This document shows, piece by piece, positions 1 to 64,000 of a stretch of DNA of 64,000 nucleotides; within the stretch, counting starts at the first letter, position 1, and every line of letters begins with the position of its first letter. Origin of the DNA: Sneathiella marina (lineage in GTDB: Bacteria; Pseudomonadota; Alphaproteobacteria; Sneathiellales; Sneathiellaceae); the NCBI RefSeq assembly GCF_023746535.1, contig NZ_CP098747.1, positions 1,308,364 through 1,372,363 on the forward strand, in the 5' to 3' direction. Below the pieces are notes generated by a model. That model searched no databases and was not told the origin of the DNA. It saw only the letters and a program-made list of their open reading frames with translations. Both the position numbers and the translations under genes were made by a program.

Positions 1-277
1 TCGCGTTGATGGAGAGATAGTGTCCTTTCCAGTAGATGGCCCATTTCATGCGAACTCACCGCGGGCAATTGCCCATATGGCTGTTGATGGTGCCGGTATT
101 GGCATATGTCCGCATTATGCGGTAAAGCCGTTTTTGGAAGACGGTACGCTGCAAGTCCTGTTCGAAGCAGAGGAGGCAACGGTAATTACCTTATATGCCG
201 TTTATCCGCCGGGACGGCATCTGACAGCGCGTATTCGAGCATTGATCAATCATCTGGCTGAGGCTTTTCGGGCGTAA
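1..277 (+). CDS. LysR-family regulator, C-terminal part (cut by window start)
   Basis: The reading frame is open from the first bases and ends at a stop at 275-277. About 91 residues of the C-terminal effector-binding lobe of a LysR-type regulator are visible. The stretch reading AHMAVDGAGIGICPHY followed by hydrophobic positions and a final helix resembles the second subdomain of the periplasmic-binding-like fold. The DNA-binding helix-turn-helix lies outside the window, so the effector and targets cannot be inferred. The next gene, a YeeE/YedE transporter, is on the same strand about 100 bases downstream. Family assignment is from pattern only. Confidence 0.7.
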   Translation, partial: RVDGEIVSFPVDGPFHANSPRAIAHMAVDGAGIGICPHYAVKPFLEDGTLQVLFEAEEATVITLYAVYPPGRHLTARIRALINHLAEAFRA

Positions 278-385
278 ATTATGGCAAGTGTGAAGATGTG
301 ATCATGACGGGTTTCTTAGCGCCTTGTATATGTGCCATAAGAAAGCTGGTACTCGCTCGGTTAGCATCTGGTATATGAGGTGGAA

Positions 386-1414
386 ATGATACTTTGGATC
401 AGCATCGTCTGCATTGGATTGGCAGGATTAATCGGATTCTCTGCGCATCGCGCCAGCCTGTGCTCTGTCCGGGCCGTTGAAGAATTGCTGACCACCCGGC
501 GTGGCTTTATGCTTGCCAGCTTTGTGAAATCGTCCCTGTGGGTGATGGGCGCGACACTTTTGATCACCTTGTTTGTACCAGTGGACGTCATGATGACTGT
601 GGGCAAGGAACTTTCCCTTTTGACCTTGGTTGGAGGATTGCTCTTTGGAGTAGGGGCGACCATAAATGGTGGATGTGCGTTCTCTACTTTGACCCGGCTT
701 GGTGGCGGCAATATTGGGGTGCTGCTCTCGCTCGTCGGGTTTGTAGTGGGCGCTGCGTTGCTTGAATTGATACCTATGGGCCCCTTTTCATCCTTGGCCG
801 TGGACACTCAAACCGGGATGTCGCTTTTGACCCGATGGCACATGCCGCTGGCCATCGCATTGTCTTTATGGATGCTCTGGGAGTTGGCAAAGTTGAGGCG
901 TAGCTTCAGTCCTTCAGGATGGAAAAACAAGGTGACGGCTAGCCATTATCGACTATCGACCGCGGCATTATTGATGGGGGTGAGCAATGCCATCCTCTAT
1001 GTCCTTGTGGGGGCCTGGCCATATACATATGTCTTGGGCCATACTGCGCGTAATGCAGTAACCGGTGCGGCGATGCCAGCGGTCATTTACTGGCTGTTGT
1101 TTGTGGCGCTGGTGGTTGGTGTGTTTCTATCAGCCTGGCAAGGCCACCGGTTTCGCTTGGTTCTTGCTCCCAATCGCCAATGGCTGAACTATTTGTTTGG
1201 CGGGGTGTTGATGGGTGCAGGCGCAGGCTTTATCCCCGGTGGGAATGACGTGCTGATGTTTCAAGGCTTGCCATCGCTATCGCCTCATGCTTTGCCGGCT
1301 TTTGTTGCAATGATGATTGGCATTGCACTTACCCTGACATTAATGCGTCTGCTGGGACGGGGCATCCCGGTTATCGATTGTGGGAATGATATCTGCGCCA
1401 TTGATGACAAATAG
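386..1414 (+). CDS. YeeE/YedE-family (DUF395) sulfur-compound transporter
   Basis: An inner-membrane protein of about 342 residues with roughly ten hydrophobic segments. Two signatures of the YeeE/YedE family are visible: a RASLCSVRA motif near residue 25, with the conserved Cys, and GGCAFSTL near residue 93. Characterised members move thiosulfate or related reduced sulfur compounds. I start it at ATG 386 because a GAGG ribosome-binding site lies at 377-380; a GTG at 380 in the same frame would overlap that site. The neighbouring acyl-CoA-dehydrogenase homologue may release sulfite, so a role in sulfite or sulfur-compound movement is plausible but inferred. Confidence 0.78.
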   Translation: MILWISIVCIGLAGLIGFSAHRASLCSVRAVEELLTTRRGFMLASFVKSSLWVMGATLLITLFVPVDVMMTVGKELSLLTLVGGLLFGVGATINGGCAFSTLTRLGGGNIGVLLSLVGFVVGAALLELIPMGPFSSLAVDTQTGMSLLTRWHMPLAIALSLWMLWELAKLRRSFSPSGWKNKVTASHYRLSTAALLMGVSNAILYVLVGAWPYTYVLGHTARNAVTGAAMPAVIYWLLFVALVVGVFLSAWQGHRFRLVLAPNRQWLNYLFGGVLMGAGAGFIPGGNDVLMFQGLPSLSPHALPAFVAMMIGIALTLTLMRLLGRGIPVIDCGNDICAIDDK

Positions 1415-1481
1415 TCAGTGTCGGTGAACACATTCTGGTCAACTAACCATTTACGCCGGTCATAAAATGTTTATTGTCAAA

Positions 1482-1512
1482 CAAAAGCAGCGGGTTCCCG
1501 CCATAGCTTTTG
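1482..1512. other. Imperfect hairpin between the YeeE and EamA genes
   Basis: An outer stem CAAAAGC/GCTTTTG (1482-1488 with 1506-1512) encloses an inner stem GCGGG/CCCGC (1490-1494 with 1497-1501), with a 1-base and a 4-base bulge. It is not followed by a T tract, so a simple intrinsic terminator is doubtful. It lies 40 bases before the EamA gene start and could be a leader structure. Confidence 0.3.
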
Positions 1513-1552
1513 CCCCATATTTCAATCAGGAGAACCCGGTCGGGTTTGCTGC

Positions 1553-2494
1553 ATGTCCAAAGAAAAAAAAGAAACTGAAAACACGCAACCTGCGCGGCCC
1601 TGGCTCGGCCTTTTAGCAGCTTCGACCATTGTTGTTATCTGGTCGGGATGGTTAGTGACCAGCCGCGCTGGTGTACAATCGACCCTGACTGTCTATGACT
1701 TGCTGGCTTTTCGTTTCGGCATTGCTAGCCTGTTTGCTTTGCCATTCGTGCTCTATGCCAAGCCTTGGCGTCATATGACATTTCAGCAGCTTTGGGTGAC
1801 AACGGCGGTGATCGGATTGCCCTATTCCTTGATCATCTTCAGCGCCTTTCATGATGCCCCTGCGGCTCATGGGGCGGTGTTTATGAACGGAATGCTGCCC
1901 ACCTTGATCATGGTGCTGGGCTATATCATGTTCCGGGAGAAGCCCACATCACAGCATATTCTGGGTGCAATCCTGATTATCATTGGCGCAAGCTTTGCCG
2001 CCTTCGGTATTGCTGGATTTGATGTTTCCACAACCTGGTTCGGAGATCTTTTGTTTGTCGCCGCCGGTAGTCTATTTGCCGTCTACATGATCCTTAACCG
2101 GGTCTGGCACCTGTCCGTGACACAGATCTGGCTCTGTGGATCGGTCCTCAACGCCATCATGTTTTTACCCATATATTTTTTGTTTCTTCCCTCCGGAATC
2201 AGTGAAACACCCATGGATCATCTCTGGTTTCAGATGGGATATCAGGGAATCGTGCCCAATATTATTGGTCTTGTTCTCATTTCCGTTGCCGTGCGCAATG
2301 TTGGCCCATCGGTGACGGCGGCCTTGATGTCCGGCGTGCCGGGAGTTGGTGCGTTTCTGGCTTATATTTTTCTTGGCGAAACGCCAACATGGCTGGGTGT
2401 AATCAGCCTGATGATCCTGACCCCCGGTATTATTATCTCGAGCCTGCCAAGCTTGCGCAATGCACGAACGCCGGGTTTGACCAATCCCCGTTGA
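1553..2494 (+). CDS. EamA/DMT-family transporter
   Basis: A 313-residue integral membrane protein with about ten predicted transmembrane segments arranged as two EamA repeats, the usual drug/metabolite transporter size. The N-terminus is polar (charged residues before residue 15), then WLGLLAASTIVVIWSGW begins the first helix. A second repeat begins near residue 165 (FGDLLFVAAGSLFAVY). Members usually export amino acids or metabolites, but the substrate cannot be read from sequence. The only AGGAGA-like ribosome-binding sequence, near 1528-1533, is rather far from the ATG at 1553. The next gene is convergent. Confidence 0.82.
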   Translation: MSKEKKETENTQPARPWLGLLAASTIVVIWSGWLVTSRAGVQSTLTVYDLLAFRFGIASLFALPFVLYAKPWRHMTFQQLWVTTAVIGLPYSLIIFSAFHDAPAAHGAVFMNGMLPTLIMVLGYIMFREKPTSQHILGAILIIIGASFAAFGIAGFDVSTTWFGDLLFVAAGSLFAVYMILNRVWHLSVTQIWLCGSVLNAIMFLPIYFLFLPSGISETPMDHLWFQMGYQGIVPNIIGLVLISVAVRNVGPSVTAALMSGVPGVGAFLAYIFLGETPTWLGVISLMILTPGIIISSLPSLRNARTPGLTNPR

Positions 2495-2525
2495 TTAGTG
2501 TCGACCGGAGTAGGAATTCTCCTGC

Positions 2526-3728
2526 TTACTCTGCTGCTTCTCGGGAATAATTTACATAGCCATCGCGATTCTGAGGGGTTTTCATACCGAGGATGGAGCC
2601 GGCGATTTGGGTGCGCAGGATTTCCGCTGTACCGCCGCCGATGGTGAACATACGGGCATCGCGGGCCATGCGCTCCAGTGGCAGGTTGCGGGAATATCCC
2701 ATGGCCCCGTGGATTTGCAGGGCTTCGTTGGTGACCTTGATCGCGGTTTCGGAGGCCATAACCTTGGCTTGTGCCGCAGCTCGCATATCTGGGAAGCCGT
2801 CACCAGCACCGGCTGCGGCGTTATGGATCAAGGCACGAGAGGCTTCCAACCCAATGGACATATCCGCCAGTTTCCATTGCAGGCCCTGGAACTCCGCGAT
2901 AGGACGGCCAAACTGATGCCGTGATTTGGCATAGTCAAGAGCGACTTCATAGGATCCTTGACCGATACCGAGGGCAACAGTCGCGGCACCAATGCGTTGG
3001 CCGTTATAGGCAGTCATCAACCCGGCAAAACCGCGTTTCAATCCTTCAGGCGGGATGACAGCCATTCCCTCATCAACCTCCATATTCTCAAAAATAACTT
3101 CGGTTTCGGGAATGCCACGCAGTCCCATGGCAGGTTCGCGTTTGCCGATGATCAATCCTTCTGTCTCGTCACGCACGGCGAGAAATCCGGCAATACCTTG
3201 AGAAACACCATTTTCCATGACCCGGGCGAAGATCAGATGCATCTTGGAAACGCCGCCACCGGTGATCCAATGTTTTTTGCCATTGATCACATAGCGGCCG
3301 TCTTTCTTAGTGGCGGTTGTGGTCATTTCCGTGGCGGCACTACCGGCATTGGGCTCCGTGATACAGATGGCGGGTTTGTCCCCTGCGAGCACATGTTTTG
3401 CCGCAAGTTCTTTTTGGGTGTTTGATCCGTATTTCATGACGGCACCGATGGCGCCCATATTGGCCTCCACCACGATCCGCCCGGTAACGCCGCAGACTTT
3501 TGCCATTTCCTCAATCACTAGTACGGCATCATAGTAGCTGAGGCCGCGTCCGCCATATTCCTTCGGGATAGTCATGCCCATAAACCCAGCCTGGGTCAGT
3601 TTCTCAACATTGTCCCAGGGATATTGCTCTGTTTTATCCGTTTGTGCTGCAGCTGGGAGGATTTCCGCCTGCGCGAGGTCGCGGGCGGCCAGTTGCAAGT
3701 CCAATTGGGCGTTGGAGGGTAGGGTCAT
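2526..3728 (-). CDS. acd: Acyl-CoA-dehydrogenase-fold protein, probable 3-sulfinopropanoyl-CoA desulfinase
   Basis: A 400-residue full-length acyl-CoA-dehydrogenase-fold flavoprotein. Its middle carries the flavin/CoA contacts (CITEPNAGSAATEM near 122-135, KKHWITGGG at 151-159). It strongly resembles from memory the Acd enzymes of Advenella and Paraburkholderia that remove sulfite from 3-sulfinopropanoyl-CoA. Shared blocks include TDKTEQYPWDNV, FMGM, GDKPAICI and GLKRGFAGLM. Arg84 sits at the number reported as essential in those enzymes. The Glu in the EGT motif of typical dehydrogenases is Gly here (IGGGTAEILR), as expected if it is not an oxidase-coupled dehydrogenase. The product would be propionyl-CoA plus sulfite. 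An ordinary dehydrogenase remains possible. Confidence 0.72.
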   Translation of the reverse strand: MTLPSNAQLDLQLAARDLAQAEILPAAAQTDKTEQYPWDNVEKLTQAGFMGMTIPKEYGGRGLSYYDAVLVIEEMAKVCGVTGRIVVEANMGAIGAVMKYGSNTQKELAAKHVLAGDKPAICITEPNAGSAATEMTTTATKKDGRYVINGKKHWITGGGVSKMHLIFARVMENGVSQGIAGFLAVRDETEGLIIGKREPAMGLRGIPETEVIFENMEVDEGMAVIPPEGLKRGFAGLMTAYNGQRIGAATVALGIGQGSYEVALDYAKSRHQFGRPIAEFQGLQWKLADMSIGLEASRALIHNAAAGAGDGFPDMRAAAQAKVMASETAIKVTNEALQIHGAMGYSRNLPLERMARDARMFTIGGGTAEILRTQIAGSILGMKTPQNRDGYVNYSREAAE

Positions 3729-3855
3729 TGTTCAGGACTTTCTTATTCATTGTATGATTTTGTTTATTTTACCTGAATGAAGACCAGATGAAAATCATTC
3801 CTTTTCCAGCGGCGATAGTTTGGGCTTGAAACTCCAACTCTGAAGGGGATAACGT

Positions 3856-3886
3856 CCATGCTGCGAAAACAGAAATCACAGCATGG
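3856..3886. repeat. 8-bp inverted repeat in NIPSNAP gene leader
   Basis: CCATGCTG at 3856-3863 pairs perfectly with CAGCATGG at 3879-3886 across 15 bases. It lies in the 218-base gap between the divergent acyl-CoA-dehydrogenase-like and NIPSNAP genes, 60 bases before the NIPSNAP start. It could be an operator or a leader hairpin. Nothing else was recognised in that gap. Confidence 0.3.
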
Positions 3887-3946
3887 TGCAAACGCAGCGG
3901 TGCTGGGTTTTGATGAATTTTATGACAGAAAAAGAAAGAAGCCCTG

Positions 3947-4276
3947 ATGCTACTTGATGTTCGAACTTATGTGACAAAACCCGGAAAACTGAACGCTTGC
4001 TTGGCCTTGTATGAACAATATGGAAAAGCGCCGCAATCCAGAATTTTAGGGCAACCGCTGGCTTTTTTGAAAACCGAGACCGGAAATATCAACGAGTATG
4101 TGCATATTTGGATGTTCAAGGATGCAGGTGATCGCGAAACCAAGCGTGCGACACTTTGGGCGGATGCGGAATGGCTGGCATATGTAAAACGGAGTGGGGA
4201 GCTTGGTGCCTTGGTAAGTCAGGAAAACAAGCTCATGACCCCGGTTGAATTTTACGACTGCCCTCCAGCGGGTTAA
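3947..4276 (+). CDS. NIPSNAP-family protein
   Basis: A small 109-residue soluble protein of the NIPSNAP fold, related to the dimeric alpha-beta barrel superfamily. The opening LLDVRTYVTKPGKL and the central NEYVHIWMFKDAGDRE with a following Trp-rich helix (ATLWADAEWLAYV) are the family pattern. Bacterial members often sit with catabolic genes, but no enzymatic role is established for most. It begins at ATG 3947 after an AAGAAG-like ribosome-binding sequence. It is a single gene, convergent with the glutathione transferase gene, with a hairpin between them. Confidence 0.75.
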   Translation: MLLDVRTYVTKPGKLNACLALYEQYGKAPQSRILGQPLAFLKTETGNINEYVHIWMFKDAGDRETKRATLWADAEWLAYVKRSGELGALVSQENKLMTPVEFYDCPPAG

Positions 4277-4280
4277 AAAA

Positions 4281-4321
4281 GGCGCAATATCCATAGTCTC
4301 GATGACATTAGATATTGCGCC
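4281..4321 (-). terminator. Intrinsic terminator of the glutathione transferase gene
   Basis: An 11-bp perfect stem, GGCGCAATATC (4281-4291) with GATATTGCGCC (4311-4321), is flanked on both sides by six A on the + strand. Read on the - strand the stem is followed by T6, the classic intrinsic terminator, ending transcription from the glutathione transferase gene. It begins just after the convergent NIPSNAP stop. Confidence 0.8.
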
Positions 4322-4327
4322 AAAAAA

Positions 4328-5200
4328 TTAACTGTCGCTGATTTTGTCTTGTGTCTTTGTGTCAAAATCGCTGGCATCATGCCGTTCGCGCAATTGTTCA
4401 TGGGGTTCGCCAGTTGATTTATTGACGATACGGCCTCTTTTCACAGCTTCACGTTCACCAATCTGTTTCATCCAGCGATTTACGTGCTTGTAAGATTTAG
4501 TATCCAGAAATTCACCGGCGCTATAGGCTTTGCCGGCGACCAACAGGCCATACCAGGGCCAGATAGCAATATCGGCAATGGTGTATTCATCCCCGCACAT
4601 ATACTGGTTGTCGGCCAAATGACGATCGAGAACATCCAACTGCCGTTTCACTTCCATAGCAAAGCGATCGATGGCGTATTCGATTTTATGGGGGGCGTAG
4701 GCATAGAAATGGCCAAAGCCGCCACCTAAATATGGTGCACTCCCCATTTGCCAGAAGAGCCAGGAAAGGCATTCCGCCCGGTGAGCTGGATCTGAAGGTA
4801 AAAGCGCTCCGAATTTTTCGGCGAGATAGAGCAAGATAGCACCGGATTCAAACACCCGGGTCGGCGGCTCGGTACTACGGTCAAGAAGCGCAGGAATTTT
4901 TGAGTTCGGATTGATTTCAACAAATCCACTTCCGAATTGATCCCCTTCGCCGATGTTGATGATAAAGGCATTATACTCGGCGCCTTCAAATCCCAGGGCT
5001 AAAAGCTCTTCCAGCATAATGGTCACCTTGACCCCATTGGGTGTCCCGAGCGAGTGAAGTTGCATGGGATGTTTTCCGACAGGCAGTTCCTTTTCGTGAG
5101 TATGACCGGCGATTGGCCGATTGATTTTGGCAAACTGGCCACCATTTTCACTTTCCCATTTCCAGACTTTTGGCGGGACATATGATGAGGACTCTGTCAT
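4328..5200 (-). CDS. yghU: Glutathione S-transferase, YghU/nu-class type
   Basis: A 290-residue protein matching the length and layout of E. coli YghU. There is an N-terminal extension to about residue 45, then a thioredoxin-like domain starting LHSLGTPNGVKVTIMLEE with the Thr-x-Asn site at 53-55. The Pro-containing turn is NPNSKIPAL, the Glu-Ser motif is FESGAILLYLAEK, and an all-helical C-terminal domain follows (DEYTIADIAIWPWYG). Nu-class enzymes bind two glutathiones and reduce organic hydroperoxides and disulfides. It is transcribed alone and terminated by the hairpin at 4281-4321. Physiological substrate unknown. Confidence 0.88.
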   Translation of the reverse strand: MTESSSYVPPKVWKWESENGGQFAKINRPIAGHTHEKELPVGKHPMQLHSLGTPNGVKVTIMLEELLALGFEGAEYNAFIINIGEGDQFGSGFVEINPNSKIPALLDRSTEPPTRVFESGAILLYLAEKFGALLPSDPAHRAECLSWLFWQMGSAPYLGGGFGHFYAYAPHKIEYAIDRFAMEVKRQLDVLDRHLADNQYMCGDEYTIADIAIWPWYGLLVAGKAYSAGEFLDTKSYKHVNRWMKQIGEREAVKRGRIVNKSTGEPHEQLRERHDASDFDTKTQDKISDS

Positions 5201-5334
5201 TTTTTTATTCTCCTGTGGTACTTCAGTGTTCGATCACTGTCGTGTTGGTTATGCAATATAGATGTCAACGGCAGTAAATTAAACAAGGTTTGCCGCTTTC
5301 ATGTGTTGTTTGTGAAGAAGAGGAAAGGGAAGGC

Positions 5335-6030
5335 TCAGAATGTTTCCACCCAGGGACGTACTTCCATTTCCCAAGACCAGCTTGAACGCGGTTGGTCGAG
5401 GAGATGCAAGTAACTGTCTGCAATGGCTTCAGGATCAAGCATGGAATCTGGATTGTCCGGGGCGTCAATACGCTCTGGTCGTGCCGTACTGCGGATACCG
5501 CCATCAATAACGAAATGACCAATATGGATGCCTTGTGGGTGAAGCTCCCGGGCAAGGCTCTGGGCCAATCCACGCAATGCAAATTTGCCCATTGCGAAGG
5601 TGGAGGAGTTTGGATATCCCTTGACGCCGGCTGATGCGCCTGTGAGCAAGATTGCGCCGTTTGCTTGTGGTATCATGCGCTTTGCCGCTTGCTGGGCCAT
5701 TAGGAACGCTCCATAGCTGGTGATCAGAATGGCGGATTTTACGGCCTCGGGATCGAGCTCTGTAATGCCGCCTCGAACCCGGGCTGACGGATTATATACG
5801 GCTATGTCAAGCGGCTCACCCAGGGCATCGGCGGCGGCAAAGACTTTTTCCATGTCATTGGTGTCAGCGGCATCGCAAGCAACCAAAAATGCGTTCGTTT
5901 CCTTTTGCAAATCGTCAAGTTTTTCGATATTGCGGGCGGCCAGAACAATAGTATGTCCACGAAGATGTAGTTTACGCGCTAAGGACGCGGAAAGGCCCTC
6001 GCCCGCGCCAATAATAATGGCAGTCCCCAT
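5335..6030 (-). CDS. Short-chain dehydrogenase/reductase with Phe replacing the catalytic Tyr
   Basis: A 231-residue Rossmann-fold SDR. The nucleotide-binding loop is GAGEGLSASLA (8-18) instead of the classical TGxxxGxG, and the NNAG position reads YNPSA near 79-83. The catalytic Ser is present (GAS at 131-133), but the YxxxK motif reads FAMGK (145-149), so Tyr is replaced by Phe while Lys149 remains. A group of bacterial SDRs shares this substitution together with the FALRGLAQSLAREL helix seen here. Activity is therefore uncertain; it may act on unusual substrates or only bind NAD(P). ATG 6030 is used. Single gene. Confidence 0.8.
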   Translation of the reverse strand: MGTAIIIGAGEGLSASLARKLHLRGHTIVLAARNIEKLDDLQKETNAFLVACDAADTNDMEKVFAAADALGEPLDIAVYNPSARVRGGITELDPEAVKSAILITSYGAFLMAQQAAKRMIPQANGAILLTGASAGVKGYPNSSTFAMGKFALRGLAQSLARELHPQGIHIGHFVIDGGIRSTARPERIDAPDNPDSMLDPEAIADSYLHLLDQPRSSWSWEMEVRPWVETF

Positions 6031-6206
6031 TCTAATTGTCTCCTGCTGTTCGCGCCCCGTTAGTTAATATAGGCATGCCCTTTATATTGTCACATGATCT
6101 TTCGCCAATTGTCGAAATAATGAACCATTTTGTGTCGCAGTTCACATTCCGCGCATAACGCCTCTGCCTGAGCGGGTTTAATTACAGCTGATGTAAGGTC
6201 TCGCAA

Positions 6207-7055
6207 CTAGATTGGTGAAGGCCCTGTGAAAGTCGTTCGATGTAGCAACCGGCGATTACCATCGTAGTCATTTGTTGCGTAATGAAGGCAAGTTCGATTG
6301 TTCCAGATAACAACGTCGCCGACGCGCCAGTGATGCCGGTACGAAAAGTCAGGACGCGTTGCATGTCTGTAGATTTCCTGAAGGATAGGCTGGCTATCCG
6401 ATGCGCTTAAATCTTCAAATCGTTTTGTATAAATGGGGTTGAGAAAAAGCGATTTTCGGTCCGTATCCGGATCGGTCAGAACAGCGGGATGCCGGGTTTC
6501 ACGGTCCGCGCTGGGGTCATTTCGAACCATGCGAATGGAAGTATTTGCTTGTGCCTCTTCAGGCGGGGCGTGCAGCACCCCATAAGGTGCGCCGACGTGA
6601 ATGGCCTGCCGGCCGGTGACAAACTCTTTCAAGTCAGGAGGCAGGCTGGCATAGGCGGCCACTTGGTTGGCCCAGACCGTATCTCCTCCCACATCCGGGA
6701 CGTCATGGGCGTAGAGAACGGAACCCGCAGGCGGATTTTCAAGAAAACTGAAATCTGAATGCCATTCTCCACCGAATACTCCGGTCCCTTGTTCTTCAGC
6801 TTCTTTCAGGACTGCGATAATATATTCATCTTCATCCAGAGGTTCGACATAGGGTAATTTCATCAGAGGTCCGAAAACTTCCGTGAAATGTTTATGTTGA
6901 TCGCAATTCAGGGTCTGATCCCGAAGGATAACCACTTGATGGTCCCGCAAAGCTAGATGAAGGAAAGTATGAAGCTTTGCGGAGATTGGCTGACGCAAAT
7001 CGGCACCTTCAATCTCTGCGCCCATAAACCCGGTCAATTTCTGTAAGCGAACCAT
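6207..7055 (-). CDS. TauD/TfdA-family Fe(II)/2-oxoglutarate dioxygenase
   Basis: A 282-residue non-heme iron oxygenase of taurine/2,4-D dioxygenase type. The iron ligands fit HxD...H: His99 and Asp101 in EWHSDFSF, and His258 in RTCLHYA. A 2-oxoglutarate-binding Arg lies in the NRRLLHR segment (268-273). These enzymes oxidise substrates such as sulfonates, phenoxy acids or betaines with decarboxylation of 2-oxoglutarate. The substrate here cannot be deduced. Its ATG at 7055 is 8 bases after the stop of the next oxygenase gene upstream, so the two are probably one operon. It could act on a product of its neighbours. Confidence 0.85.
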   Translation of the reverse strand: MVRLQKLTGFMGAEIEGADLRQPISAKLHTFLHLALRDHQVVILRDQTLNCDQHKHFTEVFGPLMKLPYVEPLDEDEYIIAVLKEAEEQGTGVFGGEWHSDFSFLENPPAGSVLYAHDVPDVGGDTVWANQVAAYASLPPDLKEFVTGRQAIHVGAPYGVLHAPPEEAQANTSIRMVRNDPSADRETRHPAVLTDPDTDRKSLFLNPIYTKRFEDLSASDSQPILQEIYRHATRPDFSYRHHWRVGDVVIWNNRTCLHYATNDYDGNRRLLHRTTFTGPSPI

Positions 7056-7063
7056 CGCGGTGA

Positions 7064-8041
7064 TTATCCGTTATAAAACGTTCTACCGTCTTGACGAAGC
7101 CACAGCCGGATGAGCCGACGCTTGCGTTCCGGCTCCGGCCAGTCGGAAAATTGGGTTCTTTTATGGGCCAGCATACGGTTATCGACGATTTGTATCTGAC
7201 CTGGTTTAAAAAAAAACTCGCGGTACAGGTCTGGATCGTCGAGGATTTCATATAGCGCTGCGATGGCCTCCTGTCCTTTTACGTCTAGCGGTTTTTCCGC
7301 CAGCTCATACCCTTGCCGCACAAGAGAGGCAGACAAGCGGGATTTTAAGCGTCCGTTGGAGACGGAAAAAATAGGGCGATTGATGATTTTCCGATCTTCG
7401 GGTCCATGTTCCCGTTGTCGGTCAAAATAAAAGGGTTCATATAGCCGCTCCAACAACTCCGGGTGGGATTCCCGCAATCGGTTATGGGCAGTATTGAGAC
7501 TGACTACGCGACTAATACCGCCGTCGCGGGCCGGATGCAGACAAAGCAGCGTAACATGATCTGGCGGGCAAATATTATAGGAGTTATCAGTATGAAAATT
7601 CTGCTCTGCGTTGGTTACATCGGCGCGGATGCCGTTGCCTGGTTGCTTGCCTGTGGAATCTGCCACGCCATAGACCATCTTGCCGTCCCATTTCTGGGCA
7701 ACGGCTCTGCCGATCATCCCCATCAGGACCCAATATATGGAAATGGCAATTTCCGGTGGCATGTATTCGAGCGGTAGTCGGTCGATGAGGGCAAACCCAC
7801 ATCCTTTCTCCAGCTCACCCTTAACTTCCTGCATGATTGCCCGGCAATGGGGCAAATCAAATTCTGCTGAATTAAGACTGGTTACGGGTAGGGGATTCTC
7901 TTCCAGAAACGTCGCCAGCTTTTGGATTTCTTTGTAGCAAGCGTCGGAAATACCAAAAACCCCTCCCACAGAGCCAAGACTGCCTGTAGTCCAGGCAGTG
8001 GGGCCTTCAATATTGACGTCTATCCTATCGTGATTATTCAT
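7064..8041 (-). CDS. TauD/TfdA-like (clavaminate-synthase-type) dioxygenase
   Basis: A 325-residue protein with the longer clavaminate-synthase-like double-stranded beta helix. The iron triad is His150, Asp152 (FHTDNSY) and His293 (RMLAHKRTQF), and an Arg for 2-oxoglutarate lies in RRLIRLWLR (308-316). An N-terminal helical stretch (30-100) is typical of this subgroup. It is co-directional with the 282-residue oxygenase downstream (8-base gap) and a PhyH-type oxygenase gene upstream (59-base gap). The three probably form one transcription unit acting on related substrates. Substrate unknown. Confidence 0.83.
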   Translation of the reverse strand: MNNHDRIDVNIEGPTAWTTGSLGSVGGVFGISDACYKEIQKLATFLEENPLPVTSLNSAEFDLPHCRAIMQEVKGELEKGCGFALIDRLPLEYMPPEIAISIYWVLMGMIGRAVAQKWDGKMVYGVADSTGKQPGNGIRADVTNAEQNFHTDNSYNICPPDHVTLLCLHPARDGGISRVVSLNTAHNRLRESHPELLERLYEPFYFDRQREHGPEDRKIINRPIFSVSNGRLKSRLSASLVRQGYELAEKPLDVKGQEAIAALYEILDDPDLYREFFFKPGQIQIVDNRMLAHKRTQFSDWPEPERKRRLIRLWLRQDGRTFYNG

Positions 8042-8100
8042 CTATAAACCCTATCCGCATCCCGGGTCAGGGTCAAACCGGAGACCCTAAACATCGAACA

Positions 8101-8916
8101 TCACGACCGTTGCCAGATTATTGGCCATAAATCGCTATCAAGCGGGCCACCTGCTTCAATTTCCGGGTCCCACATCATCTCTTGTTTCTCTGGGTCCGGC
8201 GTGTAAATTGCGTCGTCTCCAGCCCATCTGGTAACATAGGCACGTCGTCTTAAGTCAGCCCGCGCATTACCTGGCGCCCCATGCACCAGCTTGCCGTGAT
8301 GAATGGTACAGTCGCCGGGTTCGAATTCAAACTGCGCGATGTCCAAATCATCCCGTTGTGCTTCAATATCCGGAACCGGCGGCAGCGGCAGTTTGTATTT
8401 GTCATCGCCGGCAAACGCCGGAGGTTTATAACCCTGCCCCCATAAATGCGAGCCTTTGACATATTCTACAGCACCGGTTTCTGCATCTACTGGGTCAAGA
8501 GCAAGCCATAGGGTGCATACTTGCTCGCCATCCACCGGCCAATAGGGTAAATCCTGATGCCACGGTGTGCGTTCTGACGTACCCGGCTCCTTGATCAGAA
8601 GCTGGTCAAAGAAGACATTTATTTTATCAGCCTTCATCATCTGCCCGGCTATTTCCGCTGCGGGTGATGACATGACGAATTCTTTGAAGCCCTCGTTAAA
8701 GGTCCATAAAAACGTATCGAAAAAGAAGCGCCCACCATTTTCACCCTGTGTAAGTTCCTGGTGCAAGCGCCCCGGTGACGCCAGGTCTATCTCCGCTTGC
8801 TCACGGAGTTTTTCAACCCAATCCATGTTGAAAAAACCCTTCAGAAAGACGATGCCATCTGTATGAAAAGCGGCAATTTCTTCTTGTGTAATCTCGCGAA
8901 AGGGACGTTCCATCAT
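8101..8916 (-). CDS. Phytanoyl-CoA dioxygenase (PhyH)-family oxygenase
   Basis: A 271-residue Fe(II)/2-oxoglutarate oxygenase of the PhyH family. The N-terminus FHTDGIVFLKGFF (18-29) is the family opening. Iron ligands are His120 and Asp122 (PWHQDLPYW) with a distal His in the IHHGKLVHGAPGN segment (probably His212), and Arg224 is likely for 2-oxoglutarate. Family members hydroxylate phytanoyl-CoA, ectoine, aminoethylphosphonate and others, so the substrate is open. Two ATGs (8916 and 8913) are possible after AGAAGG. It is the first gene of the leftward oxygenase run and is divergent from a LysR gene. Confidence 0.84.
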   Translation of the reverse strand: MMERPFREITQEEIAAFHTDGIVFLKGFFNMDWVEKLREQAEIDLASPGRLHQELTQGENGGRFFFDTFLWTFNEGFKEFVMSSPAAEIAGQMMKADKINVFFDQLLIKEPGTSERTPWHQDLPYWPVDGEQVCTLWLALDPVDAETGAVEYVKGSHLWGQGYKPPAFAGDDKYKLPLPPVPDIEAQRDDLDIAQFEFEPGDCTIHHGKLVHGAPGNARADLRRRAYVTRWAGDDAIYTPDPEKQEMMWDPEIEAGGPLDSDLWPIIWQRS

Positions 8917-9025
8917 GGCTAGATCCTTCTATTTTCAAGGTCGATTATTCTTTATTTCTATATATTAGAGGAAGTATAGTATCATAGGAAATGATTAAAT
9001 ATGATGATCACGATCGGAAAATTTG

Positions 9026-9913
9026 ATGAACCTACAACAATTGGAAACCTTTCGCTGGGTTGTCGCATTAGGATCCTTTACCAAGGCTGCGCGTAAATTG
9101 AACACCACGCAATCCACCATCTCCATGCGGATATCCGAGCTGGAAAATGAACTGGGTGTTCAATTCCTGGATCGTACGAAAAGGCAGGTAAAACTGACCA
9201 GAAGCGGCGTAGAATTGTTGGAATATGCAACAAATATTCATGCCGAAGTGACCGCCCTCAAGGCAAAGGTTGCCAGCCCGGAGACTATGACCGGATCCAT
9301 AAAAATCGGTGCGGCGGAGCTTGTTGCCCTGACATGGCTGCCTGATCTGGTGGCAAAGCTCAGCCATCTTTTTCCGAACATTGATATTGAGCTGGAAGTA
9401 GGGCTGGCCGGTGATATTCGAGAAAAAACAGTGAGCGGTGATACTGACCTGGGTATTGTTCCCGGCGACGGTGACTTTGCGAAAGGCATAGAGGCGATCC
9501 CTTTAGGCAAGATCAGATTTGCGTTTATGGCATCCCCTAAACTGGAGGTGCGACAGCGGGAGCTGACCCCCAAGGATCTGGAGGATTGGCCGCTTATTTC
9601 CCTGGGGCCGAACTCCATTTTGTCGGATCTTCAGGAAAACTGGTTTCGGGCGCATGACGCCCAACCGCAGAAGCAGGATCGAACAAACTCCATGGAAGTT
9701 AGTGCCGGGCTGGTTCGATCGGGCCTCGGGGTGTCCTTACTGCCTGTGAACTATTATTCGGAAGATGTGCAGTTAGATCGCATGCGGATTTTGAAAACAA
9801 AACCGGCGCTCCCCCCCATTCCTTTTTACAGCATTTTCGCAACGGCCAATAATTCACCATTGATTCAGAAAACGATCGAGATTGCGGGACAGGTAAGCGA
9901 AACTGCGGAGTAG
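9026..9913 (+). CDS. LysR-family transcriptional regulator
   Basis: A 295-residue full-length LysR regulator. The N-terminal winged helix-turn-helix is clear (MNLQQLETFRWVVALGSF, with FTKAARKLNTTQSTIS as the recognition region), followed by the effector domain from about residue 90. ATG 9026 is chosen over the in-frame TTG at 9023. It is divergent from the PhyH-type gene with a 109-base AT-rich gap. LysR genes commonly control the divergently transcribed operon, so it probably regulates the three oxygenase genes. The effector is unknown. Confidence 0.9.
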   Translation: MNLQQLETFRWVVALGSFTKAARKLNTTQSTISMRISELENELGVQFLDRTKRQVKLTRSGVELLEYATNIHAEVTALKAKVASPETMTGSIKIGAAELVALTWLPDLVAKLSHLFPNIDIELEVGLAGDIREKTVSGDTDLGIVPGDGDFAKGIEAIPLGKIRFAFMASPKLEVRQRELTPKDLEDWPLISLGPNSILSDLQENWFRAHDAQPQKQDRTNSMEVSAGLVRSGLGVSLLPVNYYSEDVQLDRMRILKTKPALPPIPFYSIFATANNSPLIQKTIEIAGQVSETAE

Positions 9914-9936
9914 AAATGTTAGGATGGATACAAAAA

Positions 9937-9966
9937 CCACGGGTTCATGGAACTAAAAACCCGTGG
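9937..9966 (-). terminator. Terminator of the thiolase gene (possibly bidirectional)
   Basis: A perfect 9-bp stem, CCACGGGTT (9937-9945) with AACCCGTGG (9958-9966), lies between the convergent LysR and thiolase genes. On the - strand it is followed by T5, fitting termination of the thiolase transcript. The + side lacks a T tract. Confidence 0.7.
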
Positions 9967-9997
9967 TCAATGTTATGTGCTATGTGTTTTTGTATGC

Positions 9998-11239
9998 CTA
10001 GAGCCGTTCGATAATAATAGCCGGGGCCATTCCGCCTGCTGCACACATGGTAACAAGACCCCGTTTTTTATCCTGACGTTCCAATTCGTCAAGCAAGGTG
10101 CTGATTAAAATAGAGCCCGTGGCACCGATGGGATGGCCCAGTGCCATGGCGCCGCCATTTACATTGACCTTGTCCCGGTCCAGTTTCAAATCGCGAATGA
10201 ATTTCTCCGCGACAACAGCGAAAGCTTCGTTGATTTCCCAAAGGTCTATGTCATTGGGTGTCAAATTTGCTTTAGCCAGAGCCTTTTTCGCCGCCGGAAC
10301 TGGAGCGTTGAGCATCAGTGTAGGGCAGTCGCCCATATTGGCCGTGGCAACGATCCGGGCACGTGGTTTCAAATTATTCTTTTGCGCGTATTCCCGTGAG
10401 GCCAGAAGCAAGGCAGCCGCACCATCGACCACACCAGAGGAATTTCCGGCATGATGCACATGATCAAACTCCTTAATCTGAGGATACTGTCGCTGAATTA
10501 GCGTTCCGAAGGTTTCCCCGTTCTCATCTACTGGGATATCCCGCCACATGCTGAAAACGGTTTTCAATCCGGCTAGGGACTCCATGGTTGTGCCGGGGCG
10601 GGGAAACTCTTCCCTGTCCAGGGCGACGGAGCCGTCCTCATTCTTGACGGTAATGACAGATTTATTAAACCGTCCTTCACGAATGGCGCGGTCCGCCCGG
10701 GTCTGGCTTTCGACGGCAAGCTCATCAACGGCCTTACGGTCGATGCCTTCCAAAGTGGCAATGGCATCGGCGCAAACCCCTTGCTGGGACTGCGGATGCA
10801 TTTCGCGCAGTTTCATATTGCCTTGATCCAACATGGGCAATACTTCGGGATTTCCGACGGATGCGGTATAGCTCATCATCTCAGTACCGCCAGCAATGAC
10901 CAGATCTTCCATGCCGGACATGATCTGCGCCGCCGCCATATTGACGGTTGTAATGCCGGATCCGCAGAACCGGTCCAAGGTCGTACCAGAAGATTTTTGG
11001 TCGTATCCTGCTGTCAACGCAGCCATGCGACCAAGATCACTTGATTGCTTGCCTGTTTGCGTGGAGGTTCCCCAGATTATGTCGTCGACTTCTGCCGTAT
11101 TGAAGTCATTTCGTTCAGCCAGGGCTTTGAGCACTGTGGCACCGAGATATTGTGGATGCAGGTGGGCCAGGCTGCCTTTACCCACTTTGCCAATGCCGCG
11201 TGGTGTACGGCAGGTGTCGATAATATATGCGTCGGTCAT
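9998..11239 (-). CDS. Acetyl-CoA C-acyltransferase (thiolase)
   Basis: A 413-residue thiolase, slightly longer than the roughly 390-residue type. It has the nucleophile Cys92 in DRFCGSG, the NEAFA motif near 336, the GGAMALGHPIGATGS block with catalytic His, and the second catalytic Cys in CAAGGMAPA near the end. It cleaves 3-ketoacyl-CoA with CoA or runs in reverse. With the HSD10-like dehydrogenase gene just upstream on the same strand (38-base gap) it forms a two-gene beta-oxidation-type unit, probably for a branched or short acyl chain. Chain specificity is not readable. Confidence 0.93.
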   Translation of the reverse strand: MTDAYIIDTCRTPRGIGKVGKGSLAHLHPQYLGATVLKALAERNDFNTAEVDDIIWGTSTQTGKQSSDLGRMAALTAGYDQKSSGTTLDRFCGSGITTVNMAAAQIMSGMEDLVIAGGTEMMSYTASVGNPEVLPMLDQGNMKLREMHPQSQQGVCADAIATLEGIDRKAVDELAVESQTRADRAIREGRFNKSVITVKNEDGSVALDREEFPRPGTTMESLAGLKTVFSMWRDIPVDENGETFGTLIQRQYPQIKEFDHVHHAGNSSGVVDGAAALLLASREYAQKNNLKPRARIVATANMGDCPTLMLNAPVPAAKKALAKANLTPNDIDLWEINEAFAVVAEKFIRDLKLDRDKVNVNGGAMALGHPIGATGSILISTLLDELERQDKKRGLVTMCAAGGMAPAIIIERL

Positions 11240-11277
11240 TTCTTAAATTCCCATTCTTTGTGGTGTTATTTTTTTAT

Positions 11278-12054
11278 CTATCTCGGCGCCATGCGGATTG
11301 CTCCGTCCAGGCGGACATCCTCGCCGTTAAAATAGGCGTTTTCACACATCTGGACAGCGAGGGAAGCATATTCCTCCGGCTTACCCAGTCGGGACGGGTT
11401 AGGAACCTGCGCAGCCAGCGCCGCCTTGACGTGATCCGGAGCCCCTTGCAATAGTGGCGTGTCAAACAAGCCGGGGAGAATGGTATTGACGCGAATAAGC
11501 TCTTGCGCCAGATCGCGGGCGATGGGCAGGGTCATGCCAATAACACCGCCTTTTGAGGCAGAATAAGATGCCTGACCAACCTGGCCATCTTCAGCAGCAA
11601 CTGAGGCGGTATTGATAATCACGCCCCGCTCCCCGTCAGTGGGTTCAAGGGTCATCATGCCCGCAGCAGATTTAGCGATACAGCGGAACGTACCGATCAG
11701 GTTGATTTGAATGATCAATTCAAACCGGTCTAGCGGAAAATGCTTGATCTCGCCGGTTTCCCGGTCGCGGCTGGCGGTTTTAACAGCGTTGCCGGTTCCT
11801 GCGCAATTGACCAAAATACTTTCCTGGCCCAATGCTGATCGGATCGAGGCGAAGCCTGTATCCACGTCTTCTTCAGACGTGACATCGACTTTGGCAAAGG
11901 CACCGCCAATTTCACTGGCAATGGCATTCCCAAGTTCTTCATTGAGGTCAAAAATACCGACTTTGACGCCTGCTGCGGCAAGTTTTCGTGCCGTTGCGGC
12001 GCCAAGCCCCGAGGCGCCGCCTGTTATAACGGCCGTTTTTCCATTGAGATCCAT
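11278..12054 (-). CDS. SDR, 3-hydroxyacyl-CoA dehydrogenase type 2 (HSD10-like)
   Basis: A 258-residue classical SDR resembling HSD17B10, the short-chain 3-hydroxyacyl-CoA dehydrogenase. It has TGGASGLG at 11-18 for NAD, NCAG at 83-86, Ser151, and the YSASK motif with Tyr164 and Lys168. The insertion RETGEIKHF near 98-106 is typical of HSD10 relatives and absent from FabG. It oxidises 3-hydroxyacyl-CoA to the ketoacyl-CoA used by the thiolase encoded next. First gene of the pair; nothing clear was seen in the 126 bases between its start and the FAD/GcvT gene. Confidence 0.9.
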   Translation of the reverse strand: MDLNGKTAVITGGASGLGAATARKLAAAGVKVGIFDLNEELGNAIASEIGGAFAKVDVTSEEDVDTGFASIRSALGQESILVNCAGTGNAVKTASRDRETGEIKHFPLDRFELIIQINLIGTFRCIAKSAAGMMTLEPTDGERGVIINTASVAAEDGQVGQASYSASKGGVIGMTLPIARDLAQELIRVNTILPGLFDTPLLQGAPDHVKAALAAQVPNPSRLGKPEEYASLAVQMCENAYFNGEDVRLDGAIRMAPR

Positions 12055-12180
12055 CTTCGCTTCATCTCCATTCTTGTTTGTTTTTTAAGTCGAGAGAAAA
12101 TGTCATTATTTTTATATAGAGCTTATTGCTGGCAATCTAGCCTTTCTTTGTGGGTATTAACTATTCCAGGACAGTTGCTT

Positions 12181-14595
12181 TCAAGCCCTCAACTTCAGAC
12201 CTGAGGGATCGAAGGGAGGTTCCTCGAGGATTTTCGCCTTGTGAGGTTGACCTAGAATATAGACAGCCAACTCGGTTCCCGGATTAGCCTGCTCGGTTTT
12301 TATAAAGCCCAAAGCCAAGGACTTCTCTACTGAATATCCATAGGCGCCGGACGATACCCGGCCAATCGGTGTGCCATCCGTCAAAAATATCGGCTCGCCA
12401 CCTGTGGCGTCCGCAGTATCGGCGTAAATTTCCATGATACATAGCAGCTCACGTGGTGGGTTATCTTTCAATTTCACATATGCATCCTTGTTCAGGAACA
12501 TTTTATCCGTCTTTATCAGGCGATCCAGGCCCACTTCCTGCGGCCAATATTCTGGGGAATATTCCCGACTCCAGCTGCCATATCCTTTTTCGATCCGGAG
12601 CGACATCAGGGCGCGGCTGCCAACAGGTCCAGCGTCATATTCTGTACCTGCTTCCAAGAGGGCGGTATACAAGGCTTCCTGGTCTGCGGTTTTACAGTGC
12701 AATTCCCAACCCAGATCTCCGGTAAAGGAAACACGAATGGCGATCAATTGTATCCCCGCGAGTTCGATTTGCTGAGAGCGCATGAACGGAAAAGCGCCGG
12801 TTGACAGGTCGGCATTTGTCAGGCGCTTTAGAATATCCCGCGAGCGGGGTCCAGCCACATTGAAACCACACCAAGCCTCTGTCCAACTTTGAAACTCTGT
12901 ATTCTGGGGGAGGGGAACTGCATCAAAGAACCGCTTGTGATAGCGCTCGGCCATTCCTGAACCAACCACAAGGAATTCATCTTCCGCCAAGCGTGTGACA
13001 GTGAAATCACCGGCGATACCACCACGTATGCCAATGAGAGGTGTCAGGCAGGAGCGGCCAACCGCTTTCGGCATCATATTGGCAAAAAGGCTGTTGAGCC
13101 AGTCCTCTGCGCCGATACCCTTAACGTTATATTTGGCAAAATTCGATATATCTATGATGCCGGCCTTATCACGCAGCATGCGGCATTCCCGGCCAACGGG
13201 CTCAAACCAGTTTTGTCGGGTAAAACCATTTGTATCTTTTTCTCCAGCCGTATCTGCAAACCAGAGCGGATGCTCCCACCCGTAATTGAGCCCGAACACA
13301 GCCCCCAGTTTTTTTTGAGTTTCATACACAGGCCTGACCCGTGCCGGCCGGCCTGCCGATCGTTCCTCATTGGGGAAATGAATGGCAAAACGATTGGCGT
13401 ACTGATCCTCAACCCGTGCCTTGGTAAATTTTTTATCGGCCCAGCTACCGAAGCGGGCCAAGTCCCATGCAAACATATCCAGATGGGATTCGCCCGTAAC
13501 GATCCATTCGGCTGTCAACATTCCCAAGCCGCCAGATTGTGAAAAGCCTGGAATTATTCCGTTACAGCAAAAATATCCGGATTTTTCCGGAACCGGGCCG
13601 AACAGGGCGTTTGAATCAGGTGACCAGATCATTGGTCCGTTGATAACACGCCGGACACCAGCATCTGCTGCTGCGGGTACCCGGTCCATGGCGCGCATGA
13701 CATTCTCCATAATGCGCTCCAGATCATCCGGAAATAACTCATGACCAAAGTCATTGGGTGTACCATCTTCTGCCCAGAAACGTACGTCTTTCTCATAGGC
13801 GCCTATAAGCAACCCATTTCCTTCCTGTCGTAAATAATATTCCCCATCGCGATCTGCAACGGAGGGGAGCCGTCGGTCCATTTTCTCGATCTCGGCAATG
13901 GCTTCGGTGACGAAATACTGATGCTCTGTAGGCTGCAAGGGGAGGTGGACGCCTGCCATTTCAGCGACTTCACGTCCCCATAATCCGGCGGCATTGACGA
14001 TCCATCTGGTTCTAATGTCGCCAGCATCAGTTCGTACAATCCAGCTTCCATCTGGCTGGCTCTGTGTGGCAGTTACCGGTGTAAACCGATGAATCTCAGC
14101 GCCATTTTGTCGCGCGCCGGCTGCATAGGCCTGGGTAACGCCTGACGGATCAACATTGCCACCATCGGGTTCAAACATGATACAGCGGACACCATCAAAA
14201 TTGACCATTGGATGAAGAGTTTCCGCTTCAGCTCTGGTCACTTCATGAAAGTTCATATCATAGTATTTTGCCTTCGCCGCCTGCAATCGCAGCTGATGTT
14301 CCCGCGCTTCGGTTTGTGCCAGATACAGTGATCCCGGCTGAAACACGCCGCATCCTTGCCCGGTTTCTGTTTCCAGCTGCTTGTATAAATTCATTGTGTA
14401 ATGCTGAATACGGCTGATATTGGTTGAATCGTGCAGGCCGTGAATATTGGCTGCAGCGTGCCATGTGGAACCGGAAGTTAGCTCATCTCGTTCCAGCAAG
14501 ACGACATCAGACCATCCGAGTTTCGTCAGGTGATACAAGATAGAACAGCCGATAACGCCGCCACCTATAACAACGACCTGTGCATGGGATCTCAT
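12181..14595 (-). CDS. FAD-dependent oxidoreductase/GcvT fusion, dimethylglycine- or sarcosine-dehydrogenase-like
   Basis: About 804 residues with the two-domain layout of dimethylglycine dehydrogenase. The N-terminal DAO-type FAD domain has VVVIGGGVIGCSILYHL at 7-23, and the C-terminal half is a GcvT/aminomethyltransferase fold that would accept the one-carbon unit on tetrahydrofolate. STWHAA (43-48) places His46 where these enzymes attach FAD covalently; the usual following GL is AN here. I use ATG 14595 because a TGAGG ribosome-binding site precedes it; the TTG at 14607 overlaps that site. Its neighbours, a BCCT transporter and a quaternary-amine-type Rieske oxygenase, support an N-methyl amine substrate. 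Confidence 0.88.
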   Translation of the reverse strand: MRSHAQVVVIGGGVIGCSILYHLTKLGWSDVVLLERDELTSGSTWHAAANIHGLHDSTNISRIQHYTMNLYKQLETETGQGCGVFQPGSLYLAQTEAREHQLRLQAAKAKYYDMNFHEVTRAEAETLHPMVNFDGVRCIMFEPDGGNVDPSGVTQAYAAGARQNGAEIHRFTPVTATQSQPDGSWIVRTDAGDIRTRWIVNAAGLWGREVAEMAGVHLPLQPTEHQYFVTEAIAEIEKMDRRLPSVADRDGEYYLRQEGNGLLIGAYEKDVRFWAEDGTPNDFGHELFPDDLERIMENVMRAMDRVPAAADAGVRRVINGPMIWSPDSNALFGPVPEKSGYFCCNGIIPGFSQSGGLGMLTAEWIVTGESHLDMFAWDLARFGSWADKKFTKARVEDQYANRFAIHFPNEERSAGRPARVRPVYETQKKLGAVFGLNYGWEHPLWFADTAGEKDTNGFTRQNWFEPVGRECRMLRDKAGIIDISNFAKYNVKGIGAEDWLNSLFANMMPKAVGRSCLTPLIGIRGGIAGDFTVTRLAEDEFLVVGSGMAERYHKRFFDAVPLPQNTEFQSWTEAWCGFNVAGPRSRDILKRLTNADLSTGAFPFMRSQQIELAGIQLIAIRVSFTGDLGWELHCKTADQEALYTALLEAGTEYDAGPVGSRALMSLRIEKGYGSWSREYSPEYWPQEVGLDRLIKTDKMFLNKDAYVKLKDNPPRELLCIMEIYADTADATGGEPIFLTDGTPIGRVSSGAYGYSVEKSLALGFIKTEQANPGTELAVYILGQPHKAKILEEPPFDPSGLKLRA

Positions 14596-14676
14596 TGCGG
14601 GCCTCAAAAATCATACTAAAGGGGGATAAATATTCGCCTTACATGGGAACGGTGTAATAAATTCCCGGTCTCAATA

Positions 14677-14700
14677 GGGTCAGCATAAAAATGCTGACCC
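14677..14700 (-). terminator. Hairpin terminator downstream of the BCCT gene
   Basis: A perfect 10-bp stem, GGGTCAGCAT (14677-14686) with ATGCTGACCC (14691-14700), and an AAAA loop, lies 37 bases past the BCCT stop. On the - strand it is followed by CTATT, a weak tail. It separates the transporter from the FAD/GcvT gene. Confidence 0.65.
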
Positions 14701-14736
14701 CTTTAGGAGGCTTTTAAGTGCGACAGCACACCGGCA

Positions 14737-16572
14737 CTATTCTGCCAGCTGCTCTGTTGTGGCGGCGTGTTTGTCGCGCACGCCATCTCTATAAAGCGCT
14801 TTCATGAGCGAGAGGCACATCAGACCCATGACCATGGTAAAGGGCAGTGCCCCAATAATCATCGCACTTTTCAATGCTTCCATAGGATCGGCTCCGCTGT
14901 TGGTTTTACCGGCAACCAGAAGCGTACCAATAACCAAAGTGAGGATAACGCCCCATACGATCCGGTGCTTGATACCGGTTTCCTGGGCACCGCCTGACAT
15001 GATTGTGTTCATCACGAGAATACCGGAGTCAGCTGATGTCACTAGGAATGTCATGATGAGAACAACACACATAATGGTAATACCCGTCAGGAAACCACCA
15101 TCAATCATGGCACCGAGTGTTACGAACAGTTTAGCTGTATTGGAGGCCCCGATAATAGCACCCTCTGCACCACCAGCGAGTTCCAGATCAATCGCGGTAC
15201 CGCCGAGGATTGTCATCCAGGCAAAACAAACCATCGCCGGTGCGAAGACGCAACCGACAATAAACTCGCGAACACTCCGACCCTTGGAGATACGTGCCAG
15301 GAACAAACCGACGAAAGGTGAGAAGGCGATCCACCAAGCCCAGTAGAAGGTTGTCCAACCGGCTTGCCAAGCGAACTGGCGCCCATCGTTGCCCGCAGCG
15401 TAAACAGCTGCCAGAGTTTCTTCTGGAAGGGCGGCTGCTGCCCCTTCAAGACCTGATTTAAATCCGTCGAACGACCCCCATGCATTGGTTGCACCGGCCA
15501 TCAAGTCTCCCGCAAGAGGCTTCGCAGCTTCAGGCAGCGCACTTGCAAAAGCGTCAGCAGATTGCGGTCCATAAGCACCGAAACTTAAGGAGACAAAATG
15601 CAGGATATAGTCAACGAGGGCAGTGCCATATGTGGTCATCGCAAAAAGGAAGGAGCCGAATATAATAAATGTCATTAATAGAATAATCGACAGAACCAGG
15701 TTAAGGTTTGACAGGTATTTCACACCCCGCCCAACACCAGAAACGGCTGAAATAATTGAAAGACCCATGATAACGAGCAATCCAGCAATTAGCCCGACTG
15801 TTCCGGGTGCAGGTGCGTCACCCGTCATGTCCATCATCCAGGTTGCACCAGTAATCGCATACATTCCGTCGATGAACTGGCTGACGCCAAAACCGATTGT
15901 AACGGAAACGCCAAGAATGGTTGCGACGACACCAAGAACATCTACGATATGGCCGAATATGCCGTTCATGAACTTGCCGAACAGTGGTGTCAAAGCAGAG
16001 CGGATGGTTAGAGGCATATTACGAGTGTAGGCATAATAGGCGAGGGACAGCCCGGTAACGACATAGATTGCCCAGGCATGAAAACCGTAATGCAGGAAGG
16101 TATATCGATAACCACTGGTTAGGGAAGCTTCGGTATTCGGTGCGACCGTGCCCGCCACAGTTACTGGATTTGATCCCCATAAACCCAGGGGTTCGGCCGT
16201 GGCAAATACCATAAGTCCGACGCCCAGCCCGGCGCCAAACATCATGGAAAACCATGAAAAGTTTGAAAATTCCGGCTTTTCGCCCGCCGGCCCCATAATA
16301 CGTTTTCCGGTTTGCGGAATAACTGCGACAACTAAGAGGAAGAAAGCAAAAAAACCGACAATGATAATATAGAAGACGTTGAAATCTTCGAGTAATTTCC
16401 AATTGAGGCTACCAAGTACACCATTCGCATTTGCGGGCCACATAAGTGCCCATATTACGAGGGCGACCATTATGCCCTTGCTCAGTAGCGCGATTTCAAC
16501 GCTGTGCCCTTCATAAAAACCTGATCCGGATTTATTAATATCCAGATCCGTAAACGGCGGTTTTATCGACAT
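14737..16572 (-). CDS. BCCT-family betaine/choline/carnitine transporter
   Basis: A 611-residue transporter with about twelve transmembrane segments. The BCCT signature is unmistakable: GWTTFYWAWWIAFSP in the eighth segment supplies the Trp-rich substrate box, followed by FVGLFLARISKGRSVREF. MMFGAGLGVGLMVFATAEP is the glycine-rich unwound first core helix. These carriers take up quaternary ammonium compounds using Na+ or H+. The C-terminus is short, so osmotic regulation as in BetP is unlikely. A strong ribosome-binding site (AGGGGAGAAG) precedes ATG 16572. It fits uptake of the substrate for the adjacent oxygenase and dehydrogenase. Confidence 0.95.
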   Translation of the reverse strand: MSIKPPFTDLDINKSGSGFYEGHSVEIALLSKGIMVALVIWALMWPANANGVLGSLNWKLLEDFNVFYIIIVGFFAFFLLVVAVIPQTGKRIMGPAGEKPEFSNFSWFSMMFGAGLGVGLMVFATAEPLGLWGSNPVTVAGTVAPNTEASLTSGYRYTFLHYGFHAWAIYVVTGLSLAYYAYTRNMPLTIRSALTPLFGKFMNGIFGHIVDVLGVVATILGVSVTIGFGVSQFIDGMYAITGATWMMDMTGDAPAPGTVGLIAGLLVIMGLSIISAVSGVGRGVKYLSNLNLVLSIILLMTFIIFGSFLFAMTTYGTALVDYILHFVSLSFGAYGPQSADAFASALPEAAKPLAGDLMAGATNAWGSFDGFKSGLEGAAAALPEETLAAVYAAGNDGRQFAWQAGWTTFYWAWWIAFSPFVGLFLARISKGRSVREFIVGCVFAPAMVCFAWMTILGGTAIDLELAGGAEGAIIGASNTAKLFVTLGAMIDGGFLTGITIMCVVLIMTFLVTSADSGILVMNTIMSGGAQETGIKHRIVWGVILTLVIGTLLVAGKTNSGADPMEALKSAMIIGALPFTMVMGLMCLSLMKALYRDGVRDKHAATTEQLAE

Positions 16573-16844
16573 AATACTTCTCCCCTGTTTTCTAAGTAAA
16601 TCTTACTAGTTTTACTGGACCGCGATGAGCTTCTGTGTCTCTTTTGCGTAATGTCCATATGTATTTTACCATAGTATTTTAGATTTTTCGTATGTTTTCA
16701 CTGGTCCAAATGCGACATGTTGTTCCTTCATAAAACCTGGACCACCGACCAGTTGCTCGCCGTGATTTATTTAATATTCTCGGGAGACTAGATTAAGCTG
16801 AATACCTTCGAGCGCCTTCGGGCTGCTGCAGAAAATGCTATCAT

Positions 16845-17999
16845 CTATTCCCGTCGATTCCGTTTTATCTGGGAAGCCACCCAGTGGTGAAAATTATGGG
16901 TTGGGCCATCCATGGCCGGGGAGAATTTCCCGCCGTCAAACAAATCGCCTTTGCGGCCTTTTTGCATGCCTTCCACCACGAACAAGTCTTCTTCAAAAAT
17001 TCGTTTCCACTGTTGCGCATTGGTTGTTAGCAGCTCGCCGAAATGAGGATCGGATTGACAATCTTCGGGATAGTAGATTTCCACATGTTCCACAGTTCGG
17101 TCCATTTGGACAGGCTCAAGCAAGATGGAGTAGAAATGGTCCCGATGGATGCCCATAAGGACATTTGGATAAACAGCAATATATTCTGCTCCTTCATCCC
17201 ATTGGTCGCTCAGGTTGTCAAAATCTGGAAATACCTGGCCATCATCGCCTTTAAGCTGTTTGTACACATAGGTACCCTGACCTGAATAGGCATCCCGGAC
17301 TTCAATATTGTAGTGATCTTCCAATCTGGAATAACTGTTAAGGCCCGGATGTATCCAGGGAAGATGATAAGCCTCGCAATAATTTTCGACCGCCAACTTC
17401 CAATTTGTCTCTACTTCCAGCTTAAAAGAAGAAGTTTTGCCACCGTGAAACATTGGTTGATCAAATTCTTTCCAGCGATCCAGCAGATCTTTGTGAGCTT
17501 CTTCAAATTCCGGAGCGTCGGCGGAAATATTTACAAAGACAACATCTTTCCATATGTAAGATCGGATACGAACAAGGCCAAGTTCATCACAGTCTATATC
17601 TTCATGTGTATTGTTTCCGGGGCCGCCGACATGCGGTGTCGAACGCAGGCTACCATTCAAATTATAACACCAGCTATGATAAGGGCAGCGGATCGTGCCC
17701 CGGATATTTTTTGGCTCATCAATTAAAATCATACCACGGTGCCGGCAAGTGTTCTGGAACACACCGACCGAGCCATCTCGATCTCGAACAATCACAAGCG
17801 GTATTCCGAGGAAGTCAATTGGCTTGGCGTCACCGGAATTAGGGACATCAACGCCAAAACCTATTCCGGACCAATTCTTGAAAAGAACAGAATGCTTTTC
17901 TTCTACAAAGATTTCCTGCGAGATATAATGTTCGTTCGGGAGACCTTTAGCCTTGTTTACGGGCACCAGGACCTGATCAATCGAGGAATGCTGTGTCAT
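16845..17999 (-). CDS. Rieske oxygenase alpha subunit, quaternary-ammonium type (GbcA/CntA-like)
   Basis: A 384-residue aromatic-ring-hydroxylating-type oxygenase. The Rieske 2Fe-2S ligands are Cys85, His87, Cys105 and His108 (CRHRG and CPYHSW). The mononuclear iron ligands are His212 and His217 in YHLPWIHP. The residue three before His212 is Glu209 where most Rieske oxygenases have Asp; Glu here is characteristic of carnitine oxygenase CntA and relatives that cleave quaternary amines. Glycine betaine, carnitine or stachydrine demethylation are candidates, supported by the BCCT and dimethylglycine-dehydrogenase-like neighbours. No reductase partner is encoded in the window. Confidence 0.88.
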   Translation of the reverse strand: MTQHSSIDQVLVPVNKAKGLPNEHYISQEIFVEEKHSVLFKNWSGIGFGVDVPNSGDAKPIDFLGIPLVIVRDRDGSVGVFQNTCRHRGMILIDEPKNIRGTIRCPYHSWCYNLNGSLRSTPHVGGPGNNTHEDIDCDELGLVRIRSYIWKDVVFVNISADAPEFEEAHKDLLDRWKEFDQPMFHGGKTSSFKLEVETNWKLAVENYCEAYHLPWIHPGLNSYSRLEDHYNIEVRDAYSGQGTYVYKQLKGDDGQVFPDFDNLSDQWDEGAEYIAVYPNVLMGIHRDHFYSILLEPVQMDRTVEHVEIYYPEDCQSDPHFGELLTTNAQQWKRIFEEDLFVVEGMQKGRKGDLFDGGKFSPAMDGPTHNFHHWVASQIKRNRRE

Positions 18000-18110
18000 C
18001 TATGAAGCTCCCATCTTTGTTGAGCGATGGGAAATTTTGCGTCAATTAATGCCTGTGTTCAACATCAGTAAAATTCCGCAAGGGATCAAAAAAACTAAAC
18101 TTGCGTCAGT

Positions 18111-19001
18111 TCAAATATGTTCAAGTAACCAATCTCTTAAGATTTTCGTGTTGTCACTGAGCATGTCTTCGCCTTCAGTAATAATATAGAAGGAATGCGG
18201 GGCCGCCAACACATGGGGTCCAAAGGGAATTAGCCTTTTCTGCTCGAGTAGGGGCCGAATGAGCCTTTGCCAGCCTAAAACGATACCTGCATCATCCTGC
18301 GCCGCCTGCAACGCTATGGTGTAATTATTGACGTGAATACCAGCCGCGATATCACCGGTATAACCTAGCTCCCGAAACCAGCTTTCCCACGTTGTCCAGC
18401 TTTCATCATCTGCCTCATTATGTATGAGTGGCATTGAGGCGAGTGTTTCCAAGTCCGTTCCCGCAAGTTTTTGCGCCAGAGTTGGGCTGCAAATAGGTGC
18501 AAGATGATCACTAAAGAGCTTTTGATGGGTTTTGCTGGTATCCTTACTCTTGCCGTACTTTACTCTCAAATCCACGCGTTCGCCTTGTTTCGGAGCATGG
18601 TCAGAAAGAAGCTGATTGACTGGAATACCGCCATGTTCTTTCCAAAAACGTGATAATCGTGGTGTCAGCCAAAGTGAGGAAACCGCCGTTGTCGCAGCAA
18701 TAGTTACTGAAATGTCAAAACTTGTCCGCCGCAAATGAGCTAATGTGCTTGAAACATCGGAAAAGCTCCGTTGAAGAGAAGCTAGGAGCCGTTGGCCATC
18801 TTCTGTCAATCCTATGCCTCTATGCTTTCGTTCAAACAAGGAAATCCCGAGTTCACCTTCAAGTGCTTTGATCTGATGGCTGACGGCGCCGGGCGTAACA
18901 TTGAGTTCCTGAGCCGCGTCCTTGATACTCAGGTTTCGTGCAGCACATTCGAATGAAGCTAACGTATTAAGAGGTGGGAGATTATAGTAACGCCGGGCCA
19001 T
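18111..19001 (-). CDS. LysR-family regulator, GcvA-like
   Basis: A 296-residue LysR regulator of the GcvA subgroup, recognised by the opening PPLNTLASFECAARNLS, the helix-turn-helix core KDAAQELNVTPGAVSHQI, and the wing ELGISLFERKHRGIGLTEDG. The effector domain follows from about residue 90. It is upstream of the Rieske gene on the same strand (111-base gap) and divergent from the M20 peptidase gene (151-base gap). GcvA-type regulators often control amine and glycine metabolism. Either neighbour could be its target; the sequence does not decide. Confidence 0.9.
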   Translation of the reverse strand: MARRYYNLPPLNTLASFECAARNLSIKDAAQELNVTPGAVSHQIKALEGELGISLFERKHRGIGLTEDGQRLLASLQRSFSDVSSTLAHLRRTSFDISVTIAATTAVSSLWLTPRLSRFWKEHGGIPVNQLLSDHAPKQGERVDLRVKYGKSKDTSKTHQKLFSDHLAPICSPTLAQKLAGTDLETLASMPLIHNEADDESWTTWESWFRELGYTGDIAAGIHVNNYTIALQAAQDDAGIVLGWQRLIRPLLEQKRLIPFGPHVLAAPHSFYIITEGEDMLSDNTKILRDWLLEHI

Positions 19002-19152
19002 TGGCTGCTCACAAATAAGTTGCTTTGGGCGAGTGTGAATATTTTTGTAGTTGAAAGCGAGTCAATTTTCAGGGAGCCTAGCCAGCAGCTGGACAAAATA
19101 GTTTTTACGCTTACGTATGATCAAGCAAATATTATGTGAAGGAAATATCTGA

Positions 19153-20547
19153 ATGACTAGGGAAATAGCGATCAACAATGTGGAAAAATATTTTGATCAG
19201 GGCGAATTCTATGAAGATCTGGCCCGCCGCATTGCTATTCCTTCAACAAGTCAGGACCCGGATAAACGGCCCGCTTTATATGTTTATCTTACGGAGGAAA
19301 TTGGGCCTTGCCTTGAAGAAATGGGGTATCAAACCTCCCTCCATGAAAATCCCGATCCTTTAGGCGGTCCCTTGTTAATTGCAGATCGCCACGAAGGGGA
19401 TGATCTAACAACAGTCCTGACATATGGGCATGGTGATGTAGTAAGGGGGCATGAGGGGAAATGGCGCGATGGGCGTTCACCCTGGAAAATGGAAAAGCAG
19501 GATGATCGGTGGTACGGGCGCGGGACTGCGGATAATAAGGGTCAGCATTCGATCAATATTGCAGCTTTGGCTCATGTATTAAAAACAAGGGGATCTCTCG
19601 GGTTTAATTCCCGCATTCTCATTGAAACTTCAGAGGAAACCGGCTCTGCCGGGCTACGGGAGTTTTGCCAGGCACAAAGAGAAGCCCTGGCAGCAGATGT
19701 GTTGATTGGATCCGATGGCCCAAGATTGAAACCTGATGCACCAACATTGTTTATGGGGACGCGCGGTGCCATAAATTTTGAATTGACGGTAAATCTCAGG
19801 GAAGGGGGGCATCATTCGGGAAACTGGGGCGGATTACTTTCTAGCGCCAGTATCCGTCTTGCCAATGCCATTTCGAGCATTGTTGATAAAAAAGGCAAGA
19901 TTTTACCTGCCGGGCTAAAGCCTGCAGAAATTCCACCCTCTGTTCGGCAGGCTCTTCGCGGCTGCTCGATTGAAGGGGGAGACGGCGCGCCGGAGGTAGA
20001 TCCAGAGTGGGGAGAGCCTGGCCTGACACCTGCAGAGCAGGTATTTGCGTGGAATAGTTTCGAAGTATTGGCGATGAAAGCCGGAGATCCTGAAAAAGTT
20101 GTCAATGCGGTACCTCCCCGTGCCACAGCCTGGTGTCAAATTCGATTTACCGTGGACAGGGACCCGAATACTTTTTTATCTCTTATCCGTGATCATCTGG
20201 ACCAGCAAGGTTTTGATGATGTCGCCGTTGGTCAGCAAGAAGATGGTTTTATGATGCAGGCTACCCGTTTGTTGCCAGATCATCCCTGGGTAAAATGGGC
20301 ATCGGCATCAGTTGAAAAAACCATGAAAAAGGCACCCGTCATTTTACCAAACCTCGGGGGATCCCTGCCGAATGATGTCTTCTCTGACGTCATCGGTATG
20401 CCAACTATTTGGGTACCGCATTCTTATGCTGCCTGCTCTCAGCATGCTCCCAATGAACATGTACTTGCGCCGATTATGCGCGAAGGCTTGCAGATGATGA
20501 CGGGCCTGTTTTGGGATATGGGCGAGGGGAATACGCCGGTTAAGTAG
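19153..20547 (+). CDS. M20-family metallopeptidase
   Basis: A 464-residue dinuclear-zinc hydrolase of the ArgE/DapE/carboxypeptidase family. Metal-site motifs are GHGDVV (97-102), YGRGTADNKGQ (around 118-128) and SEETGSAGL, and the C-terminal metal site is SQHAPNEH. A dimerisation insert with HHSGNWGG lies near 215-222. Members remove N-acyl groups or cleave dipeptides. The start at ATG 19153 follows AAGGAAAT. It is convergent with a dienelactone-hydrolase-like gene. Substrate unknown; hydrolysis of an amide linked to the nearby CoA ligase pathway is possible but speculative. Confidence 0.88.
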   Translation: MTREIAINNVEKYFDQGEFYEDLARRIAIPSTSQDPDKRPALYVYLTEEIGPCLEEMGYQTSLHENPDPLGGPLLIADRHEGDDLTTVLTYGHGDVVRGHEGKWRDGRSPWKMEKQDDRWYGRGTADNKGQHSINIAALAHVLKTRGSLGFNSRILIETSEETGSAGLREFCQAQREALAADVLIGSDGPRLKPDAPTLFMGTRGAINFELTVNLREGGHHSGNWGGLLSSASIRLANAISSIVDKKGKILPAGLKPAEIPPSVRQALRGCSIEGGDGAPEVDPEWGEPGLTPAEQVFAWNSFEVLAMKAGDPEKVVNAVPPRATAWCQIRFTVDRDPNTFLSLIRDHLDQQGFDDVAVGQQEDGFMMQATRLLPDHPWVKWASASVEKTMKKAPVILPNLGGSLPNDVFSDVIGMPTIWVPHSYAACSQHAPNEHVLAPIMREGLQMMTGLFWDMGEGNTPVK

Positions 20548-20554
20548 AATATAA

Positions 20555-20592
20555 TGCCGGCAATCGACACCGAATTTGTCGCATTGCCGGCA
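20555..20592 (-). terminator. Hairpin terminator between convergent M20 and hydrolase genes
   Basis: A long stem of TGCCGGCAATCGACA (20555-20569) pairing with TGTCGCATTGCCGGCA (20577-20592), with one bulged base. On the - strand it is followed by TTATATT, so it probably ends the dienelactone-hydrolase-like transcript; it may also stop M20 transcripts. Confidence 0.7.
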
Positions 20593-20604
20593 AAACCTGA
20601 TCCG

Positions 20605-21354
20605 CTAGGATTTCAGATTCCTCTCGAAAAGTGAGAGCATCCGCTCCCAATGCCGTTCAGCCGCCTGTTTGTGATAAGCGGGCCTTTGCGGAAATGCGAA
20701 ACCATGGCCTGTTCCGGGATACATTTCGACACGGCAATTGATGCCTGCTTTCTCCATCTCTTCGGGGATACTTTTCAGAAGCGGGGGAGGAACATAGACA
20801 TCTTCTTCTGCAAAAGCGAGATACAGTTCGGCCGTGATTTTATGCGCGTCTAAATGCGGTGAATTTGCTTCTTCGGTTTGAATTCCCACGCCATAGTATG
20901 ACGCGAGTGCCGCAAACTCTGCCGGGTAAGCGGCGCCAATTCCGACAATATATTTTCCACTCATACAATATCCAACAGCGCCAAGCGGGCCTTTTTTTGC
21001 CTCCGCGTCATTTGCGATGAAATCAATCATCGGACGTGTGTCTGCAACAATCTTTTCTGTCGTGGCGGCATTCATTAAATCGAACATCTTCTGCAGCTCG
21101 TTTTCATCTTCTCTGATGCGTGCCCGCTCAAAGCCATAATTATCTTCGCGGCCCCAACGATAATATAAGTTTGGCAATATTACGTAGTATCCCGCCGTAC
21201 CAATGCGCCGCGCCATGTCGCGCAATTCCTCACGGATACCCGGGGCGTCCATGTACATAATGACAGCGGGAAAAGGACCCCCCTCATCTGGATGGCAAAC
21301 AAAAGTATCCATGTCCCCGTCAACAGTGGCAATATTTGTTTCGAATTCTTTCAT
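20605..21354 (-). CDS. Dienelactone-hydrolase-family protein
   Basis: A 249-residue alpha/beta hydrolase of the dienelactone hydrolase family. The nucleophile elbow is GYCMSG with Cys130, the acid is probably Asp185 (FAEEDVYVP) and the His is His217 (GTGHGFAF). Family enzymes open lactone or ester rings. ATG 21354 is preferred; the longer frame begins at a TTG (21426) and adds 24 residues unlike the family. It is divergent from the acyl-CoA ligase gene and ends at the shared hairpin. Substrate unknown. Confidence 0.85.
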   Translation of the reverse strand: MKEFETNIATVDGDMDTFVCHPDEGGPFPAVIMYMDAPGIREELRDMARRIGTAGYYVILPNLYYRWGREDNYGFERARIREDENELQKMFDLMNAATTEKIVADTRPMIDFIANDAEAKKGPLGAVGYCMSGKYIVGIGAAYPAEFAALASYYGVGIQTEEANSPHLDAHKITAELYLAFAEEDVYVPPPLLKSIPEEMEKAGINCRVEMYPGTGHGFAFPQRPAYHKQAAERHWERMLSLFERNLKS

Positions 21355-21547
21355 GCGTTCCGCTTTCTGATTGTGAGGTAATTTTGATGTGTTTTGATAC
21401 AGTACCCGGATAACGGACGTCGTCAAACCCGGAACATAATATTTCCCCTCCTTTCATCAATTTCGTCATGTTTCTTGAAAAAAAAGTGGGAGAGAGTGTA
21501 GGCTGTTGAAATTCTTATCAAGGGCGCGCCAACATTGGGAAAATAGC

Positions 21548-23179
21548 ATGGATCTAGAAGCGGTAAACAGGGACTATCAAACAGCCAAGGCATCTTACAG
21601 TCTGGATATTCCGGGGGATTTTAATTTTGCTTTCGATGTTATTGATAAGAAAGCAGAGGATAAAACAAAAGTCGCAGTTATTGCGGTCTCGCGAGACCAT
21701 ACAAAAATTGAAGAGGTAACTTATGATACCTTTTCAAAGGATTCGAACCGTCTTGCCAACGCATTTGTCGCCCTTGGCATTGACAAAGGCGATTTTGGGT
21801 GTGTTGTCATCGGCCGTATTCCAGCTTGGTATACCGTGTTATTTGCCTGCATGAAGATTGGCGCTATTTCCATGCCCGGCACCAACTTGCTAACAGCGAA
21901 GGATTTGGCATACCGCATTCAGCGATCGAACGCCCGGTTCATCGTTGTTACACCGGAGCATTGCCCAAAATTTGAAGAAGTGCGCGATCAATGCCCCAGC
22001 ATTGAACATTGCATCGTCGTTGGTGGCACCTATCCGGGTTGGTTATCAATGGAAGATTTAATTGATGAAAATACGTCAGAAATAGATCGGTCTTCCCTGC
22101 CCAGGACGCAGGCGGCGGATATGATGATGGCTTATTTTACTTCGGGCACAACGTCTATGCCGAAAATGGTGCCTCGGGACTTTTCTTACGGTTTGGCGCA
22201 TGCGGCGACGGCACTTTTTTGGATGGATCTTCGCGACGGGGATGTCCATTGGACATTAACGGATACCGGCTGGGCCAAAGCTGCGTGGGGATTAATTTTT
22301 CCGCCCTTACTTGCAGGGTCAAAAATCGTTTTGTATGATGGCGATGGAGCTTTTGATCCAATTTTTCATTTAAAAATGATCGAGGAACTCGGTGTTTCAA
22401 CCTTTTGCGCCCCACCGACTGTTTACCGACTGTTTGCCCAACAGGATTTATCACCTTACGATTTTTCCAACCTTCGTCGCTCGCTGGGGGCCGGGGAACC
22501 CCTTAATCCGGAAGTAATCCGGTTTTGGGAAACCCATACGGGGAATGTGATTGCGGATGGGTATGGACAAACTGAGACCATCAATATTGTTGGAAATTTC
22601 CCAGGCATGGAAATCCGGTATGGTTCAATGGGGAAACCAGTTCCCGGTTTTGATGTAGATATCATTGATGACGACGGGAACCGGTTGCCGAATAATGAAG
22701 TCGGACATATCGCTGTAAATACCGGAGGATCCTGGCCGCCGGGATTGTTTGATGGTTACTATACGGGTGACGCGCCGGATAAAGGGTCTTTTAGCCATGG
22801 ATGGTATTACACAGGCGATACGGCAAAGCGCGATGAGGAAGGCTATCTGTGGTTTGAAGGAAGAGCCGATGATCTAATCAGTTCAGGTGGGTATCGTATT
22901 AGTCCTTTTGAGGTTGAAAGCGCCTTGTTGGAACATCCCGACGTTGTTGAAAGTGCCGTGATTGGTGTGCCTGATGCAACACGAGGTGAGCTTGTTAAAG
23001 CATATATCATTTTGAAGGACCCTGAGCGGGCGAGTGACAGCTTGAAAACTGAAATTCAGGATTTTTGTAAAAATTTGACTGCACCTTATAAATATCCACG
23101 GGAAATGGAGTTTGTTACAGCATTGCCAAAAACCATTTCCGGAAAAATTCGGAGGGTGGAGTTGAGGGAAGAAAACTAG
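21548..23179 (+). CDS. ACSM/benzoate-type acyl-CoA ligase (AMP-forming)
   Basis: An adenylate-forming CoA ligase of about 543 residues. The ATP loop is TSGTTSMPK, followed by HWTLTDTGWAKAAWG, which is typical of medium-chain (ACSM) and benzoate-CoA ligases. YGQTET, the YTGDTAKRDEEGYLWFEGRADD hinge region and the C-terminal KTISGKIRR catalytic Lys complete the set. It makes acyl-CoA from a carboxylic acid, ATP and CoA. ATG 21548 is chosen; an in-frame TTG at 21506 would add 14 residues and also has a purine-rich sequence before it. It ends 18 bases from the convergent SAF-domain gene. Confidence 0.9.
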   Translation: MDLEAVNRDYQTAKASYSLDIPGDFNFAFDVIDKKAEDKTKVAVIAVSRDHTKIEEVTYDTFSKDSNRLANAFVALGIDKGDFGCVVIGRIPAWYTVLFACMKIGAISMPGTNLLTAKDLAYRIQRSNARFIVVTPEHCPKFEEVRDQCPSIEHCIVVGGTYPGWLSMEDLIDENTSEIDRSSLPRTQAADMMMAYFTSGTTSMPKMVPRDFSYGLAHAATALFWMDLRDGDVHWTLTDTGWAKAAWGLIFPPLLAGSKIVLYDGDGAFDPIFHLKMIEELGVSTFCAPPTVYRLFAQQDLSPYDFSNLRRSLGAGEPLNPEVIRFWETHTGNVIADGYGQTETINIVGNFPGMEIRYGSMGKPVPGFDVDIIDDDGNRLPNNEVGHIAVNTGGSWPPGLFDGYYTGDAPDKGSFSHGWYYTGDTAKRDEEGYLWFEGRADDLISSGGYRISPFEVESALLEHPDVVESAVIGVPDATRGELVKAYIILKDPERASDSLKTEIQDFCKNLTAPYKYPREMEFVTALPKTISGKIRRVELREEN

Positions 23180-23197
23180 GCTGCAAAGCCTGGAGTT

Positions 23198-24547
23198 TCA
23201 AATGTTTGGTAGCGCGAAGGCAGCTTCCATCTCCCGGCGAAACCTGACAGTCGGATCGTTCTCGTCGATATCGACATCTTGCCAGGTGAGGTGGCTGCCT
23301 TTCGCAATGCTATGCTTGAGACGAATTCCTGAGGCCAATCCAAGCGGTAAACCGCCTGTGGCCATGGAGCTGGCCGCAGGCATCTGCTTGCCCCAAACCA
23401 TGAAACCACCTTCACCGTCCAGAATTTCGCCGGCTTTCAAGTCGCGCTTTGCGATCGAGACCACATCGGAATTAAAACATATTGGCGCACCGGTTGCTTC
23501 ATTGCGGCAGGCAGCGGCGGCGACAGAGATACCAAGCTCCATGCCTATCATATGCGTTGGCCTATACAGAGCCGCGTAATGATGACTTTTATCCGGAAGC
23601 ATATGATATTGCTTGAAGCATTCCCGCGCATACTCGGATTCTCCTTCAATGACTACAAATGTACCCATGACCAGGTGGGCTGGTACATCTGTTCCATCAC
23701 GGAATAAGGAAGATGCTACCTCGGTTGTACCGTTACTGGTTAAGGTTCCTCCTTTATCTTGCGGCTTAAAGGTATCGGCAAGGTCGAAGCGGCTGGCTGG
23801 CGGAAAACTCAAGCCATCCGCCTGGGGAACTAATCCTGTTGCGTTACAGACGGCCGTCATCTCGATGCCTGACTTCGTACCGTCCAGAAAGGAATTAAAC
23901 ATTTTGGGATTGATGTCGCTGTCTTCGTTTACATCAAGATAGACTTTCAGGGTATCCCAGACGGTATCAGGCGTTAGCTCATGATACCGGGGCAGATAGC
24001 GGGTTCCTTTTCCGGCGCAGGTAACCGTAAATCCGCAAGCCCGGGCCCAGTCCACATGCTCGCAGATAAGAGCGGGCTGATCGCCCCAGGCCAGGGAATA
24101 AACGACGCCTGCTTGCTGGGCTTTTCTTGCCAATAGCGGGCCTGCAAGTGCGTCGGCTTCGACATTGACCATGATAATATGTTTCCCATTGGATATCGCC
24201 TTCAGGCAATGGGCAACACCGGCATGGGGATTTCCGGTTGCATCAATCACAACCTCCACCGACGGATGAGCGATCAGGGCATCAACGTCTTCGGTGATAA
24301 AAGTTGTTTTATTTTTCGCGGCATCATCGAGGTTTTGAGCGGCTATTTGTTCGGAAGGCCAACCGGCCAGCACGCACGCTGCCTGACCACGGGTAACGGC
24401 GAGTTCGGCTATGCCGACGATATGCATGCCAGTCGTCAATCGCGCTTGTGTGAGAAACATCGTCGCAAATTTTCCCGCACCAATTAATGCGACACCAATC
24501 GGGCGATTATTCTCAGCCCTTTGTTTTAGGAAATGGTGCAGGTTCAT
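23198..24547 (-). CDS. NAD(P)-dependent oxidoreductase with SAF domain (homoserine-dehydrogenase-like)
   Basis: A 449-residue protein. A Rossmann fold opens with IGVALIGAGKFATMFL, followed by a homoserine-dehydrogenase-like middle, and a SAF-type beta-clip lies near the C-terminus (KRDLKAGEILDGEGGF). This fusion family is widespread in proteobacteria but poorly characterised. ATG 24547 is preceded by GAGGAGC and is clearly better than the TTG at 24586. It is divergent from the secreted metallo-beta-lactamase-fold gene and convergent with the acyl-CoA ligase. Likely an oxidoreductase of small carboxylates; reaction unknown. Confidence 0.82.
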   Translation of the reverse strand: MNLHHFLKQRAENNRPIGVALIGAGKFATMFLTQARLTTGMHIVGIAELAVTRGQAACVLAGWPSEQIAAQNLDDAAKNKTTFITEDVDALIAHPSVEVVIDATGNPHAGVAHCLKAISNGKHIIMVNVEADALAGPLLARKAQQAGVVYSLAWGDQPALICEHVDWARACGFTVTCAGKGTRYLPRYHELTPDTVWDTLKVYLDVNEDSDINPKMFNSFLDGTKSGIEMTAVCNATGLVPQADGLSFPPASRFDLADTFKPQDKGGTLTSNGTTEVASSLFRDGTDVPAHLVMGTFVVIEGESEYARECFKQYHMLPDKSHHYAALYRPTHMIGMELGISVAAAACRNEATGAPICFNSDVVSIAKRDLKAGEILDGEGGFMVWGKQMPAASSMATGGLPLGLASGIRLKHSIAKGSHLTWQDVDIDENDPTVRFRREMEAAFALPNI

Positions 24548-24744
24548 TGTTTGCTCCTCGTCGGCAACTATTGTGATTGAACGCAAAATCTATCAAACTA
24601 AAGGGCGCAAAGCTATCTTATCTAGCGATGTTCAAACTCAAGGCACCTTCATTCAATAAAACTTAACCTTGCGCATCAGCACCAAGAAAATCCATAGTAT
24701 CCTGGGGTGAATTGGGCGCTGGACATATTGGTAAAGGGAGAGAA

Positions 24745-25719
24745 ATGATGAGAAAGTTTGCGTTTTTCTTGGCTATGTTGGCAGCTGCTATTGGCGGTAC
24801 CGAGGTGGCAAATGCAGATTCTACTAACGTCAAGGTTACGCCTTTGGGAGGGCAGGAAGGCGAGTTTTGCCGGTTGGATCGTGCGCTGTTGTTTGAAGAT
24901 CCAGATGGAACGCGATTGCTGTATGACCCTGGCATGACAGTGGCTGGACCTGGGGACCCGAGATTGGGGAAAATTGATGTTGTTTTGATCAGTCATATGC
25001 ATGGTGACCATGTGGGTTCTCGCCATAATGCGGAACCAAATGCAGGTAGCTGCGCGAAGCCGGACCTGTCCGTTGCTGCTGTCCCCAACACGAATGTTGT
25101 TAATATATTGCTTGAAAAAAATGCCAAAATAGTAACCGGAAGCGAAATGCCGCTGTTTTTCGGAGGTAAGCTAAAGGCGCTGGGAGGGGATCCGAAAAAC
25201 TCTCTTTTGGTTCGCTTCGGTGGCAGTAAAAAAATTGGCGGTGTGGAGATCGCAACTGTTCCAGCCGTCCATAGTAACGGTGTGTCTCCCAGTTTTATAG
25301 GAGGGGAACTCGGTGAAGCGATGGCTGCCGCTGGCATTGGCGGACATGTTGGGCCGCCTACGGGCTTTGTCATACGTTTCTCCAACGATTTGGCCGTCTA
25401 TTTGTCCGGTGATACAGGCATCACAGCAGAGCAGGAGCTGGTCGTCAGGAATTTCTATAATGCAAAACTTGCTGTTATAAATATTGGCGATACCTTTACA
25501 ACCGGCCCTACAGAAGCGGCTTATGTCATCAATGAGCTAGTCAAACCCAACTCCGTCATTGCTTCTCATGCAAATGAGGAAGCAACGCGCGATGGTAAGG
25601 TTCTCCCCGGAACGAGAACAGAAGCGTTTCAAAAAGCGGTTAAAGTACCTGTCCATATTCCGTTAAGCGGGGCCGTCATGGAATTTGACAGCTCGGGAAT
25701 CTGTGTTGCTGGATGCTAA
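24745..25719 (+). CDS. Exported metallo-beta-lactamase-fold hydrolase
   Basis: About 324 residues with a signal peptide (MMRKFAFF, a hydrophobic core, then a probable cleavage after ANA near residue 24). The mature part is a metallo-beta-lactamase fold with zinc motif HMHGDH (His84, His86, Asp88, His89) and later SGDTGITAE. It resembles the UlaG/RNase-Z-like MBL hydrolases rather than beta-lactamases. It acts in the periplasm; substrate unknown. The start at 24745 follows AAGGGAGAG. An intrinsic terminator follows at 25739. Confidence 0.85.
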   Translation: MMRKFAFFLAMLAAAIGGTEVANADSTNVKVTPLGGQEGEFCRLDRALLFEDPDGTRLLYDPGMTVAGPGDPRLGKIDVVLISHMHGDHVGSRHNAEPNAGSCAKPDLSVAAVPNTNVVNILLEKNAKIVTGSEMPLFFGGKLKALGGDPKNSLLVRFGGSKKIGGVEIATVPAVHSNGVSPSFIGGELGEAMAAAGIGGHVGPPTGFVIRFSNDLAVYLSGDTGITAEQELVVRNFYNAKLAVINIGDTFTTGPTEAAYVINELVKPNSVIASHANEEATRDGKVLPGTRTEAFQKAVKVPVHIPLSGAVMEFDSSGICVAGC

Positions 25720-25738
25720 GCGTGCTTTAGAAGCATCA

Positions 25739-25774
25739 GGGCTCGGCATTAACTGCCGAGCCCTTGGTTTCTTT
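25739..25774 (+). terminator. Intrinsic terminator of the exported hydrolase gene
   Basis: A perfect 10-bp stem, GGGCTCGGCA (25739-25748) with TGCCGAGCCC (25754-25763), a 5-base loop, and TTGGTTTCTTT after it. A classic rho-independent terminator just past the hydrolase stop. Confidence 0.85.
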
Positions 25775-25809
25775 AAATAAACCCGGTCCGTTTCCAGTAT
25801 AAAAATATT

Positions 25810-26445
25810 CTAATAAGTCGGCGGGCTGATTATCCAAATAACTTCGGCATCAACGTCTCCGTTATTTTCACACCGATGATGTCCGCCGGCAGGTAATGAA
25901 AAACTGTCGCCTGTATTCAAATGAAATTGTTTATCGCCTATCCAGATATCCAGAGACCCGCTTATCAAAACACCTGCCTCCTCATCCGCTCGTGTGCGAG
26001 CATCCTCTCCTGAAGAGGCGCCGGGTGAAAAAATAGTCCGGATTATTTCGAATTGGCCGGTTAATGTTGGCGAAAGCAACTCCTCTGTTATGCCTCTTGG
26101 GTTGAATTCCAGAACGCGGCGGTTATGAACGCGGACGATTAAATCACGCTCTTCAGCAGGTGCTATTCCCTGGCCCTGAAAAAACCAGCTTATTTGGACA
26201 TCCAGTGCGCCGGCAATTTTTTGCAAGCTTGAAATAGATACACCTGAAAGACTGCGTTCAATCTGGCTAATATACCCATTGGATTTTTCAATTCGTGACG
26301 CAAGATCAGAAATTGTCAAACCTTTTGCTTTACGTAGCTGACGGATCTGCTCGCCGATGGAAGCAGGTATATCGGATTTGGTGTTCTCAACGATTGCTTC
26401 CTGTTGGGGAGCAAATCCAATTTTTCTCGAAGTTGATTTTTTCAT
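25810..26445 (-). CDS. XRE-family regulator with C-terminal cupin domain
   Basis: About 211 residues: a helix-turn-helix of XRE type (IGEQIRQLRKAKGLTISDLA, then SNGYISQIERSLSGVSISSL) followed by a cupin beta-barrel (GEDARTRADEEAGVLISGSL, then LNTGDSFSLPAGGHH). HTH-cupin proteins such as PuuR sense small metabolites, often amines. ATG 26445 is used; a GTG at 26529 would add 28 residues. It is divergent from a dimethylglycine-dehydrogenase-like gene across an AT-rich gap with overlapping palindromes, so control of that gene is likely. Confidence 0.87.
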   Translation of the reverse strand: MKKSTSRKIGFAPQQEAIVENTKSDIPASIGEQIRQLRKAKGLTISDLASRIEKSNGYISQIERSLSGVSISSLQKIAGALDVQISWFFQGQGIAPAEERDLIVRVHNRRVLEFNPRGITEELLSPTLTGQFEIIRTIFSPGASSGEDARTRADEEAGVLISGSLDIWIGDKQFHLNTGDSFSLPAGGHHRCENNGDVDAEVIWIISPPTY

Positions 26446-26551
26446 GTTAATGTTCGGGTAAGTTGCCTCAGCCAAAATTGCGATTGCATTGGTACCAATT
26501 TGCAGCGCCAACTTCCTAGGCGGTTCCACTTTATCGGCATATTATATCACG

Positions 26552-26571
26552 TTCAAATAATTTGAAATTAT
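26552..26571. promoter_or_regulatory. Overlapping palindromes, candidate XRE/cupin operator
   Basis: Two perfect 15-base palindromes overlap: TTCAAATAATTTGAA (26552-26566) and ATAATTTGAAATTAT (26557-26571). They lie in the 234-base AT-rich gap between the XRE/cupin gene and the FAD/GcvT gene. XRE dimers bind such symmetric sites. Function is inferred from position and symmetry. Confidence 0.45.
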
Positions 26572-26679
26572 ATTAGTATAACTAAAAAAAACTAGAAATA
26601 TTTCATTTTTAGAATAATATTTGTAAAATAGGCTGAACGCCGAAGCTCCTTTTATTTTTCTTGGCTTGAGAATTTCATC

Positions 26680-29130
26680 ATGACAAAGACACTCCCCGAG
26701 CAATCGCAAATTGTAATCATTGGCGGGGGCGTCATTGGATGTTCGGTCGCCTATCATCTAACCAAACGCGGTTGCAAAGATGTCGTTCTTCTTGAGCGCA
26801 GCCAGCTGACCTGTGGTACCACCTGGCATGCCGCAGGCTTAATTGGTCAAATGCGGGCGACCAACAACATGACACAGCTCGCGAAATACACCGCAGAGCT
26901 CTATGCGGGTCTCGAGGAGGAAACAGGGCAGGCGACCGGGTTTCAACAGACCGGCTCAATGTTTGTAACCGCTAATACTGACCGTTTGGAAGAGATAAAA
27001 CGGACCGCCTCCATGGCGACTGTCTTTGGGATTGAATCTCATATGATATCCCCATCTGAAATAAAGGATTTATGGCCGCTCCTAGCCACAGAGGATTTGA
27101 TTGGTGGCTTGTTTCTTCCAACGGATGGCAAAGCCAATCCAGTCGATATCACATTGGCGTTGGCCAGAGGCGCCCGGTCGAGAGGTGCCAATATAATTGA
27201 AGGTGTCGGAGTTACGGATATTCTCAAAGAGGGAGGACGTGTGACGGGTGTGGTCACGGATCAGGGACGTATTAACGCGGAAATCGTTATCAATTGCGGC
27301 GGTATGTGGGGTCATCAATTAGGTCGCAAAGCAGGCGTTAATGTTCCGCTTCACGCGGCAGAGCATTTTTATATTGTGACCGATCCCATGGAGGGGCTGG
27401 CCGCTAACGCGCCGGTTGTTCGCGACCCTGACGCCTATGCCTACTATAAGGAAGACGCCGGAAAGCTGTTGTTAGGATGTTTTGAGCCAATTGCCAAACC
27501 TTGGGGAATGGACGGAATTCCGGAGCGGTTTTCATTTGATCAATTGCCGGATGACTGGGACCATTTTGAACCGGTTCTCGAATTGGCATTGAAGCGTCTG
27601 CCCGCATTGGAGACAGCCGGTATTCAGCTGTTCTTCAATGGTCCCGAGAGCTTTACGCCCGACGATCGGTATTTGCTGGGAGAGGCGCCGGAACTCAAGA
27701 ATTTCTTTGTAGCAGCCGGCTTTAATTCTGTTGGTATCCAATCCGCTGGCGGGGCGGGGCGTGTTCTCGCGGACTGGGTTTTGGATGGGTATCCGCCAAT
27801 GGATTTGTGGGATGTGGATATCCGCCGGATGATGCCCTTTCAAACCAATCGAAAATACCTGCGCGATCGCACGGTTGAATCTCTCGGTCTTCTTTATGCC
27901 ATGCACTGGCCGTTTCGTCAGGTTGAATCCGCTCGAGGTGTTAGAAAATCACCCTTACATAGCAGCCTGAATGATGCCGGAGCCTGTTTCGGGGAGCTGG
28001 CTGGCTGGGAGCGTCCGAACTGGTACGCGCCTGAAGGTGTCGAAGCCAAGTATGAATATAGCTACGGCCGCCAGAACTGGTTTGAACATAGCGCAGCAGA
28101 ACATAAAGCGGTACGTGAAAAAGTTGGCCTGTTTGACCAGACATCTTTTGCGAAATTTGAGCTGCAGGGACGGGATGCAACTCGGGTATTAAATCAAATT
28201 TGTGCCAACGATATAGATGTCGATATCAGCAGAGTTGTTTATACACAATGGCTGAACCATCACGGAGGGATTGAGGCGGACCTGACCGTGACGCGTTTGG
28301 CGACGGATCATTATCTGATCGTCACGTCTGGTACATCGCAAGTTCGTGATTTTAGCTGGCTGAAACGTAATATACCCGAAGATGCGCATGCTATCGCGAC
28401 AGATATGACATCAGCCTATGCGGTACTTGGGATAATGGGTCCTAATTCACGAGCATTGCTGGCGAGCCTCACGCCGGACGATATGTCCAACGAGGCATTT
28501 CCATTTGGGACCAGCGCAGTAATTGACCTTGGTTACGCACGTGTTCGCGCTTCAAGAATAACTTATGTGGGAGAGCTTGGATGGGAGCTGTATATCCCAA
28601 TGGAATTTGTGCAGGATGTTTATGATGTGATTGTCGAAGAAGGCAAGAACCACGGTCTCATGCATGCAGGTTATCATGCCTTAAACTCGCTCAGAATGGA
28701 GAAAGCATATCGGCATTGGGGGCACGACATCACCGATGAAGATTCACCCCTTGAATCCGGCCTTGGTTTTGCTGTGAAGATGGATAAACCAGGTGGATTT
28801 ATCGGCCGCGATGCGTTACTCGCTCAGAAGGAAAAGGGGTTAAATCGGCGGTTAGTGCTGTTGAAACTGGATGACTCCGATCCATTACTCTACCATAACG
28901 AGCCGGTCTATCGAAATGGAATGATGGTAGGCCATATCACTTCTGCGATGTATGGACATACCCTAAAGGCGTCATTGGGCTTTGCGTATGTGGACTGTCC
29001 CGACGGGGATACAACGGCAGCCTGTATATTATCGGCGGATTATGAGATTGAAATCGCGGGAGAACGCTTCTCCGCGAGCCCATCACTGCAGCCTCTATAT
29101 GATCCAAAAATGCTCAAGGTAAAGTCCTGA
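26680..29130 (+). CDS. FAD-dependent oxidoreductase/GcvT fusion, second dimethylglycine/sarcosine-dehydrogenase-like protein
   Basis: An 816-residue paralogue of the protein at 12181-14595 with the same layout: an N-terminal FAD-binding DAO domain (IVIIGGGVIGCSVAYHL at 11-27) and a C-terminal GcvT-like folate domain. TTWHAAGL (47-54) matches the covalent-FAD motif of dimethylglycine dehydrogenase with His50, and here the canonical AGL is kept. It is expected to oxidise an N-methyl amine and pass formaldehyde to tetrahydrofolate. It starts at ATG 26680, divergent from the XRE/cupin regulator, which probably controls it. Exact amine unknown. Confidence 0.9.
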   Translation: MTKTLPEQSQIVIIGGGVIGCSVAYHLTKRGCKDVVLLERSQLTCGTTWHAAGLIGQMRATNNMTQLAKYTAELYAGLEEETGQATGFQQTGSMFVTANTDRLEEIKRTASMATVFGIESHMISPSEIKDLWPLLATEDLIGGLFLPTDGKANPVDITLALARGARSRGANIIEGVGVTDILKEGGRVTGVVTDQGRINAEIVINCGGMWGHQLGRKAGVNVPLHAAEHFYIVTDPMEGLAANAPVVRDPDAYAYYKEDAGKLLLGCFEPIAKPWGMDGIPERFSFDQLPDDWDHFEPVLELALKRLPALETAGIQLFFNGPESFTPDDRYLLGEAPELKNFFVAAGFNSVGIQSAGGAGRVLADWVLDGYPPMDLWDVDIRRMMPFQTNRKYLRDRTVESLGLLYAMHWPFRQVESARGVRKSPLHSSLNDAGACFGELAGWERPNWYAPEGVEAKYEYSYGRQNWFEHSAAEHKAVREKVGLFDQTSFAKFELQGRDATRVLNQICANDIDVDISRVVYTQWLNHHGGIEADLTVTRLATDHYLIVTSGTSQVRDFSWLKRNIPEDAHAIATDMTSAYAVLGIMGPNSRALLASLTPDDMSNEAFPFGTSAVIDLGYARVRASRITYVGELGWELYIPMEFVQDVYDVIVEEGKNHGLMHAGYHALNSLRMEKAYRHWGHDITDEDSPLESGLGFAVKMDKPGGFIGRDALLAQKEKGLNRRLVLLKLDDSDPLLYHNEPVYRNGMMVGHITSAMYGHTLKASLGFAYVDCPDGDTTAACILSADYEIEIAGERFSASPSLQPLYDPKMLKVKS

Positions 29131-29225
29131 TTTCGTACGACAATCACAGTCTGTTATTTCAAATCCTGTGTAGATTGGTGCCTAAGTATTAAATCATGTG
29201 TGTTTAGGTAATCGGATTTTTGACC

Positions 29226-29861
29226 ATGACTGTATTTGGATCGTTACGAATGGGAGAACTGGCTGATTGGCGACGCCAGATCAACGATTTATATGCCAGG
29301 ATAAGATTGATGGACGACCCGGTGGCCGCCTGGAAACTCTGGCACGAGACAAGATCTCGGCTTTTCAAGCATCATGCCATGTCGCCGGTGCCAGTGGAAA
29401 AACGAAGCGAGTTCAAAGAGATAAACGTCTTTTCTTATGATCCAGCATTCAGATATAGTGTTACTCTTCGCCCTGTTGTGCCCATTACGACAGCTGTAGA
29501 CCTAGGTCCGGATGGTGTCATGACGTATAAAAGCGTGGCAAAAACCTGTGGCCTTGAGGAAAGTTTGGGTTCGGAACTCACGGTCTTTTGGATATTAGGA
29601 TATGGCGGTGGCTTATTTATCCCTTTTCAGGATCAATCCAATGGGGACACCAGCTTCGGTGGGGGCCGATATATTATTGATGCCATAAAAGGGGCGGATC
29701 TGGGCTTAGATCCAGATAGCCGACTTATACTGGATTTCAATTTTTCCTATAATCCATCTTGCGCTATGAATGCTGCGTATGTCTGCCCGCTTTCGCCACC
29801 TGAAAACAAAATTTACGAGGCTATAAGTGCTGGCGAAAAACGGGATCGACAGGTGACATAA
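29226..29861 (+). CDS. DUF1684-family protein
   Basis: A 211-residue soluble protein whose conserved C-terminal blocks fit DUF1684: FIPFQDQSNGDTSFGGGRYI, DFNFSYNPSCAMN and CPLSPPENK, then an AGEK end. No catalytic function is known for the family. ATG 29226 is used; the in-frame TTG at 29220 adds two residues. It follows the FAD/GcvT gene by 95 bases on the same strand, so co-transcription is possible. A hairpin at 29871-29904 separates it from the convergent TRAP genes. Confidence 0.78.
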   Translation: MTVFGSLRMGELADWRRQINDLYARIRLMDDPVAAWKLWHETRSRLFKHHAMSPVPVEKRSEFKEINVFSYDPAFRYSVTLRPVVPITTAVDLGPDGVMTYKSVAKTCGLEESLGSELTVFWILGYGGGLFIPFQDQSNGDTSFGGGRYIIDAIKGADLGLDPDSRLILDFNFSYNPSCAMNAAYVCPLSPPENKIYEAISAGEKRDRQVT

Positions 29862-29870
29862 TTCAACACT

Positions 29871-29904
29871 AGCTTGGCTGAACTTATATGTATAAAGCCA
29901 AGCT
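29871..29904. terminator. Hairpin between convergent DUF1684 and TRAP genes
   Basis: A 9-bp perfect stem, AGCTTGGCT (29871-29879) with AGCCAAGCT (29896-29904), and a 16-base loop. Neither side has a strong T tract. Its position three bases before the dctM stop suggests a bidirectional stop signal, with modest confidence. Confidence 0.45.
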
Positions 29905-29906
29905 CG

Positions 29907-31373
29907 CTAATTAAGGAGTTGTCTCGGTAACCACAAGGCTATTTCAGGGAAAATCGCCACAAGTGACAGGCCAATTAATTGAAGCATCACAAATGGAATA
30001 ATTCCGCGATAAATTTGCTGAATCTTCACTGTTTTTGGCGCAACCGCCTTGAGATAGAATAGCGCAAATCCAAAGGGCGGCGTCAGGAATGATGTCTGCA
30101 AATTAACTGCCAGCAATATGGCAAACCAATAGGTAACCTCAAACTTCGCAACATGATCGCCAAAATCCAGGAGGGCAATTGCCGGCGCGAAAACCGGCAA
30201 AACAATCAGTGTAATTTCGATCCAATCAAAGAAGAACCCAAGGATGAACACTAGCCCCATGATCAGGAAAAGAAGCCCCCAAGAGCCAAGTCCAAGCGCT
30301 TCAACCGCGTCAATAACAAGATCGTCTCCACCCAAAGAGCGGAAGACGAATGAAAACAGCGTCGCGCCAATGAAAATACCGAAAATCATCGCATTGGTGA
30401 GAGCAGTTCTTTCTACGACATCTTTTAAAGTGTCCCAAAAATGCTTTAGCTCAGCGCTCACTCCGCCAGGGGCGGCATGGCTTTCAAGCTTGGAATCAGC
30501 CTCTCCGTCAAAATGAAGTTCCTTGACACCCATGGCCGGCAATAAAACCAAGTTAAAAAGACCAAGCAAAATTGCCCCTAAGGCACCAACGCCGGCCGCT
30601 TCTGTAGGTGTTGCTAGGCCAGCTAGAATGGAGCCGAGAACGCAGGCGATCAAAATTACAGGCGGCACGAAACTCCGTAGAACCATTCCCAGAACACCCA
30701 TAGTCGTTTGCGGACCAATGTCCTTGGGCAGGGGAGGGGCCAGCGATGGATTGATTGTACATCTGATAACAATGTACGCAAAATACAGACCGGACAAAAT
30801 CAAACCCGGGAAAACAGCGGCAACGAATAAATTACCTACAGACCTACTCAGCAGATCCGCCATAATGACCAGCATAATTGACGGTGGGATTAAAATACCC
30901 AATGTGCCCGAAGCGGCAATGGTCCCTGTCGCGAGCTCAGCGTCGTAGTTTCGTTTCAGCATCACCGGGAGGGCCAGCAATGACATCATTATGACCGAGG
31001 CGCCAATGATACCGGTTGTTGCTGCAAGGATGGTCCCCATCAAGGTAACAGCCAGGGCTAGTCCACCGGGAACACGTCTGAGTAAAACTTGCAGGCAATT
31101 GAGGAGGTCGCGGGCGATTCCGGATTTTTCGAGCATGGTACCCATAAAAATAAACATGGGTATTGCTGTCAAAATCAGACTTTCCATGATCCCGCCAAAT
31201 ATTCGGGAAGGCAAAGAACGGAACTGAATAAACATAAACTCGCCAGAGAATATGCCAATGACGCCAAAGGCAAGGCCGACACCCCCTAGAATGAAAGCGA
31301 CGGGATATCCGGAGAAAAGCAAAATTGCCAATGCCCCGAACATGAAAACGGGGAGGAGTTCCACGAAATCCAT
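29907..31373 (-). CDS. dctM: TRAP transporter large permease (DctM)
   Basis: A 488-residue membrane protein with many transmembrane segments, the large TRAP subunit. Family blocks include AIPMFIFMGTMLEKSGIA, GILIPPSIMLVIMADL and the C-terminal QTSFLTPPFGFALFYLK. It is longer than the roughly 425-residue DctM type; a hydrophilic insert near residues 265-320 accounts for the extra length, as in keto-acid/chloroaromatic-type TRAP permeases. Its ATG overlaps the dctQ stop by one base (TAATG), indicating translational coupling. With the DctP-type binding protein it would import an organic acid using a Na+ gradient. Confidence 0.93.
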   Translation of the reverse strand: MDFVELLPVFMFGALAILLFSGYPVAFILGGVGLAFGVIGIFSGEFMFIQFRSLPSRIFGGIMESLILTAIPMFIFMGTMLEKSGIARDLLNCLQVLLRRVPGGLALAVTLMGTILAATTGIIGASVIMMSLLALPVMLKRNYDAELATGTIAASGTLGILIPPSIMLVIMADLLSRSVGNLFVAAVFPGLILSGLYFAYIVIRCTINPSLAPPLPKDIGPQTTMGVLGMVLRSFVPPVILIACVLGSILAGLATPTEAAGVGALGAILLGLFNLVLLPAMGVKELHFDGEADSKLESHAAPGGVSAELKHFWDTLKDVVERTALTNAMIFGIFIGATLFSFVFRSLGGDDLVIDAVEALGLGSWGLLFLIMGLVFILGFFFDWIEITLIVLPVFAPAIALLDFGDHVAKFEVTYWFAILLAVNLQTSFLTPPFGFALFYLKAVAPKTVKIQQIYRGIIPFVMLQLIGLSLVAIFPEIALWLPRQLLN

Positions 31374-31936
31374 TAGTGATCTCCTCCAATGGTCATTTGT
31401 TTCATTTCTTGTGGCAGCTGCCCGCGAATGCCAGCATAGGATTTAATAAGTTGAGAAATCGCGGCTAAAAGCAAGAGTATGAACAATATTACAAGGCCAC
31501 CTTTCAGCATCCAGATATTGCTGAGGCCATTTTGTGATTTAGAAATCTCGCCTTGATTGAAGGAGTTAATAGTGTAGGGAAGCGAAAGCCAAATGCCGAG
31601 AATTGAATAAGGTAGAAGAAATGCGATAACCCCGCAAAACTCTATCCAGTATTTCTTGCTGTCGGACAGGGTTTCTCTCAGGAGGTCTATTCGAACATGG
31701 GCCTGACGGATGTAACCGTAGCCAATAACGAGGACAATTAGGTAGGAATGAAACCAATATTCCGACTCTTGGATCATTGTAGAATTGAGGCCAAATGGTT
31801 TTGGGACACCGAAATATCTCGCGACCACGTCATAGCAAACAACAACGACTAGAATCACTCCAGCCCAGCCACCGAATTTTGCAACGGTTCCCAAAAACCT
31901 GTCAAGCAAACGGCTGAAGCCTAATAAAGTCTCCAT
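31373..31936 (-). CDS. dctQ: TRAP transporter small permease (DctQ)
   Basis: A 187-residue membrane protein with four predicted transmembrane helices. The family block ARYFGVPKPFGLNS then EYWFHSYLIVLVIGYGYI and HVRIDLLRE is typical of the small TRAP subunit. The start at 31936 has GGGAGGG about seven bases upstream; the ATG at 31942 directly abuts that site. It lies between dctP (170 bases upstream, with a hairpin between) and dctM (one-base overlap). Confidence 0.9.
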   Translation of the reverse strand: METLLGFSRLLDRFLGTVAKFGGWAGVILVVVVCYDVVARYFGVPKPFGLNSTMIQESEYWFHSYLIVLVIGYGYIRQAHVRIDLLRETLSDSKKYWIEFCGVIAFLLPYSILGIWLSLPYTINSFNQGEISKSQNGLSNIWMLKGGLVILFILLLLAAISQLIKSYAGIRGQLPQEMKQMTIGGDH

Positions 31937-32050
31937 AATCATCCCTCCCAGAATGTTTTAAGCAAGATACCACCAGTATTTTATTTGATCTGCAAGTAGT
32001 TTCGGCTGGTTTTGGTATCTTCTACTGTCACAATAACTCCCTAGTTAAAA

Positions 32051-32079
32051 ATGCCCGCCGGAAAAGTATCGGCGGGCAT
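32051..32079 (-). terminator. Intercistronic hairpin after dctP
   Basis: A perfect 10-bp stem, ATGCCCGCCG (32051-32060) with CGGCGGGCAT (32070-32079), and on the - strand a TTTT tail. It sits between dctP and dctQ inside a likely single operon. Such elements reduce expression of downstream permease genes or protect the dctP end of the mRNA. Confidence 0.7.
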
Positions 32080-32106
32080 CATTAGATAGATCAATCTAGG
32101 AAACCT

Positions 32107-33144
32107 TTATTTGAGGTATCCCAGGTCTTTCCATTGAGCGTAACCTTTGCGGAATTCTGTCAGATTTCCGTAGACATTTGCGAAATCCGGGTTTGCAGCT
32201 ACTTCTTCAGCTGCGACTTCATCCCAGGCGCCGGAGAATGCGGCAAGCATTTCCGGAGACCATTGATGAATTGTCACACCGGCTGCGGCCATTTCTGCAA
32301 GAGCCTTACCCTGAATCGCTTCACCTTCCGCCAGTTGTACGGCAACATTGGCTTTACAAGCGGTGGAGATAATTGCCCGCTGTTGATCGGTCATACCATC
32401 CCATGTCTTCTTGTTGACGAGCAATTCCTGAATTGTGGACTGCTGATGCCATCCTGGGAAATAGTAATGCTTGGCAATATTATAAAAGCCAAGATTTTGG
32501 TCGATGGCAGGCATTGAAAATTCTGTCGCATCGATCGTACCGCGTTCCAGAGCCGGATAGATATCACCACCTGCAAGAAGCTGCGTATCTACACCCAGTT
32601 TCTGCATGGCCTTTGCACCCAGACCGAAGAAACGCATTTTCAGGCCTTGAAGGTCTTCAGGAGAGTTGATCTCTTTACGGAACCAGCCAGACGCTTCCGG
32701 CGCGATCACGCCACAAACCAAGGATTGAATGCCATACGGATTGTACAGGTCATTCATCATTTTCTCTCCGCCGCCATACCACATCCAGGCGATGTATTCA
32801 CCAGCGGCTGGGCCGAAAGGAACGGCCGCGAACAGGTTGAAGGCAGAGTTCTTGCTTCCCCAATAGCCAGCGACTGACCAACCTGCATCAACGGAGCCAT
32901 TGGCAACTGCGTCAAAGATTTCAAGCGGCGGGACAAGGGCTTTTGGTTCGAAGAATTTTACTTCGATATCACCGCCGGAAATTTCATTGACAGTATCCTG
33001 GAAACGGACACCTGCTTGGCCCAGTTGGACCAGACTGCCAGGAAACGTCGATGGCATGTTGAGTTTAACTTTATCCGCGGATGCCGGTGTACCAACACCA
33101 ACAATGGACGCGCTCAGCAGGGCTGCTGCCAATAATTTTTTCAT
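32107..33144 (-). CDS. dctP: TRAP transporter substrate-binding protein (DctP, TakP-like)
   Basis: A 345-residue periplasmic protein with a clear signal peptide (MKKLLAAALLSASIVG to PASA) and an excellent GGGAGGAAT ribosome-binding site. The binding-site region ATEFSMPAIDQNLGFYNIAKHYYFPGWHQ resembles TakP, the 2-oxoacid binder of Rhodobacter, in which the residues of the GWHQ region contact ligand and Na+. Thus a monocarboxylic 2-oxoacid or similar acid is likely. A longer frame to 33228 lacks a signal peptide at its start and is rejected. First gene of the leftward dctPQM unit. Confidence 0.9.
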   Translation of the reverse strand: MKKLLAAALLSASIVGVGTPASADKVKLNMPSTFPGSLVQLGQAGVRFQDTVNEISGGDIEVKFFEPKALVPPLEIFDAVANGSVDAGWSVAGYWGSKNSAFNLFAAVPFGPAAGEYIAWMWYGGGEKMMNDLYNPYGIQSLVCGVIAPEASGWFRKEINSPEDLQGLKMRFFGLGAKAMQKLGVDTQLLAGGDIYPALERGTIDATEFSMPAIDQNLGFYNIAKHYYFPGWHQQSTIQELLVNKKTWDGMTDQQRAIISTACKANVAVQLAEGEAIQGKALAEMAAAGVTIHQWSPEMLAAFSGAWDEVAAEEVAANPDFANVYGNLTEFRKGYAQWKDLGYLK

Positions 33145-33200
33145 AATTCCTCCCAATATTTCGGAAAATAAATCCGTACTTGCTTTTTTAGCACGCAACA

Positions 33201-33210
33201 ACGTATACGT
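33201..33210. promoter_or_regulatory. Candidate GntR/FCD operator in divergent promoter region
   Basis: A perfect 10-base palindrome, ACGTATACGT. Its GTATAC core matches the half-site spacing common to FadR/FCD-type GntR operators. It lies between dctP and the dehydrogenase operon that encodes a GntR/FCD regulator. A six-base GTATAC core recurs by chance elsewhere, so position is the main support. Confidence 0.45.
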
Positions 33211-33229
33211 AAAAAAAGGCACTGTCAAT

Positions 33230-33264
33230 AATCCGAAAATCCCAATTTTCTAATAAATCGGATT
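33230..33264. repeat. 7-bp inverted repeat in divergent dctP region
   Basis: AATCCGA at 33230-33236 pairs perfectly with TCGGATT at 33258-33264 across 21 bases. It is 35 bases before the dehydrogenase gene start. It may be a second regulatory site or leader structure. Confidence 0.3.
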
Positions 33265-33298
33265 TTGGCAAACGGCACAAATACTGGACGAATGAACG

Positions 33299-34429
33299 AT
33301 GGGTACATTAAGCAATAGTTTCAAAATAGCGGTATTTGAAGGCGATGGAATCGGACCGGAGATTACAAAGCCAACACTGGAAATCTTAAAATCGGCTTCG
33401 TCTAACTACGAGGGGTTTTCACTGGATTTCGAGTTTTTGCCTGCTGGGGCGGGACATTATCGGGATACAGGGTCGGCTTTACCAAAAGAATCCATGGATC
33501 GTGCAAGAGCGGCTGATGCAATCTTGCTTTCGGCGATTGGATTACCCGACGTACGATACAAAGACGGGACCGAGATCCGGCCTCAGGTCGATTTGAGATT
33601 TAACCTCGATCTTTATGCTGGTGTGCGTCCTGTCAAGATATACCCGGGGGCAAAATGTCCGCTTTCCGATCCACGCGCCAAAGACATTGATTTTGTCCTT
33701 GTTCGTGAATCAACAGAAGGCTTGTTCGCCCATATGCATGACGGAAAAGTCGTTGATGATCAATATGCTACAGAAACTTTGAAGATTACACGTTCTACCA
33801 GCGAGAAGCTTTTTGATTTCTCTTTTTCTCTTGCCCGGCAAAGAGCGGCGGAGAAGGGGCGGCCTGGGAAAGTGACCTGTGTCGACAAAGCGAATATATT
33901 CCGGTCTTTTTGGTTTTTTAGGTCGATTTTTGAAGAGCGTGCAAAGTCGTTTCCAGATGTTATCTCGGATGCCGCGTATGTTGATGCGATGGCCATGTGG
34001 ATGGTACAAAAGCCTTGGGATTTTGATATTCTTGTCACCGAAAATATGTTTGGGGATATTCTGTCCGACCTCGGTGCTGGAATTATGGGGTCTTTGGGAA
34101 TAGCGCCGTCCGCCGATATTGGCGATGATCATGCGGTATTCCAGCCGTGCCATGGCAGTGCGCCGGACATCGCCGGCCAAGGTGTCGCAAATCCGCTCGC
34201 AATGATTCTATCCGCAGGAATGATGATGACTTGGCTGGGGCATCAGCATGGCGTACCGCAGCTGATCGAATGTGGTCAGGGGATTGACGACGCAGTAACG
34301 CGCGTTCTGGCGAATGAGCGAGGATTAACCCGTGATTTGGGAGGCCAGCTTGGTACGGAGGAATGCGCTTTAGCCGTCCTGGAGGCGCTTCCGTCAAACG
34401 GTTCTGACGGAAATCCGGAGGCCAGCTGA
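33299..34429 (+). CDS. Isocitrate/isopropylmalate-dehydrogenase-family enzyme (tartrate-dehydrogenase-like)
   Basis: A 376-residue beta-decarboxylating dehydrogenase. GDGIGPEI near residues 15-22, the substrate block VRPVKIYPGAKC, FVLVRESTEGLF, the catalytic Lys in TCVDKANIF, the metal Asp in YVDAMAMWMVQ plus DILVTENMFGDILSD, and the NAD-site AHGSAPDI equivalent (CHGSAPDIAGQGVANP) are all seen. Arg contacts differ from canonical LeuB, so tartrate, malate or a substituted malate is as likely as isopropylmalate. No leu genes are nearby. First gene of the rightward unit; the next gene starts directly after its TGA. Confidence 0.88.
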   Translation: MGTLSNSFKIAVFEGDGIGPEITKPTLEILKSASSNYEGFSLDFEFLPAGAGHYRDTGSALPKESMDRARAADAILLSAIGLPDVRYKDGTEIRPQVDLRFNLDLYAGVRPVKIYPGAKCPLSDPRAKDIDFVLVRESTEGLFAHMHDGKVVDDQYATETLKITRSTSEKLFDFSFSLARQRAAEKGRPGKVTCVDKANIFRSFWFFRSIFEERAKSFPDVISDAAYVDAMAMWMVQKPWDFDILVTENMFGDILSDLGAGIMGSLGIAPSADIGDDHAVFQPCHGSAPDIAGQGVANPLAMILSAGMMMTWLGHQHGVPQLIECGQGIDDAVTRVLANERGLTRDLGGQLGTEECALAVLEALPSNGSDGNPEAS

Positions 34430-35455
34430 ATGTTGCAAGTAGGTCTTATCGGCGCAGGATATTTTAGCAGGTTTCATATCGATGCCTGGCAACGGCTCCA
34501 TGAGGTAAATTTACTCGCCATCGCGGAAACGGACGAAAGCCGGCGCGAAATCCTCGCATCGGAATTGCCGGAAATTAAACTTTATGGGTCAGCAGAAGAT
34601 TTATTGTCAGAAAATCAGTTGGATATACTTGATATTGCAACGCCACCTTCTGCGCATCGCACGATTTTGCGTGACGCGGTAAATGGGGTTAAAATGATCG
34701 TCTGTCAAAAGCCTTTCTGTGTTAGCCTGAGCGAAGCTGAAGAAATTGCCGAAATGGTTAAAGGCTCAAAATCGACTTTGGTGATCCACGAGAACTTTCG
34801 TTTCCAGCCTTGGTATCGAAAAATAAAATCGATTATCTGTTCAGGAGAGCTTGGCGAAGTTTTGCAAGCTCAATTCCGGTTACGCCCCGGAGATGGGGCG
34901 GGTGTTGACGCTTATTTTGATCGGCAGCCATATTTTCGGAATATGAAAAGATTTCTCATTCATGAGACGGGAATTCACTGGATCGATGTCTTTCGATTTT
35001 TGTTTGGAATTCCACAAACAATATATGGTGATTTAAGAAGACTAAATCCTGAAATTTCGGGCGAAGATGCAGGATATTTTATTTTCGGATATGCGGACGG
35101 GCAGCGGGCTGTATTTGATGGAAACCGGCTGCTGGATCATTCCGCGGACAATCACCGTCTGACAATGGGGGAATTTGTTGTGGAAGGAACAAAGGCGACC
35201 ATTACACTTAATGGAGATGCCGAACTTTTTCTTCGTAACAGGGGAGAGAAAGAGGGTCAAAAAATTGACTATGACATTGGGCTTAAGGGGTTTGGAGGGG
35301 ATTGTGTTTTTAACTTTCAAAAGCATATTGCCGACTTTTGCCTGGGTCGGGGAGAGCTTGAAAATTCTGTGGAAAACTATTTGCCTAATCTGGTTCTCGA
35401 AAATCTTATTTATGAATCGGCTTTGACCGGTAGAAGATGCAGGGTGGAGATGTGA
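34430..35455 (+). CDS. Gfo/Idh/MocA-family oxidoreductase
   Basis: A 341-residue NAD(P)-dependent dehydrogenase. An N-terminal Rossmann fold (VGLIGAGYFSRFHIDAW at 4-20) with DIATPPSAH is followed by the EKP-equivalent CQKPFCVSLSEAEE (Gln replaces Glu in EKP). A C-terminal alpha/beta domain has HETGIHWIDVFRFLFG with the usual His. Members oxidise sugars, inositols or related polyols. The ATG abuts the TGA of the upstream gene, so the two are co-translated. Substrate unknown. Confidence 0.88.
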   Translation: MLQVGLIGAGYFSRFHIDAWQRLHEVNLLAIAETDESRREILASELPEIKLYGSAEDLLSENQLDILDIATPPSAHRTILRDAVNGVKMIVCQKPFCVSLSEAEEIAEMVKGSKSTLVIHENFRFQPWYRKIKSIICSGELGEVLQAQFRLRPGDGAGVDAYFDRQPYFRNMKRFLIHETGIHWIDVFRFLFGIPQTIYGDLRRLNPEISGEDAGYFIFGYADGQRAVFDGNRLLDHSADNHRLTMGEFVVEGTKATITLNGDAELFLRNRGEKEGQKIDYDIGLKGFGGDCVFNFQKHIADFCLGRGELENSVENYLPNLVLENLIYESALTGRRCRVEM

Positions 35456-36144
35456 AGGGCGATAATGTAGATCGTGGTAGCCGCCAATATAACTCCCAGA
35501 CAGAGCGGGCCTACCGTACGCTGAAGCGATCCATAATGGAAAATGAACTTGTTCCGGCAGCGTTTTATCTTGAGCGGGAGCTAGCTGAATTGCTGGGTAT
35601 GAGCCGAACACCAGTACGCGAGGCTGCTCGTCGGTTAGAGGCAGAAGGTTTCGTGGAAATTCGGCCACGGCACGGCATAACTGTTTTGCCGATTTCTCCG
35701 GAAGATATGACTGAGATATATGCCTTGCTGTCAGAACTGGAACCCATGGCCGCCGAATTAGCGGCAGCCAGGGGATTGTCAGACGAGCAATTAACGCGCA
35801 TCAGTGGATGCGTTGAGGTTATGGATAAGGCTCTTGAGGAAGATAACCTTGACGCCTGGGCTGATGCGGACCATGATTTTCATCAATTGCTGGTGAGTTA
35901 TTCGGGCAACAAGCGGCTTATCTGGGTCATTTCGACCTTTTGGGATCAGGTGTATCGTGCGAGAAAAGTAACCTTGAGAATGCGGGAGAAGCCAATCGCC
36001 TCCAACCGTGAACATCGTAATCTTGTTCAGGCGATCCGGAATAGAGATCCTGAGAAAGCTAGAGAAATACATAAGAAACATCGAGATCGGGCAGCGGAGA
36101 CACTGGTCCAATTAATAGCCAAGCATGGTTTGCAGGCTCTGTAG
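35437..36144 (+). CDS. GntR-family regulator with FCD domain
   Basis: A 235-residue regulator. The winged helix at about 20-90 reads RAYRTLKRSIMENELVPAAF, ELAELLGMSRTPVREAARRLEAEGFVEIRPRHG. An FCD ligand-binding helical domain follows, with Asp/His metal-type positions (DADHDFHQLL, SNREHRNLVQAI). The ATG at 35437 overlaps the previous gene by 19 bases; a GTG at 35452 is an alternative. FCD regulators usually repress sugar-acid or keto-acid operons and respond to a pathway intermediate. The GTATAC palindrome at 33201 is a candidate target. Confidence 0.92.
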   Translation: MQGGDVKGDNVDRGSRQYNSQTERAYRTLKRSIMENELVPAAFYLERELAELLGMSRTPVREAARRLEAEGFVEIRPRHGITVLPISPEDMTEIYALLSELEPMAAELAAARGLSDEQLTRISGCVEVMDKALEEDNLDAWADADHDFHQLLVSYSGNKRLIWVISTFWDQVYRARKVTLRMREKPIASNREHRNLVQAIRNRDPEKAREIHKKHRDRAAETLVQLIAKHGLQAL

Positions 36145-36153
36145 GGGAATAAT

Positions 36154-36948
36154 ATGAGTGATACGTGGGAAATATTTGCGATCCGTTATGCTGATCGGAT
36201 TGATCGCTGGCGCAAAGACTCCTTCATTATGGATGATGACCATGCATCAAAGCATCCAATGGATTTTTTTATCTGGATCATTAAAAATGAAACCCGAACC
36301 ATTCTTGTGGACACAGGATATGACAAGGATGAGGCAAAACGCCGTAATCGGCCTATCATGGACAACCCGGTTTCCCTACTAGCTGATTTCGGCATTCCGG
36401 CGGAAACTATTGATGACGTCGTCGTAACCCACATGCATTATGATCATGCTGGATCCCTTGCTGATTTTCGCCATGCGAAACTTTATGTGCAACCCTCTGA
36501 ACTTGAATATGTAACCGGCCCGTGCATGTGCCATGACCTCCTGCGTTTTCCGTTTTCCGAGGATCACATATGCGAAGTTATCCGATCCTTGTATCTGGGG
36601 AATGTAGAATTTTGCGATGGCTCTCGGGAAATCGCGCCGGGTGTTGAAGTCCACTTGATTGGTGGACATACGCGGGGCCAGCAATGTGTTCGTGTACGTA
36701 CTCGCCGTGGATGGGTTGTTCTTGCTTCTGATTCTAGCCATTATTATGAGAACTACAGGAGTGGAAAACCATTTCCTATCGTTGTCGATATGGAGGAAAC
36801 CCTGGCCGGGTATGATATTTTAAGAAGATTGGCGGATTCAGATCAGCATATAATACCGGGGCATGATCCGCTGACGCGCAAATGGTACCCGGCTATTCCA
36901 GGGGGAAATGGCGAGATTGTAATGCTGCATGCTGATACAACCGAATGA
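36154..36948 (+). CDS. Metallo-beta-lactamase-fold hydrolase, N-acyl-homoserine-lactonase-like
   Basis: A 264-residue cytoplasmic hydrolase with HMHYDH (His93, His95, Asp97, His98), a later metal His in GGHTRGQQ, ASDSSHYYEN, and GHDPL near the end. This pattern is close to the AhlD/AiiA-type lactonase family. In this operon a role in opening a sugar lactone made by a dehydrogenase is as plausible as quorum quenching; no LuxI/LuxR gene is seen nearby. The ribosome-binding sequence AGGGGAAT precedes ATG 36154. Last gene of the rightward unit. Confidence 0.87.
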   Translation: MSDTWEIFAIRYADRIDRWRKDSFIMDDDHASKHPMDFFIWIIKNETRTILVDTGYDKDEAKRRNRPIMDNPVSLLADFGIPAETIDDVVVTHMHYDHAGSLADFRHAKLYVQPSELEYVTGPCMCHDLLRFPFSEDHICEVIRSLYLGNVEFCDGSREIAPGVEVHLIGGHTRGQQCVRVRTRRGWVVLASDSSHYYENYRSGKPFPIVVDMEETLAGYDILRRLADSDQHIIPGHDPLTRKWYPAIPGGNGEIVMLHADTTE

Positions 36949-37037
36949 GCTGAAGGCGGTACCGTTTCGCACTGAATATTGCTGAAAAATATAATACGAA
37001 ATTGATCTAGAAAAGATGAATTATTAAATCGCGACGG

Positions 37038-37066
37038 TTGTAAAAAATAGTACCATTAAATAACAT
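37038..37066 (+). promoter_or_regulatory. Candidate sigma-70-type promoter of the aryl-polyene operon
   Basis: TTGTAA (37038-37043) and TAACAT (37061-37066) are separated by 17 bases, a fair match to the -35/-10 pattern (4 of 6 each). It lies in the 168-base gap before the lipoprotein gene that leads the aryl-polyene operon. Prediction only. Confidence 0.3.
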
Positions 37067-37116
37067 GGGGTGGCATATCCTTTTGTGTTGTGTTTTTTTG
37101 CCCATGGAGAAAATTG

Positions 37117-37527
37117 ATGAAGATACTATTACGAGTAATGATGGTCGCGCTTTTAGCAGCAGTGTTGACCGGATGTTTCGGCAGGCTACAACCTGTTTAC
37201 AACGTAAATGATATGGCTGTACCGGTGGCGTTACAAGATGCGCCGGCATCGAAAATAGAGGCAATTATCAAGGTGGCAGTAACTGGGCGTGGCTGGCAGG
37301 TTCAAGATGTTAGCCCGGGTCTCATCAAGGCTACATTGAGACAGAGAACGCATGAAGCAGTCGTTGATATCAAATATTCAAACAAGTCCTATTCAATCGA
37401 TTATGTCTCGAGCCAGGATCTACTTTATGATGGCTCCAAGATTCACCGAAATTACAATAGATGGGTGAAAACCCTGGAGCAGGACATAAACAAGGAAATG
37501 TATCGAGCGACGCTGAATGCGAGCTAG
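37117..37527 (+). CDS. Small lipoprotein of unknown function leading the aryl-polyene operon
   Basis: A 136-residue protein with a lipoprotein signal: MKILLRV, hydrophobic core, and lipobox LTGC with Cys about 20. The mature part has VYNVNDMAVPVALQ and a C-terminal repeat-free domain of about 110 residues; no family could be named. Its predicted location is a membrane, inner or outer. It ends 15 bases before the chain-length-factor gene and shares its direction, so it is probably the first gene of the operon. GGAGA precedes ATG 37117. Confidence 0.75.
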   Translation: MKILLRVMMVALLAAVLTGCFGRLQPVYNVNDMAVPVALQDAPASKIEAIIKVAVTGRGWQVQDVSPGLIKATLRQRTHEAVVDIKYSNKSYSIDYVSSQDLLYDGSKIHRNYNRWVKTLEQDINKEMYRATLNAS

Positions 37528-37542
37528 AAGGCTAAAGGTTTG

Positions 37543-38277
37543 ATGCAGGATAAATTGGGGTTCTCGATCGATAGCTGGAGTGCCTGGGCGCCGGGGTTAG
37601 AGAGCCCCGAGGCTTGGAGGGACTGGTACAGTGACCGTCAGGAACTCCCTAGGGCCGAAGGAATTCCGGACGTTCGGGATCTCCCTGCCGGTATGCGCCG
37701 GCGTCTTTCCTTGCTAGGAAAGATGGCCTTGCGAGTGGCCTTGGATGCAGGACAAGCTGATACGACCCGGATTGTCTTTAGCTCTCGTTATGGAAATGTT
37801 TTGCAAATGCTGCAGCTATTACAGACGATGGCTGTGGACGAGCCAATTTCTCCAACCGGATTTGGAATGTCGGTTCATAATTCTCTTGTTGGCATGCTGT
37901 CAATTATCACAAAAAATGTTCGATCTCAAACGGCGATTGCTGCGGGATCAGAGAGTTTTTGCATGGGATTGGTAGAGGCGCTAGGGCTTCTGGCAGAGAA
38001 TCCGCATGAGCCAGTTATGCTGATTCATTGCGATGATGTATTGCCGGAATTCTACACACCTTTCCAGGATCATTCCGTTAGGCAATGTGCACTGGCTCTG
38101 GTGATTACATCGCAAAACCCGGCACAAAATCATTTGACGTTGAATTTTGCCGGTGGGCGGGCAGCCGCTGGACAGGATGATCCCATTGCAAGTTTTCTAA
38201 AGTTTATGATTGGCGGTCTTGATGACTGGTCGTGGACCGGCGCCCAGGGTAAATGGTCGTGCCACAATCATGTATAG
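37543..38277 (+). CDS. apeC: Chain-length factor, ketosynthase-like (ApeC)
   Basis: A 244-residue truncated ketosynthase-like protein, the PF13723-type N-terminal ketosynthase homologue. The segment where condensing enzymes carry the nucleophilic Cys reads TAIAAGSESF (130-139) with no Cys in the expected position, so it cannot condense by itself. In aryl-polyene clusters such a protein pairs with an active ketosynthase to set chain length. Synteny with the E. coli and Xenorhabdus clusters supports ApeC. ATG 37543 is used; a TTG at 37540 is adjacent. Its last codons overlap the acyltransferase start by eight bases. Confidence 0.87.
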   Translation: MQDKLGFSIDSWSAWAPGLESPEAWRDWYSDRQELPRAEGIPDVRDLPAGMRRRLSLLGKMALRVALDAGQADTTRIVFSSRYGNVLQMLQLLQTMAVDEPISPTGFGMSVHNSLVGMLSIITKNVRSQTAIAAGSESFCMGLVEALGLLAENPHEPVMLIHCDDVLPEFYTPFQDHSVRQCALALVITSQNPAQNHLTLNFAGGRAAAGQDDPIASFLKFMIGGLDDWSWTGAQGKWSCHNHV

Positions 38278-39043
38278 GCGCCTTAATTATTGTTGGCGGT
38301 TAGCAGGAACCGGCATTGCATTCGCCAGCTTCGGGTTAGGCGGCTTGTTTATGACATTGGTTGTGTTCAAAATTATTGCTGTCGTTACGCCAGACAGGAA
38401 CCTGCGGATTAAGCGTGTCCGTCATGTAATTTACTCTACTTTTCGGCTTTTCGTTTACATGCTGCGTATCAGCGGTGTTATCAATTCCCGATTTTACGCA
38501 GTCGAAAAATTGAACAAATGCCGCGGGGCGCTCATAGTTGCCAATCACCCCTCCTTACTGGATACCGTCTTTTTGATGTCCCAGATGCCAAACGTACAAT
38601 GCATCATTAAATACGAGCTTTGGGAGAATAGGTTTCTGGGCGGCGTCATGCGCGCAGCCGGATATATTCGAAATGATGGGGACGTTCAAGCTCTACTCGA
38701 TCAATGCAAGAATTCGCTGGAAATGGGACAAAATATTCTTATTTTTCCTGAAGGAACGAGAACAGTGCCGGGACAAAGGGTAAAATTTCAAAGGGGATTT
38801 GCTAATATAGCTGTTTATTTTTCGACACCGATACAATTGGTGACAATAAAATGCGATCCGTCAACCTTAGCGAAAGGAAGTCCGTGGTATGATATTCCGT
38901 CACGGCAGTCATTATTTGATATTACTTTTGACGAACAACTGGACATGAGCGATTATCTGCGGCATGAACCGCGGTCAATAAAAGTTCGCAGATTAACAGA
39001 CGAACTTGAACAATATTATGGTAGAAAGCTAAGTTATGAATGA
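38270..39043 (+). CDS. apeD: Lysophospholipid-type acyltransferase (ApeD)
   Basis: A 257-residue PlsC-family acyltransferase with one N-terminal hydrophobic segment (residues 15-40), the NHPSLLD motif giving His93 and Asp98, and FPEGTR at 159-164. Aryl-polyene operons carry such an enzyme, thought to attach the polyene chain to a lipid. ATG 38270 overlaps the apeC stop; an upstream start at 38210 would run deep into apeC and is not needed. Next gene apeE overlaps by eight bases. Confidence 0.88.
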   Translation: MYRRLNYCWRLAGTGIAFASFGLGGLFMTLVVFKIIAVVTPDRNLRIKRVRHVIYSTFRLFVYMLRISGVINSRFYAVEKLNKCRGALIVANHPSLLDTVFLMSQMPNVQCIIKYELWENRFLGGVMRAAGYIRNDGDVQALLDQCKNSLEMGQNILIFPEGTRTVPGQRVKFQRGFANIAVYFSTPIQLVTIKCDPSTLAKGSPWYDIPSRQSLFDITFDEQLDMSDYLRHEPRSIKVRRLTDELEQYYGRKLSYE

Positions 39044-39305
39044 GCTGGAACTAGAGATTAAGAAACTTGTTATCTCGACATTGAACCTGGAAGATATTAC
39101 TCCAGAGGAGATTGAAAGCGAAGAAATGTTATTTGTCGATGGGCTCGGCCTCGATTCAATCGATGCACTTGAATTGGGTGTCGAGATTCAGAAAACCTAT
39201 GGCGTAAAAATAAACGCACAGAATGAAGATGTAAAAGAACATTTCGCTTCCATCCGAAGCCTTGCTATTTTCATCTCTTCTGAAAGGAAGGCAATGAGCG
39301 CATGA
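39036..39305 (+). CDS. apeE: Acyl carrier protein 1 (ApeE)
   Basis: An 89-residue acyl carrier protein. The phosphopantetheine site is GLDSIDALEL with Ser41, and the acidic helix II is typical. It is the first of two tandem carriers; aryl-polyene systems use ApeE and ApeF to hold starter and growing chains. It overlaps apeD by eight bases and ends in ATGA with apeF. Which carrier bears which intermediate cannot be told from sequence. Confidence 0.92.
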   Translation: MNELELEIKKLVISTLNLEDITPEEIESEEMLFVDGLGLDSIDALELGVEIQKTYGVKINAQNEDVKEHFASIRSLAIFISSERKAMSA

Positions 39306-39550
39306 TGACGCGTGAAGAAGTATATAATAGTTTAAGCGAATACCTTCGGGATTTGTTTGAGGTGCCCGCAGAAAATATAACCCCGGATGCAAAGTTGTAT
39401 GAGGATCTTGATCTAGACAGCATCGATGCAGTCGATCTGGTCGTCAAACTGCAGGATTTGACCAATAAGAAAATACCACCTGAAGAATTCAAGACGGTGC
39501 GAACGGTCGATGACGTCGTGGACCGCGTTTATGCGTTATTGGAAGACTAA
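39302..39550 (+). CDS. apeF: Acyl carrier protein 2 (ApeF)
   Basis: An 82-residue acyl carrier protein with DLDSIDAVDL and Ser40 as the attachment site. The ATG at 39302 overlaps the TGA of apeE (ATGA). The two carriers differ considerably around helix II (LEDITPEEIESEE versus VPAENITPDAKLYE), suggesting division of labour. Its end overlaps the next gene, the membrane protein apeG. Confidence 0.92.
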   Translation: MMTREEVYNSLSEYLRDLFEVPAENITPDAKLYEDLDLDSIDAVDLVVKLQDLTNKKIPPEEFKTVRTVDDVVDRVYALLED

Positions 39551-40103
39551 AACACCTCTCCTGGACATTGCCCTTGTTCTGGTAACCTTTTCATATCCAT
39601 TTATTGTTTATTTTGGCCTGAAAACTCTCCCTGCGTGGATTATTGGGTTGGGCTTGATCGTATTTTTACTGGTGCGAATGCTATTAAGCAAAAAACGGAA
39701 GAAATCTGAGTTCCTGATATTTTCTTTAGTTCTGGCCATGACAGGCGTTCTTTTCCTGATTGACCACAGCCTTGCAATTAAGTCCTATCCCATTCTTATG
39801 AATATTTCTTTCGCAATGGTCTTTGGGTATTCGCTATTATACCCGCCGACCATCATTGAGAGAATTGCTCGCTTAAGAGAGCCGGATTTGGACGCGCGGG
39901 GCGTCCGTTACACCCAGAAGGTAACGATCGCATGGGTGGTGTTTTTTGTTGCCAATGGTGCTGTTTCTGCCTGGACTGCTGTTTATGGATCGCTGGAATT
40001 ATGGACTATTTATAATGGATTTATTTCATATATATTAATCGGCTTGATGTTTGGGTTTGAGTTCATTATTCGTTTGTTCGTTAAACAAAAGAAAGTAAGC
40101 TAA
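39531..40103 (+). CDS. apeG: COG4648-type membrane protein (ApeG)
   Basis: A 190-residue inner-membrane protein with about five to six transmembrane segments: LDIALVLVTFSYPFIVYF, AWIIGLGLIVFLLV, FLIFSLVLAMTGVLFL, ILMNISFAMVFGYSLL, VTIAWVVFFVANGAVS and a C-terminal helix. The position between the second carrier and the ligase is that of the ApeG-type membrane protein of known clusters. Its function is not established. ATG 39531 is used; an ATG at 39510 in the same frame overlaps apeF by more. Confidence 0.82.
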   Translation: MRYWKTKTPLLDIALVLVTFSYPFIVYFGLKTLPAWIIGLGLIVFLLVRMLLSKKRKKSEFLIFSLVLAMTGVLFLIDHSLAIKSYPILMNISFAMVFGYSLLYPPTIIERIARLREPDLDARGVRYTQKVTIAWVVFFVANGAVSAWTAVYGSLELWTIYNGFISYILIGLMFGFEFIIRLFVKQKKVS

Positions 40104-40106
40104 GAA

Positions 40107-41459
40107 GTGCAATTTTTCCCTCTGTCAACACTTTTGGCATCCGGCAGGCCAGACGATTTTGTTGTGGCCGTTTTGAATGGCGGCGCGCAACATTTTGCCA
40201 CCTTCCGTACAGACATTGTTGCGACAATTCACCGGCTGAAGGAACAAGGCGTGGCGCGTGTCGTCTTGTCCACCGAAGACAGTTATAGCTGCGCCGTTGG
40301 TTTTTTTGCGGCATTGTATGCGAACTGCCGCATTGTTATTCCTCCCAACAATCTTTCCGGGATGTTGATAAACTTCGTCACACGAGATTGCCCGCATCTG
40401 AGCGATACCACATATGGGGACAATCCCCATTTTATAAAAATTGGGGGAGCCGCGAGCGGCCAGTTCAATTTCGAAGAACTTGACCCGGAAAAATGCTGGC
40501 TCGAATTCTTCACGTCAGGTTCCACCGGTTCACCGCAGAAAATACCGAAAACTCTTTTCCAGATTGACGAAGAACTGGTTGTTTTACAGAAAAACTGGGG
40601 AGAAATGTTATCGGCAGCTGCGACTTTAGGAACGGTTTCCCATCAACATATTTATGGTTTGTATTTCAGAGTGCTCTGGCCGCTATGCGCTGGTCGTCCC
40701 TTTTATGCGGAAAGGTTCGAAATTTGGGAAGAACTGATTGCTCAGGCACCTTCACGAAGCTGTTTTGTTTCCAGCCCGGCCCATCTGTCCCGTATCCCGC
40801 CCTTTGATCCTCTGTCAGCCAATCAAAATCCCCTAATGATACTTTCCGCCGGTGGTCCGTTGAATTTCAAATCCTCTCGAAATGCGGCTAAGATATTTGG
40901 TACATATCCCACTGAAATATTCGGCAGTACTGAAACGGGTGGTATCGCTTTTCGCCAGCAAGAAACAGCGACAACGCCGTTCAGTCCCCTATTGGGCATG
41001 GAAGTCAGGATCGATCAGATTGGTAAGCTCAGCGTTAAGTCCAAATACACCGATAAACGGGATTGGGCGGAAACCAATGATATCGCGAAGCTTTTTGAAG
41101 ATGGTAGATTTCTACTGATTGGCCGGGCAAACCAGTTTGTAAAAATTGAGGGAAAACGGATTTCATTGGCGGAAATAGAAAAATATCTGTTGCGCTCTGA
41201 TTTGATCGCCGATGCAATTGCCGTGGTTCTTAACGATGAACGCGCATCATTGGCGGCTGCCATAGAACTCACCGAAGCGGGCTGGCAGTTACATGAGAAA
41301 ATTGGACCGTTTCGACTTAACCGCCATTTACGGCATTTTTTGAATATGTATCTTGAATCTGCAGCTTTGCCCCGGCGTTGGAGATTTGTTCAGAGGCTGC
41401 CTCTCAACAGTCAGGGAAAACGCGTTCAAAAAGAAATCGATGAACTGTTTGAGGGCTGA
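40107..41459 (+). CDS. apeH: Acyl-activating ligase, AMP-forming (ApeH)
   Basis: A 450-residue adenylate-forming enzyme, shorter than typical CoA ligases. The ATP loop is TSGSTGSPQK (136-145), and EIFGSTETGG and the later RFLLIGRANQFVKIEGKRIS hinge are present. The C-terminal lid is short, ending LPLNSQGKRVQK, with Lys in the expected catalytic position. In characterised clusters this ligase loads an aryl starter (4-hydroxybenzoate-like) on an acyl carrier protein. It uses a GTG start at 40107, three bases after the apeG stop, with an AAGAA-type sequence before it. Confidence 0.87.
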   Translation: MQFFPLSTLLASGRPDDFVVAVLNGGAQHFATFRTDIVATIHRLKEQGVARVVLSTEDSYSCAVGFFAALYANCRIVIPPNNLSGMLINFVTRDCPHLSDTTYGDNPHFIKIGGAASGQFNFEELDPEKCWLEFFTSGSTGSPQKIPKTLFQIDEELVVLQKNWGEMLSAAATLGTVSHQHIYGLYFRVLWPLCAGRPFYAERFEIWEELIAQAPSRSCFVSSPAHLSRIPPFDPLSANQNPLMILSAGGPLNFKSSRNAAKIFGTYPTEIFGSTETGGIAFRQQETATTPFSPLLGMEVRIDQIGKLSVKSKYTDKRDWAETNDIAKLFEDGRFLLIGRANQFVKIEGKRISLAEIEKYLLRSDLIADAIAVVLNDERASLAAAIELTEAGWQLHEKIGPFRLNRHLRHFLNMYLESAALPRRWRFVQRLPLNSQGKRVQKEIDELFEG

Positions 41460-41485
41460 CTAATCCCGCGTTAAGGTGTGAAACT

Positions 41486-41866
41486 ATGGAAAAGCCCTCT
41501 TCAACGAACTGGTTGGACAGTCAAACGGAGCCTGAAATATTATCGGTGCTGCGAGACGGAAATTTGGTTGAAGTCGATATATTGATGTCCGTGGAATTAT
41601 TTCAGTTTCAAGGACATTTTCCGGAACAACCGATATTTCCCGGCGTTGCGCAATTGGATTGGGCTGCGCGACTGTCAGCAAAATATTTTGGTAATTTAGG
41701 GACTATCGTTGGACTTAGCCAAATTAAATTTACCAATCTGATTGAGCCGGGTGACCGGCTTTGCCTCACCTTAGAATTGCAACCTGAAAAGCGACGTGTT
41801 TTCTTTGCATTTAAACAGGGCGAGAATAAATGCTCGTCCGGTTGCCTAGAACTTAGCCCGAAATGA
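41486..41866 (+). CDS. apeI: Hot-dog dehydratase (ApeI family)
   Basis: A 126-residue hot-dog-fold protein of the FabA/FabZ/ApeI group. The signature FQGHFPEQPIFPGVAQLDW (41-59) includes His44. ApeI and ApeP work together as dehydratase in the iterative polyene chain extension. The stop overlaps the apeJ ATG (ATGA at 41863). Start at ATG 41486. Confidence 0.88.
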   Translation: MEKPSSTNWLDSQTEPEILSVLRDGNLVEVDILMSVELFQFQGHFPEQPIFPGVAQLDWAARLSAKYFGNLGTIVGLSQIKFTNLIEPGDRLCLTLELQPEKRRVFFAFKQGENKCSSGCLELSPK

Positions 41867-43536
41867 CGTTTTCAGCCTGTGCGATTGTCCCCAGCTATAA
41901 CCACTATCTACACATTGATAAGGTGGTCGCAGCAATCCGTGGGCAGAGCGTGCCGGTTATTATTATTGACGACGGGAGTGTTGAACCCGCCAAATCGCAT
42001 TTAGCAAGCCTGCATAATCCTGAAAATGGCGTCACTGTCCGAAGGTTTGAGACGAATGCCGGCAAAGGAAGTGCTGTTATAGAAGGGTTTCGATTGGCCC
42101 TCAATGCAGGACATACACATGCTGTCCAAATCGACGCTGACGGCCAGCATGACTTAAACTCTTTGCCGGGCCTGTTGGATTGGTCCAAATCAGAACCTGA
42201 CGCGCTTATCAGCGGCCTTCCGGTCTATGATGAAACCATTCCAATATCCCGAAAATTGGCGCGATGGCTCACGCATCTTTGGGTATGGGTTGAAACTCTG
42301 TCAACCCATATACCAGATAGCATGTGCGGGTATCGGGTTTATCCACTCGGGCCGGCCATGAAAATTGTAGAAAAGCAAACTGTCGGTCATTATATGGATT
42401 TCGATACCGAAATTATGGTTCGAATGTGCTGGCAGGGAACCCCAATTCGGATGCTGCCGGTAGAGGTTACTTATCCGGATGACAATACGTCAAATTTTAG
42501 GCTGGTTGCGGACAATTGGCGGATTACCAAGATGCATACGCGTTTGGTTCTTGGCATGCTCAGACGCTTTCCAACGGTTTGGAAAAACCGGCCCGCCCCG
42601 CCAGAAAGCAGCAAACATTGGGCAAGGATCAATGAACGAGGGGCCGCCTGGGGCTTGAAGATCGTGTTCGCCCTATATACGTTGCTGGGTTCACGACTAA
42701 GCTGGTACGCAATCCAGCCCATATTGGTTTACTTTTTCCTGACCGGAAGCGTCCAACGACAGGCGTCTTCACAATATTGGCAGCGAATTTATAAACAGAA
42801 AAATATTTCGGGGTCGCCGACCCGATGGCAGCTTTGGTTGCATTATCGTTCCTTTGGGAAAATGGCCCTCGATAAAATATCCGCCTGGTTGGGGGACATA
42901 AAAATCAAGGATCTCGCCATTGATAATATGGAAGAACTGGACCGTCGGGCGAGCTCGGAAACAGGAATTGTGGTTTTCACCTCTCATCTTGGCAATGTTG
43001 AGGTGTGTCGCGCACTGGCGGAGAAAAGAGGCGCGAATAAAATCACGGTTTTCGCCCATACAAAGCATGCAATGCGATTTAACAACTTACTTGCGGCTTA
43101 TAATCCGGCATCAGCAGTTGATGTGATGGAAGTTGAAGACATTGGCCCAGGAACGTTAATCGAGCTTCGCGAGAGACTGGACAGAGGGGATTGGATTGTT
43201 ATTGCCGGGGACCGTATCCCGGTGACCGGGAACAAGAGAACAATTTCTGTCGATTTTTTGGGTTCTCCTGCTCTCTTCTCTCAAGGACCTGTAATTATTG
43301 CATCTCTCCTCAAATCTCCGGTATATATTATGAATTGCGTTCGGGACGGTGAAAAATTTCGGATTTACTTCGATAAGCTTACAGATCAGATAATTTTACC
43401 GCGCCAGAACCGGGATGTGGCAGCAGGAAAATACATCATAGAGTATGTCAAAGCTTTAGAAGAAAAATGCCTTCAATATCCAGACCAATGGTATAACTTC
43501 TTTGACTTTTGGCTGGAAAGTAACGGAAAAAAATGA
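41863..43536 (+). CDS. apeJ: Glycosyltransferase/acyltransferase fusion (ApeJ)
   Basis: A 557-residue fusion. The N-terminal 240 residues are a family 2 glycosyltransferase (SYNHYLHIDKV, VIIIDDGSVEPAKS, QIDADGQHD with the DxD motif). The C-terminal half is an LpxL/HtrB-like acyltransferase with SHLGNVE, GDWIVIAGDRIPV and SKSPVYIMN-like blocks, and a hydrophobic segment lies between the two domains. It is proposed to couple the polyene to a lipid-linked sugar. ATGA overlap with apeI and 25 bases to apeK. Confidence 0.87.
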   Translation: MTFSACAIVPSYNHYLHIDKVVAAIRGQSVPVIIIDDGSVEPAKSHLASLHNPENGVTVRRFETNAGKGSAVIEGFRLALNAGHTHAVQIDADGQHDLNSLPGLLDWSKSEPDALISGLPVYDETIPISRKLARWLTHLWVWVETLSTHIPDSMCGYRVYPLGPAMKIVEKQTVGHYMDFDTEIMVRMCWQGTPIRMLPVEVTYPDDNTSNFRLVADNWRITKMHTRLVLGMLRRFPTVWKNRPAPPESSKHWARINERGAAWGLKIVFALYTLLGSRLSWYAIQPILVYFFLTGSVQRQASSQYWQRIYKQKNISGSPTRWQLWLHYRSFGKMALDKISAWLGDIKIKDLAIDNMEELDRRASSETGIVVFTSHLGNVEVCRALAEKRGANKITVFAHTKHAMRFNNLLAAYNPASAVDVMEVEDIGPGTLIELRERLDRGDWIVIAGDRIPVTGNKRTISVDFLGSPALFSQGPVIIASLLKSPVYIMNCVRDGEKFRIYFDKLTDQIILPRQNRDVAAGKYIIEYVKALEEKCLQYPDQWYNFFDFWLESNGKK

Positions 43537-43561
43537 TGACTAAAACCCTTTTGGAAACAAT

Positions 43562-43975
43562 ATGATATCAGCTGACGTTGTCATCAAAACTCAATTCTAT
43601 GATTTGGATCCGATGGAAATCGTGTGGCACGGAAATTATGCTCGGTTTTTTGAACAGGCCCGTTGCGCCCTGCTTGACAAGTTGAACTATAATTATCATC
43701 AAATGAGCGAAAGCGGGTTCGCATGGCCGATTGTTGATATGAGGATAAAATATGTCCGGCCTCTCCGGTTTCCGCAAAGTGTCAAGGTCACTGCAACGCT
43801 CGTCGAATATGAAAACCGATTAAAAATAAATTATCTCATTCAAGATATGAAGAACAATGAAAGGCTGACAAAGGGCTATACTATTCAGGTAGCGATTGAC
43901 AGGAATACGGAAGAAATGATGTTCCAGTCCCCCGTCGCTTTCAGGCAGAAAGTTGAAGAAATACTGTGCGATTAA
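43562..43975 (+). CDS. apeK: Acyl-CoA thioesterase, 4-hydroxybenzoyl type (ApeK)
   Basis: A 137-residue hot-dog thioesterase of the YbgC/4-hydroxybenzoyl-CoA thioesterase group. The family pattern YDLDPMEIVWHGNYARFFEQAR places Asp16 at the catalytic position, followed by FVRPLRFP-like strand IKYVRPLRF. It may release or edit acyl thioesters during polyene assembly. ATG 43562 is 25 bases after the apeJ stop. Its end overlaps the apeL start by ten bases. Confidence 0.88.
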   Translation: MISADVVIKTQFYDLDPMEIVWHGNYARFFEQARCALLDKLNYNYHQMSESGFAWPIVDMRIKYVRPLRFPQSVKVTATLVEYENRLKINYLIQDMKNNERLTKGYTIQVAIDRNTEEMMFQSPVAFRQKVEEILCD

Positions 43976-44574
43976 AACTGGCGTTTTTGACTCTTTCCTT
44001 TTGTTTGATCCTGTATCAACCGACATCTGCGGATCCTGTTCGTCTTGCGCCAGACGAAGGCCTGATGGGAAAGTTTTCTCAATCTCGATTTTTGGCAGGG
44101 TTTGATAAACCAATCATTTCAGCGGGGCAGTTTTTTCTCCTGCCGGGGACAGCGCTGATATGGCAGACGGAAAAACCGTTTAAATCATTTATGGTTATCG
44201 ATGATGAAGGAATAAGCCAATCCGTGGCAGGCAAAGAGATATCAAAATTGAGTATTGCCCAGTTCCCGTCGCTTTCGGTATTGCGAGATGTTCTGGAAGA
44301 TTCTTTAAGTGGAAATTGGGAACCGCTCGAGACTATGACAGGTTCAAAAACTGTAAGAGATACCGACAGTTGGCGATTGGAATTTATTCCAGCGGAATCG
44401 GATGTAAAATTTCCCTTCACTGCCCTGTCATTTGAGATGACCGATTATCTGGACAAGATCGACATAAAAAAAGGAGAGGAAGATAGAGATATCATAACTT
44501 TCTCTGATCAACAAAAGGCGCCTCTTGGCGACGTTCGTAGCGCAGCCCAGAAAAGCCGTCAGGCACCGCTTTGA
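43966..44574 (+). CDS. apeL: LolA-like outer-membrane lipoprotein carrier (ApeL)
   Basis: A 202-residue exported protein starting at GTG 43966 with a signal peptide (MRLKLAFLTLSFCLILY, cleavage near TSA). The rest fits the LolA-type half-barrel seen in aryl-polyene clusters: MGKFSQSRFLAGFDKPIISAG then ALIWQTEKPF. It is thought to carry the polyene lipid across the periplasm with the exporter ApeM. The TGA at the end overlaps the apeM TTG start as TTGA. Confidence 0.84.
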   Translation: MRLKLAFLTLSFCLILYQPTSADPVRLAPDEGLMGKFSQSRFLAGFDKPIISAGQFFLLPGTALIWQTEKPFKSFMVIDDEGISQSVAGKEISKLSIAQFPSLSVLRDVLEDSLSGNWEPLETMTGSKTVRDTDSWRLEFIPAESDVKFPFTALSFEMTDYLDKIDIKKGEEDRDIITFSDQQKAPLGDVRSAAQKSRQAPL

Positions 44575-46895
44575 GCAAAACCGGCTTTTTCACATATCTG
44601 CTGTTGATGATTTGCGCGGCCATTGTAATTTTGGTTCGGTTCTCCAACGGGGTTCCGTTGGAAACCAATATTCTGGCGCTGCTGCCGCCTTCAGGCTCAA
44701 ACGAGTGGGTACAGCAAGCCCAAGCCGCGCAACAATCGAAAGGATCCAGCAGGCTGATCATACTGGTTGGGAATCCAGACTTCAAAGTTGCCCGTGACGC
44801 GGCGGATATGATGCGTAAAGAGCTGATTGAGGGAGGCGTTTTTGATGAGGGTCAAAAGCGATCGGGGGAAATTGGAAGGACCGGCTTTGGACAAGAGCTG
44901 TTTCGGTTTCGCAATAAGCTACTAACAACAGAGGATCGGGACGCGCTTAAAACCGGGGCCGGTCAAAATTTGATGGACCGGGCTCTGGCGCAAATCCTGT
45001 CTCCGCTAACTTTCACAAATTCAACGATGATCCGAGAGGATCCTTTTCTGCTTTTTCCTGCCTATCTACCGTCGCTTGAAAAAAATTCGACTAATTTTCG
45101 AAAGCATAATGATGTTTTGGCGCTTAAAGAAGGCGATCGCTGGTATGTCCTTGTCGATGGAGTCCTTGCGGGCTCTGCTTTTGATCAGTCATTGCAGGCA
45201 GATGTCTTTGGCGCAATCCATCATGCCCAAAACAAGATAAACTCTAGCTTTGATGATGTGGATATTCTGAAAACCGGCGCTGTATTTTATGGGCGGGAAG
45301 CGTATCGACAGGCCGAGCGAGAAGCCACCCTGATTGGCAGTGTCTCTCTCATCGGGATCATTTTGCTTAACCTGCTAATTTTCAGAAGCATTAAGCCTTT
45401 GTTTTTGAGCTTGTTGGCTATTGCTTCGGGAATAACGGGCGGGTTGGCGGTTGTCCTGCTATTTTTTGGTCAATTGCATCTGCTGGCTCTTGTTTTTGGC
45501 GCAGGTTTAATTGGGATTGCAGTAGATTACGCATTTCATTATTTTTGTGAACGATTTCAAAGTGAGGCGCCACCCGCCAAAAAGCGGGTAGCGGCGATCA
45601 AATCGGGCTTGACGCTTGGATTAGTCAGTTCGGTTTTAGGTTTCTTAACACTCTCCCTGACTCCCTTTCCAGGATTGCAGCAAATTGCGCTTTTTTCAGC
45701 CGCGGGGCTGACAATGGCTTTTTTGACTGTTCTGTATGTTTTCCCGCTTTTGGATCGTTCGCAAAACTTTTCCCATGGTGAGAAAATACTTCGACTTTCC
45801 ATGGTAGTGCATAACTTCTGGACAAGGGAAAATTCTAAAAAAATTAAAGTTATGGTTTTGGCGATCCTCCTGCTTGTTGGTGTTTTTGGAGCCGTGAAAA
45901 TCAAGATTGATGACGATGTGCGCAATCTGCAAACACTTCCCGCAGATTTGCAGGCAGAAGAGCTTGAAATACGCCTGCTGGCCGGTATTCGTAATGAAAC
46001 ACATCAACTGCTTGTGCGCGGAGCAACTTCAGAAGACGTTTTGCAACTGGAAGAAAAACTGGGCGTGGAACTGGACCGGCTCGTGGAGACAGGCGCCATA
46101 GCGGGATATCAGATGGTTTCGCAAATTGTCCCCTCGGTTTTGCGGCAAAAAGACAATCAGGATCTTGTCTCAAATATCCTGCTTCCGAAATTGGAAGAGC
46201 ATATGGAGGCTATCGGCTTGCCGGGCACGATACCCTATGATCTAACGGACAACACATTGGACCTTGATGCCTTTTCAAACACGGACCTTCCCTATGGCCT
46301 GCAACGTTTGAGGCTCTTGAACACACCTGGTACCGTCGTTCATTCCATTTCTCTTTCTGGTGTGGAAAATACAGATCTTCTCCTAAAATTATCCGGTTCA
46401 GCGGGAAATGTTACTTTGATCAATCAAGCTGATGATCTAAGTAAAACATTTGGAACCTACCGGTATCGTGCTTTGCTTATGTTGCTTGTGGCCTATTGCG
46501 TTGTCTGGGTCTTCTTATCCTTGAGATATGGGGTGTTGGGAGCGCTTCAGGCGATGTCACCCTCTATTGGGGCTGTGCTGCTGACGCCTTGTATCATTGC
46601 TCTTTTCGGGGAAACGTTCACGTTTTTCAACGCAATGTCTCTCATATTGATATTTGCGATCGGTCTTGACTATGCAATATTTAATCGCGAGGCCTTCGGT
46701 GCTCGCAAGCCGCGTGCAATGTTGGCCAATGGCTTATCCGCCATATCGACAATTCTTGCATTCGGGCTGCTTGCGTTGAGTGATACATATGCTATTCATG
46801 CGTTCGGCGTTACTATTCTAGTTGGGATAGTTCTTGCCTACTGTCTGGCACCTCTGGCATCCAACAATAAGAAACAACCCTTGAAGCCCTTGTAA
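44571..46895 (+). CDS. apeM: MMPL/RND-family exporter (ApeM)
   Basis: A 774-residue RND-type transporter of MMPL family with an N-terminal transmembrane segment, a periplasmic loop (about 30-225), five helices (about 230-395), a second periplasmic domain and five C-terminal helices (from about 635). GIAVDYAFHYF and GLDYAIFNRE are the paired polar motifs of the proton relay in each half. It probably extrudes the finished polyene lipid. It starts at TTG 44571 overlapping the apeL stop. The next gene starts two bases after its stop. Confidence 0.9.
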   Translation: MSKTGFFTYLLLMICAAIVILVRFSNGVPLETNILALLPPSGSNEWVQQAQAAQQSKGSSRLIILVGNPDFKVARDAADMMRKELIEGGVFDEGQKRSGEIGRTGFGQELFRFRNKLLTTEDRDALKTGAGQNLMDRALAQILSPLTFTNSTMIREDPFLLFPAYLPSLEKNSTNFRKHNDVLALKEGDRWYVLVDGVLAGSAFDQSLQADVFGAIHHAQNKINSSFDDVDILKTGAVFYGREAYRQAEREATLIGSVSLIGIILLNLLIFRSIKPLFLSLLAIASGITGGLAVVLLFFGQLHLLALVFGAGLIGIAVDYAFHYFCERFQSEAPPAKKRVAAIKSGLTLGLVSSVLGFLTLSLTPFPGLQQIALFSAAGLTMAFLTVLYVFPLLDRSQNFSHGEKILRLSMVVHNFWTRENSKKIKVMVLAILLLVGVFGAVKIKIDDDVRNLQTLPADLQAEELEIRLLAGIRNETHQLLVRGATSEDVLQLEEKLGVELDRLVETGAIAGYQMVSQIVPSVLRQKDNQDLVSNILLPKLEEHMEAIGLPGTIPYDLTDNTLDLDAFSNTDLPYGLQRLRLLNTPGTVVHSISLSGVENTDLLLKLSGSAGNVTLINQADDLSKTFGTYRYRALLMLLVAYCVVWVFLSLRYGVLGALQAMSPSIGAVLLTPCIIALFGETFTFFNAMSLILIFAIGLDYAIFNREAFGARKPRAMLANGLSAISTILAFGLLALSDTYAIHAFGVTILVGIVLAYCLAPLASNNKKQPLKPL

Positions 46896-46896
46896 A

Positions 46897-48129
46897 ATGA
46901 CCGAATACCAAGATAAATATGATGTTGTAATTATCGGCGCAGGACCCGCGGGATCTCTTGCTGCTACGATGCTGGCTCAGCGCGGAGTCAATGTTCTTGT
47001 CATTGAGAAATCCGGGTTTCCGCGATTTGTAATTGGCGAAAGCCTGCTACCACAAAGTATGGTATATCTGGAGAAAGCTGGCATTCTGGGCGCCGTAAAG
47101 GACGCGGATTTTCAAACAAAAAATGGCGCAAATTTTTCAGATGATACCAGGTTCAGTTCAATTGATTTTAGCGACAAATTCACCGAAGGCTGGTCCTCAA
47201 CCTATCAGGTACAACGGGAAAAGTTTGACAGTTTGCTGGCACGCGAAGCAGAAAAAGCCGGGGCGAAAATCTGGTTTGAAAACACCGTGTTGGATGTGCA
47301 GTTTGATAGTGAAATTGTTTCTATAAAGGGATGCGGGCAGCAGGGTGAGTATTTGATTAAATGCCGCTTTGTCGTTGATGCAAGTGGTTATGGACGGGTA
47401 TTGCCTCGCTTGCTGAACCTTGGCCTGCCGTCCACATTTCCCGTAAGACATGCATTATTCACACATGTTGACGACTCATTGGACCGGCAGGATTTTGATC
47501 GCGAGAAAATACTTATTACCGTTCACCCCAAGCATAGCGACATATGGTTCTGGCTCATTCCTTTTTCAGAAGGCGTCTCCTCTGTCGGCGTTGTTTGTTC
47601 TGCCGAGCATATGGCGCGCTATCACGGATCGGCCTCTGATAAACTTTGGGCGCTGATCGGCGAAACCACGCAATTGAACGATTATTTGAAGGGCGCGACG
47701 GAGCGACGGCCGGTCAGTGAGCTTTCAGGATATTCGTCAAACGTTTCGAGAATGTGCAATTCGCAGTTCGCTTTGCTCGGCAATGCGGGAGAATTTCTGG
47801 ATCCGGTGTTTTCATCAGGTGTGACAATTGCCTTTAAATCCGCAGATTTGCTCATTGACCCGTTAATGCGCCAGTTGTCGGGAGAAGATGTCGACTGGGA
47901 GCAGGATTTTGCGGCACCTCTCAAAGTAGGCGTCGATTGTTTCAGGGCTTTCGTCGAGGCATGGTATGACGGAGAATTGCAGACTATCCTCTTTAATCCG
48001 CCGCCTTATGATAATCCCATTAAAAAAATGATCGTGTCAATTTTAGCGGGATATGCCTGGGATGAGAAAAACCCGTTTGTAAAACAGGGGCGGCGGTACA
48101 TAGATTTATTGGCGGCACAATGCGCCTGA
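46897..48129 (+). CDS. FAD-dependent halogenase-like oxidoreductase in the aryl-polyene operon
   Basis: A 410-residue flavoprotein of the flavin-dependent halogenase/monooxygenase superfamily. It has the FAD loop GAGPAGS (14-20), FPRFVIGESLLP (41-52) shared with halogenases, and the diagnostic WxWxIP as WFWLIP at 217-222. A KxGAxF stretch places Lys75 near the catalytic Lys79 of tryptophan halogenases. The C-terminal FLDPVFSSGVTIAFKSA is also typical. Halogenation of the aryl head is a reasonable hypothesis; an NAD(P)H-dependent oxidation is the alternative. The gene is two bases after apeM and overlaps apeN by ten. Confidence 0.8.
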   Translation: MTEYQDKYDVVIIGAGPAGSLAATMLAQRGVNVLVIEKSGFPRFVIGESLLPQSMVYLEKAGILGAVKDADFQTKNGANFSDDTRFSSIDFSDKFTEGWSSTYQVQREKFDSLLAREAEKAGAKIWFENTVLDVQFDSEIVSIKGCGQQGEYLIKCRFVVDASGYGRVLPRLLNLGLPSTFPVRHALFTHVDDSLDRQDFDREKILITVHPKHSDIWFWLIPFSEGVSSVGVVCSAEHMARYHGSASDKLWALIGETTQLNDYLKGATERRPVSELSGYSSNVSRMCNSQFALLGNAGEFLDPVFSSGVTIAFKSADLLIDPLMRQLSGEDVDWEQDFAAPLKVGVDCFRAFVEAWYDGELQTILFNPPPYDNPIKKMIVSILAGYAWDEKNPFVKQGRRYIDLLAAQCA

Positions 48130-48623
48130 CAGTTTTTCAGCTTCTTGTTTTTCTCACACTCGCCGGCTGCAGCACCGCAGAGCAACGGCGTTCAGATGCC
48201 CCTGGCTGGACGTTGCCTGACAAGCCGCGGGAAGTTGTGCAAATTCTAAGTGGCCATTACGGTGATCAGAATTTTCAGCTGCAAGTCAGGCTGAGCATGT
48301 CAGCCGAGCAGATGCGGATGGTTGGCCTGGACTCGCTTGGACGCCGTGCGTTTGAAATCAATTGGGATGATCAGGGATTGACATCTGGTCGCGCCAGCTG
48401 GGTATCCGAAGAGCTGCAGGCACTGGATATTTTAAAAGTTGTCGTCGTTACCTATTGGCCCCAGGATACGGAGGTATATCGGCAATTTTTAGACGCGAAA
48501 GAGAAACAACTTCAGATTAAGTATGAATCCAGTCGTCAGAATGCGTGGAATGAAACGGTGCAGATTACGGATCCTAAAAACGATTATGAAATGACAATTA
48601 TTTCTTACGAGATCGATAAATGA
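48120..48623 (+). CDS. apeN: DUF3261 lipoprotein (ApeN-like)
   Basis: A 167-residue lipoprotein with lipobox LAGC (Cys about 17) following a hydrophobic leader from MRLTVF. The DUF3261 features include ILSGHYGDQNFQLQVRL and GLDSLGRRAFEINWDDQGL. It is a regular member of aryl-polyene clusters between exporter and ketosynthase genes. An outer-membrane role in delivering the polyene is plausible but unproved. It overlaps the halogenase-like gene by ten bases and apeO by four (ATGA). Confidence 0.82.
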   Translation: MRLTVFQLLVFLTLAGCSTAEQRRSDAPGWTLPDKPREVVQILSGHYGDQNFQLQVRLSMSAEQMRMVGLDSLGRRAFEINWDDQGLTSGRASWVSEELQALDILKVVVVTYWPQDTEVYRQFLDAKEKQLQIKYESSRQNAWNETVQITDPKNDYEMTIISYEIDK

Positions 48624-49804
48624 CGGTCGGGTATTACTTGAATGCCCTCGGCATCGTTAATCCTTTGGGAGCTGGAAAATCCGAGGTAAGCACGGGATTG
48701 TTTGCCGGACGAACAGGCGGAATGTCATTGCAATCGGGCAAATTACCGGATCGATCCGTCTTCATCGGGCAGGTTGGATCGACGCTTCCCTCCCTATCAC
48801 CGGAACTGGAAATTTATGACAGCCGCAATAATCGACTGCTTTTATCTGCGTTACTTGAAATTGATGCGGATATTCGTGCGGTAATCTCAAAATATGGTCC
48901 CGACAGGGTTGCCGTTATTCTGGGAACAAGCACGTCGGGAATTGGAGATAACGAAGAGGGTATTTCACAGAAAGTTGCAACGGGGCTTTTTCCAGAATCC
49001 TTTCATTACGAACGACAGGACAACGCGTCCTTAGCCTATTTTACGAGGGATTATTACAACCTGACGGGCCCGGCGATGACGATTTCTACCGCCTGCACAT
49101 CCAGTGCCAAAACCCTGGCGTCGGCGCAACGCTTGATGAAGGCGGGTTTTTGCGATGCGGCAATCGTCGGCGGGGCGGATACGATCTGCAGGTTAACATT
49201 GAACGGTTTTGCTTCCCTGGAATTATTATCAGAGGACCTGTGCTTGCCGTTCAGCCGTAACCGCAACGGCATCAATATTGGAGAAGGCGCAGCTGTTTTC
49301 GTCATGTCGCGTGAGGAGAGCGACGTGCGGGTTGCAGGTATTGGTGAAACGTCAGACGCGCATCATATGAGTACGCCTGATCCCACGGGGGCAGGGGCAT
49401 CGAACGCGATGAAGATCGCGCTTGAAAAAAGCGGGATGAGTGCTTCCGATATCGGCTATCTTAATTTACACGGAACCGCAACGGTATTAAATGATCGGAT
49501 GGAAGCCAGTGCTGTCGGCGACGTACTGGGCCAGGTTCCTGCCAGTTCCACAAAGGCGATGACGGGGCATACGCTGGGGGCGGCAGGCAGTACTGAACTG
49601 GCTTTTCTATGGCTTGCGATGCAATCTAAGTATTCGAACGGTCTCCTCCCGCCTCATATATGGGATGGCCAGGTAGATGACGACATAGAAAAAATAAATC
49701 TGGTTTCCTTGGGTAAAAAAATAGATCATGGTAGTCGTGCTATGATGACGAATTCTTTTGCGTTTGGCGGTAACAATATTAGCGCTGTTCTGGTGAAGGA
49801 GTAA
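48620..49804 (+). CDS. apeO: Beta-ketoacyl synthase (ApeO)
   Basis: A 394-residue full-length type II ketosynthase with all three catalytic residues: Cys159 (STACTSSA), His284 (LHGTATV) and His317 (TGHTLGAAG). It should condense malonyl units onto a carrier-bound chain and is likely the partner of the Cys-less ApeC factor in a heterodimer, as shown for other clusters. ATGA overlap with apeN. Five bases separate it from apeP. Confidence 0.93.
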   Translation: MTVGYYLNALGIVNPLGAGKSEVSTGLFAGRTGGMSLQSGKLPDRSVFIGQVGSTLPSLSPELEIYDSRNNRLLLSALLEIDADIRAVISKYGPDRVAVILGTSTSGIGDNEEGISQKVATGLFPESFHYERQDNASLAYFTRDYYNLTGPAMTISTACTSSAKTLASAQRLMKAGFCDAAIVGGADTICRLTLNGFASLELLSEDLCLPFSRNRNGINIGEGAAVFVMSREESDVRVAGIGETSDAHHMSTPDPTGAGASNAMKIALEKSGMSASDIGYLNLHGTATVLNDRMEASAVGDVLGQVPASSTKAMTGHTLGAAGSTELAFLWLAMQSKYSNGLLPPHIWDGQVDDDIEKINLVSLGKKIDHGSRAMMTNSFAFGGNNISAVLVKE

Positions 49805-49809
49805 TTGCC

Positions 49810-50229
49810 ATGCAACCTTGCAATTATCCAGTTAATGATCTTCTCTATCACGCGGTGCCGATGATCCTTATCGATCGTATCGAGGCATATGATTCAGAGA
49901 CTGTTCACTCCTTTGTTGAAATTACACCTGACAGCCCCTTTATGGCGGATGATGTCGTCCCCTCTTATGTGAGTGTTGAATATATGGCGCAATCCGTTGC
50001 GGCATATAGTGGCATAAAGGCTAAAAACTCTGGCGGGAATGTGAAAATCGGATATTTGGCAAGTGCCAGAAAGGTGGAATTGAATGTCCCCTTTTTTTCA
50101 ATCGGAGATAAATTGGAAATTACTGTTCAGATGATATGGAATGAGGCGCCAATGGCCGTATTTGATTGTCGTATTGAGCGAGAAGATGTGGTTGTCGCCT
50201 CTTCACGGCTTAACGTATACCAACCGTAA
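49810..50229 (+). CDS. apeP: Hot-dog dehydratase (ApeP family)
   Basis: A 139-residue hot-dog protein of the ApeP family, with YHAVPMILIDRI (His14) at the N-terminus and VEYMAQSVAAYSG (Glu57) in the central helix. These two residues fit the dehydratase active site shared across two subunits. It is expected to dehydrate the 3-hydroxyacyl chains with ApeI. ATG 49810 has AAGGAGTAAT before it, a good ribosome-binding site. apeQ follows after 18 bases. Confidence 0.88.
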   Translation: MQPCNYPVNDLLYHAVPMILIDRIEAYDSETVHSFVEITPDSPFMADDVVPSYVSVEYMAQSVAAYSGIKAKNSGGNVKIGYLASARKVELNVPFFSIGDKLEITVQMIWNEAPMAVFDCRIEREDVVVASSRLNVYQP

Positions 50230-50247
50230 CAGGGTGAATGAACTCCG

Positions 50248-50973
50248 ATGCAAAGAAGAATATTAGTAACCGGCGCGAGCGGTGGAATTGGCCGGGCAAT
50301 CGCGGTCAAGCTTGCAAAAGACGGTTTTGAAATCGCTGTCCATTACGGCCGGAACAAGGATGCTGGACAGGAAACAGTTGCGCAGATCAAGGCCGATGGC
50401 GGGGACGCCAGCCTCGTCCAGTTTGACGTGTCAAACCGCACGCAATGCCGGGATATTCTGGAGGCTTATATTGCCGAGCATGGGTCATTTTATGGGATTG
50501 TACTGAATGCGGGTATTACCCGGGATACAGCTTTTCCCGCAATGACGGATGACGATTGGGATGAGGTGATACAGACAAACCTGGACGGATTTTATAACGT
50601 GCTTCGTCCCGTAACCTTGCCCATGGTTTCTGCGCGTAAAGGGGGACGAATTGTCGTTCTGTCTTCCCTTTCAGGCGTCATGGGAAACCGTGGACAGGTA
50701 AATTACAGTGCGTCCAAATCAGGATTGATTGGCGCAACGAAGGCGCTCGCTCTGGAACTGGCAAAACGAAAAATCACGGTGAATTCTGTTGCTCCCGGGC
50801 TCATTGAAACCTCTATGACGGATGATTTGCCAATGGATGAAATAATGAAAATGATTCCCCTTAGACGTGTCGGGACACCCTCTGAGGTCGCGTCGACCGT
50901 GTCTTTCCTCTGCTCTGACGGGGCGGCATATATTACACGTCAGGTCATCTCCGTAAATGGAGGTATGGCATAA
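50248..50973 (+). CDS. apeQ: 3-oxoacyl-ACP reductase, SDR (ApeQ)
   Basis: A 241-residue FabG-type reductase. The NADPH loop TGASGGIG is at 8-15, NAGI at 87-90, and the Ser140-Tyr153-Lys157 triad is in YSASK. It reduces the keto group after each condensation cycle; enoyl reduction is absent, which leaves conjugated double bonds. It shares one base with the apeR start (TAATG). Confidence 0.93.
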   Translation: MQRRILVTGASGGIGRAIAVKLAKDGFEIAVHYGRNKDAGQETVAQIKADGGDASLVQFDVSNRTQCRDILEAYIAEHGSFYGIVLNAGITRDTAFPAMTDDDWDEVIQTNLDGFYNVLRPVTLPMVSARKGGRIVVLSSLSGVMGNRGQVNYSASKSGLIGATKALALELAKRKITVNSVAPGLIETSMTDDLPMDEIMKMIPLRRVGTPSEVASTVSFLCSDGAAYITRQVISVNGGMA

Positions 50974-52205
50974 TGCGGCGCGTTGTCGTTACCGGTATGG
51001 CGGGTGTTACATCGCTTGGCAATAGCTGGTCTGAGGTGCGGGAAAAAATGAAAGCCGGTAAAACCGGTATCCGCCGCATGGAAAGCTGGGACTTTTATAC
51101 GGGCTTGAATACGAGACTTGCCGGGCCGGTCGAAGGATTTGATGTGGATAAAAGATATCCCAGGAAAATGCTTCGCAGTATGGGACCTGTTTCCAAGATG
51201 GCTGTTTATGCGACGGAAATGGCCTTGGAATCTGCGGGCTTAACAGATGATCCTTTGCTGACCTCCGGCAGAATGGGCGTGGCTTATGGGTCATCATTTG
51301 GAAGTACTCAGCCCGTTGTTGCCTTTACGGATTTGATCCGAGACGGGTATTCCCGTGATTTGTCAGCAACCAGCTATGTGAAGATGATGGGCCATACGAC
51401 GGCGGTAAATATTGGCGTTTTTTATGGCCTTTCCGGCCGTGTTATCCCGACATCAAGTGCCTGCACTTCCGGCAGTCAAGGGATTGGGTATGCCTATGAA
51501 GCAATCAGGTATGGCATGCAGGATGCCATGGTTGCCGGTGGCGCCGAGGAGCTTTGTCCAACCATGGCGGCGGTCTTTGATACTTTATATGCCACGAGCA
51601 TAAAGAACGATACACCGGACCTGTCCCCGCGACCCTTTGATAAGGACCGGGACGGATTGGTTATCGGAGAAGGGGCGGGAACGCTCATTTTGGAAGAATA
51701 TGAGCAGGCAAAGGCGCGTGGCGCGACAATTTTTGCTGAAATCATTGGATACAAGACGAACTCTGACGGTCGGCATATCACTAACCCGACGCAAGAAACC
51801 ATGGAGTTGGCCATGAGCGGAGCGCTTGCGGATGCCGGGATGAGTTATCAGGATATAGATTTTATCAGTGGCCACGGAACGGCGACAGAGCAGGGTGATA
51901 TCGCGGAAAGCCAGGCCACTAATACCGTCATGGGAAGTACGACGCCTATAAATTCTCTAAAGAGTTATTTTGGTCATAGTCTGGGCGCGTGCGGTGCTAT
52001 CGAGGCATGGCTTAGCATTGAAATGATGCGAGAGGGCTGGTTTGCTCCAACTGCGAATCTGGACGAAGTTGATCCTTTATGCGCTGACGTGGATTATATA
52101 ATGGAAAGCGGAAGGTCAATTTCAGCCGAGCATTTTGTGTCGAACAATTTTGCTTTTGGCGGCATTAACACGTCATTGGTTTTTCGAAACGCCTCGGCAA
52201 TTTAA
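50973..52205 (+). CDS. apeR: Beta-ketoacyl synthase (ApeR)
   Basis: A 410-residue FabF-like ketosynthase with Cys164 (SSACTSGSQG), His301 (GHGTATE) and His335 (YFGHSLGACG). In aryl-polyene systems ApeR is proposed to act in initiation, loading the aryl starter. ATG 50973 overlaps the apeQ stop by one base. It is the last recognisable gene of the operon; the PilZ gene 37 bases away is convergent and no clear hairpin separates them. Confidence 0.92.
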   Translation: MRRVVVTGMAGVTSLGNSWSEVREKMKAGKTGIRRMESWDFYTGLNTRLAGPVEGFDVDKRYPRKMLRSMGPVSKMAVYATEMALESAGLTDDPLLTSGRMGVAYGSSFGSTQPVVAFTDLIRDGYSRDLSATSYVKMMGHTTAVNIGVFYGLSGRVIPTSSACTSGSQGIGYAYEAIRYGMQDAMVAGGAEELCPTMAAVFDTLYATSIKNDTPDLSPRPFDKDRDGLVIGEGAGTLILEEYEQAKARGATIFAEIIGYKTNSDGRHITNPTQETMELAMSGALADAGMSYQDIDFISGHGTATEQGDIAESQATNTVMGSTTPINSLKSYFGHSLGACGAIEAWLSIEMMREGWFAPTANLDEVDPLCADVDYIMESGRSISAEHFVSNNFAFGGINTSLVFRNASAI

Positions 52206-52242
52206 GGAGTGGGCAGGTGGGAGCCGAGCCAGCGATTTGTTG

Positions 52243-52602
52243 CTAGATCGGATTTGGATCAATGGCGATGCCCGGCAGAGCCTCTGTTATGGTTTTGTAG
52301 ATTTCTTCAGGGCTTTCGTCAAAATTCAAGCCGACAACATATCCGTCCTGCCAGATCATTTTGCAGTTAAAATTGCCAAACCGGGGGACTTCCAGCACGA
52401 CCCCTGCAGTCGCTGAAAAAACGTCCTTGGTTTGAAATTTTGCACCGCTTACAGACATATCCCTGACCACGCCTGCAACGGTATGTTCCTCATTTGAAAG
52501 ACGCGCACCCCAGAGCAAGGACAGCTTGCCGCTCCACATGACAGTTTTGCGCTTGTATCGACGTTTTTCAATCCCAGAAGGGTCGTCTTCTCTATGATCC
52601 AC
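52243..52602 (-). CDS. PilZ-domain protein
   Basis: A 119-residue protein with the PilZ c-di-GMP motifs intact: RxxxR as Arg14 to Arg18 (RRYKR) and DxSxxG as Asp48, Ser50, Gly53 (DMSVSG). The rest is the PilZ beta barrel, with no other domain. It should bind cyclic di-GMP and act on an unidentified partner. It is convergent with apeR, so co-regulation with the polyene operon is not evident from layout. About 200 AT-rich bases follow upstream without recognisable features. Confidence 0.87.
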   Translation of the reverse strand: MDHREDDPSGIEKRRYKRKTVMWSGKLSLLWGARLSNEEHTVAGVVRDMSVSGAKFQTKDVFSATAGVVLEVPRFGNFNCKMIWQDGYVVGLNFDESPEEIYKTITEALPGIAIDPNPI

Positions 52603-52799
52603 GATGGTTCCGCCCGTTTAAGCCAAATAACAAGTAACTACTATTTTCCGATCTTTAGGTGAAACCGCAAAGAGTATCCCCAAGAGCGACGCGATTTAAT
52701 ATACTTATGAAATATTAAATCGAAAAGAAATTAATAAATGGCCAAGTAATCTCTAAAATTTGTGGTAAAATAGGCGCGATCAAATCAACTTTTGAATGT

Positions 52800-53468
52800 T
52801 CAAATAGTAGTTGCAATACTGGCTATTGTTCTGTTGTCCAATCGCCGCAAAATGTTGAAGGAGCGTCCATCAATCCCGTTAAGGCAATTTGATTGTAACG
52901 GGCCATGACCGTTCGCATCAAAAGCAATAACGGCCAGCAATTGAGCGGAGATTACATCGCTGGTGATGCCCGGGAACGTGGATACCAGAGATTTTAGCTG
53001 GGTCAGGTTGCTTATGGCGCTGTTTTGGTTTTTTGCGGTGGCGACCATATTGACCTTACCGGCTTTAACTTCAAAAACCGCCGTTGCTTTGGCAAAGCAG
53101 CTATGCAGGCTTTTACGCTGATTGCCACCGGTACGCTCCCATTTGAGTAAGCCGACGATGGCATAGGTTCCAGGAGGGATCGGCAGCAACCGGAAGTCTG
53201 GTGTATCACTTTTTTCAAGTTTGTAAGTATTTGACGAGGGCAGGCAATCGTCACAGGTTGAAAATTCCAAAGGGCTCCCGACGAATTTTTGCTCCGTGAG
53301 GTCAACTTTTTGCAGGAATAGCCAGCTCTCGTTATTTATGCGGGGGTTTTTAATTGCAAGTATTCCATCGCTCTTGGTGGTGTTAAAAGCAAAATTTTGA
53401 TCCAGCGATGAAGAGGCACATGCGCTTGCCAGAAACATCAGAAAAACTGAAAGCATAAACTTTGCCAT
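52800..53468 (-). CDS. Lipoprotein of unknown function
   Basis: A 222-residue protein with a lipoprotein signal (MAKFMLSVFLMFLASAC, Cys17). A short beta-rich domain with LPIPPGTYAIVGLLKW (about 100) resembles small lipoproteins that carry a PPGxY motif, and there are several paired Cys. No family could be named. ATG 53468 is preferred over a start at 53492, which would bury the signal peptide. It precedes the PilZ gene on the same strand. Confidence 0.72.
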   Translation of the reverse strand: MAKFMLSVFLMFLASACASSSLDQNFAFNTTKSDGILAIKNPRINNESWLFLQKVDLTEQKFVGSPLEFSTCDDCLPSSNTYKLEKSDTPDFRLLPIPPGTYAIVGLLKWERTGGNQRKSLHSCFAKATAVFEVKAGKVNMVATAKNQNSAISNLTQLKSLVSTFPGITSDVISAQLLAVIAFDANGHGPLQSNCLNGIDGRSFNILRRLDNRTIASIATTI

Positions 53469-53569
53469 GCCGCTCACCCGCGTTGGAATCAAATAGTCAG
53501 AATAATAAAGTTAGCGTTGTACTTCGTGATTTGCAAATTTAGTTAATAAAAGTCGACGTTATTTTTGAA

Positions 53570-54202
53570 CTACTGATCAACAACTACCGTGATTTGACGG
53601 CCGGAAATATCGTAGTCTCCTTTCAAAAATTTGTTGGATTTATCAAACCAAAGGATCGCTTTCCAGTCACCGGTGAAGGTGAACTTAACAGTCTCGATAG
53701 AATTACCTTCAATTTCAACAGTGTCGGGTTCTGACTGTATCTGGACCGCAAGCAATTCAAAATCAACAATATTGAAAAGAAGCTTGTTCTTTGTAATGTC
53801 GTAATGCCAGGGCGACGTTGGAAATGCCGTAATCGGCAAGTCAATTGCCTTCATGTTATATGTCGCTTTATATCCCGTATTGTCCCGATCAAGGGAGATC
53901 TCGTGAGGGGTCCCGTTGTCATCGGTCTTGCCCCTCATTTCCTGAAGCTCCCCGTTCAGCCATTTCTCAGTCAGGTTTTGCGTGAAGCCATAGACTTCCA
54001 TCCCGAGAAAAGAAACGGATGCATTGGCTTTTAATTCTTCAATCTCTCCTTTCTCGTTGGTCACTGTTGTTAAATGGATATGTCCAATCTTGTCGCCTTT
54101 AAGGAACACCGAGGCGAATATATTTTCCTGCTTTTTTTCCGCGTGCGCCACGCCAACAAAGAAAAGGGCAATGACAAAGAAAATGGATAAACTCCGAAAC
54201 AT
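53570..54202 (-). CDS. Exported DUF6134-family protein
   Basis: A 210-residue protein with an N-terminal signal peptide (MFRSLSIFFVIALFFVG, cleavage after AHA near 21). The beta-rich remainder fits the DUF6134 group: FLKGDKIGHIHLTTV then SVSFLGMEVYGFTQ and a C-terminal GDYDISGRQITVVVDQ. Function is unknown; the fold is expected in the periplasm. It lies 77 bases upstream of the unidentified lipoprotein gene. Confidence 0.75.
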   Translation of the reverse strand: MFRSLSIFFVIALFFVGVAHAEKKQENIFASVFLKGDKIGHIHLTTVTNEKGEIEELKANASVSFLGMEVYGFTQNLTEKWLNGELQEMRGKTDDNGTPHEISLDRDNTGYKATYNMKAIDLPITAFPTSPWHYDITKNKLLFNIVDFELLAVQIQSEPDTVEIEGNSIETVKFTFTGDWKAILWFDKSNKFLKGDYDISGRQITVVVDQ

Positions 54203-54317
54203 CTTTTCACTCCTGCTAATTAATTGATTGGAAACGAGCGTTGTATTGCTATTAGTATAAGCATAATAATCTAATATAGAATTTGAAACCCATATAGCTT
54301 CAAACTTAATTCATGAT

Positions 54318-55175
54318 TTGCAAGACAGGCAATCATTAAGCAGCGTCGACTTCTGGATTGGACGGCAAAATGCTAATTTCTACATCGAGTCATTTACATT
54401 GAGTGGGACGCCGCTTTGTTTTCCAAAGAGGAAAAGACTGTTTTTCCGGCTCTGGTTTTGGCTATCCGTTACAATGGCGATCACCTTGTTCAGTGATGCG
54501 GAAACGGCATTGGCAGCGGAGCAGCAAGTAGATCTTGAACTGGTTCTTGCCATTGATGTTTCCGGAAGCGTTGATGACGGAGAATACATGCTTCAGACTG
54601 AAGGGCTGGCTTTGGCGTTTGAACATCCGGATATTTTGGCAGCTATAAAACGGGCGGGCGAACAAGGTATTACCCTTGCAGTTGTTCAATGGTCCAGCCC
54701 GGATGAGCAATGGGTCGCAGTGAACTGGATCTTTCTTCGAGATGAAACAGATTTGGCTCAGTTGGGAAACCGATTGAGGAGTATGCCGAGACGTTTCATC
54801 GCCGGTGATACGGTCCTCAGCAAAGCAATGAAATTTTCAGGACGATTATTTACCGACAATGGCTTCTCCTCCCGGCGACAGGTCATCGATGTTTCCGGGG
54901 ATGGCGGCGTCGAGAATTTAGGTATTACAAGAACCGCACGTGACGAATTGGTAAGTGCTGGAATTGTAATCAACGGCCTGGCCATAGAGACAGATGTTGA
55001 CAACCTGGAAGAATTTTATGGCAATAATGTAGTTGGTGGAGTGGATTCCTTTGTGATGACAGTCGCCAATTATCAGGATTTTGACACAGCTATCCGGCGC
55101 AAGTTGATCCGGGAAATTGCACCACTTCGCCTCTCAAGATGGCCAGGTAAGCCAATTGTTTTAGCGAAGGAATAA
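54318..55175 (+). CDS. DUF1194 (von Willebrand factor A-like) protein
   Basis: A protein of up to 285 residues with a VWA-like fold: DLELVLAIDVSGSVDDGEY contains the DxSxS metal-site motif. RRQVIDVSGDGGVENLG follows, and later GGVDSFVMTV. A hydrophobic segment (FFRLWFWLSVTMAITLF) before DAETALA suggests export. The start is uncertain: TTG 54318 or TTG 54399 are possible, and ATG 54474 would cut into the leader. DUF1194 function is unknown; metal-dependent protein binding outside the cytoplasm is likely. Confidence 0.78.
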   Translation: MQDRQSLSSVDFWIGRQNANFYIESFTLSGTPLCFPKRKRLFFRLWFWLSVTMAITLFSDAETALAAEQQVDLELVLAIDVSGSVDDGEYMLQTEGLALAFEHPDILAAIKRAGEQGITLAVVQWSSPDEQWVAVNWIFLRDETDLAQLGNRLRSMPRRFIAGDTVLSKAMKFSGRLFTDNGFSSRRQVIDVSGDGGVENLGITRTARDELVSAGIVINGLAIETDVDNLEEFYGNNVVGGVDSFVMTVANYQDFDTAIRRKLIREIAPLRLSRWPGKPIVLAKE

Positions 55176-55327
55176 GAGGGGCAACGTGATCGATCAAAAT
55201 CCCGCTTACTCTAGACTCAACTCATCAGAAGCACTAGGTTGGAAAAACAGTGATTTTTTGAATAAACAAATATTTTTAGTCATTTCCGGATCATCGCTCC
55301 GGACTTATTTAGAGATGAATAATCTTG

Positions 55328-57157
55328 ATGTCATCGCGACTGACATATGTACCAACGATGCTGTTGATATTTTTGCTCGCGACGTTCCCACTTTTGCCCG
55401 CTTTGGCGGCGACTGACAACACGTCCGATAATCCTGCACCTGACGAGATCAGAACGAATTTCGATTATGATGTGACTATTGACGGTGCGCCCTCTGAAGA
55501 AATAGAGGAGTTGATATTAAAATCTTCCAGACTGGAACAGCTCGAAGATCATTCCCTTCCCAGTCTTGCGGCGGTTCGCCGGCGAGCTGACGAAGATAAA
55601 GACGGCATGGATAAGGTTCTAAGGTCTGAAGGCTATTACGATAACAAAGTCACCTATGAGATTGACGAGACCTCAGAAACCCTGGATATCAAATTTTCCA
55701 TAACGTCGGGAGCCCGCTTTCGAGTAACCAAATTTGATGTCATCTACGAAAAAGCTGCCAGCACCCCGGAGACAATAGACCTCGACGATCTGGGGATTGA
55801 AATTGGGATGCCGGCAAGATCAGCTGCCATCCTCAATGCACAGCGCAATGCCCTTACAACGCTGGCAAATCGCGGCTTCCCGGATGCGAAGCTTCTGGAT
55901 CAGGAGGTCATTGTCGACTTCGCCACGGATGGCATGGAGGTGACCCTGAGTATTGATGCGGGCCCCCGTCTAAAAATGGGGGCGTTGAAGCTTGAGGGAT
56001 TGAAAACGGTTGAAGAGCAATATTTGAGGAAAATATCCGAATGGCAAGCGGGTGTTTTATATGATGCATCGATAATTAACGCGTTGCGACGACGCTATTT
56101 GCGGACCGGTTTATTCGCAAATGTTCAACTGGAGCCCAGAACAGGGGATGTGGAGGGGGCGACCGTGCCTGTGGTCATGAAATTTGCCGAACGTGATCAG
56201 CGAACAATTGGCATTGGCGGGAGTGCGTCAACCAGTGAAGGATTGGGCACGCAAGCCTATTGGGAGCATCGTAATTTTTTTGGCGAGGGGGAGAAGGTCC
56301 GGGTTGATCTTGAAGTCGCTGAAATTCGCCGGGGATTACGTCTTAGTTACACGAAGCCAAATTACCGTAAGATTGATCAGGATCTCAAAGCAGATATTGA
56401 ATATAAGCATGAGAATACAGAAGCTTACAAGGAAGATTCCATTGCAACCTATGTAGGCTTGGAACGTATTTGGAGAGAAAAATGGGTCGTGGGTATTGGT
56501 ATTACGCTTGAGTATGCCAATATTGAAGATGATGAGAGCCAGGAAGATTTCGCGCTGGCAGGATTGCCGATGACGGCACGGTATGACACAACGGACGATA
56601 TTCTGGACCCAACGACCGGCTACCGTATCGGAACAGCGATCATACCGTATCTGGGACTGAATGACATATCGCCAGATTTCCTGCGCGGGGAGCTGGACGG
56701 ATCAGCCTATTATCCTGTGTTAAAGGACAAGCGGCTGGTGTTGGCTGCGCGAGGTAAGATCGGGGCGATGGCCGGTGAAAGTGCCAATGATATTCCGGCG
56801 ACAAAGCGATTTTATGCTGGTGGCGGCGGATCTATCCGGGGCTATAAATACCAAACGGTCGGTCCGTTAAACTCGAAAAACGATCCGATTGGCGGCAGAT
56901 CACTTTTGGAGGTTGGCTTCGAAGCGCGCATCCGCATTACGGAAGATATTGGCCTCGTTCCCTTTATCGAGGGGGGGAATGTTTATGAGAGTATGGTGCC
57001 TGATTTTTCTGATGAATTTCTGTGGGGCGCCGGCTTGGGGCTTCGATATTATACAGCGGTCGGGCCTATCCGCTTTGATGTCGCCATGCCGCTGGACCGC
57101 AGGAAAAATGTAGATGATCCGTTTCAATTCTACATAAGTATAGGCCAGGCTTTTTGA
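55328..57157 (+). CDS. tamA: TamA, Omp85-family outer-membrane protein
   Basis: A 609-residue Omp85 protein. It has a signal peptide (MSSRLTYVP then LLIFLLATFPLLPALA), then POTRA-type repeats (GARFRVTKFDVIYE, GPRLKMGALKLEGLKTV), and a C-terminal 16-strand barrel with the RFYAGGGGSIRGYKY motif and terminal aromatic strand (FQFYISIGQAF). TamA assembles outer-membrane proteins with TamB. The next gene is tamB, starting one base after its stop, which confirms identity. ATG 55328 is used; a TTG at 55325 is adjacent. Confidence 0.94.
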   Translation: MSSRLTYVPTMLLIFLLATFPLLPALAATDNTSDNPAPDEIRTNFDYDVTIDGAPSEEIEELILKSSRLEQLEDHSLPSLAAVRRRADEDKDGMDKVLRSEGYYDNKVTYEIDETSETLDIKFSITSGARFRVTKFDVIYEKAASTPETIDLDDLGIEIGMPARSAAILNAQRNALTTLANRGFPDAKLLDQEVIVDFATDGMEVTLSIDAGPRLKMGALKLEGLKTVEEQYLRKISEWQAGVLYDASIINALRRRYLRTGLFANVQLEPRTGDVEGATVPVVMKFAERDQRTIGIGGSASTSEGLGTQAYWEHRNFFGEGEKVRVDLEVAEIRRGLRLSYTKPNYRKIDQDLKADIEYKHENTEAYKEDSIATYVGLERIWREKWVVGIGITLEYANIEDDESQEDFALAGLPMTARYDTTDDILDPTTGYRIGTAIIPYLGLNDISPDFLRGELDGSAYYPVLKDKRLVLAARGKIGAMAGESANDIPATKRFYAGGGGSIRGYKYQTVGPLNSKNDPIGGRSLLEVGFEARIRITEDIGLVPFIEGGNVYESMVPDFSDEFLWGAGLGLRYYTAVGPIRFDVAMPLDRRKNVDDPFQFYISIGQAF

Positions 57158-57158
57158 T

Positions 57159-60100
57159 ATGAAAGTAGTGACCGGCAAACGAATAGCCAGTTATCTGGCA
57201 ATTTTCGCGGTGATATTTCTGATCACAGCGGCAGGCGTTTATTCGTTTTTCCTGACTGATCAGGGCAGAGAATTTGTGGTTCGGCAAATAGAATCACGCC
57301 TGAGCGATCCCTCCGGCGTCTCCATATCCCTGGGCGAGTTGTCGGGAAATCTTTTTTCCGAATTCCAGCTGTCTTCCCTTTCACTCCTGGATTCAGAAGG
57401 CAGCTGGGCAACAGCAGAAGAGCTGAAAGTAACCTGGTCGCCACTGGATTTGTTGATCGGCAGGCTGGAAATGGAAGATGTTTCCCTACAGTCTTTCAAC
57501 ATGGCCCGCAGACCTGTTTCCGTTCCTGATGCAGATGAAGGGGACACTCTGTCCTCCTTCTCACTTCCCGTTTCCGTCGAGCTCGACCAGTTGACAGTAG
57601 AGACCATAACACTTCAAGAGCCCGTACTTGGCCGGGAAGCACACTTAAATCTTTCCCTAAAGCTCAATACGCAAGTGAATGACGCGATTTATAGCGAGGT
57701 GAAAATTTCACGGCTGGATGGCAACGCGGGTTCGGTGGAAGGCCTTTTCTCCTATCATCCTGATTTTCGAACGCTGGCGATTGACGTACAAATGCGCGAG
57801 CCACAAGGTGGTTTGATTGCCCGGACTCTGGATTTGCCTGGATATCCTGAAATCACGGCTTCACTGTTCGGTGATGGCGCCCTCAATGCCTGGCGCGGGC
57901 AAATCCGCATGAGCGCGGATAAAGTATTTGAAGGCGACCTTGCAATCAGTACACGCGGGGAAACACAAATAGAGATCGATGTGCAAGGCGGTGGCATTCT
58001 TGCAGAGGATATAACAACCTCCATCCCCGTGATCGACAGCTCCTACATTGGTGTTGAGGCTGCCATTGCCTGGGATACGGCAGCGGACGAGCTCCTGATT
58101 AACTCATCAAGGATAGAGAATACAAACCTATCGGTTACCGCAAAGGGTGAAATCGATCTTGTAAATAATGTGCTGAGCGGTAACGTAAAGTCCACCTTAA
58201 GGGACCCGGCGGCTCTTAATGCCCTCATCGCACCAGCTTCCATGGAAAGTGCTGTTGTTGAATTGAAGATGGAGGGGACCTTCAGCGCAGTAACTTTGGA
58301 TGCTATTATTCAAGTCGGTAACACGGCCTATGGTGATGAAATAGCTGCGACTGAAGCCACCGGCACTTTCTCGTCGAAGCTCGATCTAACAGAGCTAAAG
58401 GATATTCCTTTAAATGGGTCTGCGGCGATTGCCGGAATTACCATGCTTCCCGAAGAACTTGATGCCCTGATAGGGAACGCCGTGGATGTTGATTTTGCGG
58501 GAAACTTCGAATTTTCAAATCAAAGATTTGATATGAAGGAGTTAAAAATTGCGGGTGTAAATCTTTCCGCCTCTGGACAAGGGCATTATATCGCATCAAC
58601 CGGGCGGGCTGACGCGACCGCAAATGTTAAAATCCAGGATCTATCCAGACTTTTGCCTGCGACAGGCAGTCTGGCGGTAACAGTCGACTTTGACGGGAGG
58701 ATCCTGGAACAGTGGTTTGGCGCGACAATTGGATTGCAGACTGAAAATCTCGATTTTCAGGATCAGGCGCTCACGGATCTGATTGGCTCTACGGCCTCCG
58801 GGACGGCAAAGATTGAATTGAAAGAGGAGCTCATCAGCATCTCTGAAATTGAGGCTAATCTACCGGCGGGCAAGATTGTCGGAGACGTTGCAATCCCCTC
58901 GTCTTTTGAAACTCTAACCGCCAATCTGGTCGCATCCTTGCCGGAACTATCTCGCCTTGATGCCTTTGTGCCCACAAAACTGGCGGGTTCCGGAACACTC
59001 ACCGCTGATATTGACGGGGATATGGATGATCCAAAGGTGAGCGGACATATTGAATTTGAAAATCTGGAAGCTGAAAATGTCGCCATAGGGCGCGCCAATG
59101 CGCGCTATCTCTTGGAGGATATTTTTTCAGGCCCAGCCGGTAATATTGCCGGCGTGGTCGATCCGGATAATCTCAATATCAGTTTTTCAAGCGATGTGAG
59201 TCTCCCGGGATTTGAGCGTCTGAGCCTGGATCAGCTTTTGATCCATGATACCGATAATAAGATTTCTGGTGATTTATCAATCCCCTTCGATAGCACTCCC
59301 TTTACCGGCCAGCTTGAGGCTGTGCTGCCGGAAATTGCTGCATTTGCAGCGCTGGCAGATGAAAAAATTTCAGGCAACGCGAAGATTTTGGTGACATTGG
59401 AAAATGCAAATGAAGAGCAAAGCGTTGTATTTGATGTCACATCATCGTCCCTGGCTGCGCCGAGCTACTCTGTTTTGGTCGACGCACTCCGCTTAAAGGG
59501 GAGATCGCTTGGAAGTTTTGAAGATCCAACCGTGAACGCAACAATTGAGCTCAGCAATCTTTCAGTTGAAAACTCAAAACTGGAAAGCGTTGCAGGTTCC
59601 ATCGACGGTAAATTTTCAGACATGAATTATGACTTCGATTTGGAGAAACGAGCGGAACCAGTTTTGGAAATGGCAGGCGGTGGATCTGTTTCCAGCAATA
59701 ATGATGGTGTTCAATTTTCACTATCTCGTTTAAACGGCGAATTCGGAGGTAAGAAGATCGCGCTTGCTCAGCCGTTGTTATTGAAACGAGAGGAGGGCGG
59801 TATGAGCATCGATAGCTTTGCTCTATCTGTTGGCGAGGGAAAGTTGACGGGCTCTGCCGCACTTACCGAAACGTCCGCCACAAGCAATATTACTGTTCTT
59901 GCCTTTCCCCTTGATTTACTGGAGCTGGTTATGCCGGACCTGCAGATTACAGGTCGCCTTGATGGGGAGGCACAGCTGTCTATTCTGGAAACAGGCAGCA
60001 CAGGTACATTTTCATTTGCCGCGACAGAAATACAAATGGAAGCCACGGAATTCCCAAATACGCCGACCTTTTCCAGCCATTTGGACGGGACGATCGCGAA

Positions 60101-61514
60101 GGACAAAATAGAATTTTCAGCTGATATTTCCGGCCTGGAAAAAACGGCTCTTGATATGTCCGGAACTGTCCCGGTTACCGCAACCTTTACACCTTTGAAG
60201 TTACATATAGATTATGATAAACCGGTTAAATTAAATATATTGGCCGATAGCGATATCAAAGCCTTATGGCCTGTTCTTTCATTGGATACTCAGAAGGCTA
60301 CGGGAATATTTACAGCAAAAGCTGACCTGAACGGGACTTTGTCTGACCCGGAAATACAAGGCTCCGTAACCTTGAAGAATGGCAGTTATGAGCATACGGA
60401 ATATGGCACCGTTTTAACAAATATCACGCTGGATGCCACGGTGAAAGATACAGAAACCGTGGCCCTCGACCTGACAGCTTCCGATGGGCGCCAGGGGACC
60501 TTCTCGTCCAAGGGATCTGTCAATATATCGATGCTTGATACGCCAAAACTGGATCTGTCGATCCGTTCAACAAACCTGCAGGCATTGAACCTGGAAGAAC
60601 TTCAAGTGACAACCGACGCCGATATTACCATAGAGGGAACGCTGGCGGCGTTGAATGTCGGCGGGAGTATAACCACAACCGATGTTGAGATTGATATCGG
60701 CGGTGAAGCTGCGCCCAATGTGGTGAATTTGAAAGTGACCGAAGTCAACCGTCCCGGAGCTGAGGCAGACACTGTTTCGAACAGGACGGATTTGGATAAG
60801 AACATTTTGCTGGCGCTTGACGTGAATATGCCACGACGCGTCTTTATCCGGGGTCGCGGACTGGATTCCGAATGGAAAGGGGAGTTTAAAATTACCGGCA
60901 CCGCCGAGGACCCGATGATTGAGGGATATATCAGCCCCGTGCGCGGACAGTTCGTTTTTGCGGGAAAGAGTTTCGTTTTGCAAGAGGGTGAAATTGCGCT
61001 GTTGGGAGGCAGCAGCCTTGACCCGGAGCTGTCTCTGTCCGGTCGATATCAAAATGCGGATATTACGGCAACAGTGACAATCGAGGGGCCGGCCTCCGAT
61101 CCTGAAATTAGTTTTTCGTCAGATGACGGGTTGCCGGAGGATGAGGTGATTTCACAAGTGTTATTCGGAAAATCTACCGGCGGATTGACGGCGCTCGAGG
61201 CGGTTCAACTTGCCGAAGCCATGGCGACGCTTTCCGGCAGTTTTGGCTCTGGCGGCGGGATAACCGGGTTTGTGCGCAATACGCTGGGTGTGGATGTCCT
61301 CACGGCGAGGACAAATGCCGACACCGGTGCCGCCGAAGTCAGCGTTGGAAAATACGTCAATGAAAATGTTTATGTGGGTGTCGATCAGGGGGCGGAAGCT
61401 GGCAGCACGCGCGCAAAAGTACAGATTGATCTGACCCCAAACCTCTCTCTTGAAACGGAGATGGGGCAGACCTCGGACAGCCGCGTCGGCATTTTCTGGA
61501 AATGGGATTATTAG
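57159..61514 (+). CDS. tamB: TamB, translocation and assembly module
   Basis: A 1451-residue protein with one N-terminal transmembrane segment (LAIFAVIFLITAAGVYSFFLT) and a long beta-helical body rich in repeated beta-strand/Gly/Asp turns. The C-terminal DUF490 domain is clear: SPVRGQFVFAGKSFVLQEG, then ATVTIEGPASDPEISFSSD and PEDEVISQVLFGKS. It bridges the inner and outer membranes and is thought to carry phospholipids or outer-membrane proteins. It is translated in the tamA operon. Length is within the family's range. Confidence 0.95.
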   Translation: MKVVTGKRIASYLAIFAVIFLITAAGVYSFFLTDQGREFVVRQIESRLSDPSGVSISLGELSGNLFSEFQLSSLSLLDSEGSWATAEELKVTWSPLDLLIGRLEMEDVSLQSFNMARRPVSVPDADEGDTLSSFSLPVSVELDQLTVETITLQEPVLGREAHLNLSLKLNTQVNDAIYSEVKISRLDGNAGSVEGLFSYHPDFRTLAIDVQMREPQGGLIARTLDLPGYPEITASLFGDGALNAWRGQIRMSADKVFEGDLAISTRGETQIEIDVQGGGILAEDITTSIPVIDSSYIGVEAAIAWDTAADELLINSSRIENTNLSVTAKGEIDLVNNVLSGNVKSTLRDPAALNALIAPASMESAVVELKMEGTFSAVTLDAIIQVGNTAYGDEIAATEATGTFSSKLDLTELKDIPLNGSAAIAGITMLPEELDALIGNAVDVDFAGNFEFSNQRFDMKELKIAGVNLSASGQGHYIASTGRADATANVKIQDLSRLLPATGSLAVTVDFDGRILEQWFGATIGLQTENLDFQDQALTDLIGSTASGTAKIELKEELISISEIEANLPAGKIVGDVAIPSSFETLTANLVASLPELSRLDAFVPTKLAGSGTLTADIDGDMDDPKVSGHIEFENLEAENVAIGRANARYLLEDIFSGPAGNIAGVVDPDNLNISFSSDVSLPGFERLSLDQLLIHDTDNKISGDLSIPFDSTPFTGQLEAVLPEIAAFAALADEKISGNAKILVTLENANEEQSVVFDVTSSSLAAPSYSVLVDALRLKGRSLGSFEDPTVNATIELSNLSVENSKLESVAGSIDGKFSDMNYDFDLEKRAEPVLEMAGGGSVSSNNDGVQFSLSRLNGEFGGKKIALAQPLLLKREEGGMSIDSFALSVGEGKLTGSAALTETSATSNITVLAFPLDLLELVMPDLQITGRLDGEAQLSILETGSTGTFSFAATEIQMEATEFPNTPTFSSHLDGTIAKDKIEFSADISGLEKTALDMSGTVPVTATFTPLKLHIDYDKPVKLNILADSDIKALWPVLSLDTQKATGIFTAKADLNGTLSDPEIQGSVTLKNGSYEHTEYGTVLTNITLDATVKDTETVALDLTASDGRQGTFSSKGSVNISMLDTPKLDLSIRSTNLQALNLEELQVTTDADITIEGTLAALNVGGSITTTDVEIDIGGEAAPNVVNLKVTEVNRPGAEADTVSNRTDLDKNILLALDVNMPRRVFIRGRGLDSEWKGEFKITGTAEDPMIEGYISPVRGQFVFAGKSFVLQEGEIALLGGSSLDPELSLSGRYQNADITATVTIEGPASDPEISFSSDDGLPEDEVISQVLFGKSTGGLTALEAVQLAEAMATLSGSFGSGGGITGFVRNTLGVDVLTARTNADTGAAEVSVGKYVNENVYVGVDQGAEAGSTRAKVQIDLTPNLSLETEMGQTSDSRVGIFWKWDY

Positions 61515-61518
61515 TTTT

Positions 61519-61562
61519 AGTCATCAAATGACTGAAAATAGTCATATTCCTTAAATAGTCAT
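61519..61562. repeat. AGTCAT repeats upstream of the glycine-zipper gene
   Basis: AGTCAT occurs at 61519-61524, 61540-61545 and 61557-61562, with an inverted ATGACT at 61528-61533 forming a small hairpin with the first copy. They lie 5-48 bases after tamB and 32-75 before the next gene. Possible regulatory site or weak terminator. Confidence 0.35.
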
Positions 61563-61593
61563 AATAGCCATGCACTGAACATTGGGGGGTTTT

Positions 61594-62226
61594 ATGGATA
61601 GTAGTCTGGTGATACGTGGAATATTTCGGATTTCAAAAGTGAAGATTGTTGCGGCGGCTGCGGCGATATTTTTATTTGTTGGAATAGCACCGGCATTTGC
61701 CGATCCGCCGCCATGGGCCCCTGCCTGGGGATATTACGGAAAGCAAAAAGGCAAGGGCAAACACAAATACAAGGGAAAGAACCGGCAATATGCCGTCCCT
61801 CCCGCCGTCCCGTTTGGAATAGGCAGAGGGGATTGCAACAGGGAGCTTCTGGGAAGCGTGTTAGGCGCAACAATCGGTGGCGTTGCCGGATCTCAAGTTG
61901 GAAAGGGGAGCGGTCAGCTTGTCGGCGTCGCCGGGGGGACGATAATCGGGTATTTGATTGGCGGGGCCATTGGTCGAACCATGGATGAAATTGACCAGAA
62001 CTGTATTGGACAAATTCTTGAGCATGGAGAGGACGGTCAGGATATTGTCTGGAACAATCCGCGAAACGGGACGGTATACGAGGTGAGCCCGAGTAGAACC
62101 TATCAGCAAAGCAACGGTGAATATTGCCGGGAATATACGGCGCAATCTGATATCAACGGGCAAATTCAAACTACATACGGTATAGCCTGCCGTCAGGAAG
62201 ACGGGAGCTGGAAAATCAAGAACTGA
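61594..62226 (+). CDS. Glycine-zipper surface protein
   Basis: A 210-residue exported protein: a signal peptide (hydrophobic VKIVAAAAAIFLFVG then AFA), a Lys/Gly-rich stretch (KQKGKGKHKYKGK), and a glycine-zipper hairpin of alternating Gly (GATIGGVAGSQVGKGSGQLV, GGTIIGYLIGGAIG). A C-terminal domain with two Cys resembles rickettsial-type surface antigens (YQQSNGEYCREYTAQ). ATG 61594 with a G-rich ribosome-binding site is used. Outer-membrane association is likely; function unknown. Confidence 0.8.
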   Translation: MDSSLVIRGIFRISKVKIVAAAAAIFLFVGIAPAFADPPPWAPAWGYYGKQKGKGKHKYKGKNRQYAVPPAVPFGIGRGDCNRELLGSVLGATIGGVAGSQVGKGSGQLVGVAGGTIIGYLIGGAIGRTMDEIDQNCIGQILEHGEDGQDIVWNNPRNGTVYEVSPSRTYQQSNGEYCREYTAQSDINGQIQTTYGIACRQEDGSWKIKN

Positions 62227-62335
62227 TATTTTCCATGTATTTGCTCTAGTGCCTTCGGGTAATTGCGAATTATACTGATTGAGGTCAATAAAAATACATA
62301 TGTACGGCATATGGGGAAAAAAATGGGGGCCTTTG

Positions 62336-63127
62336 ATGAGCTATGACTATATTTCTGTGACAACGGACGCGCATGTGACCCGGATAACCCTCGATAGACC
62401 GGAGGTCATGAACGCAATCAACAAGCCCATGCATGCTGAAATGCAATCTGCATTGGACGGCTTTGCGGCGGATGCGGCACAATATATTTGTGTGATCACG
62501 GGCCGGGGCGAGCGTGCATTTTGCGCCGGCAGTGATTTAAAAGCCATCGCACAAAGCGACGGCCTTAAACGACATGTTTACCCGAAGAACGGTTACGCCG
62601 GATTGATTGAACGCTACGACCTGGACAAACCGGTTATCGCGGCGGTGAACGGGGTGGCCCTGGGCGGCGGATTTGAGATTGCGCTGGCGTGTGACATCAT
62701 TATTGCAACTGACACTGCCAGGTTCGGATTACCCGAACCGCTGGTTGGCGCGGTCGCAATTGGGGGCGGAATGCATCGGCTGGCCCGCCAAATTGGCCTC
62801 AAAAAGGCCATGGGATTGATCTTGAGCGCCGAGAGTATCGACGCGGATAAAGGCGAAAGGCTGGGATTCGTAAATGAGGTTGTCTCGCCAAAAGATCTGG
62901 AGGAGGCCATTGAGCGTTGGTGCAGCTCCATTCTTCGGTCTGCACCGCTTGCCATTCGGGCCTCGAAGGAAACCGTGATGCGCGGGCTGGATGAGACCAG
63001 CCTGGAAGCCGCGATGGACGGGCAGGCAAATTACCCGGCCTTTGCGACCTGGCGCAATGCTGAGGATACTTTGGAAGGACCCAAAGCCTTTGCCGAAAAA
63101 CGCAAACCCAACTGGAAGGGACGATAG
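62336..63127 (+). CDS. Enoyl-CoA hydratase/isomerase family protein
   Basis: A 263-residue crotonase-fold protein, the usual size. The oxyanion-hole segments are GRGERAFCAGSDLKA and NGVALGGGFEIALACD; the helix with PEPLVGAVAIGGG follows. The catalytic Glu positions of hydratases read FGLPEPLVGAVAI, where the second Glu of rat hydratase is not clearly present, so hydratase, isomerase or another crotonase reaction are possible. ATG 62336 follows GGGGG; the upstream TTG at 62279 adds residues unlike the family. Confidence 0.88.
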   Translation: MSYDYISVTTDAHVTRITLDRPEVMNAINKPMHAEMQSALDGFAADAAQYICVITGRGERAFCAGSDLKAIAQSDGLKRHVYPKNGYAGLIERYDLDKPVIAAVNGVALGGGFEIALACDIIIATDTARFGLPEPLVGAVAIGGGMHRLARQIGLKKAMGLILSAESIDADKGERLGFVNEVVSPKDLEEAIERWCSSILRSAPLAIRASKETVMRGLDETSLEAAMDGQANYPAFATWRNAEDTLEGPKAFAEKRKPNWKGR

Positions 63128-63134
63128 CGGGGTT

Positions 63135-63542
63135 TCAGGTGCTGACGCGCCGCCAAAGCAGATGATGTTCGTAGATATTTCCAGACTTCGTCGTTTCCGG
63201 CTTGGTCTTGAGGAGCAGGTCCTTTCCCTGTTTTGCCATGGTTCTGACGAGCGGATGGCCAATCCAGTGGGCAATGGTCGAGACAACAACATCATGGCTG
63301 ACACGATCTCCCTCCAGATGGTAGGTGCCGCCATATGCAAGGCTGGTATCCGCGGTCGCAGAGGCGCCATGGGGGGCGTTCTCAAAATCCGCCCGCATCA
63401 GAAATCCGGACATTCGACCATCTGCGGCGTAAATAATCTGGCCCTTGGCATCCTCTCCCATGGGGTATCCGTCAGGTTTTCCGTTTTTGACAGACGTCCA
63501 GCTTATCAGTGTCCAGCTCCCTATTAACTCGTCAACGGTCAT
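63135..63542 (-). CDS. Lipocalin-like domain protein
   Basis: A 135-residue protein of the lipocalin-like (PF13924-type) group: ELIGSWTLISWTSV at the start, then GQIIYAADGRMSGFLMRA, GGTYHLEGDRVSHDV and a short C-terminal beta strand. Two ATGs (63545 and 63542) are in tandem. Small soluble beta-barrel; ligand unknown. It is convergent with the enoyl-CoA hydratase gene, 7 bases apart. Confidence 0.75.
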   Translation of the reverse strand: MTVDELIGSWTLISWTSVKNGKPDGYPMGEDAKGQIIYAADGRMSGFLMRADFENAPHGASATADTSLAYGGTYHLEGDRVSHDVVVSTIAHWIGHPLVRTMAKQGKDLLLKTKPETTKSGNIYEHHLLWRRVST

Positions 63543-63707
63543 CATGATCCAAATTCCCCTTTTCTTATTATTCTAGCAGCTGCGGGGGAGCGGTCAAACC
63601 CGTTTGTAGTTGCGATCACTTGTTGTTGGCGCAGTGACCTTGTAGTCTTTTACAAGCAGTTCGAAGCTGGCCGAATTTGTCGATAATCTTGAAAGCCATG
63701 TGAACAC

Positions 63708-64000
63708 ATGAAACGAATATGTTTTGTCGGTGCCTCGACAACAGAAGGAATGGGTGATGAGACGGGACAAGGATGGCCCGGTCGCTTAAGCGCGCCACAT
63801 CGGGACCTTATCGTTCCGTATAACCTGGGTGTCGCCAGTCAGTTGCTGGGAGAAATTCGCCAACGCGCGGCGGCAGAATGCGCAGCCCGCATTAGTGATC
63901 CGGATGAGGGCGGAATTGTTTTTTGCTGTGGGATGAATGATCTTGCGCGGCATCAAGGGATTTCCCGAACGCCAATCCGACGCGTTATCCAGACTTTCGA
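63708..64000 (+). CDS. SGNH/GDSL-type hydrolase, N-terminal part (cut by window end)
   Basis: An open frame from ATG 63708 runs off the window (97 codons). It begins with FVGASTTEGMGDETGQGW, block I of SGNH hydrolases (GxSxTxG; Gly-Ala-Ser replaces the usual Gly-Asp-Ser), and contains NLGVASQLLGEI and CGMNDLA (block III, GxND). This matches small esterase/lipase-type acyl hydrolases, catalytic Ser in GAST. The C-terminal catalytic Asp/His lie outside. The 165 bases before it hold no recognised feature. Confidence 0.75.
   Translation, partial: MKRICFVGASTTEGMGDETGQGWPGRLSAPHRDLIVPYNLGVASQLLGEIRQRAAAECAARISDPDEGGIVFCCGMNDLARHQGISRTPIRRVIQTF

Follow-up and report, generated by a model that had tools for sequence, protein, structure and literature searches.

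The head groups of aryl polyenes are described as being tailored by methylation or halogenation (PMC8253772). Genes labelled as halogenases in aryl-polyene clusters are already known, with their activity assumed (PMC3691225): they occur in the xanthomonadin clusters of two Xanthomonas species, and in the Figure 5 legend there, which deals with selected examples, L. enzymogenes and Xylella fastidiosa are the only ones said to have no halogenase gene, the L. enzymogenes pigment being described as giving no bromine pattern (PMC3691225). In the account of the arc clusters of Azoarcus BH72, arcA is labelled a halogenase and adjoins arcB, arcC, arcD and arcE, and the set includes a methyltransferase (arcM), a deacetylase (arcN), an exporter (arcP) and a LolA protein (arcQ); arcuflavin was proposed from mass spectrometry to be non-brominated, NMR not being possible (PMC3949708). 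The list of ape genes for Escherichia coli CFT073, as far as it is given, has no flavoprotein (PMC8253772). On the enzyme side, a review describes the WxWxIP motif as a proposed means of preventing hydroxylation and favouring halogenation (PMC10696468), and for the halogenase BrvH the Lys is described as essential, activity being lost without it (PMC5945002).

The window analysed here is a stretch of 64,000 nucleotides from Sneathiella marina (NZ_CP098747.1, positions 1,308,364 to 1,372,363). By Pfam and NCBIfam matches, it contains an ape-type cluster in which apeC to apeM lie upstream of a flavoprotein gene and apeN to apeR downstream, in the same C to R order as in E. coli CFT073. In CFT073, apeM (MMPL) is followed directly by apeN (DUF3261), with no flavoprotein gene between them, whereas the window has one at that place; given the shared order, the window gene occupies the apeM-apeN junction. 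The features are as follows, all on the + strand.

37540..39043, +: apeC (chain-length factor) and apeD (acyltransferase); PF13723, PF01553.
39036..39550, +: apeE and apeF, acyl carrier proteins; NF006617, NF003757.
39510..40103, +: apeG-like membrane protein, named from its position and from tblastn matches at the equivalent place in other ape clusters; no match in Pfam.
40107..41459, +: apeH, AMP-binding ligase for the aryl starter; PF00501, with 4-coumarate--CoA ligase as best NCBIfam match, below its cut-off.
41486..41866, +: apeI dehydratase; PF22818.
41863..43536, +: apeJ, fused glycosyltransferase/acyltransferase; PF00535 and PF03279.
43562..44574, +: apeK thioesterase (PF13279) and apeL LolA-like protein (PF03548, below cut-off).
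44571..46895, +: apeM, MMPL/RND-type transporter of 774 aa, its stop 1 nt before the flavoprotein gene; PF03176.
46897..48129, +: halogenase-superfamily flavoprotein P0001, clade A; translation, PF04820, matches to 3NIX and PltA.
47119..47136, +: KNGANF, codons 75-80 of that gene, with Lys75 aligned to the catalytic Lys of halogenases; alignments.
47545..47562, +: WFWLIP, codons 217-222, the WxWxIP motif (W217-F-W219-L-I221-P222); translation and alignments.
47782..47823, +: halide-loop segment NAGEFLDPVFSSGV, codons 296-309, in which N296 and E299 mark clade A; alignment.
48120..48623, +: apeN, DUF3261 LolB-like protein, overlapping the 3' end of the flavoprotein gene by 10 nt; PF11659.
48620..49804, +: apeO ketosynthase; NF006618.
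49810..50229, +: apeP dehydratase; PF22817.
50248..50973, +: apeQ ketoreductase; TIGR01831.
50973..52205, +: apeR ketosynthase; NF006587.

A reading made earlier from the sequence alone (the sequence-only reading) had placed this gene in the middle of apeM-apeN with overlapping ends. The placement and the 3' overlap with apeN hold, but the 5' end is separated from apeM by a 1-nt gap. CFT073 also has apeA and apeB. We detected no E. coli-type apeB in the S. marina genome at E 1e-15, and the Pfam and NCBIfam matches of the window ORFs include no methyltransferase gene adjacent to the flavoprotein gene. Downstream of the operon, at 55325-61514 of the window, lie genes for an Omp85-family protein and then a TamB-domain protein, a TamA/TamB-like pair.

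P0001 is the 410-aa product of the open reading frame at 46897-48129. It scores 95.3 bits against PF04820 (Trp_halogenase; cut-off 21), with FAD_binding_3 as the next Pfam match, so that its resemblance to this superfamily is above chance. The best 25 of its 93 NCBIfam matches all fall under their own cut-offs, and none of those families therefore claims it; they are headed by a CmlS-type halogenase, the geranylgeranyl-reductase family, QhpG and LodB. The geranylgeranyl-reductase match (TIGR02032) reaches 118.7 bits and is sub-threshold (cut-off 158.8). A GxGxxG flavin-binding motif is present as GAGPAG at 14-19, and F300, P303, S306 and G308 form an FxxPxxSxG motif, which we take to be the halide-loop motif of flavin-dependent halogenases. 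The sequence-only reading had also reported Lys75 in a KxGAxF context and WxWxIP at 217-222, and both are there, as KNGANF and WFWLIP. On these matches, P0001 belongs to the PF04820 superfamily of flavin-dependent halogenases and retains the Lys, the WxWxIP and the halide-loop motif of that superfamily.

A scan of 397 genomes of the phylum, Pseudomonadota, with P0001 as query (E<=1e-40) matched 65 genomes. Fifty-two of the 397, the S. marina genome included, carry a close homologue (about 44% identity to P0001 and more), a set that we call clade A, and 13 of the 65 carry a more distant protein, group B, at 31-35% identity. For each of the 13 distant loci and the 51 clade A loci of the other genomes, a stretch of up to 20 kb was searched by tblastn, the queries being the ape proteins of the window and some others. 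Ape-type clusters hold 50 of the 51 clade A loci: 44 have at least 5 of 7 core ape genes within 20 kb, and six are divergent and lie beside apeB. In 43 of the 44, the first ape gene detected upstream is apeM, the exception being L059, where apeM was undetected. In the six divergent f72 loci (a single genus, g145), the flavoprotein gene is transcribed away from apeC-apeJ/K and adjoins an apeB homologue, and the genes detected in the fetched stretch end at a lyase gene or apeK. The remaining locus, L051, has an apeQ-like gene as its sole ape-like neighbour in a stretch of at most 20 kb.

Within the window's genus, apeM, the flavoprotein gene and apeN occur together in 14 of 14 loci, some of them on short contigs. 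Of its 24 genomes, 14 have both apeJ and the flavoprotein gene and eight have neither; in the other two (G002 and G013, both fragmented assemblies) one of the genes stands alone. An apeJ-like gene (E<=1e-30) is found in 93 of the 397 phylum genomes; among 26 loci from apeJ-bearing genomes that have no clade A protein (L166-L191), 25 are ape-like by the core-gene test, and L166 runs to a contig end. Clade A thus sits in ape-type clusters nearly wherever it is found, yet is missing from many ape-like loci, and within one kind of ape cluster the flavoprotein gene is a stable but accessory component. E. coli-type apeB, found in 17 of the 397 genomes, shows no firm pattern with respect to it (eight with clade A and nine without); the eight comprise the six f72 genomes, where the two genes are adjacent, G062, where apeB is on another contig, and G270, with a weak match elsewhere.

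On named replicons, the matches listed (best 40 of 55 records) include 23 close homologues, from the genera Cupriavidus, Caballeronia, Burkholderia, Pseudoalteromonas, Acinetobacter, Aureispira and Neisseria; the one of Cupriavidus metallidurans CH34 (H2), an environmental strain, is 54% identical to P0001. In two Neisseria gonorrhoeae records (H22 and H23) the homologue is matched in two pieces, and in the 2.0-Mb genome of L099 the flavoprotein gene is broken while other ape genes are still detected, so the gene may be dispensable in genomes of these kinds. In three genomes of the window's genus (G009, G015 and G019; loci L119, L120 and L124), the flavoprotein is only about 50% identical to P0001, apeJ is split, and the flavoprotein clusters in the tree with that of another family (f36); these represent a second type of ape cluster in the genus, perhaps an acquired one.

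Searches of PDB sequences place P0001 closest to 3NIX (E 9.4e-97), and PltA, ChlB4, Mpy16, CndH and CmlS match it at E 7e-45 to 5e-32, with PltA at 7.4e-45. An AlphaFold model built from five sequences has a pLDDT of 65.1 and a pTM of 0.68, with values <50 at 74-101, which holds Lys75, and at 296-304. A fold search with this model returned 3NIX first, then PltA, ChlB4, Mpy16, CndH, FasV (8ZOP) and RadH; lower-ranked were flavin hydroxylases and a reductase. The alignments listed have TM-scores <0.6 and rmsd >10 A, the query model being weak at the active site. Identities to P0001 in the fold-search alignments are 23-26% for PltA, ChlB4 and Mpy16. By both sequence and fold, then, P0001 matches the halogenases of the PltA/Mpy16/ChlB4/Bmp2 kind, CndH, CmlS, RadH and FasV, and on its sequence it is related to the halogenase branch with PltA, Mpy16, CndH and CmlS.

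Our alignment comprised 69 clade A rows, 22 group B rows, six PDB halogenases (PltA, Mpy16, ChlB4, CndH, RadH and FasV, 8ZOP), 3NIX, one viral protein (L207) and one reductase-type outgroup (L213); two L099 fragments of the broken gene copy, each <380 aa, were left out of the row counts. The 100-row tree was built by a quick method with SH-aLRT support only, its A and B labels follow the better-scoring query, and it has long branches at L213, L190, RadH, FasV and L207. Clade A and 3NIX form one branch with P0001 inside it (SH-aLRT 99), and the B rows are spread over several branches: a 16-row core (99), sets of three and two (f57), and L190. Together, A, B and 3NIX make up a larger branch (95) that leaves out the viral protein and the six PDB halogenases, so that none of the six proven halogenases tested lies inside clade A or the A+B group.

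Had a structural alignment shown Lys75 not to be equivalent to the halogenase lysine, the sequence-only reading would have given up its halogenase; in the sequence alignment the lysine is conserved throughout clade A (69 of 69 rows) and group B (22 of 22), in six of six PDB halogenases, in 3NIX and in the viral protein, and replaced by M in the reductase-type outgroup. W217, W219, I221, P222, F300, P303, S306 and G308 are likewise invariant across the 69 clade A rows, the B rows and the six PDB halogenases. Three positions set clade A apart: N296 (69/69 clade A rows; D in 6/6 PDB halogenases), E299 (66/69; 0/6) and G278 (68/69; D in 6/6), and at each of them 3NIX agrees with clade A. A GNA-type loop occurs in tryptophan halogenases, so N296 alone is no argument against halogenation. 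At the position presumed to correspond to PrnA Glu346, P0001 has F305, as do five of the six PDB halogenases. The glutamate of tryptophan halogenases (E346 of PrnA) thus appears to be replaced in P0001, whose loop reads DPVFSSG against the EPLES-type loop of a homologue in the same genome, L126.

That homologue, outside the window at G000:C1:2108945-2110315, is a second protein, of tryptophan-halogenase type (572 aa; PF04820, 464 bits), with the Trp 6-halogenases and PrnA as best PDB matches and 6FRL, which we take to be BrvH, lower. An FDH-like protein with about 30% identity to P0001 is also present on six IMG/VR viral contigs (L207-L212), and L207, the one aligned, keeps the K, WxWxIP and FSSG.

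What P0001 does in the pathway is a separate matter. The halogenase superfamily, the conserved residues, the fixed place in ape clusters and the retention together with the cluster in the genus are observed; substrate, halogenation itself, ring position and timing we infer. In our judgement P0001 is tentatively an FAD-dependent enzyme that tailors the head group of the aryl polyene by halogenating it, the likeliest single reaction although we hold it at somewhat under an even chance. A separate reductase would supply FADH2, which would react with O2; the resulting flavin hydroperoxide would yield hypohalous acid by oxidising a halide bound at the FSSG loop; the acid would pass through a tunnel behind the WxWxIP wall to Lys75; and Lys75 would position it to attack the phenolic ring at the head of the aryl polyene or of its starter, probably ortho to the hydroxyl. 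The PF04820 match, the PDB halogenase matches by sequence and fold, the Lys, WxWxIP and FxxPxxSxG kept in every clade A row, the tie to ape clusters, the joint presence or absence with apeJ in the genus and a genome in which no E. coli-type apeB was detected all point this way, as do the roles described for WxWxIP (PMC10696468) and for the Lys of BrvH (PMC5945002) and the head-group tailoring described for aryl polyenes (PMC8253772). P0001 retains the residues that hypohalous acid chemistry is thought to require in its branch. Several points count against it: the hydroxylase QhpG uses the fold and the tryptophan wall for another reaction (PMC7876137); the pathway of ArcA, which by gene order would be a group B protein, has a product proposed to be non-brominated; the N296/E299/G278 state, shared with 3NIX, separates clade A in the alignment from the six PDB halogenases; and the proven halogenases tested all fall outside the A+B group in the tree. 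It also counts against it that, for clade A clusters, the open-access literature searched, as far as its text was available, yielded no halogenated product. The prediction of a halogenated polyene thus keeps its footing in superfamily, motifs and a stable place in the ape operon, and loses the argument that ran through xanthomonadins.

The neighbouring genes bear on an alternative, possible but rather unlikely, in which P0001 would act as a flavin monooxygenase, hydroxylating the polyene or its aryl head group without halide chemistry, with a neighbouring methyltransferase then methylating the product in some clusters. At the ORF level, a gene for a class I SAM methyltransferase separates the flavoprotein gene from apeN in L058, L064, L071 and L196, and by tblastn a methyltransferase match occurs there in eight loci of genus g140 in all; counting apeB in the six f72 loci, a methyltransferase gene adjoins the flavoprotein gene in two lineages. 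This adjacency fits head-group tailoring by halogenation or hydroxylation alike, and the window cluster has no such neighbour, which speaks against hydroxylation followed by methylation there. The distinct clade A signature would suit a change of chemistry, and the dihydroxylating monooxygenase QhpG is described as structurally most like the halogenase CmlS (PMC7876137), so the fold and the tryptophan wall can serve hydroxylation. Against it, none of the 69 clade A rows has lost Lys75 or the WxWxIP wall, which is proposed to work against hydroxylation (PMC10696468).

Another gene of these clusters, for an aromatic amino acid ammonia-lyase, lies between apeJ and apeK in L053-L094 and others, and is found in 31 of 44 clade A loci compared with 5 of 24 ape loci without clade A (Fisher p 1e-4, a test that ignores relatedness). 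It is missing from the window cluster and from all 10 loci of the window's genus, and the one PF00221 gene of the S. marina genome is distant from the window. These lyases have FHGCG or YHGCG close to what we take to be the usual selectivity site, and inspection of these residues gave no clear answer.

That P0001 works instead at the export stage, reducing, desaturating or isomerising the polyene or its lipid anchor, seems improbable to us. Its place between the transport genes apeM and apeN, with apeM so regularly the nearest upstream gene, and the below-cut-off TIGR02032 match would suit such a role, but the reductase-type outgroup L213 is without K75, the GES at 47-49, W217 and the FSSG loop, all of which clade A keeps, and the f72 loci have the gene beside apeB and not at apeM-apeN. 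Position within a cluster also says little about the step at which an enzyme acts. To some function that we have not foreseen we give only a small chance.

Returning to halogenation of the head group as the preferred reading, its comparison with known systems depends on which proteins are compared. Eight aligned group B flavoproteins are 27-32% identical to P0001; group B proteins share its superfamily and catalytic residues, and their full clusters differ from the window's in having another KS/CLF pair, a polysaccharide deacetylase and other methyltransferases. The full set (other KS/CLF pair, polysaccharide deacetylase, transporter and acyl carrier protein) is present at L193, L194, Caballeronia zhejiangensis (L204) and Azospirillum ramasamyi (L205), and L106 has most of it; its gene content matches the arc clusters of Azoarcus BH72. 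Among the 13 group B loci of the phylum, 10 have at least two other aryl-polyene genes in the stretch and three (L104, L107 and L109) have none, nor were any seen in the stretch around a Variovorax plasmid locus (L131). One ORF, next to the group B gene at L102, was considered as a XanB2 candidate and rejected, having no Pfam or PDB match, and it gives no ground for placing XanB1 in group B.

Because the xanthomonadin/arcuflavin-type clusters that we read carry group B and not clade A, the xanthomonadin comparison concerns a cousin of P0001. The sequence-only reading had reasoned from brominated xanthomonadins to a halogenated polyene here, a step undercut by cluster flavoproteins that fall outside clade A, no Xanthomonas protein being among them, and weakened again by the arcuflavin cluster, which has a halogenase-labelled gene and a product proposed to be non-brominated (PMC3949708). 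That P0001 is a brominase equivalent to the xanthomonadin-cluster enzyme, giving a xanthomonadin-like brominated pigment (a sub-case of halogenation, with which its chances overlap), is accordingly very doubtful despite the common superfamily and the halogenase genes of two Xanthomonas clusters (PMC3691225), given that group B relationship and an ape-type cluster in the window.

Overall, clade A stands apart from the xanthomonadin/arcuflavin-type enzymes, so brominated xanthomonadins say little about ape-type enzymes, and clade A spans many ape clusters, so that the chemistry of one enzyme would be informative for the whole clade. The closest PDB match of P0001 is 3NIX, a protein of Cytophaga hutchinsonii, a member of the Bacteroidota, annotated only as a flavoprotein/dehydrogenase; it is 40% identical to P0001 over its full length, shares the K, WxWxIP, FSSG and N296/E299/G278 signature, and lies in the clade A branch together with an Aureispira anguillae homologue. 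The six aligned PDB halogenases, by comparison, share the K, WxWxIP and FxxPxxSxG with P0001 and differ in having D at 296, D at 278 and no E at 299.
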